From: Pseudoclavibacter sp. RFBB5
GTDB taxonomy: Bacteria; Actinomycetota; Actinomycetes; Actinomycetales; Microbacteriaceae
DNA length: 64,000 nt
NCBI RefSeq assembly: GCF_002931555.1
Contig: NZ_PSTZ01000005.1
Span: forward strand, 186,001 to 250,000
Direction: 5' to 3'
Shown: positions 1 to 64,000 of the stretch, in pieces
How positions within the stretch are numbered: the stretch's first letter is position 1
Layout: each line of letters starts with the position of its first letter
Program-made: the position numbers and the translations under genes
The notes under the pieces: generated by a model
Database searches by the model: none
Seen by the model: only the letters and a program-made list of their open reading frames with translations
Told to the model about the DNA's origin: nothing

Positions 1-908
1 TGCAGGCAAGCGTCCTCTGGTTCCTCGGCCCCGAGCTGGCCGACCTCGGCTCCGGCCTCGCCGCCATGCTCGCCCTCTTCGCCTTCGGCCGCGTGTGGCA
101 GCCGAAGCGCATCTTCCGCGAGAGCGGGGAAGCGGCACCCGCCGTCGAGCGACACAGCGTCCGCGAGATCGCCGTCGCCTGGAGCCCGTTCTACATCCTC
201 ACCGCCCTCATCCTGGTGTGGAGCATCCCCGCGTTCAAGCAGCTCTTCGCCGCCGACGGTCCCCTCGCCGCCGCGGTCATCAAGCTCCCCATCCCGGGAC
301 TCACCGGCCAGATCGCCCTCCCGAGCGACGACCCCGTCGCCAGCACCTGGGACTTCGCGCCCATCAGCGCCACCGGCACCGCCATCCTGCTCGCCGTCAT
401 CGTGTCGTTCCTCACGACGCCGAGCCTCAGGGCAGCCGACCTCTGGCACGAGCTCGTCGCAACCCTCCGCGAGCTCTGGCAGGCGCTCGTCCTGATCGCG
501 CTCATCCTCGTGCTCGCGAACATCGCCAACTACTCCGGCGGGTCGGCCAGCATCGGCAGCGCCCTCGCCGCCGTCGGCCCCGTCTTCCCGCTTCTCGCAC
601 CCATCATCGGGTGGCTCGGCGTGTTCCTCACGGGGTCCGTCGTCAACAACAACACCCTCTTCGGCCCCCTGCAGGTCGCGACGGCGGGACGCATCGGCGT
701 CTCGCCCGAACTGCTTGTCGCCGCGAACACGGCGGGCGGCACGACCGCGAAGGTCATCTCACCGCAGTCCATCGCGATCGCGGCCGGTGCCGTCGGGCTC
801 TCAGGGCGGGAGGGCGAGATACTGCGCACGTCCATCGGCTACAGCCTCGGGATGCTCGCCTTCATCTGCGTGTGGAGCTTCACGCTGTCGGTGCTGCTGC
901 CGGTGTAG
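1..908 (+). CDS. lctP: L-lactate permease (LctP family), 3' part only
   Basis: C-terminal 301 residues of an LctP-family lactate/glycolate:proton symporter in the cytoplasmic membrane; the 5' end lies outside the window and the frame is open from base 3. The visible part is almost entirely hydrophobic helices and carries the family signature: a TGSVVNNNTLFGPLQ segment followed by NTAGG and AKVISPQSIAIA, which in LctP proteins form the conserved transport core. A structured terminator follows the stop. Nothing downstream is co-directional, so this is the last gene of its unit. The family is clear; lactate versus glycolate preference cannot be read from the sequence. Confidence 0.93.
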   Translation, partial: QASVLWFLGPELADLGSGLAAMLALFAFGRVWQPKRIFRESGEAAPAVERHSVREIAVAWSPFYILTALILVWSIPAFKQLFAADGPLAAAVIKLPIPGLTGQIALPSDDPVASTWDFAPISATGTAILLAVIVSFLTTPSLRAADLWHELVATLRELWQALVLIALILVLANIANYSGGSASIGSALAAVGPVFPLLAPIIGWLGVFLTGSVVNNNTLFGPLQVATAGRIGVSPELLVAANTAGGTTAKVISPQSIAIAAGAVGLSGREGEILRTSIGYSLGMLAFICVWSFTLSVLLPV

Positions 909-949
909 CCCGCGCAGCCGCTGGTCCCGGCTCGCTTCAGGGGCGCAGC

Positions 950-999
950 GTTGTGGCGTAGTGCGGTTCCGAGCGCGGCGACCAGCGCTCTGCCACAAC
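950..999. terminator. Hairpin terminator between lctP and the VOC gene
   Basis: Outer arms GTTGTGGC (950-957) and GCCACAAC (992-999) pair perfectly, and an inner stem GAGCGC/GCGCTC (971-976/985-990) lies within them. There is no U-run. It sits between two convergent genes and may serve both. Confidence 0.5.
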
Positions 1000-1019
1000 T
1001 CCGCGGGAGGACGCGGGCC

Positions 1020-1412
1020 TCACTTCGAGACGAAGAACTCCAGCGCGATCTGGTCGGGGTCCTTGAAGCTCAGCGCGTAGCCGTACGGAGCCTCGACGAT
1101 GCCGCCGTGCTCGATGCCGCGCGCGGTCAGGTGCTGCGCCCAGGCCTCGAGCTCATCCTGGTTCTCTACCTCGAACCCGAGGTGGTCGAGCCCCGGAGAG
1201 AAGGGGGAGAACCCGGCGTCGTCGCCGCGATCGTGCTGTGTCAGGCCGAGGTTCGTGCCGCCGGGCAGCGCGAACAGCTTGCGGTGCAGGGTCGCGTCGT
1301 CGATCTCGGTCGCTGGCTCGAAGCCGAACACCTGCTCGTAGAAGGCGACGCTCGCTTGGAGGTCGCGCACGGTGACCGCGACGTGGTGGAGGTTCGTGAA
1401 GGTGGGCATCAT
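1020..1412 (-). CDS. VOC-superfamily (glyoxalase/bleomycin resistance fold) protein
   Basis: 130-residue single-domain vicinal-oxygen-chelate protein. It shows the two beta-alpha-beta-beta-beta halves: a LHHVAVTVRDLQASVAFYE start with the first metal-ligand His, a central GLDHLGFEVEN strand with the second His, and a C-terminal DPDQIALEFF ending with the usual Glu. Members are lyases, isomerases or dioxygenases, or bind antibiotics; the substrate cannot be told here. Two adjacent ATGs (1412 and 1409) follow an AGGA ribosome site. It stands alone, convergent with lctP and separated from the mannosidase operon by that operon's terminator. Confidence 0.85.
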   Translation of the reverse strand: MMPTFTNLHHVAVTVRDLQASVAFYEQVFGFEPATEIDDATLHRKLFALPGGTNLGLTQHDRGDDAGFSPFSPGLDHLGFEVENQDELEAWAQHLTARGIEHGGIVEAPYGYALSFKDPDQIALEFFVSK

Positions 1413-1494
1413 CGCTCATTCCTGCGCGCCTCGGGGGATGCGCGCTCCGCTCACCGTCTCACGCCGCCCCCGTGAGATCCCGGGGCGCGGCGTG

Positions 1495-1548
1495 AAAAAG
1501 CTGTGGCGAACCTGCACCCCAGGAGCGGGAGGTGCGGTTCGCCACAGC
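1495..1548 (-). terminator. Rho-independent terminator of the mannosidase operon
   Basis: Stem GCTGTGGCGAACC(T)GCACC at 1500-1518 pairs with 1531-1548 with a single bulged base. On the minus strand it is followed by a run of five T (1495-1499). It lies 50 bases after the alpha-mannosidase stop, as expected for the end of the leftward operon. Confidence 0.85.
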
Positions 1549-1597
1549 GTCGGACCGGGCGGGCAGCGCAGTCTGCGCCGCCCGGTCTCCCCAGATG

Positions 1598-4500
1598 TCA
1601 GCGCAGCGCTGACACCCCACGGAAGCGCAGCGTGACCAGCTGGAACGGGCGCACCGACAGCGCCAGCGCGCCCTCAGCATCCACGATCGCCGTCTGGTCG
1701 ACGTCACGCTCGAGCAGGTCGGTCTCAGCGACCGACTCGAACGCGAACCCGGGCGTCACGACTGCCCGAGCCTTCGCACCGCGAGCCTCATAGAAGCGGA
1801 CGACCACGTCGCCGCTCCTGTCCTCCGCCAGCTTCACGGCCTCGACGACAACCGCGGGGTTGTCGACCGTGAGCAGCGGCTCGATCGGCGCCGAACCCGT
1901 CACCGGGCGCGGGCCGACGTTCAGCCGGTAGCCCTCAGCGGCCGCATCCAGCACATCCGCGCCCACGCGCACCGAGGTCCGCAGCACATGCCGTCCCTGA
2001 TCGGCGTGCGGGTCCGGGAACGTGGGCGCCCGCAGCAGCGATTCCCGCACGAGGGTTGTCGTGCCACCACCATCCCGGGTCGTGCGCGTCACGTCGTGGC
2101 CGTACGTCGAGTCGTTCGCGACGGCGACGCCGTAACCGGTCTCGCCGACGTGCACCCAACGGTGCGCGCTCGTCTCGAACCGCGCCACATCCCACGACGT
2201 GTTGCGATGGATCGGCCGGTTCACGTGCCCGAACTGGATCTCCGACGACGACCGCTCCGCGTGCACGTCCAGCGGGAACGCCAGCTTCAGCAGCTTCTGC
2301 CGCTCGTGCCAGTCGACGTCCGTCGTCAGGTCGAGCGTCGGGCGCCCCGCGCTCAGCGACAGCTCCTGCACGAACGTGCTCGCTCCGTCCGAACGCGACA
2401 CCTTGACGACGACCCGGTCGGTGCTCTCCGAGACGACCTCGATCGAGTCGACCGATCGGATCGGCCGGCCGTGGCGCTGGTAGTGCACGTCGATGTCCCA
2501 CGCATCCCACTGTGCGGGCGTATCGCGGTAGACCCAGAGCTCGGCAGCGCGCTCGCCGGCCGGGACCAGCTCGCGGTCGGCGGCGACGTCGAAGAGCGAC
2601 GAGACGAGCCCGTCGGCGTCGATCGTGACCCGCACGAGCGAGTTGTCGAGCACCAGGTCGTCGCCGGACCGCGTGAGCGTCACGGGAGAGGTGTCGGCAG
2701 TCGAGCCCGCAACGGATGCGCCACCACCGAGCGCGGGCACGCCGTCCACTGCGTACGGTCCGGCGTTCGCGAGCAGCGCCGTCTCGCCGGCACCGGTCAG
2801 CGAGCCGAGCGCCGAGGAGATGAGCGTCTCGAGTTCACCCGCGACCCGCTCGTAGTGCTCCTCCGCGACCTGGTGCACCCAGGCGATGGAGGAGCCGGGC
2901 AGGATGTCGTGGAACTGCTGCAGCAGCACCGTCTGCCAGGCAGACTCGAGCTCGGCGTAGGGGTAGGCCGTGCCCGTGCGGATGGTGGCGGCGGTCGCCC
3001 ACAGCTCTGCCTCGCGCAGCAGGTGCTCGCTGCGGCGGTTGCCGCGCTTCGTGCGCGCCTGCGACGTGTACGTGCCTCGGTGGAACTCGAGGTAGATCTC
3101 GCCTGACCACACCGGCGGCTGCGCGAGCTCGGCCTCGGCCTGCTCGAAGAAGGCCTGCGGGCTGGTCATCTCGACGGTCGGGGAGCCCTCGAGGTTGCGG
3201 GTGCGCTCAGCCGCCGCGACCATCTCGCGCGTCGGGCCGCCGCCGCCATTGCCGTAGCCGAACGGCACGAGCGACGAGTTGGCCTCGCCCTTCTCCTTGT
3301 AGTCGCGCTGCGCCTTGTGCAGCTCCTCCTGCGAGAGGACGGAGTTGTAGGTGGCGACGGGCGGGAAGTGCGTGAACACCTGCGAGCCGTCGATGCCCTC
3401 CCAGTTGAACGTGTGGTGCGGCATGACGTTCGTTTCGTTCCACGACGGCTTCTGCGTCAGGAAGTACTTCGACCCTGCTGCCTTGACGATCTGGGGGAGC
3501 GCCGCCGAGTAGCCGAAGGAGTCGGGCAGCCACACCTCTGGCGGTTCGATCCCGAACTCGCGGATGAAGAAGCCCTTGCCCGCGACGAACTGGCGGGCCA
3601 TGGCCTCGCCGCCGGGCAGGTTCGTGTCCGACTCCACCCACATGCCGCCGACGGGCACGAAGCGACCCTCGAGGACCCGCACCTTGATGCGCTCGAAGAG
3701 GTCCGGGTAGTGCTCCTTCATCCACGCGAACTGCTGCGCGGACGAGCAGGCGAACAGGAAGTCGTCGTTCTCGTCCATGAGCGACAGCACGTTCGAGAAG
3801 GTGCGGGCGCACTTGCGGATCGTCTCCCGGACGGGCCACAGCCAGGCGGAGTCGATGTGCGCGTGCCCGACGGCAACCAGGTGGTGGGCGCTCGCGTAGG
3901 CGGGGGAGGCGAGCAGTGGCGCGAGCACCTCGCGCCCGGCCTTCGCCGTGCCGGAGACGTCATCCGGGTCGAGCGTGTCGATGAGCCGCTCGAGTCCGCG
4001 GAGGATCTCCGCGCGCCTCGGCTGCTCCTCGCCGAGCTCGCGCCAGAGGCCGTCCAGCGTCCACACGTCCTGCGCGAGCTCCCACACGGGGACGTCGCGC
4101 AGGCCGATGTCGAGGACCCGCGTCCGGTAGATGGGGGCATCACCCGAGGTGGCGAGGTCGCCCATGGGGGTCGGCGCGTAGACCGACTCGCCCTGCACAT
4201 CCGGGTTCGAAGCGGCCTCTATGTAGAGGTCGATGCTGTCGCCTGGCCCGATCTTCAGCGGCACCGCGGTGTTGCGCGGCTCGATGGCCTTGAGGATGTG
4301 CCCCTCGGGGGTCCAGACGAGGCCCTCGGCCTGGAAGCCGGGGTGCCCGCTCACGAAGCCGAGGTCGACGAGCACCTCGACGCGCGCATCCGTCATCTCC
4401 CAGTCCGAGGGCACGGTGCCGGTGATGTGGAACCACGTGGTTCCCCACGGCCGGCTCCACTCGGAGCCGACCCGGAAGGGCGCGAACTGCTGGGTGATCG

Positions 4501-4642
4501 CCTCGGCGAACGGAACGGGCTCGCCCGGCACATCCCACGAGGTGACCGTGAGCTGTTCGCGCTCGCGGTAGATGGCGGGGGTGAGGCGTTCGGACACGAA
4601 CCGGCGGATGCGGAGATCGACGAACTGTGTGGGGTCAGGCAT
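1598..4642 (-). CDS. Alpha-mannosidase, glycoside hydrolase family 38
   Basis: 1014-residue cytosolic GH38 alpha-mannosidase of the bacterial/fungal Ams1-like type; no signal peptide. An N-terminal beta-sandwich is followed by the catalytic barrel with the zinc motif HAHIDSAWLWP (His260, His262, Asp264) and the nucleophile segment WLPDSFGYS. Family 38 mid-domain and C-terminal beta-sandwich domains follow. It hydrolyses alpha-mannosides that the adjacent importer presumably brings in. It is the last gene of the leftward operon, 40 bases after the second permease, preceded by AAAGG and followed by a good terminator. Regulation is probably through the ROK repressor upstream of the operon. Confidence 0.95.
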   Translation of the reverse strand: MPDPTQFVDLRIRRFVSERLTPAIYREREQLTVTSWDVPGEPVPFAEAITQQFAPFRVGSEWSRPWGTTWFHITGTVPSDWEMTDARVEVLVDLGFVSGHPGFQAEGLVWTPEGHILKAIEPRNTAVPLKIGPGDSIDLYIEAASNPDVQGESVYAPTPMGDLATSGDAPIYRTRVLDIGLRDVPVWELAQDVWTLDGLWRELGEEQPRRAEILRGLERLIDTLDPDDVSGTAKAGREVLAPLLASPAYASAHHLVAVGHAHIDSAWLWPVRETIRKCARTFSNVLSLMDENDDFLFACSSAQQFAWMKEHYPDLFERIKVRVLEGRFVPVGGMWVESDTNLPGGEAMARQFVAGKGFFIREFGIEPPEVWLPDSFGYSAALPQIVKAAGSKYFLTQKPSWNETNVMPHHTFNWEGIDGSQVFTHFPPVATYNSVLSQEELHKAQRDYKEKGEANSSLVPFGYGNGGGGPTREMVAAAERTRNLEGSPTVEMTSPQAFFEQAEAELAQPPVWSGEIYLEFHRGTYTSQARTKRGNRRSEHLLREAELWATAATIRTGTAYPYAELESAWQTVLLQQFHDILPGSSIAWVHQVAEEHYERVAGELETLISSALGSLTGAGETALLANAGPYAVDGVPALGGGASVAGSTADTSPVTLTRSGDDLVLDNSLVRVTIDADGLVSSLFDVAADRELVPAGERAAELWVYRDTPAQWDAWDIDVHYQRHGRPIRSVDSIEVVSESTDRVVVKVSRSDGASTFVQELSLSAGRPTLDLTTDVDWHERQKLLKLAFPLDVHAERSSSEIQFGHVNRPIHRNTSWDVARFETSAHRWVHVGETGYGVAVANDSTYGHDVTRTTRDGGGTTTLVRESLLRAPTFPDPHADQGRHVLRTSVRVGADVLDAAAEGYRLNVGPRPVTGSAPIEPLLTVDNPAVVVEAVKLAEDRSGDVVVRFYEARGAKARAVVTPGFAFESVAETDLLERDVDQTAIVDAEGALALSVRPFQLVTLRFRGVSALR

Positions 4643-4682
4643 GGGGCGCCTTTCTGCGTTGAAGGAGACGTTGGAAGTCGGG

Positions 4683-5600
4683 TCAGCCCTTGACGGCGCC
4701 GGCGAGCGCGAACGAGCCGCCGCCGAGGCGGGACACGAGCACGTACAGCGCCAGGACCGGCACGGAGTAGAGGAGGGAGAACGCGGCGAGCTGCCCGTAG
4801 GCGACTGCCCCGTACTGGCCGAAGAACGAGAAGATGCTCACCGCGGCGGGCAGCTTGTCGGGGCTCAGCAGCAGGATGAACGGGATGAAGAAGTTCCCCC
4901 ACGTCTGGATGAAGACGAAGATGAACACGACCGCGATGCCTGGCCGCATGAGCGGCACGACGATGAGTCGCAGCGTCGCCATGGCGGAGGCGCCGTCCGT
5001 CCAGGCCGCCTCCTCAAGGGAGACGGGTACCGAGTCCATGAAGTTCTTCATCATCCAGATCGCCATGGGCAGCGAGGTGGCGGCCAGGAACAGGATGGTG
5101 CCGAACATGTTGTCGATGAGGTTGAACGCCACGAACAGGGCGTAGACGGGCACCATCATCGCGGTGATCGGCAGGCAGGTCCCGAACAGCACCCCGTAGA
5201 GGAACGGCTTGTTGATGCGCGACTTGTACCGGGAGAGCGGATACGCGGCAAGGATCGCCGCGAGCACCGTCACGATCGCGCATCCGCCGGAGAGCACGAG
5301 GCTGTTCCAGAGCGGGACGAGCGAGATCTCGGGGGTGAGGACGGCCGTGAAGTTGGCGAGCGACGGTGCTTCCGGCCATTTCACCGACAGGGTGGCGACC
5401 TCGTCGAAGGACGCGAGCACGAGCCAGACGAGGGGGAGGAGGAAGATCACGCCGATGACGCTGAGCACGATGTTGGCGAACCAGCGCATCGCGCGCCCCC
5501 GTGGGGCGGCCGCGCTCGTCTCGACGTGGTGGCTGCCGGTTGCGATGGATCTGGTGGTGGGCGCGGGGTCAGCCGCGGCCACGGATGTGTGGGTTGTCAT
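4683..5600 (-). CDS. Carbohydrate ABC transporter permease, MalG type
   Basis: 305-residue inner-membrane permease of the CUT1 sugar-importer family, with a cytosolic N-terminus followed by about six transmembrane helices. The EAA loop is visible as SLEEAAWTDGASAMATLRLI with the conserved G, contacting an ATPase not encoded here (typically a shared MsiK-like subunit). The ATG at 5600 was chosen because it starts 2 bases after the stop of the partner permease, and the protein then begins with the usual hydrophilic leader before helix 1. Third gene of the four-gene mannoside operon. Confidence 0.94.
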   Translation of the reverse strand: MTTHTSVAAADPAPTTRSIATGSHHVETSAAAPRGRAMRWFANIVLSVIGVIFLLPLVWLVLASFDEVATLSVKWPEAPSLANFTAVLTPEISLVPLWNSLVLSGGCAIVTVLAAILAAYPLSRYKSRINKPFLYGVLFGTCLPITAMMVPVYALFVAFNLIDNMFGTILFLAATSLPMAIWMMKNFMDSVPVSLEEAAWTDGASAMATLRLIVVPLMRPGIAVVFIFVFIQTWGNFFIPFILLLSPDKLPAAVSIFSFFGQYGAVAYGQLAAFSLLYSVPVLALYVLVSRLGGGSFALAGAVKG

Positions 5601-5602
5601 GG

Positions 5603-6544
5603 TCAGTCCACCTCCGGTTTGAGCGCCCGAATGTAGGCGACCGAGAAGAGCGCGCCGACGAGCAGGAGCATGGTGGCGATGGCGGTGCCGAAGCCGAGCT
5701 GGCCGAAGCGGAACGCCTCCTGGTAGGCGAGGAGCGGCAGCGTCGTGCTGTCTGTGCCTGGCCCGCCGTTGGTCATCACGAAGATGAGCGCGAAGACGGA
5801 GAGCGTCTGCAGGGTCGTGAGCATGAGGTTCGTGGAGATGCTGCGGCGGATCATGGGCAGCGTGATGAGGGTGAACCGCTGCCATCCCTTGGCGCCGTCG
5901 ACCTCGGCCGCCTCGGTGATCTCGGGCGGCACGTCGTTGAGGGCGGCCCGGTAGACCAGCATCGAGAACGCGGTGCCGCGCCACGTGTTGGCGAGGATCA
6001 CGCTCAGCAGCGGCAGCGTGTACAGCCAGTTGGGGCCGGTGATGCCGATGGCCGCGAGCATCGTGTTGAGTGTGCCCGCGTCGCTGAAGAACGCGTACGC
6101 GGCGAAGGCCGCCACGATCTCCGGCAGCACCCACGCGGTCACGACGATCGTGCTGACCGTGCTGCGGACGACCTTGTTCGACGACTGCATGAGCACGGCG
6201 AGCCCCAGCCCGAGCACGTTCTGGCCGAGGATCGCGGAGGCGACGAGGAAGATGAGCGTGATGAGCACCGACTTCGGGAAGTCGGGGCTCGCGAAGAGGT
6301 CGGTGTAGTTCTGGAAGCCCACGAACTCCGCGCTCGAGGCGCCGACACCGCTCAGTGACGAGTTGGTGAAGGAGCCGTAGAACGACGAGATGACGGGGCC
6401 CAGGAGGAAGACGGCGAGGAGGCCGACGGCGGGCAGGAGCGGCACGCCGCGCGTGAGGCGTGTCACCGCGTTCCGTCGCTTCGGCGGCCTCCCGGCCTCG
6501 GGGGCGCGGGGCGCCCCCGAGGCCGGTGTGAGGGTGGCGGTCAT
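5603..6544 (-). CDS. Carbohydrate ABC transporter permease, MalF type
   Basis: 313-residue partner permease of the same CUT1 importer. It has a Pro/Arg-rich N-terminus, six predicted membrane helices and an EAA loop (EITEAAEVDGAKGWQRFTLI). Its ATG overlaps the stop of the binding-protein gene by one base (TGATG), showing translational coupling. Substrate specificity is inferred only from the neighbouring GH38 enzyme: mannose-containing oligosaccharides or glycan fragments. Confidence 0.94.
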   Translation of the reverse strand: MTATLTPASGAPRAPEAGRPPKRRNAVTRLTRGVPLLPAVGLLAVFLLGPVISSFYGSFTNSSLSGVGASSAEFVGFQNYTDLFASPDFPKSVLITLIFLVASAILGQNVLGLGLAVLMQSSNKVVRSTVSTIVVTAWVLPEIVAAFAAYAFFSDAGTLNTMLAAIGITGPNWLYTLPLLSVILANTWRGTAFSMLVYRAALNDVPPEITEAAEVDGAKGWQRFTLITLPMIRRSISTNLMLTTLQTLSVFALIFVMTNGGPGTDSTTLPLLAYQEAFRFGQLGFGTAIATMLLLVGALFSVAYIRALKPEVD

Positions 6545-7905
6545 CAGCTCGACGCCGACGTCGTGTTCTCTTCGCCGACGATGCCGATGACGGCCTTGTC
6601 GTAGGCGGCGGCAGCCTCTTCAGGCGTCTGCTGGCCGGTCATGACGGCCTCCATGGCCACGGTGATGGCTGCGGAGACCTGCGAGTAGTCGGAGTTGGCT
6701 GGGCGGAAGTTCGTGTCGGGCACGAGGTCCGCGAAGAACCCGAACGTCGGGTTCGCCTCCGTGTACTCGGGCGCCTCGGCGACGTCGGTGCGCACCGGCA
6801 CCTGGCTGGCCGCGACGTCGTAGCTCAGCGCGTTCTCCTGGTTGAGGGCGAGGCTGATGAAGTCCCACGCCGCATCCGGGTTCTTCGTTCCCGCACCCAT
6901 GGCGAGCGTCCATCCGCCCGACATGCTCGTGACGCCAGGGTCCTGCCCGTCCTGCGTCGGCATCGGGGTGACCTGCATGACGTCGGACCATTCCGGCCAG
7001 GGCTTGGAGCCCGACTCGAGCCAGGTGCCGCTCACCCACGAGCCGTCGAGGCTCATCGCGAGCTGGCCGCTGGGGATCCAGTCGGTGTTGATGTTCGTGC
7101 CGACGTTCTTGTCGAGCGCCTCCTGCGGGGTCGGCCCGAGGCCGCCCTGGTAGATGTCACCGACGAACGTGAGGGAGTCGATAAAGCCCTGCGAGCCGGT
7201 CACCCACTTCTGCTCGTCGGTGTTGAACAGCTCGTCCTCGGTGCCAGTGAGCAGCATCTGGAAGCCCTGCATCGAGGCACCCTCGGACATGGCCTTGCCG
7301 GAGTAGATGTTGAAGGGGCGGATGCTGGGGTCGTGGGCCTTCACTGCCTCGGCCGCGGCGATGATGTCGTCCCAGGTCTTCGGCTCCCACGGCACCTGCA
7401 CGCCCGCGGCCTTCAGGATGTCCTGGTTGTACCAGAGGGCGCGGGTGTCGGTGCCCATGGGGATGCCGTAGACCTTGCCGTCGTCGCCGAGCCCAGCCTG
7501 GCGGGCGTTCTCGGGGAACTGCTCCCAGTCGGCCCAGTCGGCGACGTAGTCGTCGAGGGGCGCGAGGTAGCCGGCCTCGACGTCGGTCTTGACCATGAAC
7601 GTGTCCTCGTACATGACGTCGGGTGCCGTCGCGGGGGAGCGGTTCATGAGGGCGAGCTTCGCGAAGTAGTCGGCTTCCTGCGCCTCGATCGGGATGAGCT
7701 CGACGGTCATCCCCTCGTTGGCCGCCTCGTACTCGGCCTTGACCTTCTGCATGTGGTCGTCCATCTGCGTGAACTGCCCGAACTTCTGGTAGGCGACCTT
7801 CAGGGTGTTCGAGTCGCCTCCGCCCGAGTCGCCTCCAGCGCAGGCAGACAGTGCAAGCACAGCGGCGGCGGCGACTGCCACGGCCCCGAGTGTGCGATTT
7901 TTCAT
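6544..7905 (-). CDS. Extracellular sugar-binding lipoprotein of the mannoside ABC importer
   Basis: 453-residue family-1 solute-binding protein. An export signal of about 21 residues ends in the lipobox LSAC with Cys22, so the mature protein is lipid-anchored outside the membrane. The start at 7905 was preferred over an in-frame ATG six codons upstream because a strong AAAGGAG lies just before it and the signal peptide then begins MKNRT. It delivers substrate to the two permeases downstream. First gene of the operon, driven by the promoter at 7975-8003. Confidence 0.95.
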   Translation of the reverse strand: MKNRTLGAVAVAAAAVLALSACAGGDSGGGDSNTLKVAYQKFGQFTQMDDHMQKVKAEYEAANEGMTVELIPIEAQEADYFAKLALMNRSPATAPDVMYEDTFMVKTDVEAGYLAPLDDYVADWADWEQFPENARQAGLGDDGKVYGIPMGTDTRALWYNQDILKAAGVQVPWEPKTWDDIIAAAEAVKAHDPSIRPFNIYSGKAMSEGASMQGFQMLLTGTEDELFNTDEQKWVTGSQGFIDSLTFVGDIYQGGLGPTPQEALDKNVGTNINTDWIPSGQLAMSLDGSWVSGTWLESGSKPWPEWSDVMQVTPMPTQDGQDPGVTSMSGGWTLAMGAGTKNPDAAWDFISLALNQENALSYDVAASQVPVRTDVAEAPEYTEANPTFGFFADLVPDTNFRPANSDYSQVSAAITVAMEAVMTGQQTPEEAAAAYDKAVIGIVGEENTTSASS

Positions 7906-7974
7906 GGTGCTCCTTTGCTCCACGACCGTTCTCCGTGTGGTCCGACATCGGTGTCGAGCCTTCGGCCTGCCATA

Positions 7975-8003
7975 AGTAAACCGATTGGATTAACTCGTGT
8001 CAA
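7975..8003 (-). promoter_or_regulatory. Promoter and putative ROK operator of the mannoside operon
   Basis: On the minus strand TTGACA (7998-8003), a 17-base spacer and TTTACT (7975-7980) form a good sigma-70-type promoter. The spacer and -10 box are covered by an imperfect dyad (7975-7995, AGTtAAtCcA-a-TcGgTTtACT, 7 of 10 pairs), a natural place for the adjacent ROK repressor to block transcription. The leader would be about 60 bases. The rest of the 7906-8088 gap holds nothing else I can name. Confidence 0.7.
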
Positions 8004-8088
8004 GACATTCTCGCAAGCTCCCGAAGCGCGTCAGGGAACGTGAGGCGCAGCCCGATCAGGGAGAGGTCAGAGGCAGATCAGCGCGACT

Positions 8089-9369
8089 TCAGCGCGAGAT
8101 CAGCAGCGCGGAGGTATGCGGCGCGAGGCTCTGGTCGAGCACGAGGCAGCCGGCCCCGATGGCGGCGACATCCTCGCCGATCCCGGAGTTCTCGATGTGG
8201 ATCGGGTGCTTCGGGATGAGCGCGGGGTCGGTGTTCACGAGGTGGCGGATGGCACCGAGGAGGGCCGGCTCGATGCGGCGCCAGAACGGGCCGCCGAACA
8301 CGATCGTGTCGACGTCGAGGAGGTTCACGATGGAGACGATGGCTCGCGAGATCTGCGTGGCGACCCCCGTGACGATCTCGCGCGAGACGGGGTCGTGCCG
8401 CATGGCGAGCGCCGTGAACTCCGTGAAGAGTCGATCGACGTCGTCGAAGTCGGCGCGGTCGACGGGGGAGTCCGACGCGATGAGCCCGGCGGCGAGCGCC
8501 CGCTGCACGATGCGGTGCGGGACGACCAGGTCGCCGACGCAGCCGCGCCTCCCGCACGAGCAGACGGGGCCATCCGCCTGCACCATGATGTGCCCCATGT
8601 CGCCCGCGTTGTCGCTCGCGCCGCGCAGCACCTCGTGGTTGATGACGAGCCCGATGCCGATGCCCGTGCCGTAGTAGAAGAACGCGAAGTTGTCCCGCCG
8701 CGGGCCCGAGTCGACCCACAGCTCCGCGATCGCGGCCGCCGTGACGTCCTTCTCGAGGACAACCGGGAAGCCGGTCGCCTGGCTGAGCGCATCCCGCAGC
8801 GGCACGACGTCCCAGCCGTCGAGCATCGGCGGGTCGAGGACGTTGCCGCGGGAGGCGTCGAGGGGGCCCGGGGCCGCGATGCCGACGCCGAGCACCTGCT
8901 CGCGGGGGATCGACTGGCGTTCGAGGATCGCCGAGATCTCGTGCGCCATGTCAGCGATGACGCCCGCGGGGTCCGGTGCCGTCGGCGTGCGTGCGCGGTG
9001 ATCTGCGACGACCGAGCCCGCGAGATCGAGGAGGGCGTACGTGATGACGGTCGGGTCGAGGTGCACGCCCACGGTGTACCGGCTCGACGCGTTGAGGCGG
9101 AGCAGCGTGCGCGGCTTCCCTGGCCCCGTGATGAGGCGTTCGCCCTCGCGCACGAGGCCACCGTCGATGAGGCGGCGCGTGATGTTCGATGCCGTCTGCG
9201 CGGAGAGGCCGCTGGCCTGCGCGACCTCGACCCGGCTCAGGCCGTCCGGGGCGCGGCGGATGAGGTCGAGGATGACGGCCTGGTTGAACTCGCCGACCGC
9301 TCCCAGATTGTGTCCACGGCGCACGCGCCACCTCCCATCGGCCCTGATCTTGGGAACTGACGTTCTCAC
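8089..9369 (-). CDS. ROK-family transcriptional regulator
   Basis: About 426 residues from the GTG at 9369. A winged-helix domain (FNQAVILDLIRRAPDGLSR followed by a recognition helix at SAQTASNITRRLIDGG) is fused to a ROK sugar-kinase-like domain with GIGIAAPGPLD, LEKDVTAAAIAELW and the zinc motif CSCGRRGC. Such proteins are sugar-responsive repressors; this one is expected to control the mannoside operon it sits upstream of. The start is uncertain: ATG codons exist out to 9474, but that extension would run through the carbonic-anhydrase leader. A perfect 14-base palindrome directly precedes 9369. Confidence 0.88.
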   Translation of the reverse strand: MRTSVPKIRADGRWRVRRGHNLGAVGEFNQAVILDLIRRAPDGLSRVEVAQASGLSAQTASNITRRLIDGGLVREGERLITGPGKPRTLLRLNASSRYTVGVHLDPTVITYALLDLAGSVVADHRARTPTAPDPAGVIADMAHEISAILERQSIPREQVLGVGIAAPGPLDASRGNVLDPPMLDGWDVVPLRDALSQATGFPVVLEKDVTAAAIAELWVDSGPRRDNFAFFYYGTGIGIGLVINHEVLRGASDNAGDMGHIMVQADGPVCSCGRRGCVGDLVVPHRIVQRALAAGLIASDSPVDRADFDDVDRLFTEFTALAMRHDPVSREIVTGVATQISRAIVSIVNLLDVDTIVFGGPFWRRIEPALLGAIRHLVNTDPALIPKHPIHIENSGIGEDVAAIGAGCLVLDQSLAPHTSALLISR

Positions 9370-9383
9370 ATATTCCGGAATAT
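9370..9383. promoter_or_regulatory. Perfect palindrome ATATTCCGGAATAT at the ROK gene start
   Basis: A 14-base perfect inverted repeat abutting the most likely ROK start codon and lying 143 bases before the carbonic anhydrase gene. It is AT-rich at its ends within GC-rich surroundings. It may be an autoregulatory operator; it differs from the dyad at 7975-7995, so a second regulator is also possible. Confidence 0.4.
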
Positions 9384-9526
9384 CGTTGACGCCTGGCGAT
9401 TCATCAGGAGAATCTCGCCCCCCGAGGGTGAGTACGCTTGGACGGCGCCACGCCCCCGTACGTGGCATGAGCATCCGGCAACGGATGCACCCCGGCAGTC
9501 ACAGGTTTCAGCACGAAGGAGCAACG

Positions 9527-10189
9527 ATGACGGCAGCAAGAGTCACCCCCCAGCAGGCCTGGGATGACCTCGTCCAGGGCAACGAGCGCTTCATCAAGGG
9601 CGACCTCCTCCACCCCCAGCAGAGCGCGGCCCGCCGCACCGAGATCTCGGGGAGCCAGGCGCCGAACGCCGCGTTCCTCGGCTGCTCCGACTCGCGAGTC
9701 GCCGCGGAGATCCTCTTCGACTGCGGCCTCGGCGACCTCTTCGTCGCCCGCAACATGGGGCAGATCGCCAATGAGAACACGACGGCGACCATGGAGTTCG
9801 CCGTCGCGGAGCTCGGCGTCGCGGTCATCGTGGTGCTCGCCCACGGCTCCTGCGGCGCGGTCAAGGCCGCCATCAACCAGACCACGGCGCACCCGCGCGA
9901 CGTGACGCCCGCCATCAAGGACGAGCTCGCTCGCATCCAGCCCTCGGTGCAGGAGGAGTGGTTCACGAGCGACCAGTCGACGCCGTACGTCGACGAGGCG
10001 CAGATCGACCCGGATGCTGTGGGGCGCCGCCACCTGTACTCGACGATCAACGCTCTTGTGCGCAGCTCGCGCGTCATCAGTGACGCCGTCGCGAGCGGCG
10101 CGCTGAGCATCGTCGGCTGCCAGTACGAGCTCTCGGACGGCCGCGTCGCGCCCGTGACGGCGATCGGCCAGCTGACCATCACCCGCTAG
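9527..10189 (+). CDS. Beta-class carbonic anhydrase (copy 1)
   Basis: 220-residue cytosolic zinc enzyme interconverting CO2 and bicarbonate. Zinc ligands are visible: CSDSR (Cys plus the Asp-Arg dyad) near residue 55 and HGSCG (His and Cys) near residue 108, in the order of beta-class enzymes. The start follows AAGGAG. The protein is about 92 percent identical (18 differences counted by eye) to the copy at 43190-43852, with no gap. It is monocistronic between the divergent ROK gene and a methyltransferase. Confidence 0.95.
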   Translation: MTAARVTPQQAWDDLVQGNERFIKGDLLHPQQSAARRTEISGSQAPNAAFLGCSDSRVAAEILFDCGLGDLFVARNMGQIANENTTATMEFAVAELGVAVIVVLAHGSCGAVKAAINQTTAHPRDVTPAIKDELARIQPSVQEEWFTSDQSTPYVDEAQIDPDAVGRRHLYSTINALVRSSRVISDAVASGALSIVGCQYELSDGRVAPVTAIGQLTITR

Positions 10190-10250
10190 GGCCCGTCGCC
10201 ATGGACGTCGCCTCCCGAGTCGCCTCCAGCGGTCGCGCCGGGGCGACCGA

Positions 10251-10859
10251 ATGATGGCGCGGCACACGTTCGAGGCGTACGGCCGCCGGGCGCGGGAGTA
10301 CGCGGACCTCCTCGGCAGCATCTCGGCGACGGCGGCGCAAGATCGCGCGCTCATCGAGACCTGGGCGAGGGCGACCGACGGCCCGGTGCTCGATGTCGGC
10401 TGCGGGCCCGGGCACTGGACGGCCTGGCTGCACGAGCTCGGCGTCGACGTCGAGGGCATCGACCCCGTTCAGGAGTTCGTCGACATCGCGGCGCACCGGC
10501 ACCCCGACTGCGTGTATCGCCAGGGAACGGCGGAGGCGCTCGGGGTCCCGTCCGCGAGCCTCGGCGGCGCGCTCGTCTGGTACTCGCTCATCCACACCGA
10601 GCCGTCCGGGCTGCCCGTCGCCCTCGCCGAGCTGGCGAGCTGCATCCGCCCGGGCGGCGGGCTGCTGCTCGGCTTCTTCGAGGGGTCGGTGGTGGAGCCG
10701 TTCGGACACACGGTCGCGACGGCCTTCACCTGGCCCATCGCCGACCTCGCGCGGCTGCTCGACGACGCCGGGTTCATCGTCGAGCAAGCGCACGCGCGAA
10801 CGGATGCGGGAGCCCGGCCGCACGGCGCGATCGTCGCCACGCGCGCAGCGGGGGCTTGA
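10251..10859 (+). CDS. Class I SAM-dependent methyltransferase
   Basis: 202-residue cytosolic Rossmann-fold methyltransferase. The SAM-binding motif I VLDVGCGPGHWTAWL lies at about residues 45-60, with the acidic end of strand 2 (VEGIDP) and the post-motif segment LGGALVWYSLIH. It is of the methyltransf_11/UbiE-like size, with no extra domain to define the acceptor. It follows carbonic anhydrase by 61 bases. No strong ribosome site; a second Met is one codon downstream. The 132 bases to the next gene contain no recognisable element. Confidence 0.85.
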   Translation: MMARHTFEAYGRRAREYADLLGSISATAAQDRALIETWARATDGPVLDVGCGPGHWTAWLHELGVDVEGIDPVQEFVDIAAHRHPDCVYRQGTAEALGVPSASLGGALVWYSLIHTEPSGLPVALAELASCIRPGGGLLLGFFEGSVVEPFGHTVATAFTWPIADLARLLDDAGFIVEQAHARTDAGARPHGAIVATRAAGA

Positions 10860-10991
10860 GGAAGCCACCCTCAGCGACGGCCCGTGCCGCGCTTGCTCGC
10901 CTGACAGCATGTGGCGCCTCGAACCTCTCCAGTCGACGGGGGGGTCGTGGGTCCCACTCGAGCGCACACTGACACTGCGAGTCTCGGAAAC

Positions 10992-12338
10992 CTAGCGCCT
11001 CGTGTCGCTGGGCGCGTTCGAGCTGACCGCGGCCCGGTGCGCGGTCCCGTGGCGATTCCAAGCACGAGCTGCAGCTCCTGTGTCCCGACTGATCCCAGTT
11101 CCCAGTACCATTCCGATCGCGATCGCGACGATCGAGCCGATGGTCTGCATAAGCGTCCCTGCAGCACCTGCCGTCCCAGAAGCGGCCTCACTCAGACCGA
11201 TGAAGCCGAGCGCGCCCGGCACGAGCATCCAATACGCGCACGTCAGCATGACGGCGGGCGGAGGCGCCGTCCTGAGGTGCGAAGCCAGGTAGATGGCGGG
11301 AACCGCGACGAGCGCGCCGATCATGCCGGAAAGTTCCGTACCGAGCAGCGTGTGCCCGAGCAGCTGTGCCGCGTAGGCCAGGGCCAGCGCGAACACGATC
11401 CACACCATCGACCGCTTCGGCGCGACCTCAGAGAAGTAGTAGCCCACACCGACGAGCAGGATTCCAACCCACGGCGCCCACGCCCCGAGGCGCTCGCTTG
11501 AGGTGTTCTCGGTGAGCGACGCTCCCGTCACAGTGATGCCGACGTACACGCCGAATGCCAGCAGGCCGAGACGCGCGAACCCATAGACGAGCCGGCTCGC
11601 TCCAGCCATGATCTGCCCGTTCGTCAACTCGACAGCCGCGATCGTCAACGTGAGTCCAGGTAGCAGGCTAACGAGGGCGGGCGCTACGAGCAGCAGCACG
11701 TTCCCCTCGGTGACGCTCTGGCTCGCGAATGACACCGCGACCGTCGCCACGAACGCGGTGAGGACCGGGAGAACGAGCGACAGGGTGCGCGCCTTCGACC
11801 CGATCATGAGGATGAGGCCCACCACCAGACCGAGGGCGGCGTAGATCGGCACGGCAGTGGGGGTCGGGTTCATGACCATCCCGAACCCGAGTGTGAGGAG
11901 CACCTGCCCGAGCAGCGAGAGGAGGAAGCCGAAGCGCGGCTTCGAGCGCGTGATGCGCTCCACCTCGCTCACCACACGCGCCGGCTCAAGCTGGTCGCTC
12001 GCGGCCCGCTGCACGAGCTCCTCGATGGAGCCGGCCTGGTCGAGGCGCAGTGGCTCTCCGGTCGCCGGGAACACCGCCGCCTTCTCGGTCTTCGGGTCCT
12101 CGATGATGATCAGCGTCGGAAGCACGCACACGCGAAGATCCGGCCGCCCATACGCGCGGGCCAGTCCCAGCAGGGTCACCTCGACCTCGTTCGTGGCCTG
12201 CGACGCCTCAAGCAGTGCGGGCCCGAGCGCCCCGAACATCGCTCTCAGGTCGATGTCGCTCGAGGCGGCATCATCGTCGGCGCCGGTGGGTTCGATGGCT
12301 GCCAGCAGTCGCTGCACGCGTGTCTGGCGGAGATTCAT
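10992..12338 (-). CDS. thrE: ThrE-type threonine/serine exporter
   Basis: 448-residue full-length ThrE. The N-terminal soluble DUF1212-type domain (about residues 25-150, with the VCVLPTLIIIED strand) is fused to about ten transmembrane helices covering both ThrE membrane halves. Known members export L-threonine and L-serine using the proton gradient. It lies at the left edge of the stress/export block and is divergent from the AI-2E-family gene. A candidate -10 box and a GGGTGAA element lie upstream (see 12417-12497). The polar C-terminal tail of about 30 residues is of no known use. Confidence 0.9.
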   Translation of the reverse strand: MNLRQTRVQRLLAAIEPTGADDDAASSDIDLRAMFGALGPALLEASQATNEVEVTLLGLARAYGRPDLRVCVLPTLIIIEDPKTEKAAVFPATGEPLRLDQAGSIEELVQRAASDQLEPARVVSEVERITRSKPRFGFLLSLLGQVLLTLGFGMVMNPTPTAVPIYAALGLVVGLILMIGSKARTLSLVLPVLTAFVATVAVSFASQSVTEGNVLLLVAPALVSLLPGLTLTIAAVELTNGQIMAGASRLVYGFARLGLLAFGVYVGITVTGASLTENTSSERLGAWAPWVGILLVGVGYYFSEVAPKRSMVWIVFALALAYAAQLLGHTLLGTELSGMIGALVAVPAIYLASHLRTAPPPAVMLTCAYWMLVPGALGFIGLSEAASGTAGAAGTLMQTIGSIVAIAIGMVLGTGISRDTGAAARAWNRHGTAHRAAVSSNAPSDTRR

Positions 12339-12416
12339 GCGCTCGATTCACAATCCAGGCGGAGGGGCGTCGCCTCTGATTCGCGGACATTGGTGCGTTT
12401 CTGCACGTCACTCACG

Positions 12417-12497
12417 ATCCTAGGTCCGCCAAGTACGGAAACGGGAGGCTTACCTGCGGGTGAAAACCGGGAGGGCGGCAGGTTAGTCCGCGGGTGA
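12417..12497 (-). promoter_or_regulatory. Putative thrE promoter with GGGTGA boxes
   Basis: Minus-strand TAGGAT (12417-12422, in the context CCTAGGATC) is a likely -10 box about 79 bases before thrE. A CGGGTGAA element sits at 12457-12464 and a second CGGGTGA at 12491-12497, 34 bases further. The same CCTAGGATC plus GGGTGAA arrangement precedes oleate hydratase. No clear -35 hexamer was seen, which suits an activator-dependent promoter. Confidence 0.45.
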
Positions 12498-12614
12498 TCT
12501 TCTGCATGTCCTCTGCGCGGAATTCGAGGTTGCAGCGTCTCCATGCGGAAGTGTTGATGCCCACGTGGTTGTCCCCGAAGAATGCGGAGTGTATCCGCCG
12601 AGAGGTTCCTCTTC

Positions 12615-13685
12615 ATGCCCGAAGATCGCGATCTTGCCCCCGGCCTGTTCCGACGAAACCCCGTCATGTGGGGATTCTCTGTGGCCATCGGCTTGCTGCT
12701 CGCCGCGCTGCTCGCCACGACCGTCGTTCAGCTGCAGTCGGTGCTCCTCTCGGTGTTCATCGCCTTCTTCGTCACCCTGGGTCTTGATCCGCTCATCCGC
12801 TTGCTGCAGCGCTGGGGCCTGAAGCGCGGCATGGCGATCATCACCGTGATCATCGCCGTTGTCCTGCTCGTCGCGGGGCTGGTGTGGATCGTCGTCCCCA
12901 TCCTCGTCAACCAGGTCACTTCGCTAGCGACGAGCGTGCCCAAGGAGATCGCCCGCCTGAACAACGAGGGGTGGTTCGACACGATCAACACCGCGACGAA
13001 CGGCGCGGCAACCAACGCCCTCGACTGGGCGCAGAAGACGGCGACGGACCCGAAAACCTGGGCGACGGTCGGCGGGGGCGCGCTGAAGGTTGGCTCGAGC
13101 GTCGTCAACGGTGTCAGCACCGGCCTCTTCGTCTTCATTCTCACGCTGAACTTCATCGCGACGCTCGGCAATATCAAGAAGGCCGGCTACTCGCTCGTCA
13201 ACGCCTCCGTGCGGCCGCGATTCGAGGAGTACGCCGAGCGCATCATGGCCTCGGTCGGTTCCTACCTCAATGGCATGGTCGTGCTCGCGTTCATCAACGC
13301 GGTCTTCAGCGGCCTGCTGCTCTGGATCGTCGGCACTCCCTACGCGTTCATCGTCGCCGTGATCTGCTTCTTCATCACGCTCATCCCGCTCATCGGAACG
13401 ATCATCACGACGGTCTTCATGACCGTCATCGCCATCTTCACCTCGCCGGTCGCCGCGCTTATCGTGCTCATCGCGATGCTCGTCTACATGCAGGTCGAGG
13501 CCTACATCCTCACCCCGAAGGTCATGTCGAAGGCCGTGCAGATTCCCGGCTCCCTCGTGCTCATCGCGGCGCTCGCCGGCGGCACCCTGCTGGGCCTTGT
13601 GGGAGCGCTCGTCGCGATCCCCCTTGCCGCTGGCGTCGTGCTGCTGGTGCGGGAGCTCGTCATCCCGAAAGCTGCCCGCGGGTAG
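12615..13685 (+). CDS. AI-2E family transporter (PerM/YdiK-like membrane protein)
   Basis: 356-residue polytopic membrane protein of the AI-2E exporter superfamily (TqsA/PerM/YdiK). Two N-terminal helix pairs and a soluble region of about 90 residues (from IVVPILVNQ to the DPKTW segment) are followed by the family core with the NGMVVLAFINAVFSG segment and QVEAYILTPKVMSK near the end. Family members export signalling molecules or act as sodium/proton antiporters. The ATG at 12615 was preferred over one 11 codons upstream because GAGAGG precedes it. It is convergent with the FUSC-like gene (24 bases apart). Confidence 0.88.
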   Translation: MPEDRDLAPGLFRRNPVMWGFSVAIGLLLAALLATTVVQLQSVLLSVFIAFFVTLGLDPLIRLLQRWGLKRGMAIITVIIAVVLLVAGLVWIVVPILVNQVTSLATSVPKEIARLNNEGWFDTINTATNGAATNALDWAQKTATDPKTWATVGGGALKVGSSVVNGVSTGLFVFILTLNFIATLGNIKKAGYSLVNASVRPRFEEYAERIMASVGSYLNGMVVLAFINAVFSGLLLWIVGTPYAFIVAVICFFITLIPLIGTIITTVFMTVIAIFTSPVAALIVLIAMLVYMQVEAYILTPKVMSKAVQIPGSLVLIAALAGGTLLGLVGALVAIPLAAGVVLLVRELVIPKAARG

Positions 13686-13709
13686 CGAAGAAGCAAGAGC
13701 CGGAAGCGC

Positions 13710-14678
13710 CTAGCGATCCACGGCGGGGCGTCGCAGACACGCAACCGCGAGGCTTCCTACGAGGGCGATGACCGTGGCGAAGACGACGGACTCGAGGCGG
13801 TACAGGCCGAGTGCGAAGGCGGAGTGCTCTGAAGCCGTCGTGAGCAGGATGGCGGGTGTGAGGAAGAGGACGAACAGCGCGTAGTTTCCGGCGTTGATGT
13901 AGGCCACGCAGAGCACGATGAAGATGGCGGCGAGCACCAGCGGGATCGGTGCTGGCAGCAGCGACACCATCAGTGCGAGAGCGACGCCAGCGACGGAGCC
14001 GAGGATGCGCGACCAGCCGCGCTGCGACTGCTGATCTGCGCTGACCGCGAGGATGACGCTGAAGGACAGCAGCGTCCACTCTCGGTAGGGGAAGTCCAGC
14101 AGCTCGGCGAGGTAGACGATCAGGAACGATCCGATCGCGGTGACTGCTGCGTAGCTGATTCGGTCGGACAGCGGGACATCGGCTGCATCCGGCTGCTTCC
14201 TGGATTTTGTGAGCGCCGCGAAGGCAACGATGACGGCTGCGCCGATCGCGGACCCCAGCATCGCCTGCCAGAGCTCGGCCCCCGATTGGGAGAGCGACGC
14301 GAACGCGAGGAGGTTCACGGGGGACCTGGTCAGGAAGGACGCCTCGCCGATGGTGACGAAGGCCTGCACGATGGAGACGAGGACAAGTGCTGCCAGCGTC
14401 GCCCAGAGCCCGAAACCGCCGACGGCGAACCCGAGTGCTGCGACGGTCAGCGACCACATGACGGAGAAGAGGCGCGTGCGCCAGCTGCCCGCGCGGACGA
14501 CGCTGAGGAGGAACAGGAGGGTCAGGTAGCCGGATGTGGCCGTGTTCGGGCCGATCAGCAGTTGGCTCAGTCCGAGGATCGCTGCGGCGACGGCGACCAG
14601 TGCGACGGCGATCAGCAGCTGCTTCGGGGAGATCGCGGCGCTGAGCTGCTTGTCGTTCAGCCGAGGGTTGTGCTCCAC
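13710..14678 (-). CDS. FUSC-like (aromatic acid exporter type) membrane protein
   Basis: 322-residue membrane protein with two sets of about five or six helices separated by a short polar linker near residue 160 (TKSRKQPDAADVP). This resembles the fusaric-acid-resistance/ArAE fold but lacks the large cytosolic domain. In the second set the segment after DFPYREWTLLSFSVIL matches the conserved YWxxLT-like region of FUSC proteins. Likely an exporter of organic acids or amphipathic toxins. GTG start at 14678 after AGAGAGAAG. A dyad GGGTCA-N9-TGACCC lies 26 bases upstream. Family assignment is moderate. Confidence 0.65.
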   Translation of the reverse strand: MEHNPRLNDKQLSAAISPKQLLIAVALVAVAAAILGLSQLLIGPNTATSGYLTLLFLLSVVRAGSWRTRLFSVMWSLTVAALGFAVGGFGLWATLAALVLVSIVQAFVTIGEASFLTRSPVNLLAFASLSQSGAELWQAMLGSAIGAAVIVAFAALTKSRKQPDAADVPLSDRISYAAVTAIGSFLIVYLAELLDFPYREWTLLSFSVILAVSADQQSQRGWSRILGSVAGVALALMVSLLPAPIPLVLAAIFIVLCVAYINAGNYALFVLFLTPAILLTTASEHSAFALGLYRLESVVFATVIALVGSLAVACLRRPAVDR

Positions 14679-14703
14679 GTCGAGGACTTCTCTCTCAAGG
14701 TCT

Positions 14704-14724
14704 GGGTCAGCGGATTCTTGACCC
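14704..14724. promoter_or_regulatory. Dyad GGGTCA-N9-TGACCC before the FUSC-like gene
   Basis: Perfect 6-base inverted repeat spanning 21 bases. Its arms and total length resemble the GGGTGAA-N7-TTCACCC dyad near the LuxR gene (24093-24113); both fit GGGT(C/G)A...TT(C/G)ACCC over 21 bases. A candidate operator for the same regulator. Confidence 0.5.
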
Positions 14725-14736
14725 GTTGAGTGAGCG

Positions 14737-14768
14737 AGCGGCGGCCCCTCGGAAGAGGGGCCGCCGCT
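14737..14768 (-). terminator. Terminator after the Ntn hydrolase gene
   Basis: Perfect 14-base stem (14737-14750 with 14755-14768, AGCGGCGGCCCCTC paired with its complement) around a GGAA loop, 9 bases past the hydrolase stop. It has no U-run, as is frequent in high-GC genomes. It separates the hydrolase and FUSC transcription units. Confidence 0.8.
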
Positions 14769-14777
14769 GCGCTGGTG

Positions 14778-15857
14778 CTACTTCTTGCTGCCGACGTACC
14801 CCTGCACGAGCGTCTTCAGTGCGGTGAACTCGTCCTTCTTGTTGGCGACGAATTCCAGTGCCTTGACGCCTGTGGCGAGCACCTCGGTGACTTCCGGCCC
14901 GACATCGGTGAACTTGTGGCTCACGTTGCCTGCAAGCCCGCCTTCGAGGGCGAGCTGGCTGATGAGGTCGAGCTTGAGCACCTTGCTGCCTTCGGCGAAG
15001 CTCATGTCATCCAGGTCGATCCAGACGATGTTGGGGCGGGTCGTGGATTCGAACACGTACCGCTTGTTCGTCAGGTCGAGCACAACCTGCCAGATCGTCT
15101 GCGAGGCGTCTGGCTTGCCGGGTTCCGGCGTGCGGAACGGCTGTGCGGCGTTGCGGATGATGCTGAACATCGCGGCGATCGCGTCGAGTTGTGTCTTCGG
15201 CTGGACCTGGTGCTCCACGTACCAGGATGCGCGCGCGAAGCGGTCGCTCGCGAGCGTCGAACCCGGCAGGGGCTTGTCGCCGCCCAGTCCGTCGTACTGT
15301 TTGACGAGTTCGAGCTGCTTGTCGAAGGTCGGCGAGTTCGTCATGACCTTGTAGTCGCGGCTGTGGTGGACCGTTGGGGTGCCGTCGGTGTATTCGATGA
15401 TCGCTGAGTCGCCCGTGGCATCGTTGATCGCGAGGTGCAGCGTCGGCACGAGGTGGCCGGTGGGATCGAAGAGCTGTGCGATCTGCACACCGGTCGACTC
15501 GGTCCATTCGACGGCTTCAGCGACGGTCGCGAAGTTGTCGAGGTAGTACTGCAGCCAGATGGCCTGGCTGAGCTGGGTTGCAGAGGCCTCTGGCTTCCCG
15601 TAGTTCGACTCTGCGAGCCACAAGATGTGGCCGGCGAACCCTTCCTCGTTCATCCCGTCGGTCGCGATGAGATCGAACGCGGTGGCGACGATGCTCCCGT
15701 ACCTGGCTGTCCAGGTGAGGTCACCTGCCACGCCGTCGGTGCGTTCGATGCCCCTTGGGTACTTCCAGATGTTCGTGAGGAGGTCCATGTGGAAGTCCAT
15801 GTTCCTGCCGACGATGACCGCTCCGTTTGCGTCAGGCCAGACAACTCGAGTGCACAT
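14778..15857 (-). CDS. Choloylglycine-hydrolase-family Ntn hydrolase (linear amide C-N hydrolase)
   Basis: 359-residue Ntn hydrolase. After removal of Met1 the N-terminal Cys2 is the nucleophile; Arg18, Asp21, Asn70 (DGMNEEG), Asn174 (TNSPTFD) and Arg206 fit the catalytic set of bile salt hydrolases and penicillin V acylases. Such enzymes cleave bile-acid conjugates, penicillin V or N-acyl homoserine lactones; the substrate is not decidable here. No signal peptide, hence probably cytosolic. It lies directly downstream of oleate hydratase (51 bases), so both may form one unit acting on amphipathic host- or neighbour-derived compounds. AAAGGA lies rather far (about 12 bases) before the ATG. Confidence 0.88.
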   Translation of the reverse strand: MCTRVVWPDANGAVIVGRNMDFHMDLLTNIWKYPRGIERTDGVAGDLTWTARYGSIVATAFDLIATDGMNEEGFAGHILWLAESNYGKPEASATQLSQAIWLQYYLDNFATVAEAVEWTESTGVQIAQLFDPTGHLVPTLHLAINDATGDSAIIEYTDGTPTVHHSRDYKVMTNSPTFDKQLELVKQYDGLGGDKPLPGSTLASDRFARASWYVEHQVQPKTQLDAIAAMFSIIRNAAQPFRTPEPGKPDASQTIWQVVLDLTNKRYVFESTTRPNIVWIDLDDMSFAEGSKVLKLDLISQLALEGGLAGNVSHKFTDVGPEVTEVLATGVKALEFVANKKDEFTALKTLVQGYVGSKK

Positions 15858-15908
15858 GCGTATGCGCCGTCCTTTCGTGATGGTGAATGTGTTTGCGCTG
15901 GTGGTGCG

Positions 15909-17717
15909 TCAGGCGATGGCGTCGTCGCTGCGGCTGCGTACGCCGGTGTCCTGTGTGGCGGGGATGAGGCTGAAGTCCGTAAGGAGTTGTCCGAGTTCTG
16001 TCTTGTCGAATCGGTTCACGAGGTGCCGCTTGACGAAGCTCGGCCCTGGGACGTCGAGTTGCTCGCCGTCGCGGAGGATGTTCGTCGAGTGCAAGAGGAA
16101 ACGGAGGTCGTAGGTGGAGTTGAAGACCTCGGGCACGCCGCGTTCGACGCCCAGGAGCTCGTAGGTCGCTTCCATGGCGGTGCGCACGGAGTATTCCGTC
16201 GTGAAGATGCAGTCGCGCGTGGTCTCGGCGAACTGGCCGATGAACGCGAAGTTGACGCTGCCCTGCGGGACGACTGCCGGCCGGTCACCTGCCTTGCGTG
16301 GCATGAAGAACGAGGTGACGTACGGCATCATGACGGGCACGGTCTTGACTCCGGTGGACGCGAGTTCCGCGATCTCGTCGACGGGCACGCCCATGTGGAA
16401 GAGCCATTCCTGCGTGATCTCCTCGCCGGTGCACTCCTGCATACTCTTCTTCACGAAGGCGCCGGGAGTGTCGACGAAGAGCCCATAGATCCACACGACG
16501 ATCTCGGTGTCCTTCTGCGCCTTGAAGTGGGGCTGACGGTTGACAGTCCAGCTCATGAGCCACGGCGAGTCTCTGACCGTGACGATGCCGCCTGTGACGA
16601 CTTTGCCCGAGAACGGGTCGCGCTCGGCGATACGTTCGATGTACTTGGGGACCCGCTCGTCCAGCGTGGTGGCGGTGGCCGATTCCCACTTGGACTTCTG
16701 GATGTCGCCGCAGAAGACCTCTGGTCGACCGAACGCTTCATCCTTCGCTGCAATGCTGCGCCACAGGTCCCACGCGGGTGCGGGCCCGGTGTCGAGGCGG
16801 GCCGCCGTGTGGTGGTCGCCCTGGTCGGAGTTCTCGGTCAGGGATCCGATCGTGATGTAGGCGAGGTCGTTGGCGGTGAGGTCGACGCCGCCCTCCTGGC
16901 CGTCTCGGACCCAGTCGATGCGAGTCGCCTGCTTGGTGTCGCCCTCGAGGTCGAAGTGCACGTCGGTGACCTTGGTGCCGTACTGGAAGGTGACGCCTCG
17001 CTCGAGGAGCCACTTCTGCATGGGGAGCACAAACGACTCGTACTGGTTGTACTTGGTGAACTTGAGGGCCGACATGTCGGGGAAGCCGCCGAGCTGGTGC
17101 ACGAATCGGTGCAGGTAGAGCTTCATCTCGAGGGCCGAGTGCCACTCCTCGAACGCGAACATCGTGCGCCAGTACAGCCAGAAGTTGCTGCTGAGGAAGT
17201 CGGGGCTGAAGACCTCGTCGATGCGCTTGTCTTCCATCTGCTCGCGTGTTGCGAGGAAGACGCCAACGATTTCCTTCTGCGCCTTCTCCGACAGGCCGAA
17301 CTTGAAGTTCGTGCCTGCATCCTGCCCCTGATTCTCGGTGACGCGGCGCTTCGAGGAGTTCGGGTCGTCGAGGTTCAGCCAGTAGAACTCATCGAGGACG
17401 CTGGCGTCTTCGATCTCGAGCGATGGGACGGTGCGCAGGAGATCCCAGAGGCATTCCATGTGGTCTTCGAGTTCACGCCCGCCGCGGATGACGAACCCCT
17501 TCTCGGGGTACTTGATGCCGTCGAGCGCGCCGCCCGCGATGTGCATCTCCTCGAGGATGGTGATGCGGTCGCCGCTCATCTGCCCGTCGCGGATGAGGAA
17601 GATCGCAGCTGCGAGGCTGCCGAGCCCCGCTCCGACGAGCCATGCGCTTTTCTTGTCGACGCCCTGGGGCTTTCGCGGGCGTGCGAACGCTTCATAGTTA
17701 CCGCTGCTGTAATGCAT
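15909..17717 (-). CDS. ohyA: Oleate hydratase (myosin-cross-reactive antigen family)
   Basis: 602-residue FAD-dependent fatty acid hydratase adding water to the cis-9 double bond of oleate or palmitoleate. The dinucleotide fold GAGLGSLAAAIFLIRDG is at residues 29-45. RGGRELEDHMECLWDLL follows, with Glu82 at the position of the catalytic Glu of the Staphylococcus enzyme, and the family block NFWLYWRTMFAFEEWHSA is present. The ATG at 17717 was chosen over a GTG eight codons upstream because the protein then begins MHYSSGNYEAFARPRKP like typical members. Hydration detoxifies membrane-disrupting unsaturated fatty acids. It is probably transcribed with the Ntn hydrolase. Confidence 0.96.
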   Translation of the reverse strand: MHYSSGNYEAFARPRKPQGVDKKSAWLVGAGLGSLAAAIFLIRDGQMSGDRITILEEMHIAGGALDGIKYPEKGFVIRGGRELEDHMECLWDLLRTVPSLEIEDASVLDEFYWLNLDDPNSSKRRVTENQGQDAGTNFKFGLSEKAQKEIVGVFLATREQMEDKRIDEVFSPDFLSSNFWLYWRTMFAFEEWHSALEMKLYLHRFVHQLGGFPDMSALKFTKYNQYESFVLPMQKWLLERGVTFQYGTKVTDVHFDLEGDTKQATRIDWVRDGQEGGVDLTANDLAYITIGSLTENSDQGDHHTAARLDTGPAPAWDLWRSIAAKDEAFGRPEVFCGDIQKSKWESATATTLDERVPKYIERIAERDPFSGKVVTGGIVTVRDSPWLMSWTVNRQPHFKAQKDTEIVVWIYGLFVDTPGAFVKKSMQECTGEEITQEWLFHMGVPVDEIAELASTGVKTVPVMMPYVTSFFMPRKAGDRPAVVPQGSVNFAFIGQFAETTRDCIFTTEYSVRTAMEATYELLGVERGVPEVFNSTYDLRFLLHSTNILRDGEQLDVPGPSFVKRHLVNRFDKTELGQLLTDFSLIPATQDTGVRSRSDDAIA

Positions 17718-17789
17718 TGTCAACTCATTTCTCGTCGGCACTGACCGCTAACCGGGCAAGTTGTCCGAGCTCATTTCCGACGTCATTTG

Positions 17790-17841
17790 ATCCTAGGGAG
17801 AAGTCTTTTTACACTCGCCAGTAGGTGGTTTTATTTCACCC
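17790..17841 (-). promoter_or_regulatory. Putative ohyA promoter with GGGTGAA box
   Basis: Minus-strand TAGGAT (17790-17795, in CCTAGGATC) lies about 73 bases before ohyA. A GGGTGAA element (17835-17841) lies 39 bases upstream of it, a layout almost the same as at thrE (35 bases, same -10 context). A further TCACCC at 17860-17865 lies inside the end of the DMT gene. Confidence 0.45.
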
Positions 17842-17846
17842 GACCC

Positions 17847-18764
17847 CTAACCCGCTTCATCACCCTTTCTCGCGGAACTCGTGTCGGGTGTTGATGGTGC
17901 GTTTTCGGCCCGGGCCAGCTTGAGGACTCCCAGCGCGGCGACTGCTCCCGCGGCCAGGAAGGCGAGGACAGCCCACGGGGGCGCGTTCGTGGCCTCGCGG
18001 AGGATCACGATGCCCAGGATGACCGCGATCGTGGGGTCTATGACCGTGAGCCCCGCCACGACGACCTCTGGCGGATTCTCGAGGTGGGCGCGCTGCACGA
18101 AGATGACGGAGAGTCCGCCTGCGATGCCGATTCCGAGAATGCTGACGATCGTGAGCACGTCGGTGGAATTAAAGGGCATTTCGTGTGCTTTGAGAATGGC
18201 CTGCACTCGAAGGATGACTGTCTTACCCAAGGTTGCGACGAACGCCGAGTAGATTCCTCCGAGGAGAACCCAGAGAAGTGGCGGAGTTGGTCGTCCCTTT
18301 CCGAGGATCTCGATGGTGCCTGTCACGAGGAGCACGACTGCGAGGGTGACGAGCACGGCGATCAGCTGCGTGTCTTCGATGGGCTCTTGCGTGCTGACCA
18401 TGGCGGCGACGACCACGAAGCCGCCGACGCCGATCACGCACAGCAGAATCGAACGGAGCACGGCAGCGGAGGGGCGAGTCTTGTGCACGAGGCTGGTGAT
18501 GACGACGGAGAAGACGAGAGCCGCAACGCCGATCGGCTGCACGACGATGAGGGGCGCGAAGGCGAGACTCGCGACCTGCACGACCATGGCGGCGACGAGC
18601 GCCACGCTGCCGAAGAGCCAGACGCGGTTACGCAACATGTGCAAGGCCGCGTCCTTGCGGCCGATCGACTTGGTCTCCGCGAGGTGTACTCCGCGCGACT
18701 GCAGGAGGTTGCCACCCGCCATGAACGCGGCAGAGGTGAGGGCGAGGGCTACGCCGATGAGCAC
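17847..18764 (-). CDS. DMT-superfamily membrane transporter
   Basis: 305-residue protein with about nine or ten transmembrane helices in two repeats. The start MLIGVALALTSAAFMAGGNLLQSRG resembles NIPA/EamA-type drug-metabolite transporters, and the second repeat ends with the conserved VAGLTVIDPTIAVILGIVILRE pattern. Likely exports a small metabolite or ions; the substrate is unknown. GTG start, 3 bases after the stop of the YrhK-like gene, so the two are one operon. The C-terminal 20 residues are polar and disordered. Confidence 0.78.
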   Translation of the reverse strand: MLIGVALALTSAAFMAGGNLLQSRGVHLAETKSIGRKDAALHMLRNRVWLFGSVALVAAMVVQVASLAFAPLIVVQPIGVAALVFSVVITSLVHKTRPSAAVLRSILLCVIGVGGFVVVAAMVSTQEPIEDTQLIAVLVTLAVVLLVTGTIEILGKGRPTPPLLWVLLGGIYSAFVATLGKTVILRVQAILKAHEMPFNSTDVLTIVSILGIGIAGGLSVIFVQRAHLENPPEVVVAGLTVIDPTIAVILGIVILREATNAPPWAVLAFLAAGAVAALGVLKLARAENAPSTPDTSSARKGDEAG

Positions 18765-18767
18765 GCG

Positions 18768-19472
18768 CTAGCCGTTCTGTGAAGTCGGCGCAGCGGTGCG
18801 CTGCTGGCTGCGGTGGCGTGATGCTGCGCCGGGGAGCACGACGAGGGAGGCGACGAAGAAGCAGATCGCGCCGATAAACGTTCCCCAGGTCGCGAAGTCG
18901 TCATTGACTGTGTTTCCACCCGGGAGGATGAAGGAGCCGATAGCTGAGATGCCGAAGGCGACGCAGCCGACGAAGTTGATGACAACGGACCAGCAGGCGG
19001 GTGAGCTGAGCTTCCACCTGGACCCGGTGTGGGCGAAGGCGATGAAGGCCACGCAGCCGCTGATCAGGAATGCGACGGAACCTCCAGCATCCGGGTTCCA
19101 GACGAGCTTCTCCTGCGCGGTGAGGCTCTTCGCGTGGAGGGCGGCGGTGGTGCTCACGTTGAAGAGGAGGGTGCCGAAGGACTGGGTGGATGCGGTGAGC
19201 CATTCCGCGCGCACCATGCGGCCGGGTGCGTATGGGACGGCGACGGCGACGGCTCCGCTGAGGAACACCTGGATGAGCCCTGCTGCAGTGAAGAACCAGG
19301 CGCCGATGAAGAAGAGGAGGTTGGAGAGCTGGGATCCCATCTGCTCGCTGAGCACGGGGGCGGACCCGGCGGCGAAGAGGGCGGAGCCGATCATGAACAG
19401 CCAGCATTGCTTGACGACTGTCGGCACGAGCAGGGAGCTCGTTCGCGCGAGGGGAAGGGCGGCGCTCGTCAT
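18768..19472 (-). CDS. YrhK-like multi-pass membrane protein
   Basis: 234 residues with about six transmembrane helices. The repeated WLFMIGSALFAAGSAP / SNLLFFIGAWFFTAAGL pattern recalls YrhK-domain proteins, which have no established function. Good CGGAGAA ribosome site before the ATG. It starts after the glutamate decarboxylase terminator and leads directly into the DMT transporter gene. I cannot assign a substrate; a role in GABA/glutamate exchange would be guesswork, although no GadC-type antiporter is present in this block. Confidence 0.55.
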   Translation of the reverse strand: MTSAALPLARTSSLLVPTVVKQCWLFMIGSALFAAGSAPVLSEQMGSQLSNLLFFIGAWFFTAAGLIQVFLSGAVAVAVPYAPGRMVRAEWLTASTQSFGTLLFNVSTTAALHAKSLTAQEKLVWNPDAGGSVAFLISGCVAFIAFAHTGSRWKLSSPACWSVVINFVGCVAFGISAIGSFILPGGNTVNDDFATWGTFIGAICFFVASLVVLPGAASRHRSQQRTAAPTSQNG

Positions 19473-19517
19473 GTCCGATTCTCCGTGGGGTGCGTGGGGG
19501 AGTTGTGGTGCACGGCG

Positions 19518-19546
19518 TCGGGCGGGGACCGGTGATCCCCGCCCGA
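19518..19546 (-). terminator. Terminator after glutamate decarboxylase
   Basis: Perfect 11-base GC-rich stem (19518-19528 with 19536-19546) around a 7-base loop, starting 8 bases after the decarboxylase stop on the minus strand. No U-run. Confidence 0.8.
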
Positions 19547-19553
19547 TGCTCGA

Positions 19554-20960
19554 TCAGTGATGGAAGTGCACGCCGCGGCCTGCTTCGCGGGGCAGGGGCA
19601 CTTCAAGAGAGTCGAGGTACGTGATGTCGTTCTTGATGTCGGCGAGCAGAGAGGAGGCGAGGTCGCGGCTGAGGCCGACCTTCACGACGATGCGCTGCAG
19701 GATGACGTCGCTCATGTCATCTGCCATGGGGTAGGCCGGCACGAGCCAGCCCTTCATTCGCAGGCGGTCGGCGAGGTCGTAGAGGCTCCAGTTCTTCGTG
19801 TGGCCGTCCTTCAGGACCCACGCGAACACGGGGATCGTGTCACCGCGGCTGACGAGCTCGAATGGGCCCATCTTCTCGATCTCCGAGGAGAGGTACGTCG
19901 CGACGTCGATGGAGTTCTGCTGTACGAGGCGGTAGCCCTCGAAGCCGAGGCGGAGGAACTGGTAGTACTGCAGCAGTACCTGCGCGCCTGGTCGGGAGAA
20001 GTTCAGTGCGAGAGTGGGCATGTCACCACCGAGGTAGCTGACGTGGAAGATCATGCTCTCGGGGAGCACTGCCGTGCTGCGCCAGACGACCCAGCCGACT
20101 CCGGGGTAGACGAGGCCGTACTTGTGGCCGGAGGTGCTGATGGAGTTCACGCGGTCGAGCGCGAAGTCCCAGCTCAGCTCGGGCTGGCAGAAGGGGGCGA
20201 CCATTGCGCCGGATGCGCCGTCGACGTGGATCTTCACGTCGAGGCCGGTCGAGGCCTGGATCTCGTCGAGCTTCTTGGCGAGGGCCGCGACGTCGTCGTA
20301 GAGGCCCGTGAAGGTCTGGCCGAGGATAGCGACGACGCCGATGGTGTTCTCGTCGACGTACTTCTCGAGGTCGTGTCCGTCGAGCACGAGGTGGTTGGGG
20401 GAGACGGGCACGTAGCGCGCCTCGATGTCCCAGTAGTTGCAGAACTTCTCCCACACGACCTGCACGGCGGCGGACATGATGAGGTTCGGCTTTTCCGTCG
20501 ACTTGCCTTCGGCGCGGCGCTTCTCCTGCCAGAGGCGCTTGAGCGCCAGGCCGCCGAGCATGCAGGCCTCGGAGGAGCCGATCGTGGAGGTGCCGATGGT
20601 GTCCTTCGCGTCCGGGATGCTCCAGAGGTCTGCGAGCATCCGCCAGCAGCGGTCCTCGATCGCGGCGGTACCCGGGTACTCGTCCTTGTCGATCATGTTT
20701 TTGTCCGCCGCTTCGGCGTAGAGCTTCTTCGCCTCGTCGTCCATCCATGTCGACACGAAGGTCGCGAGGTTGAGTCGGGAATTGCCGTCGAGCATGGCCT
20801 CGTCGTGCACGATCTGGTAGGCCGTCTCCGGGAGGCTCTGGTCTGATGGCAGCTTGAACTTGTCGAAGACCGTCGCCTCACCGGGTCGGACGAAGACGGG
20901 GTTGACGTCGAGATCCGGGTTGACGTTTCGGTGGTGGCCGTTGCTGGTGCTGTTCTCCAT
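19554..20960 (-). CDS. gadB: Glutamate decarboxylase, PLP-dependent
   Basis: 468-residue cytosolic enzyme converting L-glutamate to GABA with consumption of one proton, the core reaction of glutamate-dependent acid resistance. Full-length similarity to the E. coli GadA/B type is evident: TIGSSEACMLGG, HVDGASGAMVAPF (cofactor-stacking region) and SISTSGHKYG with the PLP Lys280, then SYLGGDMPTLALNFSRP. The C-terminus ends HFHH; in E. coli GadB a penultimate His seals the site at neutral pH, so this tail could play the same part. Start at 20960 after AAAGAGAG. It has its own terminator and lies 92 bases after the YhgE-like gene. Confidence 0.97.
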   Translation of the reverse strand: MENSTSNGHHRNVNPDLDVNPVFVRPGEATVFDKFKLPSDQSLPETAYQIVHDEAMLDGNSRLNLATFVSTWMDDEAKKLYAEAADKNMIDKDEYPGTAAIEDRCWRMLADLWSIPDAKDTIGTSTIGSSEACMLGGLALKRLWQEKRRAEGKSTEKPNLIMSAAVQVVWEKFCNYWDIEARYVPVSPNHLVLDGHDLEKYVDENTIGVVAILGQTFTGLYDDVAALAKKLDEIQASTGLDVKIHVDGASGAMVAPFCQPELSWDFALDRVNSISTSGHKYGLVYPGVGWVVWRSTAVLPESMIFHVSYLGGDMPTLALNFSRPGAQVLLQYYQFLRLGFEGYRLVQQNSIDVATYLSSEIEKMGPFELVSRGDTIPVFAWVLKDGHTKNWSLYDLADRLRMKGWLVPAYPMADDMSDVILQRIVVKVGLSRDLASSLLADIKNDITYLDSLEVPLPREAGRGVHFHH

Positions 20961-21052
20961 GGGGCTCTCTTTTCGTGAGTGCAGGGACTTCGAGGAACGA
21001 ATGGGTAGGTCTGGTGGGCTCGAGCTTCCGCGTGGCGGAGGGGTGTTGGCTG

Positions 21053-23008
21053 CTAGACCTCGACGGGTGGGTAGAGCCGGTCCATGTTGTACTGCCGGTT
21101 CCTTCTCGCTGCCCAGGTCGAGATGGCGATGAAGGCGACGGTCATGGAGAGGATGACGATGATCGCAGTGAGCAGACGGTCGTCGATGCCGCCGAGGATC
21201 AGCTGTCTCAGTCCGTTGTTCGTGTAGGTCATCGGGTCGATGACGTTGATGTACTGGAAGACGTTGGTGGTCGTCGGGACGGGATAGATACCGCCTGCGG
21301 AGGTCAGCTGGACCATGAGGAAGGCGAGCGTGAACACACGTCCGACTGCCGGGCCGAAGACTGCGTTGAACATCTGGATCATGGCCATGAACATCATCAC
21401 CATCAGCAGGAGGAAGCCGTACGTTCCCCAGGTGTGCTCGGGATGCAGCCCGATGCCGAAGTAGATGACCAGGTACAGGATGGTCGCCTGCAGGAATCCG
21501 ACGAACACGGTCGGTACGTACGAGGCGAGGATCACGCGGAAGGAACCGAGGCCCTGGGCGAGTGGACGCGCCTGCAGCGGGGTGAAGAGCATCCACGCGA
21601 TGATGCCGCCGACGAAGAGCGCGAGGCCGAGGAAGAACGGTGCGAAGCCGTAGCCGAAGGTCTTGGCCTCGTTGTTGATCGTCTCCTTCAGCTCCACCGG
21701 CTGGGCGAGTGCCTGCACGAAGTTCGACTGCTGGTCTTCGTCCCAGTCGGGGAAGAGGTTGAGTGCGGTGTCGGCGGCGTCGGCGAGCTCGATCGTGCCG
21801 GCCGCGAGCTGGTCCGTGCCCGACGACAGCTGTGTGGCGCCCGCGGAGAGCTCACCGAGGCCGGTGTCCAGCTGATCGGCTCCGGAGCGCAGCTGCTCCG
21901 CGTCTGAGGAGGCGGTCGCGAGGTCGCGCTGCACGGCGCCGTCCTCGATGGCCGTCATGATGACGTTGACGCGGCTCTCCGGGTCGTTGAATTCGCCGGC
22001 GAGCAGGTCCATGTCAGCGTGCAGGGCATCGAAGACCGTGACGAACTCCTCCGTCAGCCTGGAGTCCTTGATGTGCGTGTGCACGCTCTCGAGGCGGGCG
22101 GCGATGGACTGCTCGACTGGATTGTCGCTTGCCGCGAGCTCATTCATGATGGTCGTGAGCTCGCTGTCTGCTCGCGCTTGGGCTGCTGCCGCTTCGTTGA
22201 GTGCTGTCGCGATGGTGTCGGTGCTCGTGACGACGTCGGACGACAGCTCGCGCAGCTCGGCACCTGTGATCCCGGATGCCGAGATAGCGCTGTCGACGCG
22301 GGTGACCGCTCCCTGGACGGCCTCATCGAGCGTGTCAATGGCGCCTGCCAGCGTGGCCGATCCTTCCTTCGCGGTCACCAGGTTGTCCGCGATCTCCTTC
22401 GCACCGCTGTTCGCCGTCTGCATGCCGGAGTTGAGCTCCTCGACGCTGCTGACGGCTTCCTTGAGCGTGGGAATCTCGGCTCTGACTGCTGCCAGTGCCT
22501 GGTCGAACATCTGCGCTGAGACCTGCTGGTTGACCATGACGATGACCTCTTCGGCCGCGTCCTGGCCGATGATCGTCGAGAGGTAGTTATTGGAGTCGTT
22601 GTACGTGAACTCCAGCTCTGCGGAGCGGGACTCGTTGGTGGTCACGGATGCCACGGCTTCGCTGAAGTCGGCGGGCACCGTGATCGTGAAGTAGTACTTG
22701 CCGTGGGCGAGACCGTCGACGCCGTCCTGCTCGCTGGTCTCGGTGAGGTCTAACTGCTTGGAGTCGATGAGGCCTTGGACGACCGAGTCACCGGCGGTGA
22801 GTGGCTCACCCTCTACGGTGGCGCCCTGGTCGAGGTTGATGATCGCGACCGGGATCTTGTCGACGTTGCCGAACGGGTTCCAGAACGCCCACAGGTAGAG
22901 AGCTCCGTAGAGCAGCGGCATGAGGATGACGACGGCGAGCGCGAGTCGTGGCATGCGGCCGCGGTAGTAGCGCTTGAAGTCGCTCCCTGGGGAGAACGCG
23001 GCGATCAT
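21053..23008 (-). CDS. YhgE/Pip-family membrane protein (ABC-2-like exporter)
   Basis: 651 residues: one N-terminal transmembrane helix, a large extracellular region of about 430 residues, then five C-terminal helices as in ABC-2-type permeases. The extracellular part contains the YhgE/Pip module and a run of heptad-like segments (SGADQLDTGL, SAGATQLSSG, TDQLAAGT, near residues 420-460) typical of this family. Relatives include phage infection protein and EsaA-like proteins; substrates are mostly unknown. Its ATG overlaps the stop of the ATPase gene by four bases (ATGA), so the two are translationally coupled partners. Confidence 0.88.
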   Translation of the reverse strand: MIAAFSPGSDFKRYYRGRMPRLALAVVILMPLLYGALYLWAFWNPFGNVDKIPVAIINLDQGATVEGEPLTAGDSVVQGLIDSKQLDLTETSEQDGVDGLAHGKYYFTITVPADFSEAVASVTTNESRSAELEFTYNDSNNYLSTIIGQDAAEEVIVMVNQQVSAQMFDQALAAVRAEIPTLKEAVSSVEELNSGMQTANSGAKEIADNLVTAKEGSATLAGAIDTLDEAVQGAVTRVDSAISASGITGAELRELSSDVVTSTDTIATALNEAAAAQARADSELTTIMNELAASDNPVEQSIAARLESVHTHIKDSRLTEEFVTVFDALHADMDLLAGEFNDPESRVNVIMTAIEDGAVQRDLATASSDAEQLRSGADQLDTGLGELSAGATQLSSGTDQLAAGTIELADAADTALNLFPDWDEDQQSNFVQALAQPVELKETINNEAKTFGYGFAPFFLGLALFVGGIIAWMLFTPLQARPLAQGLGSFRVILASYVPTVFVGFLQATILYLVIYFGIGLHPEHTWGTYGFLLLMVMMFMAMIQMFNAVFGPAVGRVFTLAFLMVQLTSAGGIYPVPTTTNVFQYINVIDPMTYTNNGLRQLILGGIDDRLLTAIIVILSMTVAFIAISTWAARRNRQYNMDRLYPPVEV

Positions 23009-23775
23009 CGTTCGTCTGCCTCTCGTTCGAGCACGGCGAACTCCTTGTCGGTGAGGTTGTCGACGACGATCTGCTCGCGGATTCCGGCGTCCGGAGCGAC
23101 GCCGTTGACGTCGGCGGTGATGACCGTCTGCTCTTTGCCCAGTGTGATGAGGCGGCCGAGGAGCTTGTGGGCGCTCTCGATGCTCGACAGCTTGTCGATG
23201 CCGCCGACGACGAGCACTGGGGGTTTGCGGATGTTGGCTACGGCGATGCGAAGAAGCGCGCAGGTGAGCTCTGGGAGCTCCTCGACCATGGCTCCCATGC
23301 TGGGGAGCGAGTATTCGCCGAAGACCGGTGCGCAGATTCGCTCCAGGTCGGCCACCTTCGACTGGCGGACCCAGCGTGCGCCCGGCGCGGCCCATCTGAT
23401 CTGCTCGGTGATGATGTCGTGCACGCGGATTGTCTGGCCGATGCCGTCGACTTCGTCGATGTTCGCGAGGGCTGCTTGTTTGAAGAGGTGGTGCGCGTCG
23501 TTGTCGCGCCCGAACGACTCGAGGCGGCCGCTTGTGGGCTTCATGCGGCCCGCGAGCGTCAGGAGCAACGCCGTTCGTCCGCGTCCGCCGGCCCCGACCA
23601 GTACCGTGACGCCGCCAGATCCGATGGTGAGATCCACGGGCCCGTAGATGTGCCCCCAGGACGCCTTGACGCCCATGCCCTCGGCGACGAGGATCGGCTC
23701 ACCGGCGGCGGCGAGGTTGACCTCACGGGTTTTCGGCTGCGGCTGTTCGCCGAATAGCTGCTGTAGGTCGCTCAC
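23005..23775 (-). CDS. Degenerate ABC-type ATP-binding protein, YhgE partner
   Basis: 256 residues from a GTG preceded by AGGAG. The fold follows an ABC nucleotide-binding domain: strand VTVLVGAGGRGRTALLLTLAGRMKPTSG is a Walker A whose invariant Lys is Arg67, and PPVLVVGGIDK is a Walker B whose catalytic Glu is Lys195. The LSGGQ signature (around 164-170, VEELPEL) and the H-loop His are not recognisable. ATP hydrolysis by the usual mechanism therefore looks doubtful; it may bind nucleotide as a regulatory or structural subunit of the YhgE-type exporter it is coupled to. First gene of the leftward unit that faces the LuxR gene. Confidence 0.8.
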   Translation of the reverse strand: MSDLQQLFGEQPQPKTREVNLAAAGEPILVAEGMGVKASWGHIYGPVDLTIGSGGVTVLVGAGGRGRTALLLTLAGRMKPTSGRLESFGRDNDAHHLFKQAALANIDEVDGIGQTIRVHDIITEQIRWAAPGARWVRQSKVADLERICAPVFGEYSLPSMGAMVEELPELTCALLRIAVANIRKPPVLVVGGIDKLSSIESAHKLLGRLITLGKEQTVITADVNGVAPDAGIREQIVVDNLTDKEFAVLEREADER

Positions 23776-24334
23776 GCGATGCTCTCCTGACTTATGTTCC
23801 AGCGCATTGCGCGGTCGGAGACCGTTCTCCACGATTCGGCTGTCTATTCCCTCGTGAATGCGCCTGTTTGAGTCATCGAAATGATCAGTCCGCGGAGAGG
23901 GGTTCGTTGCCGATCGATCGTTTTCGGGGTCATGTTCGTCACCATATCTTCGGCGTGGGAACGCTGGTTCGACCTTTCGGGGATTTCATCCGCGGCGTCG
24001 TCACCCGCATCACCCGCACTATCACCCGGCCGATTCCTCGTCAAGCCACGCCCGAAAAGCCGGATGTTGGCGTATGTGGCTGGATCGCGTTAGGGTGAAG
24101 TCGAGTTTCACCCCGGAACTCACCCTCTGTTGCCCGGCAGTCTCGTTCCAGTCCAGCGATGAAGTTGGTTTGAGGAGAACGTTGTCGGCGAGCGCGAAAG
24201 GGCGCTCTCACTCGACCCCCAGAGTGAGCGTCGTCCTGCGTCTCCAATTGGTGCGCGCGCTCCGGTTCGTGATTCGTGGGCGCTTTCATAAGCGTCGGTA
24301 GAGACGTTAGTGAGTGCCTAGAGAATGGTGATCG
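23776..24334. promoter_or_regulatory. Divergent control region with GGGTGA/TCACCC operator array
   Basis: 559 bases without a gene, less GC-rich than its neighbours. TCACCCG occurs at 24001, 24010 and 24022; a perfect dyad GGGTGAA-N7-TTCACCC spans 24093-24113; and TCACCCT follows at 24120. That is six copies of one 6-mer in 126 bases, which base composition cannot easily explain. The array lies between the divergent ABC/YhgE unit and the LuxR-type gene. Clear -35/-10 pairs were not found in either direction. No open frame here resembles a protein. Confidence 0.6.
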
Positions 24335-25888
24335 ATGAATGCCGCAATTGCCTCGGAATCACTCGACGCTCTCAATGATGCGCTCGCGTCAGGGGATCCG
24401 AGAAGGATCGCACAAGCGGCAATGGCCGGGATCTGGCCGCTCTTCGACAATCACTATCTTGCGCTCACCGCGGCAATCGAGCAGATCCCAAATTCCTTGC
24501 TGGAAGATTACCCGGTTCTTTGGGTGATGCACCGGGTGAATCCGGTGCTCACGCATCGCCGCCCGATGTTCAAGCCGAAGGTCAGTCCAGAATCCCTCCG
24601 GGCGATGTCTACGGACGAGATCGACATGCTCACGCTGGCGCAGATGATCGCCTACCGGTACAGCGGTGATGTGACGGCAGCGCAGGCGTATGGCACGCGT
24701 CTCTCCGACCGCATCCGTTCGAGAGGAACCCGGTTCCGTGAGCGAGCGGATGGGCCCTTGTGGTTCTACCACCAGCAGATCGGCTCGACGATGCTCGCCG
24801 CTGGCGAGACCGGTGCCGCGCTCACTGAGCTCGCGACCTCCCACCAGATCGGCCAGATCGAGAATCGCCCGGACGTGCAGCGCCTTGCCCTGTCGCGGAT
24901 CGCCCTTGCACACGCCAAGCGCGGGTCGTTCGAGGAGGCGGAGCGCATCCTGGCGGAGCTCCCGCGCCTCACCGAATCGACCTCCCCATACTGCGAACCC
25001 AGCTACGTCGCGGAGCACGCGGCCGCGGCGCTCATGGGCGCGGAGCGCATGGTGGATGACATTGATGCGAGGCTGGCGCGCCTCGAGCCATTCGACAGCT
25101 TCCAAATGACCTGGCCGTATGCGCTGCTCGCGCGGACTCGGTCGCTGATCACGCGTCATCGCCCGGAGGAGGCTCTCGAGTACGTGCAGCTGTCGCGGGA
25201 CGCCCATCCCGAACAACACGGGTCCCTGGCCATCGATGTTATGAATGCAGCGTCCATCGATGCGCTCTGGGCGCTCGGCGCGAAGAAACAGGCGCGCAGC
25301 GCGGCACTGAACGGGGAGCGGAAAGGGTTTCTCGAGGCCAGTGCAGCCGTGCGCCTGGCGCTGGCCGACGATCGACTGGACTTCGCGGACGCGCATCTCG
25401 GGCGCATGGCTGAGCACCGCACGCTCTCCCCGGTTGAGCACACTGAACGGATACTGCTCACCGCGTGGTTCTCCGTCGCGAGGACGGGATCGCTCGACTC
25501 TGTCTCGGCACAGCGCGTAGTCCACATTGCACAGCGCCGCAACGCTCGGAGGATGCTGAGCCAGATTCCGCAGCAGGTACTCGCGCACGTGAGGTCAGAA
25601 CTCGACGAGCACGCGAAGCTGTCGTTCGATGCGACGATTGCTGGCCTCAACCACATCCGCGTCGAGACGCGGCCGAAGCTGACCCAGGGCGAGCTGCGTG
25701 TCCTGCACACCCTCCGACGTCGGCAGACGACTGCCGAGATCGCCGCGCAGCTGCACGTTTCGCCGAACACGATCAAGTCTCAGCTCAGCTCCATCTACAA
25801 GAAGCTGTCCTGCTCAACTCGGGCCGAGGCGGTGCAGGCTGCGATCGGCTTCCAACTGCTCACCGTCGACGACACCGGACGTGATTGA
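24335..25888 (+). CDS. LuxR-type regulator with TPR-like sensor region
   Basis: 517 residues. The C-terminal LuxR/NarL-type helix-turn-helix (449-505, LTQGELRVLHTLRRRQTTAEIAAQLHVSPNTIKSQLSSIYKKL) carries the usual GEL/NTIKxxLxxIYxKL pattern. The 440-residue N-terminal part is all-helical and TPR/MalT-like but has no P-loop, so it is a shortened STAND-type regulator without the NTPase. It is the only regulator in the 11-26 kb block and is divergent from the ABC/YhgE unit, with an operator-like array between them; it is the natural candidate to control the block. Codon use is visibly less GC-biased than in flanking loci. Confidence 0.85.
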   Translation: MNAAIASESLDALNDALASGDPRRIAQAAMAGIWPLFDNHYLALTAAIEQIPNSLLEDYPVLWVMHRVNPVLTHRRPMFKPKVSPESLRAMSTDEIDMLTLAQMIAYRYSGDVTAAQAYGTRLSDRIRSRGTRFRERADGPLWFYHQQIGSTMLAAGETGAALTELATSHQIGQIENRPDVQRLALSRIALAHAKRGSFEEAERILAELPRLTESTSPYCEPSYVAEHAAAALMGAERMVDDIDARLARLEPFDSFQMTWPYALLARTRSLITRHRPEEALEYVQLSRDAHPEQHGSLAIDVMNAASIDALWALGAKKQARSAALNGERKGFLEASAAVRLALADDRLDFADAHLGRMAEHRTLSPVEHTERILLTAWFSVARTGSLDSVSAQRVVHIAQRRNARRMLSQIPQQVLAHVRSELDEHAKLSFDATIAGLNHIRVETRPKLTQGELRVLHTLRRRQTTAEIAAQLHVSPNTIKSQLSSIYKKLSCSTRAEAVQAAIGFQLLTVDDTGRD

Positions 25889-25958
25889 GGGGCGCCGTCA
25901 GACTGACGACAGCGCGCAACGGGCTTCCGGCCGGCGATTGCTCGTTGCCGTGCCCAGG

Positions 25959-26954
25959 TCAGGCCGGGATGCTCGAGGGCTCGCGCAGCGAGTGGATGAA
26001 CGCGAGCTTCTCGATGACCGTGTCCGGCAGGACGAACGGGTAGAGGTCGCGCTGCCCCAGCGAGCGGTTGACGACGTTCATGGCCGTCGCGAACGGCATC
26101 CAGCTGTCGAGGACCACGTCGCGGGCCGACGCGCCGGGTTCCGGCGCGGGCAGCAGCTCGAAGGCCACGGCCGTCTCGAGGGTGTCCTGGATGTGCAGGT
26201 AGTGGGCCCAGGTCTCGGCGAAGTCCTCGTACGGGTGCATGGTCGCGTAGCTGCTCAGGTAGTCGCGCTGCCACCCCTCGGGAGGGCCTTGGTCGTAGTG
26301 CCGGTCGATCTCGGCCTGGTAGTCGGCGCGCTCGTCGCCGAACAGCTCCCGTGCCTCGTCGATGCGGTCGGTCTGCTCGACCAGCTGCCACTCGTAGTAG
26401 TGCCCGCTCTCGTGGCGGAAGTGCCCGAGCATCGTGCGGTACGGCTCGGCGAGGCGCTGCCGCACCTGCTCGCGGTAGCTGTCGTCGCCCTCTGCGAGGT
26501 CGATCGTGATGACGCCGTTGGCGTGGCCGATCGTGACGCTCTCGGACACGCTCGAGAGCAGGTCGAAGACGGGCGTCTGGCCGACGGTCGCGGGCTCCCC
26601 GCTCGCCTTCGGGCGGGTCGCGAAGCCGAGGCGCGTGAGGTCGCGCACGAGGTGGCGCTTCGATTCCTCGGCGATGGGGAAGAGGCGCAGCCCCTTCGCG
26701 TCGGCGTCGCTCGGCCGGGTGCGGGTGAGCTGGCAGCTCTCGCACAGCCCGCCAGGCTGCGCCGTCAGCCACGTGCATCCGGCGAGCTCGGCGTTGCTGC
26801 ATCGCCGCAGGCCCGCGTCCGCCGCCGCGTCGCCGCCCTCGACGAGCACGTCGTCGAGGCCGAGCACGTAGCCCAGCTTCGACGAGCAGCGCTCGCAGGA
26901 CACGGAGTCGAAGAAGACCTCGTTCTCGCACACATCGCAGTGGAACCGTCGCAC
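25959..26954 (-). CDS. Putative zinc-binding metallopeptidase with N-terminal zinc ribbon
   Basis: 331 residues from a GTG after AGAGAGG. The N-terminal zinc-ribbon region has paired cysteines (HCDVCENEVFF, CERCSSKLGY, then CTWL and CESCQL), about residues 5-80. The second part carries HFRHESGHYYEW, an HExxH-like HESGH motif with a downstream Glu in DFAETWAHYLHI, as in the family annotated as putative zinc-binding metallopeptidases. No signal peptide or membrane segment, so probably cytosolic. The role is unknown. It stands alone, tail to tail with the LuxR gene. Confidence 0.8.
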   Translation of the reverse strand: MRRFHCDVCENEVFFDSVSCERCSSKLGYVLGLDDVLVEGGDAAADAGLRRCSNAELAGCTWLTAQPGGLCESCQLTRTRPSDADAKGLRLFPIAEESKRHLVRDLTRLGFATRPKASGEPATVGQTPVFDLLSSVSESVTIGHANGVITIDLAEGDDSYREQVRQRLAEPYRTMLGHFRHESGHYYEWQLVEQTDRIDEARELFGDERADYQAEIDRHYDQGPPEGWQRDYLSSYATMHPYEDFAETWAHYLHIQDTLETAVAFELLPAPEPGASARDVVLDSWMPFATAMNVVNRSLGQRDLYPFVLPDTVIEKLAFIHSLREPSSIPA

Positions 26955-27082
26955 GGGAAGCCTCTCTTGGGCCGCGGCTCGGGGGTGCCGCGACGACCGA
27001 CGGATCACTGTACGCGGCGCCGGGTGGGAGGTCCCGGCGCTTGACAAGCCGCGCCTCGCGCCCCGTCCGGCGGCGAGTGCTA

Positions 27083-27784
27083 TCAGACGGGCAGGCCCTT
27101 CTGGCGCAGGAGCGCGTTGAACCGTTCGGGGTCGGAGGTGCCCTCCTCGTTGTGCTTGCGGATGCGGGCTTCCCGGTCGAGGTGCCTGCGTGCGTCCTGC
27201 AGGAGCGACTCCGCTCGCGGTGCTGGAACGGCGAGGACGCCGTCGAGGTCCCCGAGCACCAGGTCGCCTGGGTTCACGACGAGGCCCGCGATGGACACGG
27301 GCACGTTGATCTGGCCCGGGCCGTCCTTCGTGGGTCCGCGGTGCGTGTGTCCGCGCGCGTAGGCGGGCATGCCGCCGTCCCGCCATTCGGCGACGTCGCG
27401 CAGGGCCCCGTCGATGACGAAGCCGCCGAGTCGCTTGGTGATGGCGCTCGTGCGGATGAGCCCTCCGATGACCGCCTGGCTGAGGTCGCCGCCGCCTTCG
27501 ATCACGATGACGTCGCCCGGGTGGGCATCCATCATGGCCTTGTGCACCATGAGGTTGTCGCCAGGCCGGATCTTCACGGTGACGGCCTGCCCCGAGAGCG
27601 GCGCGTCGCCGTGATAGGCGTGGAGGCCGAGCGCGCCGACGGAGCGCCCGAGGCAGTCGCCGGCGACGGCGACGGGGATCTCACGGAACGCGTCGATCAG
27701 GGATGCGGGGAGGTCGGGTGCACGCTCGCCGATGAAGTAGCCGGTCGGCCAGGCGGGTGCCGCGGTGGGGTCCTGCTCGGTCAT
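27083..27784 (-). CDS. RraA-family aldolase-like protein
   Basis: 233 residues of the RraA/HMG-aldolase family. Members cleave 4-hydroxy-4-methyl-2-oxoglutarate or 4-carboxy-4-hydroxy-2-oxoadipate to pyruvate plus pyruvate or oxaloacetate, or decarboxylate oxaloacetate, with a divalent metal. The signature GGFVIDGALRDVAEW supplies the substrate Arg and metal Asp. Its ATG overlaps the dehydrogenase stop by four bases, so both are one operon, divergent from the Tct/CoA-transferase operon. Together these suggest breakdown of a branched hydroxy-polycarboxylate after oxidation to a 2-oxo acid. Confidence 0.88.
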   Translation of the reverse strand: MTEQDPTAAPAWPTGYFIGERAPDLPASLIDAFREIPVAVAGDCLGRSVGALGLHAYHGDAPLSGQAVTVKIRPGDNLMVHKAMMDAHPGDVIVIEGGGDLSQAVIGGLIRTSAITKRLGGFVIDGALRDVAEWRDGGMPAYARGHTHRGPTKDGPGQINVPVSIAGLVVNPGDLVLGDLDGVLAVPAPRAESLLQDARRHLDREARIRKHNEEGTSDPERFNALLRQKGLPV

Positions 27785-28770
27785 GCGTTGCTCCGTTCGA
27801 TCGAGAGAGTGGTGGGGTTCACGCAGGACCGTGCGTCCGGGGGCGTGCCCTCGAGGCAGCCGAGGATGTTCCGGGCGGCGGCCAGCGCCATGGCTTCCAG
27901 GGCCGCTGGGGTGGAGCCCCCGACGTGGGGTGTGACGACGACGTTCGGGCAGTCCAGCAGCGGGTTGCCGGGCTCCATGGGCTCCGACCAGGTGGTGTCG
28001 AGGCCCGCAGCGAAGAGCTGGCCGCTGCGAAGCGCCTCGACGAGGGCGGGCTCGTCGATGACCTCGCCGCGGGCCGTGTTCAGCACGATCGCATCCGCCG
28101 GCAGCAGGGCGAGCTGTTCGGCCCCGATGAGGCCGCGCGTCCGTTCGCTGAGCGGCACGTGGATGCTCAGCACCTCGGCCTGCGCGAGCAGCTCTTCGAG
28201 GCTGCCGACCATGGTCAGCTCCGGGATGGGGGAGTCCAGTCCGAATCCCGGGTCGAAGGCCAGCACGCGCATCCCCGTCGCCGCCGCAGTGCGCGCGACC
28301 CGCTGACCGATCTGGCCGGCACCGACGAGGGCGAGCGTGGCGCCAGCGAGCTGCCGCCCGTCCTGAGCCCTGCTCCAGCGTCCCTGCCGGATCTCCGCGT
28401 CCATCCAGGACACCCGACGTGCGGCGTTGAACATGAGCGCGATCGTGAGCTCGGCGACCGACTGGGCGTTGGCGCCCGGCGTGGTGAAGACCGGGATGCC
28501 GTGGGCGGTCGCCGCGTCGACGTCGATGTTGCCGACGCCGACGCCGTGCTTCGAGATGACCCGGAGCGTCGGGCAGGCCTCGATGGCTGCGGCCGACAGC
28601 TCGACGGTGCGGGAGATGACCGCGTCGACGGCCTCGCTGGCCATGATCTCCTCGACCTCGGCGCGACCCCCGCCGTCAGGCAGGTAGATGATCCTGCTTC
28701 CGGCCTCCTCCAGGGTTCGAACCCCGGCGTGACCGAGTCGTGGGGCCGTCACGAACACCGTTGCGCTCAT
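27781..28770 (-). CDS. D-2-hydroxyacid dehydrogenase (SerA-like)
   Basis: 329-residue NAD-dependent D-isomer 2-hydroxyacid dehydrogenase. The Rossmann motif GAGQIGQRVA lies mid-protein. The catalytic Arg is in NTARGEVIDEPAL, the Glu in the WSEPMEPGNPLL region and the His in VVVTPHVGG. Phosphoglycerate dehydrogenase-like in length but without an ACT domain. In this operon it probably oxidises (or makes by reduction) the 2-hydroxy/2-oxo acid handled by the RraA protein. Transcribed leftward, 74 bases after the IclR gene. Confidence 0.93.
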   Translation of the reverse strand: MSATVFVTAPRLGHAGVRTLEEAGSRIIYLPDGGGRAEVEEIMASEAVDAVISRTVELSAAAIEACPTLRVISKHGVGVGNIDVDAATAHGIPVFTTPGANAQSVAELTIALMFNAARRVSWMDAEIRQGRWSRAQDGRQLAGATLALVGAGQIGQRVARTAAATGMRVLAFDPGFGLDSPIPELTMVGSLEELLAQAEVLSIHVPLSERTRGLIGAEQLALLPADAIVLNTARGEVIDEPALVEALRSGQLFAAGLDTTWSEPMEPGNPLLDCPNVVVTPHVGGSTPAALEAMALAAARNILGCLEGTPPDARSCVNPTTLSIERSNA

Positions 28771-28844
28771 CGCACCGTCTCCTTCGTCGGTTCAGGGTCC
28801 TGCTTGGATTGCGGGCGCGGGCGGTCTCGAACCGCACCGCGAGG

Positions 28845-29645
28845 TCATTCGAGTGCGGGCGGCAGCCCGGTTCGTGGCACGTCGCGGACGCAGGCGCGGA
28901 GCGCGTCGACGAACTCGGGGATGCGGGCGTCGACGAATCTGGCCGTCGGTCCGCCGAGCACGACGACGACGGGCTGCAGGTGGGGTCGGTCCGGGTTCTC
29001 GGGCACGAGCATCGCCAGGCCGCTGTTGCCGGACTCCCGCTCGCCGTGGCTGAGGCCCCAGCCCTGCTCGCGGATCTCATCCACACGACGGCGCAGCGCG
29101 GCGGTGTCCACGTCGATGCTCTCGTCGGCGTCGAGCTGCGCGAGCACCGCGTCGAGGGCTTCGGGCCGCTCTCCGCTGAGGAGGGTCGTGGATGCGGCGC
29201 CGAGCCAGATGGGCAGCTCGTCGCCGACCTGGACGACGTGGCGGATGGTGTGCCGCCCGGGTGCCTGCGCGATGGCGACGCGCTTGAGGTCGCGGCGGAC
29301 GTAGAGGCTCACGGTCTCACCGGTCTGCTCGGCAAGCTCCCGGAGTCGATCGAGCGTGGCTGCCGGAGCGGACCAGGCCGCCTTCGCGAAGGCTCCCCAG
29401 CGGATCATGCGGGGGCCGACGCTCACGCGGCCATCGGGCAGGAGCTGCAGCATCCGCTCGCCCACGAGGGTGTCGACGAGGCGGAGCACGGTCGTGCGAG
29501 GGAGCTCGCAGCGGCGGACGATGTCGGAGACGGCCAGCGACTGGCCCTCGTTCTCGAAGCAGTCGAGGACATCGAGGGCGCGGCTCACGGCGCGGATGCC
29601 ACCCGGCTCTGACCGCTGGGCGGGGGCGTCGTCGGCGCTTGTCAT
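28845..29645 (-). CDS. IclR-family transcriptional regulator
   Basis: 266 residues: an N-terminal winged helix (SRALDVLDCFENEGQSLAVSDIVRRCELPRTTVLRLVDTL, about 18-60) and a C-terminal IclR effector domain (from about residue 90, QTGETVSLYVRRD). IclR proteins sense organic acids or aromatic acids. Divergent from the tctC operon and head of the leftward dehydrogenase/RraA genes, it likely controls both sides through the TGGACA repeats at 29701-29727. Confidence 0.92.
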   Translation of the reverse strand: MTSADDAPAQRSEPGGIRAVSRALDVLDCFENEGQSLAVSDIVRRCELPRTTVLRLVDTLVGERMLQLLPDGRVSVGPRMIRWGAFAKAAWSAPAATLDRLRELAEQTGETVSLYVRRDLKRVAIAQAPGRHTIRHVVQVGDELPIWLGAASTTLLSGERPEALDAVLAQLDADESIDVDTAALRRRVDEIREQGWGLSHGERESGNSGLAMLVPENPDRPHLQPVVVVLGGPTARFVDARIPEFVDALRACVRDVPRTGLPPALE

Positions 29646-29666
29646 GGGGTCTCCGGCTTCGGATCG

Positions 29667-29727
29667 TTTGCTTGCCCGGTCACACTAGCGTACCATCTGG
29701 TGGACAGAAGTGTCCGCTGTGTGGACA
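29667..29727 (+). promoter_or_regulatory. tctC promoter and putative IclR operator
   Basis: TTTGCT (29667-29672), an 18-base spacer and TACCAT (29691-29696) form a plausible promoter. Just downstream, TGGACA-gaag-TGTCC (29701-29715, perfect dyad in GGACA/TGTCC) is followed by another TGGACA at 29722-29727. An IclR-type protein bound here would cover the transcription start. Confidence 0.6.
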
Positions 29728-29749
29728 AGTCAATCACAAGGGAGTGATC

Positions 29750-30736
29750 GTGACAGCAAGACGGAAGCTCATGGGCGGACTCGGCATCGCCGCGACCGCC
29801 GTGCTCGTCGGGATCGCGGCGTTCGACGCCAGCGACTCGACGACCGGGACCGACCCGAGCACGAAGCTCACGTTCATGGCGCCAGCGGCGCCAGGCGGTG
29901 GATGGGACGGAGTGGCACGGGAGGCACAGCAGGCGCTGCGTGCAGACGGGATCGTCAACAACGTCCAGGTCGTCAACGTGCCCGGCGCCGGAGGCACCAT
30001 CGGACTGTCGCAGTTCGTGGGCCTGGGCGCTGACCCGACCAACCTCATGATGACGGGGACGGTCATGATGGGCGCGATCAACGTCAACGACTCCGCCGTC
30101 GACCTCTCCGACACGACACCGATCGTGCGGCTCGCCGAGGACTACGAGGTCTTCATCGTGCCGGCGGACTCGCCGTACCAGACCCTGGATGACTTCATCG
30201 CCGACTGGAAGACGGACCCGCACGCGCTCGCCGTCGGCGGTGGCGGTGTCGGCGGCACCGACCATCTCCTCGCCGGCCTCGTCGCGGAGGATGTCGGCAT
30301 CGACCCGGCCGAGCTCAACTACGTCTCGTACGCGGGCGGTGGCGAGGTGCTCACCGCGCTGCTCTCGAACACCGTCGCCGTCGGGGTCAGCGGCTACAAC
30401 GAGTTCAGCGACCAGATCGAGGCGGGCAACCTCCGCGCGCTCGCCGTGTCAGCGGAAGAGCCCGTCGACGGCATCGACATCCCCTCCCTCATGGACCAGG
30501 GCGTCGACGTCCACCTCCCCAACTGGCGAGGCATCGTCGCCCCTCCCGGCATCACGGACGCAGAACGCGACCAGCTCGTCGGGATCTTCGAGGACATGGT
30601 CGCCACTCCCGAATGGCAGGACACGCTCGAACGCAACAACTGGGAGCCAGCAGTGCTCACCGGCGACGAATTCGCCGCCTTCATCGAAGAAGACCAGGCG
30701 AGAGTCGACCAGATCATCGAGGAGCTCGGACTATGA
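29750..30736 (+). CDS. tctC: Tripartite tricarboxylate transporter binding protein
   Basis: 328-residue periplasmic-type (extracellular) TctC/Bug-family binding protein. The N-terminal export signal is RRKLMGGLGIAATAVLVGIAAF, without a lipobox Cys. The Bug-family loop APGGGWDGVAREAQQAL and the VNVPGAGGTIGLSQF segment bind carboxylates. GTG start at 29750 after AAGGGAG. It captures a di- or tricarboxylate for TctBA. Stop and next start overlap (ATGA). Confidence 0.93.
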   Translation: MTARRKLMGGLGIAATAVLVGIAAFDASDSTTGTDPSTKLTFMAPAAPGGGWDGVAREAQQALRADGIVNNVQVVNVPGAGGTIGLSQFVGLGADPTNLMMTGTVMMGAINVNDSAVDLSDTTPIVRLAEDYEVFIVPADSPYQTLDDFIADWKTDPHALAVGGGGVGGTDHLLAGLVAEDVGIDPAELNYVSYAGGGEVLTALLSNTVAVGVSGYNEFSDQIEAGNLRALAVSAEEPVDGIDIPSLMDQGVDVHLPNWRGIVAPPGITDAERDQLVGIFEDMVATPEWQDTLERNNWEPAVLTGDEFAAFIEEDQARVDQIIEELGL

Positions 30737-31383
30737 CCGGCGTCATCCCCACCTCAGCGTGGACGCAGCACGACACCACCGCGAGCCCTGGCTGGTGGCG
30801 CCGCCGCACCGGACTCATCGTGCCGGGGATCCTCACCCTCGTGGGGATCGGCCTCGTCATCGGCACCGTCACGATGGCCGTGCCGAGCAACGTCTCGCAG
30901 CCGGGCCCGCAGGTGTTCCCGGCGATCATCTCGGTCGCGATCTTCATCGTGGCGGCCTTCCTGGCCGTCGACGTCATCCGCAACCCGGAACCGACGCGAG
31001 TGGCAGAGCCGGACCTTGCTGAGCTCCGAGGCGAGAAGAGGGTCGTCGACCAAGAGGTCGACGAGCTCTCCGACTTCGACCGCGACGAGCTCGCGGTCGT
31101 GCAGGACAAGGAGCTCGCGGCCGAGCACATCAGGCCGCGCACCAACGTCCGCTCCCTGCTTGGCGCCCTCGGCACGACGATCGTCTTCATCGCCGCGCTC
31201 ACCCCGCTCGGCTGGCTGCTCTCCGGCGCCTTCCTCTTCTGGGGTATCTCCAGGGCCCTCGGCAGCCGCCGACCCGTGTACGACATCTTCCTCGCGCTCG
31301 CGATGTCGTCCATCGTGCAGATCGCGTTCTCGATCGGGCTCGGCCTCAACCTTCCTCCCGGCATCTTCGTAGGAGTCCTCTGA
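30733..31383 (+). CDS. tctB: Tripartite tricarboxylate transporter small membrane subunit
   Basis: 216 residues with four transmembrane helices, two on each side of a charged cytosolic segment (about residues 90-135, rich in Glu, Asp and Arg). Standard TctB topology, though the middle acidic segment is longer than usual. Overlaps tctC by four bases and tctA by one. Confidence 0.88.
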   Translation: MTGVIPTSAWTQHDTTASPGWWRRRTGLIVPGILTLVGIGLVIGTVTMAVPSNVSQPGPQVFPAIISVAIFIVAAFLAVDVIRNPEPTRVAEPDLAELRGEKRVVDQEVDELSDFDRDELAVVQDKELAAEHIRPRTNVRSLLGALGTTIVFIAALTPLGWLLSGAFLFWGISRALGSRRPVYDIFLALAMSSIVQIAFSIGLGLNLPPGIFVGVL

Positions 31384-32900
31384 TGGATACGCTCGCAAAC
31401 CTCGGGGAAGGGTTCCTCACGGTCCTGACCCCCATCAACATGCTCTGGGTGCTCATCGGCGCCGTGCTCGGCACGGCCGTCGGGGTCCTCCCCGGCCTCG
31501 GCTCAGCGATGGCCGTCGCCCTGCTCCTCCCCGTCACGTTCTCGCTCGACCCCATCGGCGCCTTCATCATGTTCGCTGGCGTGCTCTTCGGCGGGCTCTT
31601 CGGCGATTCGATCGCCGGCATCCTCATGAACACGCCGGGCAACAGCACGGCGATCGCCGGATCGATCGAAGGCCATGCCATGGCCAAGAGCGGACGAGCG
31701 GCTCAGGCCCTCGCCACCTCGGCCATCGGCGCCTTCATCGGCGGCATCCTCGCGTCGATCCTCGTCGTCTTCTTCGCGCCCCGTCTCGCTGAACTCGCGA
31801 CCCTGTTCGGCCCCGCCGAGTACCTGGCGCTCGCCATCTTCGCGTTCATCGCGATCTCTGCGGTCGTGACGCAGTCCATCATCCGCGGTCTCGCCGCGCT
31901 CGTCCTCGGCCTGGCCATCTCCGTCGTCGGCATCGACTCGATCTCGGGCACATCGCGCTTCACGGCCGGCATCCCCGAGCTCTTCGACGGCATCGACATC
32001 GTCGTCATCACTGTCGGTCTGCTCGCGCTCGGCGAGGTCTTCGCCGTCGCAGGGCGCCGCGGCTACTCCGACGACACCGGTCTCATCCAGTCGAAGGGGC
32101 GCCTCTGGCTCTCGCTCAGCGAGCTCCGCCAGGCGATGCCGGCCTGGCTGCGGGGGACCGCGATCGGCGTTCCCTTCGGCATCATCCCCGTCGGCGGCGC
32201 CGAGGTGCCGACGTTCCTCTCCTACGGCGCCGAGCGTCGACTCGACAAGCGCCGCAAGAAGCCGATGTTCGGCTTCGGCGCCATCCAGGGTGTCGCCGGC
32301 CCGGAAGCTGCGGGAAACGCCACCGCGGGAACCGCCATGGGTGCTCTGCTCGCGCTCGGCCTGCCCACCTCGGCCACCGCTGCGATCCTCCTCGCCGCGT
32401 TCCGGCAGTACGGTCTGCAGCCAGGGCCGCTCCTGTTCGAGCGCTCCAGCGAACTCGTCTGGGCGCTGCTCGCGAGCTTCTTCATCGGCATGGTCGTGCT
32501 CCTCATCCTCAACCTCCCGTTCGCGCCGCTCTGGGCGAAGCTGCTGAAGATCCCGCGCCACTACCTCTACGCGAGCATCACGCTCTTCGCGATGCTCGGC
32601 GTCTACGCCACGAGCGGCAAGATCCTCGACCTCGTGCTCGTCGTGGTGATCGGGCTCATCGGATTCACGATGCGGCGCTACGGGCTGCCCGTCGCCCCGA
32701 TGCTCATCGCGATCATCCTCGGGCCGCTCGCCGAGACCGAGTTCCGCCGGGCGATGGCCGTCAGCGAGGGCGACCCCGGCGTGCTCATCGACAGCCCCAT
32801 CACCATCACCCTCTACTCCGTCCTCGCACTCACCGTGGCGTTCGTCATCGTGCGGGTCATCCGCACGAAGCTCGCTGCGAGAAAGGAAGTCACGGTATGA
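31383..32900 (+). CDS. tctA: Tripartite tricarboxylate transporter large membrane subunit
   Basis: 505-residue TctA permease with about twelve helices. Characteristic glycine-rich loops are present: GVLPGLGSAMAVALLLPVTF near the N-terminus, GILMNTPGNSTAIAGSIEG, and in the second half GPEAAGNATAGTAMGALLALGLP. Forms the cation-coupled uptake channel with TctB, fed by TctC. It ends overlapping the CoA-transferase start by four bases, tying uptake directly to CoA activation. Confidence 0.95.
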   Translation: MDTLANLGEGFLTVLTPINMLWVLIGAVLGTAVGVLPGLGSAMAVALLLPVTFSLDPIGAFIMFAGVLFGGLFGDSIAGILMNTPGNSTAIAGSIEGHAMAKSGRAAQALATSAIGAFIGGILASILVVFFAPRLAELATLFGPAEYLALAIFAFIAISAVVTQSIIRGLAALVLGLAISVVGIDSISGTSRFTAGIPELFDGIDIVVITVGLLALGEVFAVAGRRGYSDDTGLIQSKGRLWLSLSELRQAMPAWLRGTAIGVPFGIIPVGGAEVPTFLSYGAERRLDKRRKKPMFGFGAIQGVAGPEAAGNATAGTAMGALLALGLPTSATAAILLAAFRQYGLQPGPLLFERSSELVWALLASFFIGMVVLLILNLPFAPLWAKLLKIPRHYLYASITLFAMLGVYATSGKILDLVLVVVIGLIGFTMRRYGLPVAPMLIAIILGPLAETEFRRAMAVSEGDPGVLIDSPITITLYSVLALTVAFVIVRVIRTKLAARKEVTV

Positions 32901-34111
32901 CCGAGACCCCATCAGGCCCACTCGCGGGAGTCCGCGTGCTCGACATGACCAACGTGCTGGCGGGGCCGTACGCCTGCTACCAGCTCGCCCTCATGGGGGC
33001 GGAGGTCATCAAGGTCGAAGTGCCGGACGGCGGAGACCTCGCCCGCAGGCTCGGGGCCGACTCCGAGCTCAACGGCAGCCTGATGGGGGTCTCCTTCCTG
33101 GCGCAGAACGCCCAGAAGCGCTCGATCACGCTCGATCTGAAGTCGGACGGCGGCCGGGAGGTCATGCAGCGCCTGGTCGCCGAGGCCGACGTGCTCTGCG
33201 AGAACTTCCGGCCAGGCGTGCTCGAGCGGCTCGGCTTCGGCTGGGAGGCGCTGCGCGCCATCAACAGCAGGCTCGTGTACTGCGCCATCTCGGGCTTCGG
33301 CCAGACGGGGCCGCTGCGCTCGAAGCCGGCCTACGACCAGATCATCCAAGGTGGGTCCGGGATGATGAGCGTCACCGGCACCCCGGAGACCTCCCCCCTC
33401 CGGGCCGGCTACCCGATCGCCGACACGCTCGGCGGGCTCGCGGCCGCGTTCGCGATCTCCTCCGCGCTCCACGGACGCGAGCGCACCGGTGCGGGCTCGT
33501 GCATCGACGTGTCGATGCTCGAGACCGCCGTCACCGCGATGGGCTGGGTCGTGTCGAACCACCTGGTCGCCGACCAGGTGCCGCGCGCCCTCGGCAACGA
33601 CAACGGCACGGCGGCGCCGTCCGGGACCTTCCAGACAGCGACCGGGGCGCTCAACATCGCGGCCAACAAGCAGGAGCAGTTCGTCGCGCTCACCGAGGCG
33701 ATCGGCCGCCCGGAGCTGGCCGACGACCCGCGCTTCCACGACCGGGAGGACCGCAAGCGCTTCCGGGCGGAGCTCACGCGTGAGATCGAGCAGGCGCTGA
33801 GCGCGCACGACACGGCGCACTGGGAGGACCTGCTCTCGGCGCGGGGCGTGCCGGCGGCCGCCGTCCTCACGGTTCCGGAGATGCTCGCCAGCCCGCAGAT
33901 CGTCGACCGGGAGCTCGTGCACGATCTGCCCTTCCCCGGGCGCGACGGCGAGACCCTGCGGGTGCTCGGCAACGGCATCCGCCTCGATGACCGACCGAGC
34001 GCCCCCACCGTTCCCCCGCCGGGGCTCGGCCAGCACACCGACGAGATCCTGCACGAGCTCGGCTACGACGAGGCGGAGATCCGAGCACTTCACGAGGAGC
34101 GAGCCGTATGA
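32897..34111 (+). CDS. CaiB/BaiF family (class III) CoA-transferase
   Basis: 404 residues of the formyl-CoA transferase family. Near the N-terminus GVRVLDMTNVLAGPYACYQLALMGAEVIKVE is the typical opening; AYDQIIQGGSGMMSVTG and the catalytic Asp176 in YPIADTLGGLAAAF follow. It moves CoA from an acyl-CoA donor such as succinyl-CoA to a carboxylic acid. Overlapping genes on both sides make it part of the transport/cleavage operon, so the imported acid is its likely acceptor. Confidence 0.93.
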   Translation: MTETPSGPLAGVRVLDMTNVLAGPYACYQLALMGAEVIKVEVPDGGDLARRLGADSELNGSLMGVSFLAQNAQKRSITLDLKSDGGREVMQRLVAEADVLCENFRPGVLERLGFGWEALRAINSRLVYCAISGFGQTGPLRSKPAYDQIIQGGSGMMSVTGTPETSPLRAGYPIADTLGGLAAAFAISSALHGRERTGAGSCIDVSMLETAVTAMGWVVSNHLVADQVPRALGNDNGTAAPSGTFQTATGALNIAANKQEQFVALTEAIGRPELADDPRFHDREDRKRFRAELTREIEQALSAHDTAHWEDLLSARGVPAAAVLTVPEMLASPQIVDRELVHDLPFPGRDGETLRVLGNGIRLDDRPSAPTVPPPGLGQHTDEILHELGYDEAEIRALHEERAV

Positions 34112-34962
34112 GCAGCACGACCGACCGCCAGCCCACCGTCGACGACGCGACCGCGTGGTGGAGCACCAGCGTCACCCGCATCGCCCCGGGGGAGATCGAG
34201 CTCCGCGGCTACCCGATCGAGGACGTCATCGGCAACGTCGGATTCGTGAGCACGATCTGGCTCCTCACGACCGGGGCGCTCCCGACGCGGGCCGTGTCCG
34301 AGCTCCTCGAGGCGACGCTCGTCGCGAGCGTCGACCACGGTCCCCAGGCGCCGTCGATTGCCAGCGCGCGCATGGCGGCCACCTGCGGCGTCGGCCTCAA
34401 CTCGGCCGTCGCCAACGGGGTGAACGTGCTCGGCGACACGCACGGCGGAGCCGGCCAGCAGTGCGTCCAGCTGCTCAACGACCTCGTCACCCGGCACGAG
34501 TCCGAGGGCGTCGCGCTGGAGCAGCTCGCCCGCGAGGCGATCGCCGACCACAAGAGCCGGGGAATGTTCGTCCCGGGCTTCGGGCACCGGTTCCACCCCC
34601 GCGACCCGCGCCGCGACCCGCTGCTGCGGCTCGTCGAAGAGTCCGTCGCCAGGGGGGACATCTCGGGCCGCTACCTCGCCGCCGGTCTGGCGCTCGAGCG
34701 CGCACTCGAGCGGGGGGAGCGGCGCATCCCGATGAACATCGACGGCATCTCCGCCATCGTGTACGCCGAGCTCGGCGTGCAGCCGGAGCTCGCGAGGGGC
34801 CTCTTCGTGCTCTCGCGCTCCGTGGGGATCCTCGCCCACGCGTGGGAGGAGAAGCAGGCGGGGCAGCGCATCAAGGGCCCGCTGCCGCCGCCCTTGCTCG
34901 CCGACTACACGGGTGAGGCGACGCGCGACGTGCCCGGCGCCCGCCGGCCGGCTACTCCCTGA
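34108..34962 (+). CDS. Citryl-CoA lyase-like protein (citrate synthase family)
   Basis: 284 residues, matching only the citrate-synthase core as in citryl-CoA lyases. Catalytic residues align with citrate synthase: His112 (LGDTHGGAGQ), His160 (GFGHRFHPRDPR) and Asp212 (MNIDGISA). It would split a 3-hydroxy-3-carboxyacyl-CoA (citryl-CoA or a homologue) into acetyl-CoA or propionyl-CoA plus a 2-oxoacid. It acts after the CoA-transferase encoded just upstream. Its last 11 bases overlap the 3' end of the convergent permease gene. Confidence 0.88.
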   Translation: MSSTTDRQPTVDDATAWWSTSVTRIAPGEIELRGYPIEDVIGNVGFVSTIWLLTTGALPTRAVSELLEATLVASVDHGPQAPSIASARMAATCGVGLNSAVANGVNVLGDTHGGAGQQCVQLLNDLVTRHESEGVALEQLAREAIADHKSRGMFVPGFGHRFHPRDPRRDPLLRLVEESVARGDISGRYLAAGLALERALERGERRIPMNIDGISAIVYAELGVQPELARGLFVLSRSVGILAHAWEEKQAGQRIKGPLPPPLLADYTGEATRDVPGARRPATP

Positions 34963-35770
34963 CCGCCCCCTCGAGCATCCCCTGGATGAAGTGGCGCTGC
35001 AGGAAGATGTAGAGCACGACGACGGGCAGCGCCACCATGATGGCGCCGGCCGCGAGCAGCGCGGTGCCCTGCGTGTACTGGCCCTGGAAGAACGCGAGGC
35101 CGAGGGGCGCCGTGCGCACGCTGCCGTTCGGCGACATCACGAGGGGGATGAGGAACTCGTTCCAGGTCCACATGAACGTCAGCAGCACGAGCGTGAGGAT
35201 GGCGGGCCGGCCGATCGGCACGAGCACCTGCCAGAGGATGCGCATGGAGCCGGCCCCGTCGAGCTTGGCCGCGTCGATGAGGGCCTGGCTGGAGGAGCGG
35301 AAGTAGGTGCGCATCCAGAACGTGCCGAAGGCGATCGACATGGCGATCTGCGGGAACGCGACCCCCCACACCGTGTTCGTCAGCCCGACGGTGCGCAGGT
35401 CGAAGTAGAGGGGCACGATGAACGCCTCCGTCGGCACCATGATGCCGAGGAGGAACAGGTAGAAGATCGGCGTCGCGCCCCGGAACTTCATGGTGCCGAG
35501 CGCGTAGCCGGCAAGGATGGAGGCGAGCACGGCGACGACGACCACGATCGCCGCGACGACCACCGACGTGAGCATGTACTGCCCGAAGCGGGCGACCTCC
35601 CAGGCCGTGGGGAAGTTCTCCCAGTGGAAGATGCGCCCCTCCTGGGCGACGGTCGCGTTCTCCGGCCCGAACGCGAGGGTCACGATGACGCTGATCGGTC
35701 CGAGGATGACGAGCCCGAAGACGCCGAGGATCAGGTAGTTGGCGACCTTCTCGAAGACGGAGACGTTCAT
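34952..35770 (-). CDS. Carbohydrate ABC transporter permease, MalG type (second importer)
   Basis: 272-residue CUT1-family permease with six helices and an EAA loop (QALIDAAKLDGAGSMRILWQVLVP). The start at 35770 overlaps the MalF-type partner stop by four bases (ATGA). It is the distal gene of the leftward kinase/binding protein/permease operon and runs into the convergent citryl-CoA-lyase-like gene, with an 11-base overlap of coding ends and no room for a terminator. Confidence 0.93.
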   Translation of the reverse strand: MNVSVFEKVANYLILGVFGLVILGPISVIVTLAFGPENATVAQEGRIFHWENFPTAWEVARFGQYMLTSVVVAAIVVVVAVLASILAGYALGTMKFRGATPIFYLFLLGIMVPTEAFIVPLYFDLRTVGLTNTVWGVAFPQIAMSIAFGTFWMRTYFRSSSQALIDAAKLDGAGSMRILWQVLVPIGRPAILTLVLLTFMWTWNEFLIPLVMSPNGSVRTAPLGLAFFQGQYTQGTALLAAGAIMVALPVVVLYIFLQRHFIQGMLEGAVRE

Positions 35771-36681
35771 GCGCGGTCCCCGATCCGGTTCACGACGAAG
35801 TTGATGGCGAAGACGATGAGGGTCAGCACAGCGCCGACTGCCGTGGCGGCCCCGACCTCGCCGAGCTCGAACGCCCGCCGGTACACCTCGAAGCTCGGCA
35901 CGGTCGTCGACGTGCCGGGCCCGCCGCTCGTGGTGACGTAGATGAGGTCGAAGGTCTTGAGCGCGGCGACGATCGTGAGGGTCAGGGCGACCGTGATCTC
36001 GCCACGCACCGACGGCAGGGTGATCGAGAAGAACTCGCGCACGGGTCCCGCGCCGTCGAGCCGCGCGGCCTCGTAGAGCTCCTTCGGCACGCGGCTCATG
36101 CCGGCCATGAGCAGCACGGTCACGAGGCCGAGCGACACCCACGAGCCGATGAGCCCCACGGCGGGCAGCGTGAAGGTGTAGTCGCCGAGCCACGCCCGCG
36201 TCCAGCTCTCCAGCCCGACGAGGCGCAGCAGCCCGTTGAGGGGACCATCCGGCGCGTAGATCTGCCGCCACGTGACGGCGACGACGACCATCGCGATGAC
36301 CTGCGGCAGGAAGATGAGCGTCCGGAAGAAGCCGAGGCCCCGCACCCTCGCCCGCGTGAGGATCGCCGCGAGCATGAGTCCGACGGCGAGGGGCAGCACC
36401 GCGTAGAAGAAGATGAGCACGAACGCGTGCCCGAACGCCTCCCGCAGCCGCTCGTCCTGCACGATCTGCACGTAGTTGTCGAAGCCGACGAAGGTGGATG
36501 CGCCGAGCCCGTCCCACTCGAAGAACGAGAACTGCACGGCCCGACCGAGCGGGAACAGCAGGAACGTGCCGTAGAGGAGGAACGCGGGCGCGAGGTACGC
36601 GAAGGGCACCCAGGCGGGGGTGCCACGGCTGGCACCCCTCGCTGGGCGGCGCTCGCGCGCCGTCGGGTCCTTGATCGTCAT
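35767..36681 (-). CDS. Carbohydrate ABC transporter permease, MalF type (second importer)
   Basis: 304 residues with an Arg-rich N-terminus, six helices and an EAA loop (KELYEAARLDGAGPVREFFSITLP). The ATG at 36681 is the best start but has no obvious ribosome site; longer GTG starts would only add low-complexity sequence. Pairs with the MalG-type permease. As in the first locus no ATPase gene is present. Confidence 0.92.
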   Translation of the reverse strand: MTIKDPTARERRPARGASRGTPAWVPFAYLAPAFLLYGTFLLFPLGRAVQFSFFEWDGLGASTFVGFDNYVQIVQDERLREAFGHAFVLIFFYAVLPLAVGLMLAAILTRARVRGLGFFRTLIFLPQVIAMVVVAVTWRQIYAPDGPLNGLLRLVGLESWTRAWLGDYTFTLPAVGLIGSWVSLGLVTVLLMAGMSRVPKELYEAARLDGAGPVREFFSITLPSVRGEITVALTLTIVAALKTFDLIYVTTSGGPGTSTTVPSFEVYRRAFELGEVGAATAVGAVLTLIVFAINFVVNRIGDRA

Positions 36682-36754
36682 CCGCGGAGACGCTCTGGCC
36701 GTGCACGCACGGCCAGGCCCAGACGGATGCTCCTCATCAGCGACGACACCGGGG

Positions 36755-38113
36755 TCACTCGTTCGCTGCAGTGAAGGCCGCGTAGTCGGTCTCGAGGGCC
36801 TCGGTGAACTGCTCAGGCGTGAGCTGCCCGTCGATGAGCCCCTGCAGGGACTGGCCGATGGTGTCGCCGAAGGTCGGCGTCGCGTAGTCGAGGTAGGGGA
36901 GCACGCTGCCCGACTCCGTGACCTCGCCGAAGGCGCCGTAGATGTCGGCGAAGACACCGGACTCGGGCGCCAGCTCGGCGGACTTGTTGACGGGCAGGTT
37001 GCCGGTGTCGGCGAGGATCTGCATCGCGTCGTCGCTCGTCAGGAAGTCGATGTACGCGGCCGCGACGTCGGTGTTGTCGGCCGCCGAGGTCATCGCGAAC
37101 GGGAGGCCGGTGCCGCCGGTCGTCGCCAGCGCACCGTCATCCGTCTTCGGCACGAAGAAGCCCAGGTCGTCACCCATGCTCGCCTCGAGGTCGGCCGCGA
37201 GCCACGAGCCGCCGATGAGGAAGACGCCGTTGCCGTCTGCAAGCGCCTGCCAGGCGGCGTCGTAGTCGGTGCCGTTCACGCCGCTGTTGAAGTAGCCGTC
37301 ATCCACCCAGCCCTTGAGGGCGGATGCCGCCTCCACGTTCTCCGGCGTGGTCCAGCTCGCGCCGGGGTTGCCGAGCCCGAGGTTCGTGATGGTCTCCGCA
37401 TCCACGTAGCCGCCCTGCAGCGGGCCGAACACGTGCCCGGCCGGCCACTGCTCGATGTTGCCGAGCTGCATGGGCGTCTCGCCCGCCGCCTTCGCCGTCG
37501 CGAGCGCGGAATCGAACTCCGACCAGGTGCCGGGCACCTCGATGCCGAGCTTGTCGAGCTTCGCCTTCGAGTAGAAGATGCCGACGACCTCACCGACCTG
37601 GGGGAGGCCGTACAGGTTGCCTTCGCCGAACACCTTCGCGTCGTCGCTGTACGTCGAGTACTGCAGGATCGACTCCTGGTAGCGGTCGAACCAGCCGTAC
37701 GCCTCCGCGTAGTCGTCGAGCGGGCGCAGCTGCCCGGCCTCGACGAACGCCCCCATCGTGTTGCGGCCGTTGTTGGCCTGCACGACGTCGGGCGCGTTGT
37801 CGTCGGTGAGCGCCAGGCGCAGCGTCGTCGCCAGGTCGTCGAAGGCCTGCGAGTTCCGCTCGATCGTCACGTTCGGGTACAGCTCCTCGAACGCCGCGTT
37901 CAGCTGCTCGATCTGCTCGTTCTGCCCGCCGCGCACCTCCTGGTCCCAGACGGTGAGCGTCACGTCCCCGACCTGCGAGATGTCGGTGCTGATGTCGCCT
38001 GCCGGCTCGGCGGGGCCGTCTGTCTGGCCGGTGCCTGGCGCGCAGCCCGCCAGTGCGAGGATGAGCGCCAAGCCGCCTGCGGCCGCCGCGGTTCTCCGGT
38101 GCTTCTCGTACAT
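36755..38113 (-). CDS. Sugar-binding lipoprotein of the second ABC importer
   Basis: 452-residue family-1 solute-binding lipoprotein; the signal peptide ends in LAGC with Cys24. Preceded by GGAAGG. The mature region carries the usual hinge pattern (VTLTVWDQEV, SQVGDV at the start). With the GH4 enzyme and PfkB kinase nearby, a disaccharide or glucoside/galactoside is a reasonable ligand, but this is inference. Located between the kinase gene (54 bases upstream) and the permeases. Confidence 0.94.
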   Translation of the reverse strand: MYEKHRRTAAAAGGLALILALAGCAPGTGQTDGPAEPAGDISTDISQVGDVTLTVWDQEVRGGQNEQIEQLNAAFEELYPNVTIERNSQAFDDLATTLRLALTDDNAPDVVQANNGRNTMGAFVEAGQLRPLDDYAEAYGWFDRYQESILQYSTYSDDAKVFGEGNLYGLPQVGEVVGIFYSKAKLDKLGIEVPGTWSEFDSALATAKAAGETPMQLGNIEQWPAGHVFGPLQGGYVDAETITNLGLGNPGASWTTPENVEAASALKGWVDDGYFNSGVNGTDYDAAWQALADGNGVFLIGGSWLAADLEASMGDDLGFFVPKTDDGALATTGGTGLPFAMTSAADNTDVAAAYIDFLTSDDAMQILADTGNLPVNKSAELAPESGVFADIYGAFGEVTESGSVLPYLDYATPTFGDTIGQSLQGLIDGQLTPEQFTEALETDYAAFTAANE

Positions 38114-38167
38114 GTTGGGCCTTCCTATCGCAGCGGGGGAGCAGAGGGTAAAGATATCGCTTGGGCG

Positions 38168-39352
38168 TCAGCCGACGGGATTCTCGTCGCGCGGGGCGGG
38201 ACCCTGTCCGCCCGAGAGGCTGTGCCTTCCGGGAGGGAAATGGTCGACGAGGCGGAAGGTCGCCTCCGCACGGCGCACCGCGCCGGCGCGCTCGGGGGGA
38301 AGCACATCCTGCAGGAAGCCGTAGCGGCGGATGAGGTCGGCGTCGCCGGAAGCTCGCGTCGCCTCCCACCAGTCGGCGATGTCACCCCAGCCGGGCGCGG
38401 CGAGCGAGCCCCCGAACTGCTGCACGGCGAGCGCCGAGCACAGCGCGGAGAACGTGAGGCGCTGCTCGAGCGGCCAGTCGCGCAGGGTCCCGAGCACGAA
38501 GGATGCGCCGAACACGTCTCCGGCCCCGGTCGCGTCGTACGCGCGAACCGGCACGGCCGGCACTCGGACCTCCTCGCCGGTCGCGGAGTCGATGCCGATC
38601 GCGCCGTCCTTGCCACAGGTCACGACGACGAGCGGCACGTGCGCGGCGAGCGCGCGGGCTGCGGCGAGCGGCGACTCGGTGCGCGTGTACTCGACCGCCT
38701 CGCGCTCGTTGGGCAGGAAGGCGTAGCAGGAGGCGAGCGGTTCGAGGACGGCCGGGTCCCACGCGCCCGTGTCGTCCCAGCCCACGTCGGCGAAGATGCG
38801 GGTGCCCTGGCCGGCGGCGCGCAGCCACCACGGCTCCTGCTCGAGGCTCGACATGACGCCCAGCTCGGTGAGCGCGGTGCGGCTCGAGATGCCGTCGCCC
38901 AGCAGCGCGTCGCTCGAGATCGGGCTCGGGTGCCCGTGGGTGATCATGCTGCGGTCGCCGTGCTGCGCCACCGAGACGGTGACGGCGGTGTGCCAGTTCT
39001 CGAAGCGGCGCGAGCGGCTCAGGTCGATGCCCTCGTGCTCCTCGAGGAGCTCCCAGCACCAGCGCCCGTAGACGTCGTCGCCGAAGACCGACGCGAGAGA
39101 GGTCGTGAGTCCGAGGCGGCTGGCGGCGACCGCCAGGTTCGCGATGCCGCCCGGCGTCGACCCCATGCCGTCTGCCCACACCTCGGTGCCGGCGCTCGGC
39201 ACGCCGTGCAGGTCGGTGAACACGATGTCGAAGAAGACGGAGCCGGCGAGCACGACGTCGAAGCGTGCATCCGCCGTCGCTCCTGCTTGCGGCGCCTGGA
39301 ACTGGGCGGGCGCCTGGATCAGGGGCGACATGGGGTCGCGTGCGGAGTCCAT
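38168..39352 (-). CDS. PfkB-family carbohydrate kinase
   Basis: 394 residues from the ATG at 39352, which follows AGAGGAG; an upstream TTG is less likely. Ribokinase fold with the N-terminal PfkB signature GGIANLAVAASRLG and the C-terminal DATGAGDVFGASF containing the anion hole and catalytic Asp. A C-terminal extension of about 90 residues is longer than usual for the family. It phosphorylates a sugar in the cytosol. First gene of the leftward operon, divergent from the DeoR regulator. Confidence 0.9.
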   Translation of the reverse strand: MDSARDPMSPLIQAPAQFQAPQAGATADARFDVVLAGSVFFDIVFTDLHGVPSAGTEVWADGMGSTPGGIANLAVAASRLGLTTSLASVFGDDVYGRWCWELLEEHEGIDLSRSRRFENWHTAVTVSVAQHGDRSMITHGHPSPISSDALLGDGISSRTALTELGVMSSLEQEPWWLRAAGQGTRIFADVGWDDTGAWDPAVLEPLASCYAFLPNEREAVEYTRTESPLAAARALAAHVPLVVVTCGKDGAIGIDSATGEEVRVPAVPVRAYDATGAGDVFGASFVLGTLRDWPLEQRLTFSALCSALAVQQFGGSLAAPGWGDIADWWEATRASGDADLIRRYGFLQDVLPPERAGAVRRAEATFRLVDHFPPGRHSLSGGQGPAPRDENPVG

Positions 39353-39369
39353 CGCGGCTCCTCTCGGGT

Positions 39370-39468
39370 GCAACAGCGGTGTTGCTCACACATCCTGCGC
39401 GGTGATCGTTCGTGCGTCAAGTCGTGCTCACTCGCGCTTGAATGCTGCGCGTCCGTGACTGCTACGAT
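39370..39468. promoter_or_regulatory. Divergent kinase/deoR control region
   Basis: A perfect dyad GCAACA-gcgg-TGTTGC (39370-39385) lies in the kinase leader. TGCTCAC is repeated at 39383-39389 and 39425-39431, exactly 42 bases (about four helical turns) apart, as DeoR-type operators often are. Minus-strand TTGACG-N17-CAGGAT is a weak kinase promoter. On the plus strand an extended -10 TGcTACGAT (TACGAT at 39463-39468) places transcription start at about the deoR ATG. Confidence 0.5.
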
Positions 39469-39475
39469 GCCTCGC

Positions 39476-40225
39476 ATGCTCACCACGACCCGCCAGGCTC
39501 GCATCCTGCAGTCGCTGCGCGCCGACGGGCAGGTCACCGTCGAGCAGCTGGCCGTGCAGTTCGGGGTCTCGCCGTCGACGGTGCGCCGCGACCTCAACGC
39601 GCTCAGCGCGGAGGGCCTGCTCCGCCGGGTCAGAGGCGGCGGCAGCGTCGAGCCCGACCGGGTTCCGTTCTCCGAGGTCGCGACGCACCAGAGCTCCGAG
39701 AAGGGCGCCATCGCGGCCCGGGCCGCCGAGCTGGTGCGCGACGGCGACGTCGTCCTCATCGACATCGGCACGACCACGGCCCACCTCGCGAGAGAGCTGC
39801 GCGGCCGACGCATCACCGTCATCACCTCGAGCCTCGCCGTCGTCGATGCGCTGCGGGACGACGACACGGTCGAGCTCATCGTGCTCGGCGGGGTCGTCCG
39901 GAAGAACTACAGCTCCATGGTGGGCGTGCTCACCGAGCAGGCGCTCGCGCAGATCCGGGCCACCGTCTGCTTCCTCGGCACCAGCGGCATCCGTCCAGAC
40001 GGCACGGTCTCCGACACGACCGGGACCGAGGTTCCCGTCAAGCTCGCGATGATCGCGTCGTCGCAGCGGACCGTCGTGCTCGCGGATGCGACCAAGTTCC
40101 CCGGGGTCGGACTGCTGCGGGTCTGCGGGGCCAGCGATATCACGGGTGTCGTGACGGAGAGACAAGCGGACCCGGCGACGCTCGCCGTCCTCCGCGAGGC
40201 GGAAGTAGAGGTGATGTTCTCGTGA
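39476..40225 (+). CDS. DeoR-family transcriptional regulator
   Basis: 249 residues: an N-terminal helix-turn-helix (RQARILQSLRADGQVTVEQLAVQFGVSPSTVRRDLNAL) and a DeoR C-terminal sugar-phosphate sensor domain (DIGTTTAHLARELRG and VLGGVVRKNYSSMVG). The ATG at 39476 has no ribosome site but lies 7 bases after a TACGAT -10 box, so the mRNA is probably leaderless; an ATG three codons upstream is the alternative. It likely represses the importer/kinase operon and its own operon. Overlaps the GH4 gene (GTGA). Confidence 0.92.
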   Translation: MLTTTRQARILQSLRADGQVTVEQLAVQFGVSPSTVRRDLNALSAEGLLRRVRGGGSVEPDRVPFSEVATHQSSEKGAIAARAAELVRDGDVVLIDIGTTTAHLARELRGRRITVITSSLAVVDALRDDDTVELIVLGGVVRKNYSSMVGVLTEQALAQIRATVCFLGTSGIRPDGTVSDTTGTEVPVKLAMIASSQRTVVLADATKFPGVGLLRVCGASDITGVVTERQADPATLAVLREAEVEVMFS

Positions 40226-41577
40226 AGCTGACGATCATCGGAGGCGGAGGGTTCCGCGTTCCCCAGGTGTTCGAGGCGGTCGCGTCCGACGAGGCCCCCG
40301 TCCGCATCGACGAGCTGAGCCTCTACGACATCTCACCTGAGCGGCTCGCCATCATCCGTGTGATCGTCGAGCGCATCGCGAGCGAGCGTCGATTCGCACC
40401 AAGGATCACCGTCACGACCGACCTCGAAGAGGCGCTCCAGGGCGCCGACTTCGTCTTCAGCGCCGTCCGCGTGGGCGGCACGGCGGGGCGGGTGGCGGAT
40501 GAGCGCATCGCCCTCGAGCTCGGCGTGCTCGGCCAGGAGACGGTCGGCCCGGGCGGGCTCGCCTACGCGCTGCGCACGATCCCGTTCATGATCTCGCTGG
40601 CGGAGACGATCCGTCGGGTCGCGCCGGAGGCGTGGGTCATCAACTTCACCAACCCGGCAGGCATCGTCACGGAAGCCATGCGCGGCGTGCTCGGCGGTCG
40701 TGTCGTCGGCATCTGCGACACCCCGATCGGTCTGCTGCGGCGAGCCGCTGCCGTCGCGGGGGCACCAGCGGCGGCGCGTCCGGGCGCCAGCGCCTCCTCG
40801 GGGCTCGCCTTCGACTACGTCGGGCTCAACCACCTCGGCTGGCTGCGCTCGCTCGAGGTCGACGGGGTCGAGCGCCTGCCGGAACTGCTCGCCTCGGACG
40901 CCTCGCTGCAGCGCATCGAGGAGGCTCGCCTCCTGGGCTTCGACTGGGTGCGGGCCCTCGGCGCGCTGCCCAACGAGTACCTCTACTACTACTCCTTCAC
41001 GCGCGAAGCGAACGAGAGCATCCGCGCCGCCGCCTCGACGAGGGGCGAGTATCTCGACGCGCAGCAGGGGGCGTTCTTCGCGAACCCCGGCACGGACCCC
41101 TTCGAGTCCTGGATGCGCACACGTCACGAGCGCGAGGCGAGCTACATGGCCGAGAGCCGCGAAGAGGGCGAGGAGCGCGATGTCGAGGATGTCGCTGGAG
41201 GCGGCTACGAGAGCGTCGCCCTCGACCTGATGGCCGCCCTCTCGTCCGGAACGCCGGCGACCATGATCCTCAATGTGCGCAACGGCGGACTCGTACCTGC
41301 CCTGCCCGAGGATGCGGTGGTCGAGGTCGGCTGCGTCGTCGATGCCGACGGCGTGCATCCGTGGCCGATCGCCCCTGTCGAGGGCGAGATGCTCGGGCTC
41401 ATGACTCAGGTCAAGGCGGCCGAGCAGCTCGTCATCGAAGCAGCCACCAGCGGCTCCCGCGAGCTCGCCTGGCGTGGCTTCGCCGCGCACCCGCTCGTCG
41501 ATTCGGTTGCCGTGGCCCGAAAGCTCGTCGACGGCTACAGCCAGCATTTCACGAGCATCGGACGCCTCCTCCACTGA
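40222..41577 (+). CDS. Family 4 glycoside hydrolase (6-phospho-glycosidase type)
   Basis: 451-residue NAD- and metal-dependent GH4 enzyme. N-terminal Rossmann fold (KLTIIGGGGFRVP); INFTNPAG; metal-ligand Cys165 in GICDTPIG and His204 in GLNHLGW; this set is that of 6-phospho-beta-glucosidases. GH4 enzymes cleave glycosides through oxidation at C3. Phosphorylated substrate would normally come from a PTS, which is absent; the PfkB kinase in the divergent operon may supply phosphate instead, or the enzyme may act on unphosphorylated glycosides. GTG start overlapping deoR. Confidence 0.92.
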   Translation: MKLTIIGGGGFRVPQVFEAVASDEAPVRIDELSLYDISPERLAIIRVIVERIASERRFAPRITVTTDLEEALQGADFVFSAVRVGGTAGRVADERIALELGVLGQETVGPGGLAYALRTIPFMISLAETIRRVAPEAWVINFTNPAGIVTEAMRGVLGGRVVGICDTPIGLLRRAAAVAGAPAAARPGASASSGLAFDYVGLNHLGWLRSLEVDGVERLPELLASDASLQRIEEARLLGFDWVRALGALPNEYLYYYSFTREANESIRAAASTRGEYLDAQQGAFFANPGTDPFESWMRTRHEREASYMAESREEGEERDVEDVAGGGYESVALDLMAALSSGTPATMILNVRNGGLVPALPEDAVVEVGCVVDADGVHPWPIAPVEGEMLGLMTQVKAAEQLVIEAATSGSRELAWRGFAAHPLVDSVAVARKLVDGYSQHFTSIGRLLH

Positions 41578-42028
41578 CCCGCGCCCTTCACTTCGCGCGA
41601 GGAATGTCAGTTCACTTTCTGGCACGCACGCTGACCGTGCCACTGGCGGGCATGGTCGCGGCGAGTGGTCCGATCTGTCGAGTTCGGCAGCCGGGTTCCG
41701 TCATCGTTCCGCGTCAGCGTGACACGAGACCCCGCTTCAGCGCCAGGCGTGCTGCCGGAAAACCCGCACTGCTCAGCCGAGTCAGGGGTTTACGACGACC
41801 TTCCGGTCGGCGAGTGCTGGCGACTCGCGACGCCGAGCGTCGGAGCCGGATCTCCTGACGGGGAGTTCCCCTATTCCCCGGGTCTCATGGGTCCCTTGGG
41901 TGGGGCAGATCGCCGGGCGGATCAGGAGAAATGCATCGTCGTTCACTTCACTGCTAGCTTGGACAGGTCCAAGACGAGGTGGGGGAGCCCCGACTCCGCT
42001 CGTCCGCCTCATCAGTCAGGAGAGCCTA
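41578..42028. other. Intergenic region before the DUF475 gene
   Basis: 451 bases with no protein-like frame. A perfect dyad CTTGGAC-AG-GTCCAAG lies at 41958-41973, and short GGGG/CCCC stems lie at 41850-41890 and 41982-41994, so the DUF475 transcript may have a structured leader. I do not recognise a known riboswitch. Confidence 0.4.
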
Positions 42029-43126
42029 TTGATTCGAAAGCTCAACCGTGTCCTCACCGTGCCGGTCATTCTCACGGCCGTCGTCGCCGTCGTCGCCTGG
42101 GAGGTGCTCGGCCTCCAGATCGCCGTCGCGTTCCTCTTCCTCGTGGTGCTCGAGACGACGATGGGGGTCAAGTCCGCAGTGCCCATGGCGGGCGTCGCAA
42201 CTCGCATCGACGAGCGGTCCCGTCGAATCTTCCTCACCTTCGGGCTCGTCGTGGGCGAGCTCCTCGGGCGCCTGCTGCTGCCTGAATTCGCCGTGGCGGT
42301 CGAGCATGCCCGGGAAGGGGACACGCACCTCTGGAATGCGTTCATCGAGGTCGTCACCGATCCGAGCGCGTTCGCGTCCGATCTCCTGCACATTCGACCG
42401 GCGATTGCCGCCTACGGAGCGGTGTTCGTGTGGCTCGTCTTCGCGGAGTACCTCTTCAACACCGATCGAACCAGTCGAGGGTCGTGGCTCGGGCCCGCAG
42501 AAGCGCGCCTGGCTCGAGTCCGACGCCCGTGGCTCGCATCCGTCTCGACCGCCGTGATCGGCGCGACCGTCGGGGCGTTCCTCGTGCCGCCACATGCGGC
42601 CCTCATCATCTTCGCGTGCGGTGCCGCCGGTGGGGCCACGTACGCGCTCTCGAAAGGCATCGCCGCCTGGGCTCGCCGCGGCACAGGCGGGCGTCGAGTG
42701 TCCGTGCACGCCGGAACCGTGATCTTCGAGCGCGCGCTCGTGATCTTCCTGATGTGCGAGATCCTCGACGGCGTTTCCGTGCTGCAGTCCGTCAAGGCTG
42801 TGCCCAGTCCGGTCCTGCAGATTCTCATCGCATCGGCGGCAGTGACGGTCGGCGCGGTCCTGCTCGCGCTGGTCACCGGACGCGTGGTCGCGAGCGACGG
42901 CCTCGCACGCCACCGGCATCTGAAGGCGGGGGCCGCCTACTGTCTGGGAGCGCTCAGCATCCTGCTCTGGGCGAGTCTCATCGCACCGATCCCGGGCATC
43001 GTCGCAAGCTGGGTCGCCACCGTCATCATCCTCGCCGCGCTCATCACGTCGCTGCCGATCTGGGAGCGCCTCGTCGACGGTCTTCGAGCCCGTCTCGCGG
43101 CCGCTCAGGCGCGTCTTCGCGCCTGA
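42029..43126 (+). CDS. DUF475-family integral membrane protein
   Basis: 365 residues with about nine helices. Similar to DUF475 (TerC-like) proteins, notably in the HIRPAIAAYGAVFVWLVFAEYLF segment, where the family has the AHPAIAAFGGMFLLMVFLDFFF pattern. In typical members the first core helix contains an SFDNAVVNA motif; here this is TTMGVKSAV, so metal-related function may be lost or altered. The TTG at 42029 was chosen because AGGAG lies 8 bases before it. Followed by carbonic anhydrase copy 2 after 63 bases, possibly one transcript. Confidence 0.75.
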   Translation: MIRKLNRVLTVPVILTAVVAVVAWEVLGLQIAVAFLFLVVLETTMGVKSAVPMAGVATRIDERSRRIFLTFGLVVGELLGRLLLPEFAVAVEHAREGDTHLWNAFIEVVTDPSAFASDLLHIRPAIAAYGAVFVWLVFAEYLFNTDRTSRGSWLGPAEARLARVRRPWLASVSTAVIGATVGAFLVPPHAALIIFACGAAGGATYALSKGIAAWARRGTGGRRVSVHAGTVIFERALVIFLMCEILDGVSVLQSVKAVPSPVLQILIASAAVTVGAVLLALVTGRVVASDGLARHRHLKAGAAYCLGALSILLWASLIAPIPGIVASWVATVIILAALITSLPIWERLVDGLRARLAAAQARLRA

Positions 43127-43189
43127 CCCTGCCCCGCAGAACCTCCAGTGCAGGCGCATGCCTGTCAACCTCGAAAGGAAACAGAACGA

Positions 43190-43852
43190 ATGACCTCATC
43201 ACGCGTCACACCCCAGGAGGCCTGGGATGCCCTCGTCGACGGCAACGAGCGCTTCATCAAGGGCGACCTGCTGCACCCGCAGCAGAGCACCGAGCGCCGC
43301 ACCGAGCTCTCGGGAAGCCAGGCGCCGAATGCCGCATTCCTCGGCTGCTCCGACTCGCGAGTCGCCGCCGAGATCCTCTTCGACTGCGGACTCGGCGACC
43401 TGTTCGTGGCTCGCAACATGGGCCAGATCGCCAATGAGAACACGACGGCGACCATGGAGTTCGCCGTCGCCGAACTGGGCGTCGCCGTCATCGTCGTCCT
43501 CGCCCACGGCTCCTGCGGCGCCGTCAAGGCCGCCATCAACCAGACCACGGCGCACCCGCACGACGTGACGCCCGCGATCAGGGACGAGCTGGCGCGCATC
43601 CAGCCCTCCGTCCAGGAGGAGTGGTTCACGAGCGACCAGTCGACGCCGTACGTCGACGAGGCGCAGATCGACCCGGACGCCGTGGGGCGCCGCCACCTCT
43701 ATTCGACGATCAACGCGCTCGTGCGCAGCTCGCGCGTTCTCAGCGACGCCGTCGCGAGCGGCGCCCTCAGCATCGTCGGCTGCCAGTACAAGCTCGCCGA
43801 CGGGCGCGTCACACCGGTCACGGCGCTCGGGCACCTCGCCATCAATCGCTGA
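43190..43852 (+). CDS. Beta-class carbonic anhydrase (copy 2)
   Basis: 220 residues with the same zinc-ligand motifs as copy 1 (CSDSR and HGSCG). Only 18 substitutions separate them, concentrated at the first 45 residues and the last 20; the central 70 residues around the active site are identical. AAAGGA precedes the ATG. A strong hairpin follows. Two copies 34 kb apart in the same orientation point to a fairly recent duplication or gene conversion. Confidence 0.95.
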   Translation: MTSSRVTPQEAWDALVDGNERFIKGDLLHPQQSTERRTELSGSQAPNAAFLGCSDSRVAAEILFDCGLGDLFVARNMGQIANENTTATMEFAVAELGVAVIVVLAHGSCGAVKAAINQTTAHPHDVTPAIRDELARIQPSVQEEWFTSDQSTPYVDEAQIDPDAVGRRHLYSTINALVRSSRVLSDAVASGALSIVGCQYKLADGRVTPVTALGHLAINR

Positions 43853-43872
43853 TCGCTGATCACGCTCGGCCC

Positions 43873-43913
43873 GCGTCGCGCTGACGAACACTTGCGGTTC
43901 GTCAGCGCGACGC
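43873..43913. terminator. Bidirectional terminator between carbonic anhydrase 2 and SDR
   Basis: Perfect 17-base stem (43873-43889 with 43897-43913) around a 7-base loop. The right arm includes the SDR stop codon region, so it serves both convergent genes. Confidence 0.85.
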
Positions 43914-44699
43914 GCGGTTCATCCCGCGCAGCAGCAGCCTGCGAGGCGCGAACTTCGACGCGAGCGTGAGCATCGTGTTGACGGGCCCGGGGACGACCGA
44001 CGGCCCCGGGTCGCGCTTCCTGAGGGCCCGCAGGGTGATCGCCACGACGCGGCGGGCCGTCATGCGCGGCAGCCCGGAGCCGATGTCCTCGCCCGCGACG
44101 TCGAAGAACTCCGTCGAGGTCGGGCCAGGCGCGAGTGCGAGCACCCGCAGGCCGGTGCCCGCGGATTCGGCCCACAGGGCTTCGGTGAAGCTCCGCACGA
44201 AGGCCTTCGTCGCCCCGTAGACCGCGAAGCCAGGCGTCGGCTGGTACCCGGCGACGCTCGCGACGTTGACGAGGAAGCCGTCACCCTGCCGGAGCTGCCC
44301 GATGAACGTCTGCGTCAGGTCGACGAGCGCCGCCACGTTGAGGGCGATCTCCGCGCGCACGCGTTCCGCGTCCTCGTCATGGAAGGCACCGCTCGTCGCG
44401 AATCCGGCGTTGTTGATGAGACTCGTCACGTGCACGTCTCGGCGTTCGAGCTCCGCGTTGAGCATGGATGCGGCGCCCGCCGCGCCGAGGTCGGCGGCGA
44501 TCGTCGAGACGGTCACCCCGTACCGGCTTCGCAGCTCGTCGGCGAGGTTCTCGAGCTTCGCCTCTCGGCGGGCGACGAGCACGAGGTCGCTGCCGCGCGA
44601 CGCGAGCTGGCGCGCGAACTCGGCACCGAGGCCAGAGCTCGCGCCCGTGACGAGCACGGTCTGCGATCCGAAACGGAGGGGAGGCTTCCGAGAAGTCAT
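43902..44699 (-). CDS. Short-chain dehydrogenase/reductase
   Basis: 265 residues from the ATG at 44699; upstream TTG starts are possible but would add unstructured sequence. Classical SDR: TGASSGLGAEFA (cofactor loop), NNAGF, catalytic Ser in NVASVAGYQPT, YGATK with the Tyr and Lys, and APGPTSTEF. NADP-type preference is suggested by the basic ARREAKLENL after strand 2. Substrate unknown. Convergent with carbonic anhydrase copy 2. Confidence 0.92.
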   Translation of the reverse strand: MTSRKPPLRFGSQTVLVTGASSGLGAEFARQLASRGSDLVLVARREAKLENLADELRSRYGVTVSTIAADLGAAGAASMLNAELERRDVHVTSLINNAGFATSGAFHDEDAERVRAEIALNVAALVDLTQTFIGQLRQGDGFLVNVASVAGYQPTPGFAVYGATKAFVRSFTEALWAESAGTGLRVLALAPGPTSTEFFDVAGEDIGSGLPRMTARRVVAITLRALRKRDPGPSVVPGPVNTMLTLASKFAPRRLLLRGMNRASR

Positions 44700-44958
44700 G
44701 CGGCCAATGTACGGGGGTGCTTCCGGTGAAGCCTCTGGGTGGCGTCCGGATGCGTCGCGAACCTCCGACAATTGTTAGGCGGCCTACTGAAGTGGACTAA
44801 ATTCGAGGCGGACGCTTGCCTCAGTTCTAGGCTTGAGCCACCCTCGGCGCCCACGCCTCGGCTCTCCTGAACTGTGCTCATGGGCACGGTCCGCCGCGTA
44901 GCTCTGCGGCACCTCTGTCATTGAGCGAAGGCTCACCCAGTGCTAAGGACCCTCACCC

Positions 44959-45744
44959 ATGACTCGCACGTACGTCGTCACAGGCTCGGCAACCGGCATC
45001 GGCAAGGCGGCGGCGCTGAAGCTCAGAGAAGACGGGCACCGCGTCATCGGGGTCGATCTCGCCGGAGCCGACATCAACGTCGACCTCACGAGTGCGGAAG
45101 GTCGAGCCGAGCTCATCGCGCAGGCCACCGAGCTCAGCGGGGGCATCGTCGACGGTGCGCTCGCGATCGCAGACCGCATGCGGCCTGCCTCTGAGACGGT
45201 CTCGGTGAACCACTTCGGGGCCGTCGCCACGCTCGAGGGCCTGCGGCCGCTGCTCGCGCTGTCGGATGCTCCGCGCGCGGCGGTCGTCGCCACGCTCGTC
45301 GCGCTCGAGGAGGTCGACGCCCAGCTGCTCGACCTCATCGAGACGGGTGACGAGGAAGCGGCCCTCGCCTACGCGGACGAGCTCGCATCCGCGGTGACGC
45401 CCCTCGGCTGGTCCGTGCTCTTCACCACGTCGAAGCAGTCCGTCGCACGCTGGGCGAGGCGCGCGGCGACCCTGCCGGAGTGGGGCGGCGAGGGCATCGC
45501 CCTGAACGTCGTGGCTCCGGGGCGCGCGTTCATGTCCATGACCGCGGGCGCGCTCGAGACGTCGGAGAGCCGCGCAGCGCTCGGTCGTGAAGAAGCAGTC
45601 CCTGACGGGCAGCTGACGGGCGACCCGAGCCACGTCGCGAACCTCCTCGCGTGGCTCACCAGCGAGGACAACGGCTACGTGACCGGCCAGGTCATCTACG
45701 CCGACGGGGGAGCCGAGAGCACGCGCCGCCCCGCGCTCATCTGA
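44959..45744 (+). CDS. SDR-fold protein lacking catalytic Ser and Tyr (3-alpha-HSD-like)
   Basis: 261 residues whose frame resembles 3-alpha-hydroxysteroid dehydrogenase/carbonyl reductase of Comamonas: TGSATGIGKAAALKLREDGHRVIGVDL, then VSVNHFGA. The cofactor loop and Asn84 are kept and Lys159 is present. However the catalytic Tyr position is Phe155 (LFTTSKQS), the Ser region reads VVATLVALEE without Ser, and the NAG motif is missing. It may bind NAD(H) without normal SDR chemistry, or have a different reaction. C-terminal GQVIYADGG is normal. No clear ribosome site. Confidence 0.82.
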   Translation: MTRTYVVTGSATGIGKAAALKLREDGHRVIGVDLAGADINVDLTSAEGRAELIAQATELSGGIVDGALAIADRMRPASETVSVNHFGAVATLEGLRPLLALSDAPRAAVVATLVALEEVDAQLLDLIETGDEEAALAYADELASAVTPLGWSVLFTTSKQSVARWARRAATLPEWGGEGIALNVVAPGRAFMSMTAGALETSESRAALGREEAVPDGQLTGDPSHVANLLAWLTSEDNGYVTGQVIYADGGAESTRRPALI

Positions 45745-45823
45745 CTCACGCGCCCGCGCCATCCGCCCTTCCTCCGTCAACGACGATCGCCTGCTCCGGA
45801 CCTCCGCCCGCGTTCGTCCAGGT

Positions 45824-45883
45824 GCATCCATACGAAGAATGCAGGCTCGTCGCGCGACGAGCCTGCATTCCCCGTATGGGTGC
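45824..45883. terminator. Very long hairpin between SDR-like gene and MHS permease gene
   Basis: Arms 45837-45853 and 45854-45870 are perfect 17-base complements with no spacer, and outer arms 45824-45834 and 45873-45883 pair with one mismatch across a 2x2 internal loop. The stem totals about 28 pairs between two convergent genes, so it is most simply a bidirectional terminator. Confidence 0.75.
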
Positions 45884-45895
45884 GAACCGTTGAGA

Positions 45896-47272
45896 TCAGC
45901 GGATGCCGGCGACCTCGCGGTCCTCGCGCTTGGCGTCCCGCTCGTCGTCCTTGGCGCGCATGGCCTTCTCATCGTCGAGCCAGTTCACGCCCTTGTTGTT
46001 GAGGAAGAACACGTACACCACGAGGGACGCGGCGATGGCGATGGTGACGTAGATGATGAAGAGCGGCACCTGCTGGGCTTCGCCCGCCGCCGTGTAGAGC
46101 AGCGGCGCGGTGCCGCCGAACAGCGAGTTCGCCATGGCGTAGCCGAAGCCGACGCCGAGAGCGCGGATGTGCGTCGGGAACAGCTCTGCCTTCACGACGG
46201 CGTTGATGGACGTGTAGCCGGTGAGGATCACGAAGCCGCCGACGAGGATGCCGAACGCGGCGAGCTCGTTGGTCTGCTGCGGCAGGTACGTGAGCAGGAA
46301 CCAGGTGTACAGCACACCGCCTGCGCCGAAGAACACGAGGAGCGTCTTGCGGCCGACGATGTCGGAGAGCCAGCCGCCGATGGGCTGCAGCAGCATGAGC
46401 ACGGTGAGCGCGATGAGGTTCAGGATCGTGCCGGAGACGACGTCGTCGCCTGCGAACGCCTTCTTCACGATGCCGGGGCCCGTGACCGAGTAGGTGTAGA
46501 ACGCGACCGTGCCGCCCATCGTGATGAGGAAGCAGAGGAGGAGCGGGCGCCACTGGTGCAGGATGAGCTCCTTCATCGAGCCGGAGGAGCGCGACGTGCC
46601 GTCCTTGACGGACTCGATGGCCGACTCGCTGAGCGACTCGTCCATCGTGCGGCGCAGGTAGAAGACGACGATGGCTGCGACGCCGCCGATGCCGAACGCG
46701 ATGCGCCAGCCCCACTCGGAGATCGCCTCGGTCGGCATGGACAGGACCATGACGAGCAGCGTGGCCTGCGCGAGCACGTGCCCACCGACGAGCGTCACGT
46801 AGTGGAACGACGACAGGAAGCCGCGGCGTCCGCGGATGGCGGCCTCCGACATGTACGTCGCGCTCGTGCCGTACTCGCCGCCCGTCGCGAAGCCCTGCAC
46901 GAGGCGGCACATGATCAGGATGATCGCCGCACCCGCACCGATGACCTCGGCCGACGGGGTGAGCGCGATGATGAACGAGCAGCCGGCCATGATCGACACG
47001 GAGACGGTGAGGGCCAGGCGGCGCCCATGCCTGTCCGCGAAGCGCCCGAAGAACCAGGCGCCGATGGGACGCATCAGGAACGTGACGGCGAAGATCGCCC
47101 AGATGTAGATCTGCGAGTTCTTGTCCTCGGAATCGAAGAACTGGAACTCGAAGTAGGAGGCGAAGACCGAGTAGACGTAGACGTCGTACCACTCGACGAG
47201 GTTGCCGGCCGAGCCCTTCAGGGTGTTGGAAACCGAGCGGCGAAGGCTGCCCGGCTGCTGTGTCGTCGTCAT
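45896..47272 (-). CDS. MFS metabolite:H+ symporter (MHS/KgtP type)
   Basis: 458 residues with twelve helices. Starts with the family hallmark KGSAGNLVEWYDVYVYSVFASYF, has FFGRFADRHGRR between helices 2 and 3, and RLVQGFATGGEYGTSATYMSE in helix 4. Members import alpha-ketoglutarate, citrate, proline/betaine or shikimate. The ATG at 47272 follows GGAGAAG. Divergent from a two-component/TAXI operon that probably controls it, so the transported solute is likely the TAXI ligand. Confidence 0.93.
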   Translation of the reverse strand: MTTTQQPGSLRRSVSNTLKGSAGNLVEWYDVYVYSVFASYFEFQFFDSEDKNSQIYIWAIFAVTFLMRPIGAWFFGRFADRHGRRLALTVSVSIMAGCSFIIALTPSAEVIGAGAAIILIMCRLVQGFATGGEYGTSATYMSEAAIRGRRGFLSSFHYVTLVGGHVLAQATLLVMVLSMPTEAISEWGWRIAFGIGGVAAIVVFYLRRTMDESLSESAIESVKDGTSRSSGSMKELILHQWRPLLLCFLITMGGTVAFYTYSVTGPGIVKKAFAGDDVVSGTILNLIALTVLMLLQPIGGWLSDIVGRKTLLVFFGAGGVLYTWFLLTYLPQQTNELAAFGILVGGFVILTGYTSINAVVKAELFPTHIRALGVGFGYAMANSLFGGTAPLLYTAAGEAQQVPLFIIYVTIAIAASLVVYVFFLNNKGVNWLDDEKAMRAKDDERDAKREDREVAGIR

Positions 47273-47463
47273 TGACTTCTCCATCGTCGTTGATCTGCTG
47301 CTGACCGCGGGGTGGAGCCCCGGCCCCACCTCGGTGTGGGTGTACTGCACCACTCTCGACAGCGCGCAAGGGGCGGCGGGCGGATCCTTACATTCCCTTT
47401 ACGTGCGTGCCGTTCGCTCGCCCGTGTCGGCGGCCACCGTGGGTGCGCGCCTACCATTGGGGC

Positions 47464-48126
47464 ATGCGTGTGCTCGTCGCCGAGGATGACGCGTCCGTCT
47501 CCGCCGCCCTCGCGGCCGTGCTCGGGCGCGCCGATCACGCCTGCCAGCAGGTCGCCCGGGGCAGCGACGTGCTCCTCACGCACCGCGACGTCGACCTCGT
47601 GCTGCTCGACCTCGGCCTCGAGGACATGGACGGGCTCGAGGTGCTCAGGCGTCTGCGTCAGGTCAGCCAGGTGCCCGTCATCGTGGTCACGGCTCGCGGC
47701 GACGAGCGTTCCACGGTGCGCGCCCTCGGGCTCGGCGCCGACGACTACCTCGTGAAGCCCGTGCGCATGCACGAGCTGCTCGCCCGCATCGACGCCGTCG
47801 CCAGACGTCGAGCCCCGACGGCCGAGCCAGAGGTGGTGCACGTCGGCGAGGCCCGCATCGAGCTCCTCTCCCGCCGCGTCGCGGTCGGCGACGACGAGGT
47901 GTCGCTGACGCCGACCGAGTTCGAGCTGCTCGCTGTGCTCGCGAAGCGCGTCGGCCGCGCTGTCAGCAGGCAGGAGCTGCTCGACCAGGTGTGGGGCGAT
48001 GCCTACGCGGCGACCTCGCGGTCCTTCGACGTGCACCTCGCGCAGCTGCGCCAGAAGCTCCCGGCTGTCGCGATCACGACGATCCGCGGCTTCGGCTACC
48101 GGCTCGAGACGAAGCCGGCGCGATGA
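47464..48126 (+). CDS. OmpR-type response regulator
   Basis: 220 residues: a receiver domain with Asp8/Asp9, phospho-acceptor Asp49 (VLLDLGLEDMDG) and the Lys of YLVKPV, then a winged-helix OmpR/PhoB domain (LTPTEFELLAVLAKRVGRAVSRQELLDQVWG, TIRGFGYRL). The ATG is 7 bases after TACCAT (47451-47456), suggesting a leaderless transcript. Overlaps the kinase gene by ATGA. Confidence 0.95.
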   Translation: MRVLVAEDDASVSAALAAVLGRADHACQQVARGSDVLLTHRDVDLVLLDLGLEDMDGLEVLRRLRQVSQVPVIVVTARGDERSTVRALGLGADDYLVKPVRMHELLARIDAVARRRAPTAEPEVVHVGEARIELLSRRVAVGDDEVSLTPTEFELLAVLAKRVGRAVSRQELLDQVWGDAYAATSRSFDVHLAQLRQKLPAVAITTIRGFGYRLETKPAR

Positions 48127-49739
48127 GGCTGCAGGTGTTGCTGCCCCTCATGCTCTTCGGCCTGCTCACGGTGATCGCCATCATCATCCCCGCGAGCGAG
48201 GGCATCGCCGTGAACCGAACCCAGCAGCTCACCCTGCAGCGGGCCACATCCATGGACCAGATCGTGCAGCGCGCCGAGACGGCGGTCGCGAGCGACGACG
48301 CCGCCGGCCTCATCCGCTACCTGGACCGTTTCGCCGACGTCTACGGCGAATCTGCGATGGTCGTCGACAGCGAGGGCGCGCTCGTCGCCTCGACCGGCGA
48401 CGTCGACCTGGATGCGCGGGCCGCGTCGCTGGTGCTCGCCGCGTCGCGCACGGTGCCCCAGCGCTCCATTCCGACCATCTACCCGTGGAGCGATGACACG
48501 CACCTCGTCGCGGAGCCGTTCGCGAACGGCTCGAGCGCGGCATCGGGCGCAGTGCTGCTCGAGGTGAACCAGGCGGAGGCGAAAGCCGAGATTACGGGGT
48601 GGTGGGCGCTTGTCGCGCTCGCCGGCGTCCTGCTCCTGCTGCTGCTCTTCGCGGCGTCGCAGTTCTGGACGAGCTGGGTGCTGCGGCCCGTCCGCGCGCT
48701 CGACGCCGCCGCCAACGCGCTCGCGGAGCAGCGAGAGCCGGACCTGGCTGCGGCGACCGGACCGCTCGAGCTGCGGCGCCTGTCCTCGTCGTTCGCCCGC
48801 ATGTCGAGGGGTGTCGAGGACGCACTCGAACAGCAGCGCGGGTTCGTCGCGGAGGCCTCCCACCAGCTGCGCAATCCGCTCGCGGCGATCCGCCTTCGCA
48901 TCGACGCCCTGCCCCGAGACGACGCCGATGAGGCCGAGCTGGAGGCGGTCGGTGGCGACCTGGACCGTCTGGAGCACGTCGTCGACCGGATGCTCGTGCT
49001 CGCGAACGCTGAGCATCGCGCGACGGCGGAGGCCAGCGGGCGGAGGACGGGGTTCGCCGACGGGGCCGCCCGCGAGCACGTCACGTCCGCGGCCATGCTC
49101 GCGGCGCCCCACGAGGAGCGGTTCCGCGACGAAGGGATGCGGCTGCGCGTCGTCGACGAGCGCGAGGTGCGCGTGGTCTGTCGCAAGAGCGACCTCGAGG
49201 AGATCGTCGAGACGCTCCTCGACAACGCGAGAAAGTACGCGGGGGGCGGGGCGACGGTCACGATGGGGTTCGTCCTGGAAGGTCCCGAGCACGGGGGCGA
49301 GGCGGTGCAGACGTCGGGGTCGGTGCAGGCGAAGCTGCACGGGCAGAGTCTGGCCGGCGGGCCGGGGTCGCGCCAGCCTGCGGAGCGTGGAGGCTTCAGC
49401 GGCGCCACGGGCGACGGGGCTTCCGACGCGCAGGACGGTCTTGAGGGCTTCGACGGACACGAGGGCTTCGACGGATACGAGGGTTTCGACGAGTTCGAGG
49501 GCGCAGCCGGGCACGCGCTTCTCGAGATCAGCGACGACGGGCCCGGGGTTCGCGACGACGAGCTCGCGCAGCTCGGCACGAGGTTCTGGCGCTCGCCCGA
49601 CCATCGGGCGAAGCCGGGCACGGGGCTCGGCCTCGCGATCGTCGGGGAGCTCGCGAGGGCCAACCGGGCCTCGGTCAGCTACGACCGGGCGCCCGAGGGT
49701 GGGCTCCGGGCACGAGTGCGTCTGGTGCGCACGTGGTGA
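48123..49739 (+). CDS. Sensor histidine kinase with repeat insertion in the ATPase domain
   Basis: 538 residues: helix 1 (about 5-24), an extracellular sensor of about 130 residues, helix 2 (about 160-180), HAMP, then the H-box ASHQLRNPLAAIRLRID with His247, N-box LLDNARKYA (Asn368), G1 DDGPGV (471-476) and G2 GTGLGLA (499-505). Between the N and G1 boxes sits an unusual hydrophilic insertion of about 78 residues (385-463) ending in EGFDGH-EGFDGY-EGFDEF repeats. It phosphorylates the preceding regulator. The TAXI protein encoded next is probably its extracellular ligand receptor. Confidence 0.92.
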   Translation: MRLQVLLPLMLFGLLTVIAIIIPASEGIAVNRTQQLTLQRATSMDQIVQRAETAVASDDAAGLIRYLDRFADVYGESAMVVDSEGALVASTGDVDLDARAASLVLAASRTVPQRSIPTIYPWSDDTHLVAEPFANGSSAASGAVLLEVNQAEAKAEITGWWALVALAGVLLLLLLFAASQFWTSWVLRPVRALDAAANALAEQREPDLAAATGPLELRRLSSSFARMSRGVEDALEQQRGFVAEASHQLRNPLAAIRLRIDALPRDDADEAELEAVGGDLDRLEHVVDRMLVLANAEHRATAEASGRRTGFADGAAREHVTSAAMLAAPHEERFRDEGMRLRVVDEREVRVVCRKSDLEEIVETLLDNARKYAGGGATVTMGFVLEGPEHGGEAVQTSGSVQAKLHGQSLAGGPGSRQPAERGGFSGATGDGASDAQDGLEGFDGHEGFDGYEGFDEFEGAAGHALLEISDDGPGVRDDELAQLGTRFWRSPDHRAKPGTGLGLAIVGELARANRASVSYDRAPEGGLRARVRLVRTW

Positions 49740-50665
49740 GCGTCACGAGGCGTGGTTTCCTGCTGGGCGCAGGCGCGGCGGCGGCCGCGACCCTCTCGCT
49801 CGCCGGGTGCTCGCTCGGGCAGGCGCCCACGCGCATCCGCATGGCGTGCGGTGAGCAGGGCGGCACCTATGTGCAGTTCGGCGAGCTGCTCCGCGACGCA
49901 CTCGGCAGGACCGGCACGACGGGGCTCGAGGTCGTGACGACGGGCGGCAGCGTCGCCAACCTCGCCCTGCTGCAGGCGCGAGACGCCGAGCTGGCCATCG
50001 TGCTCGCCGACGCGGCCGCGACCGACGCGCAGAACAAGGTCGCGATCGGACGCGTCTACCAGAACTACCTGCAGTGCTTCGTGCGCAAGGATGGGCCGGT
50101 CGGTGGCGTGGAAGACCTCGCGGGGCGGCGGGTCTCGGTCGGGGCGCCGCAGTCCGGGGCGGCGCTGACCGCCAGGCGTGTGCTCGACTCCCTCGGCCTC
50201 CTCGACGGGGACCAGGCCGCCGTGGTGTCCGAGCTGTACCTCGACGAGGCCATCGCCGCGATCGAGGCTGACACCGTCGACGCGATCTTCTGGTCAGGCG
50301 GGTTGCCGCTGCCGGCGGTGCAGGACCTCGACGCGGCGGTCGATCTGCTCGACCTCACGAGCGCGCTCGAGTCCCTCGAAGCGGAGCATCCCGGTGTCTA
50401 CACGCTCACGGCGGTGCCGGCGAGCACCTACGGGAGCGATGAGGCGGTGCCGGCCATCGGCGTCTCCAACTACCTGCTCGCGCGCCCCGACCTGCCTGAC
50501 GACGTCGCCCGGGCCCTGGTCGACGTGCTGATCCGGGATGCCGCACAGCTCGTTCCAGATGGCTCGCTCGGCGTGCAGTACCTCACGGCGTCGAACCTCA
50601 TCGACACGACCCCCATCGAGCTGCATCCCGCGGCTCAGCGCCGGTACCGGCAGCTGTACGGATAG
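49736..50665 (+). CDS. TAXI-family solute-binding lipoprotein
   Basis: 309 residues of the TRAP-associated TAXI family. The N-terminus TRRGFLLGAGAAAAATLSLAGC combines a twin-arginine motif with a lipobox (Cys25), so the folded protein is exported by Tat and lipid-anchored. MACGEQGGTYVQFGELL and VTTGGSVANLALLQ are family ligand-site segments. No TRAP membrane subunit is nearby; the gene overlaps the kinase stop (GTG at 49736, or 49733), implying a sensory accessory protein rather than a transporter part. Confidence 0.9.
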   Translation: MSVTRRGFLLGAGAAAAATLSLAGCSLGQAPTRIRMACGEQGGTYVQFGELLRDALGRTGTTGLEVVTTGGSVANLALLQARDAELAIVLADAAATDAQNKVAIGRVYQNYLQCFVRKDGPVGGVEDLAGRRVSVGAPQSGAALTARRVLDSLGLLDGDQAAVVSELYLDEAIAAIEADTVDAIFWSGGLPLPAVQDLDAAVDLLDLTSALESLEAEHPGVYTLTAVPASTYGSDEAVPAIGVSNYLLARPDLPDDVARALVDVLIRDAAQLVPDGSLGVQYLTASNLIDTTPIELHPAAQRRYRQLYG

Positions 50666-50740
50666 TCGACGGGGCCACGCTGAGGCCGCTTCGCTGGGCG
50701 GCGGGGGCGGGGCGCGGTCGGGTGGTGCTCGTGCTCGTGC

Positions 50741-52012
50741 TCAGCCCAGGAAGGCATGCGCGACCGTGAAGATCGTGACGCCGGCGAGCGCCCCGACGAT
50801 CGTGCCGTTGAGGCGGATGTACTGCAGGTCGCGGCCCACCATGAGCTCGATCTTCTCGCTCGTCTCCTCGGCATCCCAGCTCGCGACGGTGTCCGAGATG
50901 ATCGACGAGATCTCGTGCCGATACCGGTCGACGAGGAACACGGCCGCGTCGATGACCCACGTGTTCACGCGCTGCTGCAGCTGCGCATCCGTCGTCAACC
51001 GCTGGCCGATGTCGACGAGCGCCGCCGTGACGCGCGTGCGCAGGGTGCTCTCGGGGTCGGCGAGTGAGCGCAGGAGTCCGCTCTTCGCGGCGTTCCACGC
51101 CTCGGCGGCCAGCTCGCGCATGCGCGGGCTGTCGAAGATGTTCCCCTTGGCGCCCTCGAAGCGGGCGATGAGCTCGGGGTCGTGCTGCAGCTGGTCCGAG
51201 AGGCGCGCGAGGTAGCCGTCGATGGCGGCGCGGGCCGGATGCGCGTCGTCGGCCCGCACGGCGGCCACGAACTTCACGGCCTCGTTGTAGGCGGTGGTGT
51301 CGACGAGCCTCGTCGCAACCGACGGCACCCATGAGGGGAGGCGCTTCGAGACGAGGCCGTCGAACGCGGACTGGTTCGCGGCCAGCCACGCGGCGGCGCT
51401 GTCGGCGGCGAGGTCGACGGCACCCCGGTGCGCGCCCGTCGCGACGACACGCGACATCCACTCGCCGAGGGGCGGCGCCCACTGCGGCTCCACGAGGTGC
51501 TCGCGGGCGAGATCCTCGATGAGGCCCTGCACATCGTCGTCGCTGAGGGCCTCGAGCACGCCGGTCGCCATGATCGACGCCTCCGAGGCGATGCGCTCGG
51601 CATGCTCCGGCTGCTCGATCCACTCGCCGAGGCGAGACGCGATCGACGTGGCCTGCAGCTTCGCGCGCACCACGTCGCCGCGCAGGAACTCGGTCTCGAC
51701 GAACTCGCCGAGGGTCCTGCCGATCTCGTCCTTCCGCTTCGGGATGATCGCTGTGTGCGGGATCGGGATGCCGAGCGGATGCCGGAACAGGGCCGTCACC
51801 GCGAACCAGTCGGCGAGGGCGCCGACCATGCCGCCCTCGGCCGCGGCGCGCACATAGGCGAACGCGGGCACGTCGCGCTGCAGCGCGAACGCGACGACGA
51901 ACACGACCGCCATGAACAGCAGGGCACCCAGGGCGACCGCCTTCATGACCCGAAGGCTGCGACGGCGCTCCTGATCGGCAGGACTCAGGAGCTCGGTCGG
52001 GGTGCGCGACAT
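50741..52012 (-). CDS. DUF445 domain membrane-anchored protein
   Basis: 423 residues. After a short polar start comes one transmembrane helix (about 25-45), then the DUF445 hallmark AAEGGMVGALADWFAVTALFRHPLGIPIPHTAIIP and KRKDEIGRTLGEFVETEFL, a long helical region, and a C-terminal helix (IVGALAGVTIFTVAHAFLG). Widespread in actinobacteria; function unknown, proposed envelope-associated. No partner genes are apparent. Confidence 0.92.
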   Translation of the reverse strand: MSRTPTELLSPADQERRRSLRVMKAVALGALLFMAVVFVVAFALQRDVPAFAYVRAAAEGGMVGALADWFAVTALFRHPLGIPIPHTAIIPKRKDEIGRTLGEFVETEFLRGDVVRAKLQATSIASRLGEWIEQPEHAERIASEASIMATGVLEALSDDDVQGLIEDLAREHLVEPQWAPPLGEWMSRVVATGAHRGAVDLAADSAAAWLAANQSAFDGLVSKRLPSWVPSVATRLVDTTAYNEAVKFVAAVRADDAHPARAAIDGYLARLSDQLQHDPELIARFEGAKGNIFDSPRMRELAAEAWNAAKSGLLRSLADPESTLRTRVTAALVDIGQRLTTDAQLQQRVNTWVIDAAVFLVDRYRHEISSIISDTVASWDAEETSEKIELMVGRDLQYIRLNGTIVGALAGVTIFTVAHAFLG

Positions 52013-52117
52013 GCGGTCATCCTCGCACGCGGCGGCGCGCCACGACTGCGCGACGACCCAGGTCTCGCGTGGGTCTCCGGGGATTCATCGGCTGCACCAG
52101 ATCGGCAGACTGGACGC

Positions 52118-52405
52118 ATGACCCCGCACCACCAGCGCACCTTCAGATCAGCCGCAGACGGGTCGGCGGCGACGTCGTTCATGTGGTGGACCGTGTTCCT
52201 CCTCATCGGGGTGCTCAGCGGGGTCGTCTCGACGCTCGCCTCCACGCAGCTCGCCGTCGGCACGGATCACCAGGAGACGCTCGGCGTCGTGCTGTGGGCG
52301 TCCATCGCCGTCAGCGGCGTGTGCGGGGTCGGGGCGTTCGTCGCGTTCATCCGCACGGTCTACGTGCTCCTTGACCGCAGCGACCGGCGGTGGGGCGGCG
52401 AGTAG
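52118..52405 (+). CDS. Small two-helix membrane protein
   Basis: 95 residues with two predicted transmembrane helices (about 22-42 and 55-80) and a short basic tail RSDRRWGGE. No family recognised. No Shine-Dalgarno sequence; the ATG lies about 8 bases after CAGACT, so a leaderless transcript is possible. Divergent from the DUF445 gene by 105 bases. Confidence 0.6.
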   Translation: MTPHHQRTFRSAADGSAATSFMWWTVFLLIGVLSGVVSTLASTQLAVGTDHQETLGVVLWASIAVSGVCGVGAFVAFIRTVYVLLDRSDRRWGGE

Positions 52406-52461
52406 GGGAGGTGCGGCGCTGGGTGGTGTTGATGGGATGGCCGGGAGGCATTTGCGGGCGG

Positions 52462-52536
52462 CCTGGCGGGGTTCGCGGATGACCTGGCGGTGTCTGCGGT
52501 GACCGAAGTCCTGGCGGGGTTCGCGGTGACCGGAGT
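52462..52536. repeat. Three imperfect tandem repeats, 21-27 bp
   Basis: Units start at 52462 (21 bases), 52483 (27) and 52510 (27), each opening CCTGGCGG and running through TTCGCGGTGACCG(A/G)AGT. They fill part of a 340-base gene-free stretch (52406-52745) that is strongly G-rich on the plus strand and otherwise featureless. The core ACCGAAG-TCCTG resembles the 17-bp repeat at 55640. Confidence 0.7.
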
Positions 52537-52745
52537 CCTCTGTGCAGGGTGACCGGGCGGTGCGGGCTGGGTGCGGTGAGCGTGCGGCGGTCGTGCGGTG
52601 CTCAGCTGAGCCGGTGACGTTGGTGGCGAGGCGATCGAGCGATTACCGCGTGGCCTTCGGACCGCGCGGGTCCATCAGCAGGCCAGGGTGACGTCCGTCG
52701 TGCAGCCGATGCGGTGGCCCAGGCGCAGTTCGTAGGGTGGATGAC

Positions 52746-52892
52746 ATGGATATCTCGTCGATGATCATGGGCGCAGCCATCGCATCCGTCATGTGGATCG
52801 GGTTCGTGCCCTGGGCACGGCTCAAGCGCCTCCGCGAACTCGAGGCGCAGGCGGCGGGGGATGCCGGCGAAGGGCCGAGGTCGTCGTCCTAG
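52746..52892 (+). CDS. 48-residue single-helix membrane protein
   Basis: Short frame: a hydrophobic helix (ISSMIMGAAIASVMWIGFV), then a basic segment RLKRLRELEAQ and an acidic/Ser tail. Typical of the tiny membrane proteins annotated as hypothetical in actinobacteria. TAGGGT lies 7 bases before the ATG, fitting a leaderless start; GGTGG could also act as a weak ribosome site. No homologue recognised. Confidence 0.5.
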   Translation: MDISSMIMGAAIASVMWIGFVPWARLKRLRELEAQAAGDAGEGPRSSS

Positions 52893-53051
52893 CTAACCGA
52901 CAGCCGTCAGCCGTTGGTCGGCGGTCGCGGGGCGGCGGCGGACGCAGCCGAGCACGGTGCCGTCACGGCCCGCCAGGCTGAGGGGGCCCGAGCGTGCTTC
53001 TATCACGGCTCCCTGGCTGGGGGAGTCCGAACGTTCTGACGCGGAGGACGC

Positions 53052-53780
53052 TCAGCTCTCGAGTTCGCGCGCACTCACCAGGGTCGGCCCCGCAGATCGA
53101 CCGGGCCAGGCGTAGACGTCGCCTCGGAGCGGGTAGATGAGCACGGGTGCGCCGTGCTCGAGGATCGTCTCGGGAGTGCCGCTCGTCGAAGGCGTGCCAC
53201 TCATCGCGGGAGTGCCGTCCGGCGTGGACATGCCGCTCGTCTCGGGAGTCGCGCTCGTCTCGGGAATGCCGCGTGGCGCAGCAGTTCCGCTCGGCGTTGG
53301 CGTGCCGTCCGGCGTGGGCGTGCGTCTCGTCGCGGGCGCGCGCGAGACGCTCTGCTCTGTCACGCGGATGCGGTGCCAGCCGGTGCGCTCGTAGAACGGG
53401 ACGACCTCCTCTCGGCAACCGAGGTAGCCGTACTCAAGGTCCAGGTTGGCTCGCATGGCTGCTTGAGCGGCCGACATGGCCAGGTCGCCCAGCCCTCTGT
53501 CGCGGAAGCGGGCGTCGACGAGGACTCCTCCCGTGCCCGCGACGAGAACGCTGGACTCGCCGACCGTGATCTCTCGGGGCTGAAATCCGACGTGCGCCAC
53601 GACAGTCCCGGCCGCGTCGTGGACGATGGCGTGCATGGAAGCCGCCGCGTAGCCGTATGGGTGGTCGGGATCCCACGGCCCGTGCTCGTCGAGGTACTCG
53701 CGATCGAAGAGCGTCCGCAGGGCCGCGAGGTCGGCACGCGTGAGCGCCTCGTGGGCGACAACTCGCGGCGTGAAGGTCAT
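53052..53780 (-). CDS. GNAT acetyltransferase with TP-rich repeat insertion
   Basis: 242 residues. The GNAT core runs from about residue 5 to 140: VLVDARFRDRGLGDLAMSAAQ is the acetyl-CoA motif and VPFYERTGWHRI the C-terminal motif. The layout, including the closing GAPVLIYPL...GDVYAW strand, recalls AAC(2')-type aminoglycoside acetyltransferases, so an antibiotic or small-molecule substrate is possible but unproven. Residues 151-204 are an insertion of Thr-Pro-Asp/Ser-Gly-Thr repeats replacing a short loop. Transcribed away from the 13E12 HNH gene. Confidence 0.82.
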   Translation of the reverse strand: MTFTPRVVAHEALTRADLAALRTLFDREYLDEHGPWDPDHPYGYAAASMHAIVHDAAGTVVAHVGFQPREITVGESSVLVAGTGGVLVDARFRDRGLGDLAMSAAQAAMRANLDLEYGYLGCREEVVPFYERTGWHRIRVTEQSVSRAPATRRTPTPDGTPTPSGTAAPRGIPETSATPETSGMSTPDGTPAMSGTPSTSGTPETILEHGAPVLIYPLRGDVYAWPGRSAGPTLVSARELES

Positions 53781-53891
53781 CCCGTCAGCGTAGGTCGCGC
53801 GCGATTGCTGGGGCGCAGGAGCAACCGAGATCGCCTGTCTTCCGAAGGAATCACTCTTGCCATCAGGGGATATCCGTGAGCGCGAATGGTG

Positions 53892-53907
53892 TCGAAACTA
53901 GTTTCGA
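53892..53907. promoter_or_regulatory. SOS-box-like palindrome TCGAAACTAGTTTCGA
   Basis: Perfect 16-base palindrome matching the actinobacterial LexA box TCGAAC-N4-GTTCGA at all but the two symmetric inner positions. It lies 82 bases before the HNH gene and 111 before the divergent acetyltransferase gene. A -10-like TGCTACGCT (53957-53964) lies downstream. Confidence 0.5.
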
Positions 53908-53989
53908 TGTTCTTCCACAATCCCTGGTCAACGACTGGTTTCTGGTGCGGTCCAGTGCTACGCTGGTGGTGATCTTGGGGGAGGTTATC

Positions 53990-55657
53990 GTGGCATCGAA
54001 GTTCGAGCAGGAGTCGCATCGCCAGTCGTCAGTGGAGACGGCTGTGGTCGATGCGCTGCTCGAGGCGCGGTGTCAGTTGGCGGGGTTTCCGGATGCGGAG
54101 ATCGTGGTCGCGTTGCGGGAGTTGGCGGCTCGTCGGCGTGTGTTGGATGCGGCGTTGGTGGAGGTCGCTGGGGAGTTGCTGCGGCGGGAGGATGAGTCGC
54201 CGCGTGCGGAGTCGGTGGCGCGGAAGTCGGGGTTTCGGAACCTGACGGCGATGGTGGAGCAGGTGCTTGCGGTGCGGCCGTTCGAGGCGAGCACGCTGGT
54301 GCGGGTGGCGGCGGCGACGCGGGAGCGGCTGAGCGTCACGGGCGAGCCGATCCCGGCGAAGTATCCGGCCGTATCGAAAGCGGTCGGGTCAGCGGTCATG
54401 TCGATCGCGCAGGCGTCGGCGATCACGAAGGGCCTGGACCAAACCGGGAACCGCGTGGGCGTCGGCGAGCTCGAGCGGGCCGAAATGGAGCTGGTCGCGT
54501 CGGCGTGCGGGGTGAACCCGGAAGACGAACAACCAGCCGTGCCGAAGGTGCTGGAGGTGCAGGCGGCGACGTGGGTGTCGTACCTGGACCCGGACGGTGA
54601 CGAGCCGCGGGCCGACAAGATCGCCGAGGAACGCGGGCTGTGGATCTCCCGGCGCAGCGACGGCGCGGTCACCGGGAAGTTCGTGGCGACGCCCGAGCAG
54701 GGCGAGCAGCTGCTGTCGGTGTTCGATGCGCTGCTCTCGCCGCGGCGCAGGGTGGAGTTCCCGGCGGCGTCCGAGTGCGGGGAACCCCTCGCCCCAGCCC
54801 TCGGTCCGGATGGATTCCCGTCAACTACCGACAGCGACGGCCACAGCTTTGGTGGCGTAATCAACGCGCTCAGCGACAGCGACAGCCGCGGCCGAGCCGG
54901 AGTGGGAACCGGAGGCGGAATCCCCGGCGAGGAGAGGGACGTGGGCGGGGACGCTGACCTCGACGTTGAGGTTCCGCTCGTGGATCCGCGGTCGATCGAG
55001 CAGCAGCGGATCGACGCGCTCACGATGCTCGTCCGCGCCTACGCCGAGTCACCAGACGCGCCCAGAACCGGCGGGGAAGCCCCCACCGTCATCATCGTGA
55101 CCACCGAAGCCGGCATCGTCGGAACAGCGGAACGTCCCGAAGACGTCCCCCACCTGGAGCGCACCGGGGAACCCATCCCGCCGAGCGTCGCCGCGCAGCT
55201 GATGTGCGACAGCTTCATCCGCGTCGCGACCCGCAGCAGCGCCGGGGAGATCCTCGACCTCGGCCGCAAGCAGCGACTCTTCACCACCGCCCAACGCCGA
55301 GCCATCGCGATCCGAGACCGGCAATGCCGGGCCCCCGGCTGCAGCGCACCCGTGCGCTGGTGCGAAGTGCACCACGCGCAGCCCTGGAGCGAAGGCGGAC
55401 CCACCGACGCGAAACACGGCATCCTGCTCTGCTCCTTCCACCACCACGAAGTCCACCGGGGACGGCTCGTCCTCACCAACGGCAACAACGGCAGCAACGG
55501 ACGCAACGGCAACAACAGCAACGGCAACGGCAGCAGCGGACGCTGGCACGTCGTCCCCGCCCTCGGACATCACGCCCCACGCAGAACCGCCCGCCGCGGC
55601 AGCTACACCACCAGCAGCGTCCCAACCGCACGCCCCGCAATCAACCGAAGACCCTGA
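53990..55657 (+). CDS. 13E12-family DUF222/HNH endonuclease-like protein
   Basis: 555 residues from a GTG with an excellent GGGGGAGG 6 bases before it. The N-terminal helical DUF222 domain (about 10-260) is followed by a variable low-complexity linker (about 268-345) and a C-terminal HNH domain: CRAPGCSAPVRWCEVHHAQPW, then GGPTDAKHGILLCSFHHHEVH. The tail is an Asn/Gly/Ser-rich repeat. Multicopy 13E12 proteins are typical of actinobacteria and some are LexA-regulated. The first third uses G-rich codons (GTG, TTG, CGG), the rest C-rich ones. The last six codons lie in the first unit of a 17-bp repeat array. Confidence 0.92.
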   Translation: MASKFEQESHRQSSVETAVVDALLEARCQLAGFPDAEIVVALRELAARRRVLDAALVEVAGELLRREDESPRAESVARKSGFRNLTAMVEQVLAVRPFEASTLVRVAAATRERLSVTGEPIPAKYPAVSKAVGSAVMSIAQASAITKGLDQTGNRVGVGELERAEMELVASACGVNPEDEQPAVPKVLEVQAATWVSYLDPDGDEPRADKIAEERGLWISRRSDGAVTGKFVATPEQGEQLLSVFDALLSPRRRVEFPAASECGEPLAPALGPDGFPSTTDSDGHSFGGVINALSDSDSRGRAGVGTGGGIPGEERDVGGDADLDVEVPLVDPRSIEQQRIDALTMLVRAYAESPDAPRTGGEAPTVIIVTTEAGIVGTAERPEDVPHLERTGEPIPPSVAAQLMCDSFIRVATRSSAGEILDLGRKQRLFTTAQRRAIAIRDRQCRAPGCSAPVRWCEVHHAQPWSEGGPTDAKHGILLCSFHHHEVHRGRLVLTNGNNGSNGRNGNNSNGNGSSGRWHVVPALGHHAPRRTARRGSYTTSSVPTARPAINRRP

Positions 55658-55860
55658 TCAACCGAAGACCCTGATGAACCGAAGACCCTGACCAGCCGAT
55701 GACCTTGACCAACCGATGACTCTGATCAACCGAGGACCTCAACCAGTCGAGGACCCTGACCAGCCGATGACCGTGTTCAACCGAAGACCTTGATCAACCG
55801 AGGACCCTGACCAGCCGATGACCGTGATCAAGCGAAGGCCCTGATCAACCGAGGACCCTG
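55640..55860. repeat. 13 tandem copies of a 17-bp repeat
   Basis: Exactly 221 bases made of 13 contiguous 17-base units with consensus ATCAACCGAAGACCCTG; units 1 and 2 are identical, others differ at 1-6 positions (common variants ACCAGCCGATGACC.TG and ATCAACCGAGGACCCTG). The first unit encodes the end of the HNH protein (INRRP and stop). As 17 is not a multiple of 3, the array is not coding. There are no spacers, so it is not CRISPR. Confidence 0.95.
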
Positions 55861-55936
55861 AAGCCTCCCGTGTGGCAGGCTCAGTTCTCCGCGGGCCTGG
55901 CGCGGAACATCGAAAGGTCGGCGCCGAAACGCGAAA

Positions 55937-55969
55937 GTGCCGCCGAGATCACGAAGACCAGGGCGGCAC
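55937..55969 (-). terminator. Possible terminator of the 45-residue membrane protein gene
   Basis: Arms GTGCCGCC (55937-55944) and GGCGGCAC (55962-55969) pair perfectly; on the minus strand the stem is followed by TTTCG. It lies 48 bases beyond the small gene. The remaining bases of 55861-56017 hold nothing I recognise. Confidence 0.5.
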
Positions 55970-56017
55970 CGGTTGCTGTCCAATTCCGCTCGGAAGGAGC
56001 GGCGTGCAGCAGCGCGA

Positions 56018-56155
56018 CTAGAGCTGCGGCTGACGAGTGTTGTAGCCGAAGCGCGTGGGGCGCTGCGCATAGCCGTCCTTGCGGACAGCGCGGACAGTCT
56101 CAGCGGCGAAGGCGACAACCGCCACAACCCCGATACCAATAACAAGAAGTTCCAT
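56018..56155 (-). CDS. Mini membrane protein A (DGY...RP...TRQP tail)
   Basis: 45 residues: MELLVIGIGVVAVVAFAAE helix, then a basic cytosolic-type tail RKDGYAQRP and YNTRQP. A strong GGAGGTGG precedes the ATG. Clearly paralogous to the 48-residue protein at 58648-58794: same MEL start, same VIGI helix entry, same RDGY/RKDGY, RP and Y(N/D)(T/S)RQP elements. Both genes also share ACGGAGGTGG(A/C)CC before the start and GCGATTGGAT further up. Function unknown; small size and tail suggest a regulator or stabiliser of a membrane complex. Lies downstream of the MocR-HAD pair. Confidence 0.75.
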   Translation of the reverse strand: MELLVIGIGVVAVVAFAAETVRAVRKDGYAQRPTRFGYNTRQPQL

Positions 56156-56240
56156 GGGTCCACCTCCGTGATCTGCCGGCGGATGCCGGATATTGCAATC
56201 CAATCGCATCCGCCCGGGCGTGTCGCGGTCCACTCGGGGG

Positions 56241-57080
56241 TCAGTGGACTGGTCGCGCCGCATCAATCTGCGCCTCGAGCCACGCCCCGAGCCACTCCTC
56301 GAGGAAGACCGCAACCCCATCGTCAATGTTGCTCGGAATCACCGACTCGACCACCGCGAGCGCCTCGGCCCGCGCGTTCGCCACCGCGATCGGATGGCCG
56401 ACCACCTCGAACGCCGGCAGATCGTTGTAGTTGTCGCCGAAGTAATACAGGTCCTCGGAACCAACCCCCAGCTGCTGCGCAACAGCAAGCAGGCCAGTGC
56501 CCTTCGAACAGTCCGCGTTCGCGATCTCCAAGTAGGTGTCCTTCGACCGGTAGCTCACAACACCGGAACGCGCACCAAGCGCCACCTCAAGCGCATCCAC
56601 CAGCGCCGGAGCACCCATGCACATGATCTTGTGCGGAGGAGTCGCATCCACCTCCCCAGACGCGACGAACTCCAACGCCGAAGTCGCCTCCGGGTGCACC
56701 CACGTGTGCGTGCGCTCCCGCTCGGTCCACTCGTCCTCGTTCCAGGCGTACCAGTGCTCACCGGCGAAGAAACTCGCATGCAACCCGGACGCCTCGCAGT
56801 GATCGGCGACGAACCGCGCATCCGCGGGCGCGATCGGCACATCATGCTGCACCTCACCGCTCCCCGAGAGCACCAGCCCGCCGTTGTACGCCACCAAAGG
56901 CGACCCGATACCGCCGTACAGGCGCTCGAGCACCCTCATCGACTCGGGGGGCCTCGACGAACAGAGCACGAAGTGGTGGCCGGCGGCCCGAACCGCCGAG
57001 ATCGCCTCGATCGTCCTGGACGAAAGAGTCCGCTGCGCGCTCAGCAAGGTGCCGTCGATGTCGCTGATGAAGAGAGCCAT
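56241..57080 (-). CDS. HAD-superfamily hydrolase (Cof type)
   Basis: 279-residue Cof/YbiV-like phosphatase. Motif I DIDGTLLS supplies the nucleophile Asp7 and Asp9; motif II is in the VLCSSRPP strand; a C2 cap occupies the middle; KGTGLLAV supplies the motif III Lys and YFGDNYNDLPAFEVVG the motif IV Asp pair. Likely dephosphorylates a sugar phosphate or pyridoxal phosphate in the cytosol. The latter would suit its neighbour, a PLP-binding MocR-type regulator 3 bases upstream in the same operon. Confidence 0.92.
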   Translation of the reverse strand: MALFISDIDGTLLSAQRTLSSRTIEAISAVRAAGHHFVLCSSRPPESMRVLERLYGGIGSPLVAYNGGLVLSGSGEVQHDVPIAPADARFVADHCEASGLHASFFAGEHWYAWNEDEWTERERTHTWVHPEATSALEFVASGEVDATPPHKIMCMGAPALVDALEVALGARSGVVSYRSKDTYLEIANADCSKGTGLLAVAQQLGVGSEDLYYFGDNYNDLPAFEVVGHPIAVANARAEALAVVESVIPSNIDDGVAVFLEEWLGAWLEAQIDAARPVH

Positions 57081-57083
57081 GGA

Positions 57084-58550
57084 CTACACCATCTCAGGAA
57101 GACGCGTATCCGCCATCGTCCGGACGTCACGAACCGACAGCTGCGCCCACGCATCAGCAAGCATCCGAGTGCCCGCCTCCAGGTCAGCGATCGGCGCCGT
57201 GAACGGCACCCGCAGGAACCGCTCCAGGCTCCCATCGATCGAGAACTTCGGCCCAGCGACCAGCGCCAACCCGCGCGCCTCCGACAGCGACGTCATGGCG
57301 GAGCTCGCCGACTGCGCGAGATGCACCCACATCGACAAGCCACCATCAGGCAGAGGCACGTGCCACTCCGGCAGATGCAAGCTCAGCGCCTCATGCAGTG
57401 CGTCCCGGTGGCGACGCATCTGCTCGCGGCGCCGCGGCAGCAGCTCGGGCAGGGCCCGCACGATCCGCTCCGCAAGAAGCTGCTCGATCTGCGGCGTCCC
57501 AAGATCACCCGCGGGGCGCGCCTGCACGAACCGGCGAATCAGGGCCGCATCGGCCCGGATCCAGCCGATGCGCAGGCCAGCCCAAGCGGCCTTGCTCAGC
57601 GACCCGACCGTCACGACCCCCGAACCGGAGAACGGCGACGCCCCCCGCGCGTGGCGCGCAAAGGGGCCGTCGTCCCACGGCCGGTCGATGGACAGGTCAG
57701 CGGTCGTCTCGTCCACGATCAGAATCGTGCCAGCCGCACGCGCCGCCTCCGTCACGCGCACGCGATCCTCGGGCCGCATCGACGCCCCCGTCGGATTATG
57801 GAAGTCCGGGATCAGGTACGCGAGCGCCGGACGCATGCGCTCGATCGTCTCGACCAGATGATCGATCTCCCACCCGCCCGTCGTGACCGGAGTCGCGATG
57901 AGCCGTGCGCCCGCCCGCCGCATCGCCTCGTAGGCGTGCGGATACGTGGGCGACTCCACGAGCACCACGTCCGACCGCGTGAGCAGCGTGTGCGCCGTCA
58001 ACGAGATCGCGTGCTGCGCACCCATCGTCACGATGATCTGGTCTGCCGTCGTCGGAAGACCCCGCGCCGTGTACCGGTCCGCGATAGCCGACCGCAGCGA
58101 CAGCGTTCCCAGGAGGTCGAAACCCGGGGCCGCGAGCGCGAGCGGCATCGAGCTCGACGCGTCCGCGATGATCTCCGCGAGCCCCTCGACCGGTGGCGGC
58201 ACCGCCCGCGCGAAGTCCACGCCGAAGTTCTCACCCTCCCCAGTCGGACGGTAGTCCTGCCGACCGAGCCGGGGGAGCGTCACACGACTCCCGGACCCCT
58301 GGCGGCTCAGCACGTGCCCGCTGTCGCGCAGCGACTGATACGCGGCCACGATCGTCGTGCGGCTCCGGCCGGACTGCACCGCAAGCTCCCGCTCGGACGG
58401 CAGGCGAGTGCCGACCGGAATGCGCCCGTCGACGATCAGCAGGCGGATGCGCTCGGCCAGAGCCTCGTACGCCGCCGAATCGTCGCGCAGCTCACCCGCC
58501 AACGACAGCAGGGTGCGGGCAGAGATACGAGAACCAGACGTTGACTCCAT
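57084..58550 (-). CDS. MocR/PdxR-type regulator (GntR HTH fused to aminotransferase fold)
   Basis: 488 residues. N-terminal GntR winged helix (AYEALAERIRLLIVDGRIPVGTRLPSERELAVQSGRSRTTIVAAYQSL, about 25-80), then a fold-type I aminotransferase domain with the PLP lysine in VGSLSKAAWAGLRIGW. Such proteins act as PLP- or amino-acid-responsive regulators; PdxR controls vitamin B6 synthesis. The ATG at 58550 lies 6 bases after CATACT and has no ribosome site, so a leaderless transcript is likely. Divergent from mini membrane protein B; the 97-base gap holds a CCAAT/ATTGG element. Confidence 0.92.
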   Translation of the reverse strand: MESTSGSRISARTLLSLAGELRDDSAAYEALAERIRLLIVDGRIPVGTRLPSERELAVQSGRSRTTIVAAYQSLRDSGHVLSRQGSGSRVTLPRLGRQDYRPTGEGENFGVDFARAVPPPVEGLAEIIADASSSMPLALAAPGFDLLGTLSLRSAIADRYTARGLPTTADQIIVTMGAQHAISLTAHTLLTRSDVVLVESPTYPHAYEAMRRAGARLIATPVTTGGWEIDHLVETIERMRPALAYLIPDFHNPTGASMRPEDRVRVTEAARAAGTILIVDETTADLSIDRPWDDGPFARHARGASPFSGSGVVTVGSLSKAAWAGLRIGWIRADAALIRRFVQARPAGDLGTPQIEQLLAERIVRALPELLPRRREQMRRHRDALHEALSLHLPEWHVPLPDGGLSMWVHLAQSASSAMTSLSEARGLALVAGPKFSIDGSLERFLRVPFTAPIADLEAGTRMLADAWAQLSVRDVRTMADTRLPEMV

Positions 58551-58585
58551 GGATCCAGTATGCGCGAAGTGGACCGCGACGGCCA

Positions 58586-58605
58586 GACCAATACAGCGAT
58601 TGGAT
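58586..58605. promoter_or_regulatory. Putative MocR operator GACCAATACA-GCGATTGGAT
   Basis: CCAAT-acagcg-ATTGG is a perfect 5-base dyad between the MocR gene and mini protein B. Its right half GCGATTGGAT recurs on the minus strand at 56198-56207 before mini protein A, and its left half GACCAATACA recurs at 58909-58918 before the CPBP gene. Three occurrences near three genes around one regulator suggest a shared binding element. Confidence 0.5.
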
Positions 58606-58647
58606 GTGCCCATCCGCACGACTCGCGCACCATCACGGAGGTGGCCC

Positions 58648-58794
58648 ATGGAACTCAGCCCGCTCATCGTCATCGGGATCATCGTCGCCCTCATCGCTGC
58701 AGCCGGGGTGGCAGCCACCCTCGTCGTCATGATGCGGGACGGCTACCGGGCGCGCCCACTGCAGTCCAATTACGACTCGCGCCAGCCGCTCTAG
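58648..58794 (+). CDS. Mini membrane protein B (DGY...RP...SRQP tail)
   Basis: 48 residues: MELSPLIVIGIIVALIAAAG helix followed by MMRDGYRARP and NYDSRQPL. Preceded by GGAGGTGG. Paralogue of the 45-residue protein at 56018-56155 (see there); the helix differs but both ends are conserved, suggesting that the Arg/Tyr/Pro tail is the functional part. Divergent from the MocR gene, 149 bases before the CPBP gene. Confidence 0.78.
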   Translation: MELSPLIVIGIIVALIAAAGVAATLVVMMRDGYRARPLQSNYDSRQPL

Positions 58795-58943
58795 TCAGCC
58801 CGCGCTCACGACCCGGCCGGCGCCCGGCCACGACCCACGCGCTCGAACCAGTTCACGACCGACGCCAACGACTCGGCCCTCGTGCCCCCGCCCGTGATGC
58901 GACGTCGCGACCAATACACTGGCCGCAAGCTGGGGGAGGCGGC

Positions 58944-59843
58944 ATGGCAGGCGCAGAGCACGGACGGCGGCGAGTTGCGACCCTCGGCCGAGGGGTCGCA
59001 ACCGCTCGAGCCCTGGTGGCTGCCGCCGTCATGGCGACCGGCCTCGTGGTCTCCACCGAGGTCTCGTCGTTCCTCTTCGGGGTCGACGCGACCGCCGCGA
59101 GCGGGTTCGGATCCCGAGTGCTCGTGGCGTGCTGCGTCACGCTCATCGTCGTCGGCGTCATCCTGCTCCTTCGGCGTCGGTGGGATCGCCGATCGCTCGC
59201 CGGCATCGGGCTCACGGGCCTCCGGGCCGACGCCTCCGGGTTCGCCCTCGGCCTCGGCACCCTCGTCGCCGCCGGCCTCGCCATGCTCCTGGCGCTCGAG
59301 GTCACCGGCGTCGTGAGCCTCATCGCCATCGACCCCGTGCGACTCCTCGGGTTCCTCGCCACCAACACCGTCGTCGCGCTCCTCCTCGAAGCCGTCCCGG
59401 AGGAACTCGCGATCCGCGGCTACGCGCTCACGAACCTCCGCGATGCCTTCCCGCCCGCCCCGGCAGCCCTCCTCAACATCGCGACGTTCCTCGTCGTCCC
59501 GATTCTGGCCATCACGCTCCAAGGTGCCCTCGCAGCAGCTCGCGGGACGGGCGACGAGGTCCTGCTGGCGCCGGCGGGCGAGGACCCCATCGTCTACTAC
59601 ACGATGCTCACCGCCTTCGGATACCTCCTGATCTGCGCGCGCGACGCCACCGCATCCGCCACCGTCTGGACGAGCATCGGCGCCCACCTCGGGTGGCTCA
59701 CCATGAACCGCCTCGTGCTCGGCGGCGAGAGCGTCCGGTACGAGATGGACGACCTCGGCATGCTGCTCTTCTTCGCCGGCTACGCGACCATCTCGGTCAT
59801 CGCCTTCAGCTGGCTGCGACGACGCCACAGCGCTGCCAGGTGA
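58944..59843 (+). CDS. CPBP-family intramembrane protease-like protein
   Basis: 299 residues with about eight helices from the ATG at 58944 (preceded by GGGGGAGG). The CAAX-protease/bacteriocin-processing motif EExxxR is present as PEELAIRGY (Glu153, Glu154, Arg158), and a downstream GAHLGW supplies a His. Members cleave membrane proteins or protect against bacteriocins. GACCAATACA, found also in the MocR region, lies 26 bases upstream, hinting at shared control. Confidence 0.83.
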   Translation: MAGAEHGRRRVATLGRGVATARALVAAAVMATGLVVSTEVSSFLFGVDATAASGFGSRVLVACCVTLIVVGVILLLRRRWDRRSLAGIGLTGLRADASGFALGLGTLVAAGLAMLLALEVTGVVSLIAIDPVRLLGFLATNTVVALLLEAVPEELAIRGYALTNLRDAFPPAPAALLNIATFLVVPILAITLQGALAAARGTGDEVLLAPAGEDPIVYYTMLTAFGYLLICARDATASATVWTSIGAHLGWLTMNRLVLGGESVRYEMDDLGMLLFFAGYATISVIAFSWLRRRHSAAR

Positions 59844-59941
59844 GACGGCCGCCAGCAACGACGGCGCCACGCATGATGGCCGCCAGGTAGGGCAGCCACC
59901 GGGTACGACGTCCGCGAGTCGCGCTGCTGGAAGCCCACAGG

Positions 59942-60009
59942 GCCGCGGTGAAGCAAGAGCCGCGGTGAGGCAGGGGCCGAGGTGCATCAGGGGTGGAGGT
60001 GAAGCGGGC
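59942..60009. repeat. Four tandem copies of a 17-bp repeat
   Basis: Units at 59942, 59959, 59976 and 59993, consensus GCCGCGGTGAAGCAGGG. Read on the minus strand the third unit matches the 55640 repeat at 12 of 17 positions. They lie in the 219-base gap between the convergent CPBP and azlD genes, which has no other feature. Confidence 0.7.
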
Positions 60010-60062
60010 CGTCGAGATGGCTCAGGGGCGCGAGCGCGAGCGCCGGCCGTGCGGGTGATCGT

Positions 60063-60386
60063 CTAGAAGAGGTTCACGAGCACGACGAAGGTTGCCGTCC
60101 CGAGCCCGACGCTGAGCAGTGTCCTGCGCCCGAACCCCAGGTGCACGCCGATCGTCACGGCAAGCGCAATCGCCGCCCACAAGGATGTGCGCGGCTCGAC
60201 GGCGAAATCGCTGAAGGTGACCACCGCGAGGATCGCGAGGATCCCCGCGGGCATCCACACGGCAAGCCGCTGCACCGTCTTCGAATCGCGCAACGGCTTG
60301 AGCGCCGCGAACGGCACCGCGCGCAGCGCGAACGTGATGCCACCGCAGACGGCGAGCGCCCCGACGAACCACCACACGTCAGACAT
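60063..60386 (-). CDS. azlD: AzlD-type small subunit of branched-chain amino acid exporter
   Basis: 107 residues with three or four short helices and the family segment ITFALRAVPFAALKPLRDS near the N-terminus. AzlD pairs with AzlC to export branched-chain amino acids (or azaleucine). Its start overlaps the azlC end by 8 bases. Confidence 0.9.
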   Translation of the reverse strand: MSDVWWFVGALAVCGGITFALRAVPFAALKPLRDSKTVQRLAVWMPAGILAILAVVTFSDFAVEPRTSLWAAIALAVTIGVHLGFGRRTLLSVGLGTATFVVLVNLF

Positions 60387-61290
60387 CGCTCACCTGCGCC
60401 TCCCCGCGGTCGCGCCTCGCGGCCAACAGCGCGCGCACCGCGAGCGCCACGGCGAAGAGGATGAGCGCCGCGAAGAGCGGAGCGTCCGGCACGAAGAGCA
60501 GCCCCAGCGAGACGCTCAAACCGGCGATGAGCAGCGACGGCACATCCTCGCGGCAGCGGATCGCGTCAAGAGCCAGCACCGTGAAGAGCGCACACAGCGA
60601 GAACTCGAGGCCCTTGATCTCGCCGGGGAGGATGCTTGCCAGCGCCACGCCGGCCAGGCCCCCGCCGACCCAGTAGGCCTGGAGGGCGAGCTGCAGGGTG
60701 AGGAGGCGAGTCGCGGAGCGCTGCGCGGGAGGGATGGGTGTCACGATCGCGTAGGCCTCATCGGTCATCGCCCAGATCGAGTAGAGGCGGGCGAGGCGCC
60801 CGCGCACGAGGTGCAGCGGGAACGAGAACGCGTAGAACACGTGCCGGAAGTTGACGAAGAAGGTCGTGAGCGCCATCGTCGCGATCGGTGTTCCCGCCGC
60901 GATGAGGCCCACGAGCAGGAGCTCGATCGACCCCGCGTAGACGAACACCGACAGCGACGGCGCGACCCACCAGGGCAGCCCAGCCTGCATGACCAGCACC
61001 CCGAAGGCCACCCCGAGCGGCACCACGCCGAGGCCCGCCGCGAGCGAGTCGCGGAGTCCAGCTCGGATGCGCGCGCCGCGGGTCGATGGGGCCGCCAGGG
61101 TTGGGGCCAGTGTCGCGGTCAGGCTCGGATCCGGGCTCGCGGCAGCGTTCGCGCGCTCATTCCCTCCTGCTCCCGCGTTCGCGGCCCTGCCCGTGCCTGC
61201 GCGCATGCCCAGCGCACGCGCATCCCGAGGCCTCGTCGCGGCGGGCCTAGGGGGCGCGGCGTCGCGCGCTTCGGCGTCTGGGGTGGTCAT
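60379..61290 (-). CDS. azlC: AzlC-type large subunit of branched-chain amino acid exporter
   Basis: 303 residues. About 70 N-terminal residues are Ala/Arg-rich and probably disordered; the AzlC core follows (RDSLAAGLGVVPLGVAFGVLVMQAGLPWW, then FFVNFRHVFYAFSFPLHL) with about seven helices. A later start at an internal ATG (61206) would remove part of the odd leader. Divergent from an Lrp/AsnC regulator 79 bases away, the classic arrangement for amino-acid exporter control. Confidence 0.9.
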   Translation of the reverse strand: MTTPDAEARDAAPPRPAATRPRDARALGMRAGTGRAANAGAGGNERANAAASPDPSLTATLAPTLAAPSTRGARIRAGLRDSLAAGLGVVPLGVAFGVLVMQAGLPWWVAPSLSVFVYAGSIELLLVGLIAAGTPIATMALTTFFVNFRHVFYAFSFPLHLVRGRLARLYSIWAMTDEAYAIVTPIPPAQRSATRLLTLQLALQAYWVGGGLAGVALASILPGEIKGLEFSLCALFTVLALDAIRCREDVPSLLIAGLSVSLGLLFVPDAPLFAALILFAVALAVRALLAARRDRGEAQVSDV

Positions 61291-61369
61291 GCGGAGATCT
61301 TGGCACGTCGGGCGCGCATGCCGAGAGCGAATTGGAGCCTTGCGGCGTCAGATTCGGCAATAATCAAGT

Positions 61370-61804
61370 GTGGACACCATCGATCGCGCAATCCTGCGCG
61401 AACTGCAAGCGAACGCCCGACTCACGAACGCCGAACTCGCGCAGCGCGTGGGGCTGACGCCGGCGCCCTGCCTGCGCCGCGTGCGGCGCTTGGAGGAGGA
61501 CGGCGTGCTGCTCGGCTATCACGCCGAGGTCAACCCGGACAAGGTGGGGCGGGCCTTCAAGGTGCTCATCGACGTCGACCTCACGAGTCAGGCGCACTCC
61601 ACGGTGGAGGCGTTCGAGTCGCAGGCCGTCGAGCTCACCGAGGTGACCGAGGTGCGCCGCATGTTCGGCTCGCCCGACTACGCGTTCCGCGTCGAGGTCG
61701 CCGACCTCGAGAGCTTCGAGAAGCTGCTGCGCGAGAAGATCTGGCGGCTCCCCGGCGTCCACCGCGTCACCTCCCACTTCACGATGAAGGTGCTCAAGGG
61801 GTGA
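61370..61804 (+). CDS. Lrp/AsnC-family transcriptional regulator
   Basis: 144 residues: an N-terminal helix-turn-helix (DRAILRELQANARLTNAELAQRVGLTPAPCLRRVRRLEEDGVL) and a C-terminal RAM domain. Senses an amino acid and probably activates azlCD. The GTG start is 6 bases after AATAAT, so the transcript is probably leaderless. Stop overlaps the MFS start (GTGA). Confidence 0.93.
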   Translation: MDTIDRAILRELQANARLTNAELAQRVGLTPAPCLRRVRRLEEDGVLLGYHAEVNPDKVGRAFKVLIDVDLTSQAHSTVEAFESQAVELTEVTEVRRMFGSPDYAFRVEVADLESFEKLLREKIWRLPGVHRVTSHFTMKVLKG

Positions 61805-63021
61805 GCGCGGCGTCCCCGTCGCCCGCGCCACGACGCGAGCGGGCCTGGATCGCCGCGGCCCCCGCTGTCCTCATGATGGCCTGGGGCGGCAACCAGTTCA
61901 CGCCGCTCCTGCTCCTCTACCGCAAGGTCGAGGGCTACTCGGCGCTGCAGGTCGACCTCTTCTTCGGCGCCTACATCCTGGGCCTCATCCCCGGCTTCCT
62001 CATCGCAGGCTCCCTCTCCGACCGCTTCGGCCGCAAGCCGGTCATGATCGCCTCGGTGACGCTGAGCGTCGTCGCCGCGGTTGTGCTCGCCCTCGGCAGC
62101 GCGAGCCCGACCGCGATGATGGTCGGGCGCCTCTTGTCCGGCGTCTCGGTGGCCTTCGCGATGGTCGTCGGCACGACCTGGATCCGCGAGCTCTCGAGCG
62201 GAACCGTGGCACCCGCCATCGCGGCGAGGCGCGCCTCGCTCACCATCACCGGCGGATTCCTCCTCGGCGCCGTCGTCGCCGGCCTCCTCGCGCAGTGGGC
62301 TCCCTGGCCCACCGTGACCCCGTACGTCGTGCAGCTCGCGCTCACGGCCATCGCCGCCATCGCGATCGCGCGCGGAGCCGAGACCGCCGGCCCGCGGTCC
62401 CTTCGATCGGGTGAGGATCGGCCGCCTCGACCGATCGTCGACGTGGCTATCACGCCCGAGCACCGTCGTCGCTTCCTCACGGTCATCCTGCCGATGGCAC
62501 CGTGGGTCTTCGCGGCTCCCGCGCTCGCGTTCGCCGTCTCGCCGGCCATCGTCGTCGAGCGGCTCGGGGGACTCGAGATAGCGTTCGCCGCCCTCCTCAC
62601 GCTCGTCACGCTCACGGTCGGGTTCCTCATCCAGCCCAGCGTGCCGCGCATCGCCGCGCGCGTCGGCGGCGCCTCCGGCTCGGTCGGCCTCGGACTCCTC
62701 GCCGTTGGGGCCCTCATCGTCGCCGCCAACGTCGCCGTCCAGTCTCCGCTGCTCGCGTGCGCGGCCGGCGTCCTCCTCGGTGGGGCGTACGGCATCTGCA
62801 TGCTCACCGGCCTCGTGGAGGTGCAGGCGATGGCGGGGAGCCGCAACCTGGCGGGCATCACCGGCCTGTACTACGCGCTCACCTACATCGGCTTCGCCCT
62901 CCCCGCCATCCTCTCCGCGCTGGCACCGACGTTCGGCATGACCTCCCTGCTCGTGACCGTCGCCGTCGTGGCGAGCGGATGCGCCGCCCTGGTCGCGTCC
63001 AGCGTGCGACGCACCCGGTGA
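61801..63021 (+). CDS. MFS transporter
   Basis: 406 residues with twelve helices. The loop GSLSDRFGRKPVMI after helix 2 is the MFS motif A. Opening AWIAAAPAVLMMAWGGNQFTPLLLLY resembles drug/amino-acid efflux MFS proteins of actinobacteria. Translationally coupled to the Lrp-type regulator, so an amino acid or related compound is a plausible substrate. Confidence 0.9.
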   Translation: MSAASPSPAPRRERAWIAAAPAVLMMAWGGNQFTPLLLLYRKVEGYSALQVDLFFGAYILGLIPGFLIAGSLSDRFGRKPVMIASVTLSVVAAVVLALGSASPTAMMVGRLLSGVSVAFAMVVGTTWIRELSSGTVAPAIAARRASLTITGGFLLGAVVAGLLAQWAPWPTVTPYVVQLALTAIAAIAIARGAETAGPRSLRSGEDRPPRPIVDVAITPEHRRRFLTVILPMAPWVFAAPALAFAVSPAIVVERLGGLEIAFAALLTLVTLTVGFLIQPSVPRIAARVGGASGSVGLGLLAVGALIVAANVAVQSPLLACAAGVLLGGAYGICMLTGLVEVQAMAGSRNLAGITGLYYALTYIGFALPAILSALAPTFGMTSLLVTVAVVASGCAALVASSVRRTR

Positions 63022-63060
63022 CGCGCGCCGCACTGAGCGCGCACGCACCTGCTGATCAGG

Positions 63061-63074
63061 GAACGTCAACGTTC
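63061..63074. promoter_or_regulatory. Palindrome GAACGTCAACGTTC before the SDR gene
   Basis: Perfect 6-base arms around CA, 94 bases before the SDR start. GGAAC at its left edge resembles the -35 of stress (SigH/ECF-type) promoters, but no convincing -10 partner was found. Confidence 0.35.
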
Positions 63075-63167
63075 GATCCCTAGCGTCGTCGGTACATTGC
63101 GCCGCGAACCGCCGCGTCGATGCCAGACCACGATCACCACGAACCACCGATCAGACGGAGGCGAACG

Positions 63168-64000
63168 ATGACCGCACTCACCGACCCCAGAAACCGCTTC
63201 AGCGACTCCGGCTTCCCCGGCCAGGAGCAGCAGCAGCCCGGCCTCACCACCGAGACCACACCCGCCCCCGACCACGGGGAGAGCAGCTACACGGGCCACG
63301 GGCGGCTCAAAGGCCGCCGCGCCCTCATCACCGGTGGCGACTCCGGCATCGGTCGCGCCGTCGCCCTCGCTTACGCACGGGAGGGCGCCAAGGTCGCAAT
63401 CTCGTACCTGCCGGAAGAGGAGGCGGACGCGCAGGAGACCGCGCGCCTGATCAACGAGGCCGGCGAGACCGGACTCCTGCTCCCTGGTGACCTCCGGAAC
63501 GAGCAGTACTGCTCCGAGATCGTGCACGCGACGGTCGCCGCCTTCGGAGGCATCGACCTGCTTGTCCTCAACGCCGCCTACCAGCGCGACCGGACGAGCA
63601 TCGGCGAGACGCCGACGGAGGAGATCCGTCGCGTCATCGAGACGAACCTCGAGGCGCCCATCTACACGCTTCGAGCCGCGGAAGAGCACCTGCCGCCGGG
63701 CGCATCCGTCATCTTCTCGTCGTCCGTGCAGGGCTACGAGCCGAGCGACGGCCTGTTCGACTACGCCATGACGAAGGCAGCCCTCGTGTCGCTCACCGAG
63801 TCGATGGCGAAGGAGTTCGGTCCGAAGGGCGTCCGCGTCAACGCCGTCGCCCCTGGCCCAATCTGGACGCCCCTCATCCCGGCCACGGGCTGGGACGAGG
63901 AGAAGCTCGCGAGCTTCGGCCAGGACACGCCCCTGGGGCGGGCCGGTCAGCCGGCTGAGCTGGCGGGCGCCTACGTCTACCTGGCCTCCGACGACGCCAC
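63168..64000 (+). CDS. SDR oxidoreductase (YghA/GsiB-associated type), 3' end beyond window
   Basis: 277 residues visible and still open. An N-terminal hydrophilic leader (FPGQEQQQPG) typical of the YghA-like stress SDRs precedes ALITGGDSGIGRAVALAYAREGA, LNAAYQ, catalytic Ser in IFSSSVQGY and FDYAMTKAAL with Tyr and Lys, then VNAVAPGPIWTPLI. NAD(P)-dependent reductase of unknown substrate; relatives are induced by general or oxidative stress. ATG preceded by CGGAGG. Confidence 0.93.
   Translation, partial: MTALTDPRNRFSDSGFPGQEQQQPGLTTETTPAPDHGESSYTGHGRLKGRRALITGGDSGIGRAVALAYAREGAKVAISYLPEEEADAQETARLINEAGETGLLLPGDLRNEQYCSEIVHATVAAFGGIDLLVLNAAYQRDRTSIGETPTEEIRRVIETNLEAPIYTLRAAEEHLPPGASVIFSSSVQGYEPSDGLFDYAMTKAALVSLTESMAKEFGPKGVRVNAVAPGPIWTPLIPATGWDEEKLASFGQDTPLGRAGQPAELAGAYVYLASDDA

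Follow-up and report, generated by a model that had tools for sequence, protein, structure and literature searches.

Glutamate decarboxylase, choloylglycine-family amidase, and oleate hydratase are usually discussed in gut bacteria, from which the trio of a choloylglycine-family hydrolase, OhyA, and GadB is familiar. Known OhyA genes stand alone, and the C-terminal His of E. coli GadB serves as a pH latch. The Listeria sigma-B regulon is controlled by a sigma factor and is not known as a mobile island. The MalT box, with which we compare the GGGTGA boxes described below, is a tandem G-rich direct-repeat operator. Part of a study of Listeria sigB mutants gives negative log2 changes for both lmo2434 (glutamate decarboxylase) and lmo2067 (choloylglycine hydrolase) (PMC7690807), and an excerpt on S. 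epidermidis in acidic medium places a choloylglycine-family gene among 17 genes from both CRISPRi approaches (PMC9765180). B. subtilis yrhK belongs to the sigV lysozyme-stress operon, and the passage concerned calls its function unknown (PMC8287880). As for YhgE/Pip, the relevant portion of a study of Methanobrevibacter with lauric acid reports a YhgE/Pip-like gene as down, not up (PMC5816558), and the YhgE value in the corresponding section of a butanol study compares 2-butanol with 1-butanol, that section being silent on stress versus control (PMC11728337). Our literature searches found no combined occurrence of choloylglycine hydrolase, glutamate decarboxylase, and oleate hydratase, of YrhK and glutamate decarboxylase, of YhgE, degenerate, and ABC transporter, or of Pseudoclavibacter and oleate hydratase.

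Here we describe a 15.1-kb island (10862..25952) in a window of 64,000 nucleotides from Pseudoclavibacter sp. RFBB5 (contig NZ_PSTZ01000005.1, positions 186,001 to 250,000), to which all coordinates refer. The island is exactly missing from the congener G234 at an otherwise syntenic site: the corresponding locus, L174, aligns to 8089-10861 (93.9%) and 25953-28567 (94.9%) of the window with 4 bp between the two, and the genes bordering the island adjoin each other in 3 of 10 genus genomes. At the level of sequence, these alignments establish the block as a discrete insertion that congeners lack at this site, and the borders originally proposed (10992..25888) match those of the insertion within ~130 bp. 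In keeping with an insertion, the block is also poorer in GC: 1-kb values range over 0.61-0.67 between 11 and 26 kb and are mostly 0.67-0.74 in the remaining window, in which values of 0.65-0.67 also occur at 5-8 kb and 55-57 kb. There was no tRNA in the window, a Pfam scan of 20 frames gave no integrase, and inspection of the island junctions by eye showed no clear flanking repeat. Every gene named in the original prediction is present (Table 1), and going by family names (ThrE, AI-2E, FUSC, DMT, and YhgE) its count of at least five exporters is also correct. A role of the AI-2E-family protein in signalling was considered and dropped, PF01594 being a broad family.

Table 1. Island features and GGGTGA-bearing regions, with positions in the window. 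The longest GadB and YhgE frames overrun into the upstream genes, and the starts given for these two are chosen.
Feature	Position	Strand	Basis
ThrE-family threonine/serine exporter	10992..12338	-	PF06738 121.5 bits
Divergent ThrE/AI-2E promoter region	12339..12581		two GGGTGA boxes (12458, 12492), both also in L100
AI-2E-family transporter	12582..13685	+	PF01594 177.9 bits
FUSC_2 efflux-like membrane protein	13710..14678	-	PF13515 65.9 bits
Choloylglycine-family Ntn hydrolase (amidase, CBAH)	14778..15857	-	PF02275 161.9 vs 20.4 bits
Oleate hydratase OhyA	15909..17741	-	NF010584 872 bits vs cut-off 567
OhyA-upstream GGGTGA pair, 24 bp apart	17836..17865	-	17836; 17860 within end of DMT gene
DMT/NIPA-type transporter	17847..18764	-	PF05653 33.1 bits; NF038012 50 bits, at cut-off
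YrhK-like membrane protein, immediately behind gadB	18768..19472	-	PF14145 22.3 bits, below cut-off 26.1
Glutamate decarboxylase GadB	19554..20960	-	TIGR01788 617.3 vs 380.4 bits
YhgE/Pip-family membrane protein	21053..23008	-	TIGR03061 and TIGR03062 above cut-off
Degenerate ABC-ATPase-like protein	23005..23832	-	YhgE partner
Main divergent promoter region	23833..24334		six GGGTGA boxes, five one way and one opposed
LuxR-type regulator, divergent	24335..25888	+	PF00196 (GerE) 40.2 bits

Co-occurrence in relatives had been set beforehand as a test of the proposed island, and its genes do reappear as a group, in altered arrangement, in Leucobacter, Mycetocola, Microbacterium, and Agromyces and partly in Dietzia; most of the island is carried by Pseudoclavibacter and the first four of these genera. 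Gene order and orientation differ between genomes, and in several genera the islands sit at different chromosomal sites with subfamily-specific orthologs. Among 299 genomes of the family, YhgE orthologs (at least 59% identity; next match 31%) occur in 8 and CBAH orthologs (at least 66% identity; next match 43%) in 11. All 8 genomes with YhgE orthologs also have CBAH orthologs, and in all 8 YhgE lies beside GadB. OhyA (E 1e-60 or better) is found in 6 of the 11 genomes with CBAH orthologs versus 11 of the 288 others (Fisher p = 5e-6, uncorrected for relatedness). Co-occurrence of the island genes is thus far above chance in comparisons uncorrected for relatedness, and their co-inheritance is demonstrated. 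The recurring core consists of the pseudo-ATPase, YhgE, GadB, the YrhK-like protein, the choloylglycine-family amidase, and the DMT exporter; OhyA, ThrE, FUSC, and AI-2E are variable members, and a Na+/H+ exchanger is cargo in other islands. Among the loci examined, AI-2E relatives (at least 38% identity) were present only at LuxR-bearing amidase loci. The genes do form a unit that recurs in other genera; with OhyA optional and AI-2E confined in this way, the idea of one system is to be read as a core plus variable cargo.

With moderate confidence, we consider the locus best explained as a horizontally moving, LuxR-controlled actinobacterial island for acid and N-acyl-amide/fatty-acid stress, a function that we infer. 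Under acid and amphiphile stress, GadB would convert cytoplasmic glutamate to GABA and thereby consume a proton, and transport of glutamate/GABA, in place of GadC, may fall to the YrhK-like protein or to a different transporter of the island. The cytoplasmic amidase would cleave N-acylated amphiphiles, probably acyl-homoserine-lactone-like rather than bile salts, and OhyA would hydrate unsaturated fatty acids, freed or incoming. The FUSC, ThrE, DMT, and AI-2E proteins are predicted to export products, and YhgE with its putatively non-hydrolysing ATPase-like partner could support the envelope rather than form an ATP-driven pump. A coordinated response to acid and amphipathic compounds had been anticipated; of this proposal, the recurrent unit and the place of LuxR in it are supported and bile salts are not, whereas induction by acid, oleate, or amphiphiles through LuxR is a prediction. 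More tentatively, the locus may represent a so far undescribed type of mobile acid/amphiphile island under LuxR control, with a small YrhK-like helical membrane protein in place of GadC as the glutamate/GABA carrier, a conserved dead ABC-ATPase, a general YhgE/Pip partner in the family, in place of the energy-giving subunit, and tandem GGGTGA boxes as the LuxR operators.

The LuxR-type protein has a C-terminal GerE domain and no Pfam match before residue 448. Its gene is present in six islands, that of the window and five named ones, with relatives at 43-88% identity; for the relative in L101, only the first 107 residues lie in the stretch examined. In these six islands, 2-7 GGGTGA boxes precede the main operon, versus 0, 0, 0, 1, and 0 in five islands without LuxR, a label based on tblastn (no match at 1e-8) against the stretch examined rather than the whole genome, and this contrast follows genus lines. 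The main divergent promoter region holds the densest 200-bp GGGTGA cluster of the window (next best 2). The motif was first noticed in this promoter and then tested: it is first by count among hexamers (9, next 7) and fifth by enrichment among those with at least 4 copies, and the whole window contains 61 copies versus 35 predicted from shuffles. The tandem pattern occurs 3 times in the window versus 0.04 expected, the third time inside luxR. L101 carries the identical 24-bp pair before OhyA (7964, 7988), L100 has one opposed box only in place of that pair, and some islands have 1-3 boxes also before OhyA, the amidase, or ThrE/AI-2E. Genome-wide, 8 of 12 tandem sites lie outside the island, and no coherent regulon was found among them. 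One tandem site closely follows an 867-codon frame that has a GerE match. A sigma-70 promoter scan gave 1 site versus 1.5 expected. Taken together, the sequence comparisons support control of the island by its LuxR-type protein, with the GGGTGA boxes as candidate operators. The proposed link to LuxR gains from the regulator's place in the window and five other islands and from boxes that track it.

Window GadB ends in His-His, and a C-terminal His is found in 26 of the 27 related GadB frames listed, near-duplicate loci included. In the strain's own genome, the best match to the GadC model TIGR00910 reaches 31 bits (cut-off 673.5), and none of the 299 family genomes has a GadC over this cut-off, which the controls from E. 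coli and L. lactis exceed. This is a strict model, as the 21 GadC-like matches of that search all score 213-284 bits. In 60 GadB loci, the place directly behind gadB is taken by a GadC-like antiporter in 14 (other Microbacteriaceae), by YrhK in 14, and by both in 0. Strict exclusivity of YrhK and GadC was rejected, as two of the 60 loci have a GadC-like gene downstream and YrhK upstream. Because its PF14145 score falls short of the cut-off, the island protein is treated as YrhK-like only. WNPDAGGS is invariant in a 17-member alignment, and a structure model from the 17 sequences is mostly helical (mean pLDDT 76); its fold matches, for which the succinate-acetate permease fold was considered, do not assign it to a family. 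We propose that the YrhK-like protein is a GadC substitute for glutamate/GABA.

The expectation of a degenerate ATPase beside YhgE was borne out. Its Walker A Lys is replaced by Arg, the signature is gone, and the Walker B Asp-Glu is Gly-Gly, so that it lacks all three of these motifs of a functional ABC transporter. The key motifs are lost, and GxGGRGR[TQ] and VVGG are present, in the window protein and all 11 relatives aligned with it (12 of 12 sequences). Among other YhgE genes, 20 of 34 non-orthologous matches were examined, and 13 of these 20 loci have a degenerate ATPase relative upstream, with weak scores (E 1.6e-6 to 3e-3). One further match in this comparison resembles an ordinary ATPase. 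A search of PDB sequences with YhgE gave chance-level matches only.

In OhyA, E90 and Y209 align with E82 and Y201 of the S. aureus enzyme, which we take to be its catalytic residues. The amidase has Cys2 directly after the initiator Met and neither a hydrophobic leader nor a TM-like stretch; C2, R18, D21, and N174 are invariant in 8 aligned sequences. It scores 81.3 bits against the NCBIfam bile-salt hydrolase model NF038245 (cut-off 350) and also misses the NCBIfam penicillin V amidase cut-off. On the former score, a typical bile-salt hydrolase was rejected, and bile salts as its target, as originally suggested, did not hold up. Its nearest solved relative in a PDB sequence search is 5j9r_A (E 8.4e-84), presumably the enzyme from Shewanella loihica. 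For two CGH-like enzymes of S. loihica, a study describes activity towards AHLs but none towards penicillin V or bile salts (PMC8066178). These two observations favour a rather doubtful alternative, N-acyl-amino-acid/AHL processing, in which the amidase would split a fatty acid from an amino acid (or homoserine lactone), the amino acid would leave through the ThrE and DMT exporters, GadB would remove freed glutamate, OhyA would take the acyl chain, and acid resistance would be secondary. It also draws on neighbourhoods in which the amidase adjoins a ThrE-like gene (Corynebacterium sputi and two Gordonia; L132, L140, L142) or GadB (Vreelandella L131, L133, and L134; Solirubrobacterales MAG L130). 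However, a GadB above the equivalog cut-off with a conserved C-terminal His points to acid use, and the Na+/H+ exchanger of other islands fits pH better. GadB accompanies CBAH in 27 of 52 loci from named genomes (25 distinct genes, two contigs having given two loci each) and is missing from 25, some of these cut at contig ends; in the two plasmids inspected, one from Klebsiella and one from Rahnella, none is annotated near the amidase. The amidase can thus work by itself.

It is improbable, and already hard to maintain, that the locus has no functional unity and is a hot spot or composition-shifted region gathering unrelated membrane and stress genes: the varying order and orientation, the several optional genes, and the lack of an integrase among the Pfam-scanned frames would suit this, but the joint presence of the genes at differing chromosomal positions in several genera, the subfamily-specific orthologs, and a common promoter motif argue against it. 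A bile-salt and gut-fatty-acid tolerance island is very unlikely, since the amidase lies far below the bile-salt hydrolase cut-off, even though a choloylglycine-family hydrolase occurs together with OhyA and GadB and Candidatus Dietzia intestinigallinarum (L120) carries GadB-YrhK-amidase.

If the acid and amphiphile stress reading is right, the island would join glutamate decarboxylase, choloylglycine-family amidase, and oleate hydratase in one transferable unit outside gut bacteria, suggest what the YrhK-like protein and the poorly understood YhgE/Pip proteins may do, and offer GGGTGA as a ready operator motif for testing the regulon. Compared with the GadB/GadC acid resistance of E. coli and Lactococcus, it shares a GadB equivalog with a C-terminal His but has a YrhK-like protein behind gadB, no GadC over the cut-off, and an added amidase, YhgE, and LuxR. 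Similar to the Listeria sigma-B regulon, of which part of one report shows both genes to change in sigB mutants, it includes glutamate decarboxylase and choloylglycine hydrolase (PMC7690807). Within the choloylglycine hydrolase family (BSH, penicillin V acylase, AHL acylase), the amidase is a Cys2 Ntn hydrolase with PF02275 and 5j9r as nearest PDB entry, but stays below the NCBIfam BSH and penicillin V amidase cut-offs. Like LuxR/MalT-like regulators, the island LuxR combines a C-terminal GerE domain, a long N-terminal part, and tandem G-rich boxes, here putative operators, but it matches no NTPase domain in Pfam. YhgE has both YhgE/Pip domains above cut-off and differs from known YhgE/Pip proteins in its co-encoded, conserved ABC-ATPase-like protein without the Walker A Lys, signature, and Walker B acidic pair. 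Finally, OhyA resembles known oleate hydratases in its score above the equivalog cut-off and its aligned catalytic residues, but is placed in a multi-gene island.

All 11 genes named in the original prediction are present in the window, and the gene order in Pseudoclavibacter sp. AY1F1 (locus L100) is the same, with proteins 87-99% identical. The OhyA gene of AY1F1 (G073:C13 182177-183993) is interrupted, lying in two pieces with one in-frame stop (a pseudogene or an assembly error).

Features of the island and its surroundings, in window coordinates
Feature	Position	Strand	Remarks
Island	10862-25952		inserted block
Left flank	8089-10861		93.9% identity to G234
Right flank	25953-28567		94.9% identity to G234
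ATPase-like gene to FUSC	23832 to 13710	-	8 genes head to tail
Amidase (CBAH)	14778-15857	-	choloylglycine-family Ntn hydrolase
LuxR			divergent from the 8-gene series; intervening gap 502 bp
AI-2E/ThrE pair			mutually divergent, 243 bp apart
Tandem GGGTGA boxes	24010-24539		third tandem within luxR
beta-Carbonic anhydrase, second copy	43175-43849	+	90% identity to residues 158-382 of the copy at 9041-10189

The island genes are co-inherited. Among 299 sampled genomes of the family, island-type YhgE occurs in eight (next match, 31%) and island-type CBAH in 11 (next match, 43%). All eight YhgE carriers have an adjoining GadB and all eight have CBAH, bearing out the expectation that the genes co-occur in relatives; in G210, CBAH sits on a separate contig from YhgE. 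Other Microbacteriaceae YhgE/Pip genes have a degenerate, weakly ABC-ATPase-like gene just upstream in 13 of 20 loci examined (L154-L173). A wider scan with a CBAH alignment, covering one genome per species, gave 52 loci, with GadB at 27 and YrhK at 25; no GadB was found in the stretch examined at 25, including enterics and Leifsonia. The fullest relatives, Microbacterium oxydans Moxy_1, Microbacterium sp. MYb45 and Agromyces cerinus, also carry LuxR, ThrE, AI-2E and an amidohydrolase; both Microbacterium islands have a second CBAH, and some of the fullest relatives add a Na+/H+ exchanger, a Sap/GAP protein and a DUF998-like protein (DUF998 score below cut-off). GadB-YrhK-CBAH occurs at six Dietzia loci, CBAH adjoins GadB in one Solirubrobacterales MAG and, outside actinobacteria, the amidase adjoins a convergent gadB in Vreelandella (Gammaproteobacteria; L131, L133, L134). 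A ThrE-like gene (26-28% identity) adjoins the island-type amidase in Corynebacterium sputi and two Gordonia (L132, L140, L142). The loci with OhyA close to the cluster are those of the window, AY1F1, AY1H1, Leucobacter luti (L124) and genome G017 (L046). Leucobacter and Propionibacterium loci (L102, L118, L119, L123, L124, L150) have an alpha/beta hydrolase and a protein of approximately 400 aa; a Pfam scan of the latter's L124 member gave no match. Rahnella and Klebsiella plasmids (L186, L187) also carry the amidase (67-69% identity) as cargo, flanked by lac and D-galactonate genes in the Klebsiella record viewed.

The island is apparently a single insertion of lower GC content. In the congener G234 the two flanks adjoin, 4 bp apart, without it; the flanking genes also adjoin in G299 and G300 (24 and 316 bp, respectively, between aligned parts), the methyltransferase having no match within the G300 flank stretch. 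When 10 genus genomes were searched with both flank genes, the island was at this site in two (the window's own and AY1F1), the site was empty in these three, and neither gene matched at E 1e-40 in five. Whole-genome searches of G234 found no amidase, OhyA or island-type YhgE; G299 and G300, outside that search sample, may carry the island elsewhere. Different genes flank most of the island in AY1H1 (L101). At fourfold sites, window and AY1F1 share identities of 0.65-0.92 in island genes versus 0.48-0.72 in flank genes, the island middle being closer than the flanks but the LuxR end not, and by its flanks the island-less G234 is the window's nearer relative (0.82-0.89). Loss in G234 and gain by exchange both fit; we lean towards exchange.

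GGGTGA boxes, the predicted operators, probably place the island under LuxR control. The window holds 61 copies versus 35.1 expected from shuffles. The spaces between island genes, 1,399 bp in total, contain nine of them; relative to the rate for the window as a whole, Poisson p is ~1e-5 (for a motif first noticed in the main island promoter and then tested). GGGTGA is the commonest island intergenic hexamer (runner-up, 7); by enrichment it ranks fifth of the hexamers present there at least four times. Six copies lie in the LuxR/ATPase gap, where the motif clusters more densely than in any other 200 bp of the 64 kb (next best, 2). All three tandem copies in the window (spacers 5-6; 0.04 expected) fall there or in adjoining luxR, and genome-wide 4 of 12 tandems (spacers 3-6; 0 in the reversed control) lie in this same region. 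Another tandem (L182 2912; G000:C2:42412) immediately follows a frame of 867 codons that matches GerE of the LuxR type, a hint that the box may be general to LuxR-type regulators. Upstream of the operon, LuxR-bearing islands have 6 (window), 7 (L100), 3 (L101), 2 (L139), 2 (L147) and 3 (L141) boxes and those with no LuxR in the stretch examined 0 (L125, L127, L150, L046) or 1 (L044), a comparison that includes close relatives (window, L100) and in which LuxR presence tracks genus lines. The two boxes of L139 and L147 are opposed, not tandem. Boxes also precede CBAH (three in L109 and L112, two in L113), ThrE/AI-2E (two each in the window and L100) and OhyA, where a pair 24 bp apart, one box within the end of the upstream DMT gene, occurs in the window and L101 and is absent as such in L100.

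A role in acid plus amphiphile stress is an even prospect, and YrhK is a doubtful substitute for GadC. For the amidase we prefer AHL-like or N-acyl amino acid substrates to bile salts. In S. epidermidis, a choloylglycine-family gene belongs to a set of 17 that both CRISPRi approaches picked out in acidic medium (PMC9765180), which independently supports an acid link at the level of the amidase family.

No description of this gene combination was found in the literature searched, a body of papers with a minority of subscription articles and no bioRxiv preprints. As far as searched, what is new is the way the genes are assembled, the recurrence of this assembly and its probable operator, and the parts are of known kinds; the island is a variant of known acid-resistance gene clusters.
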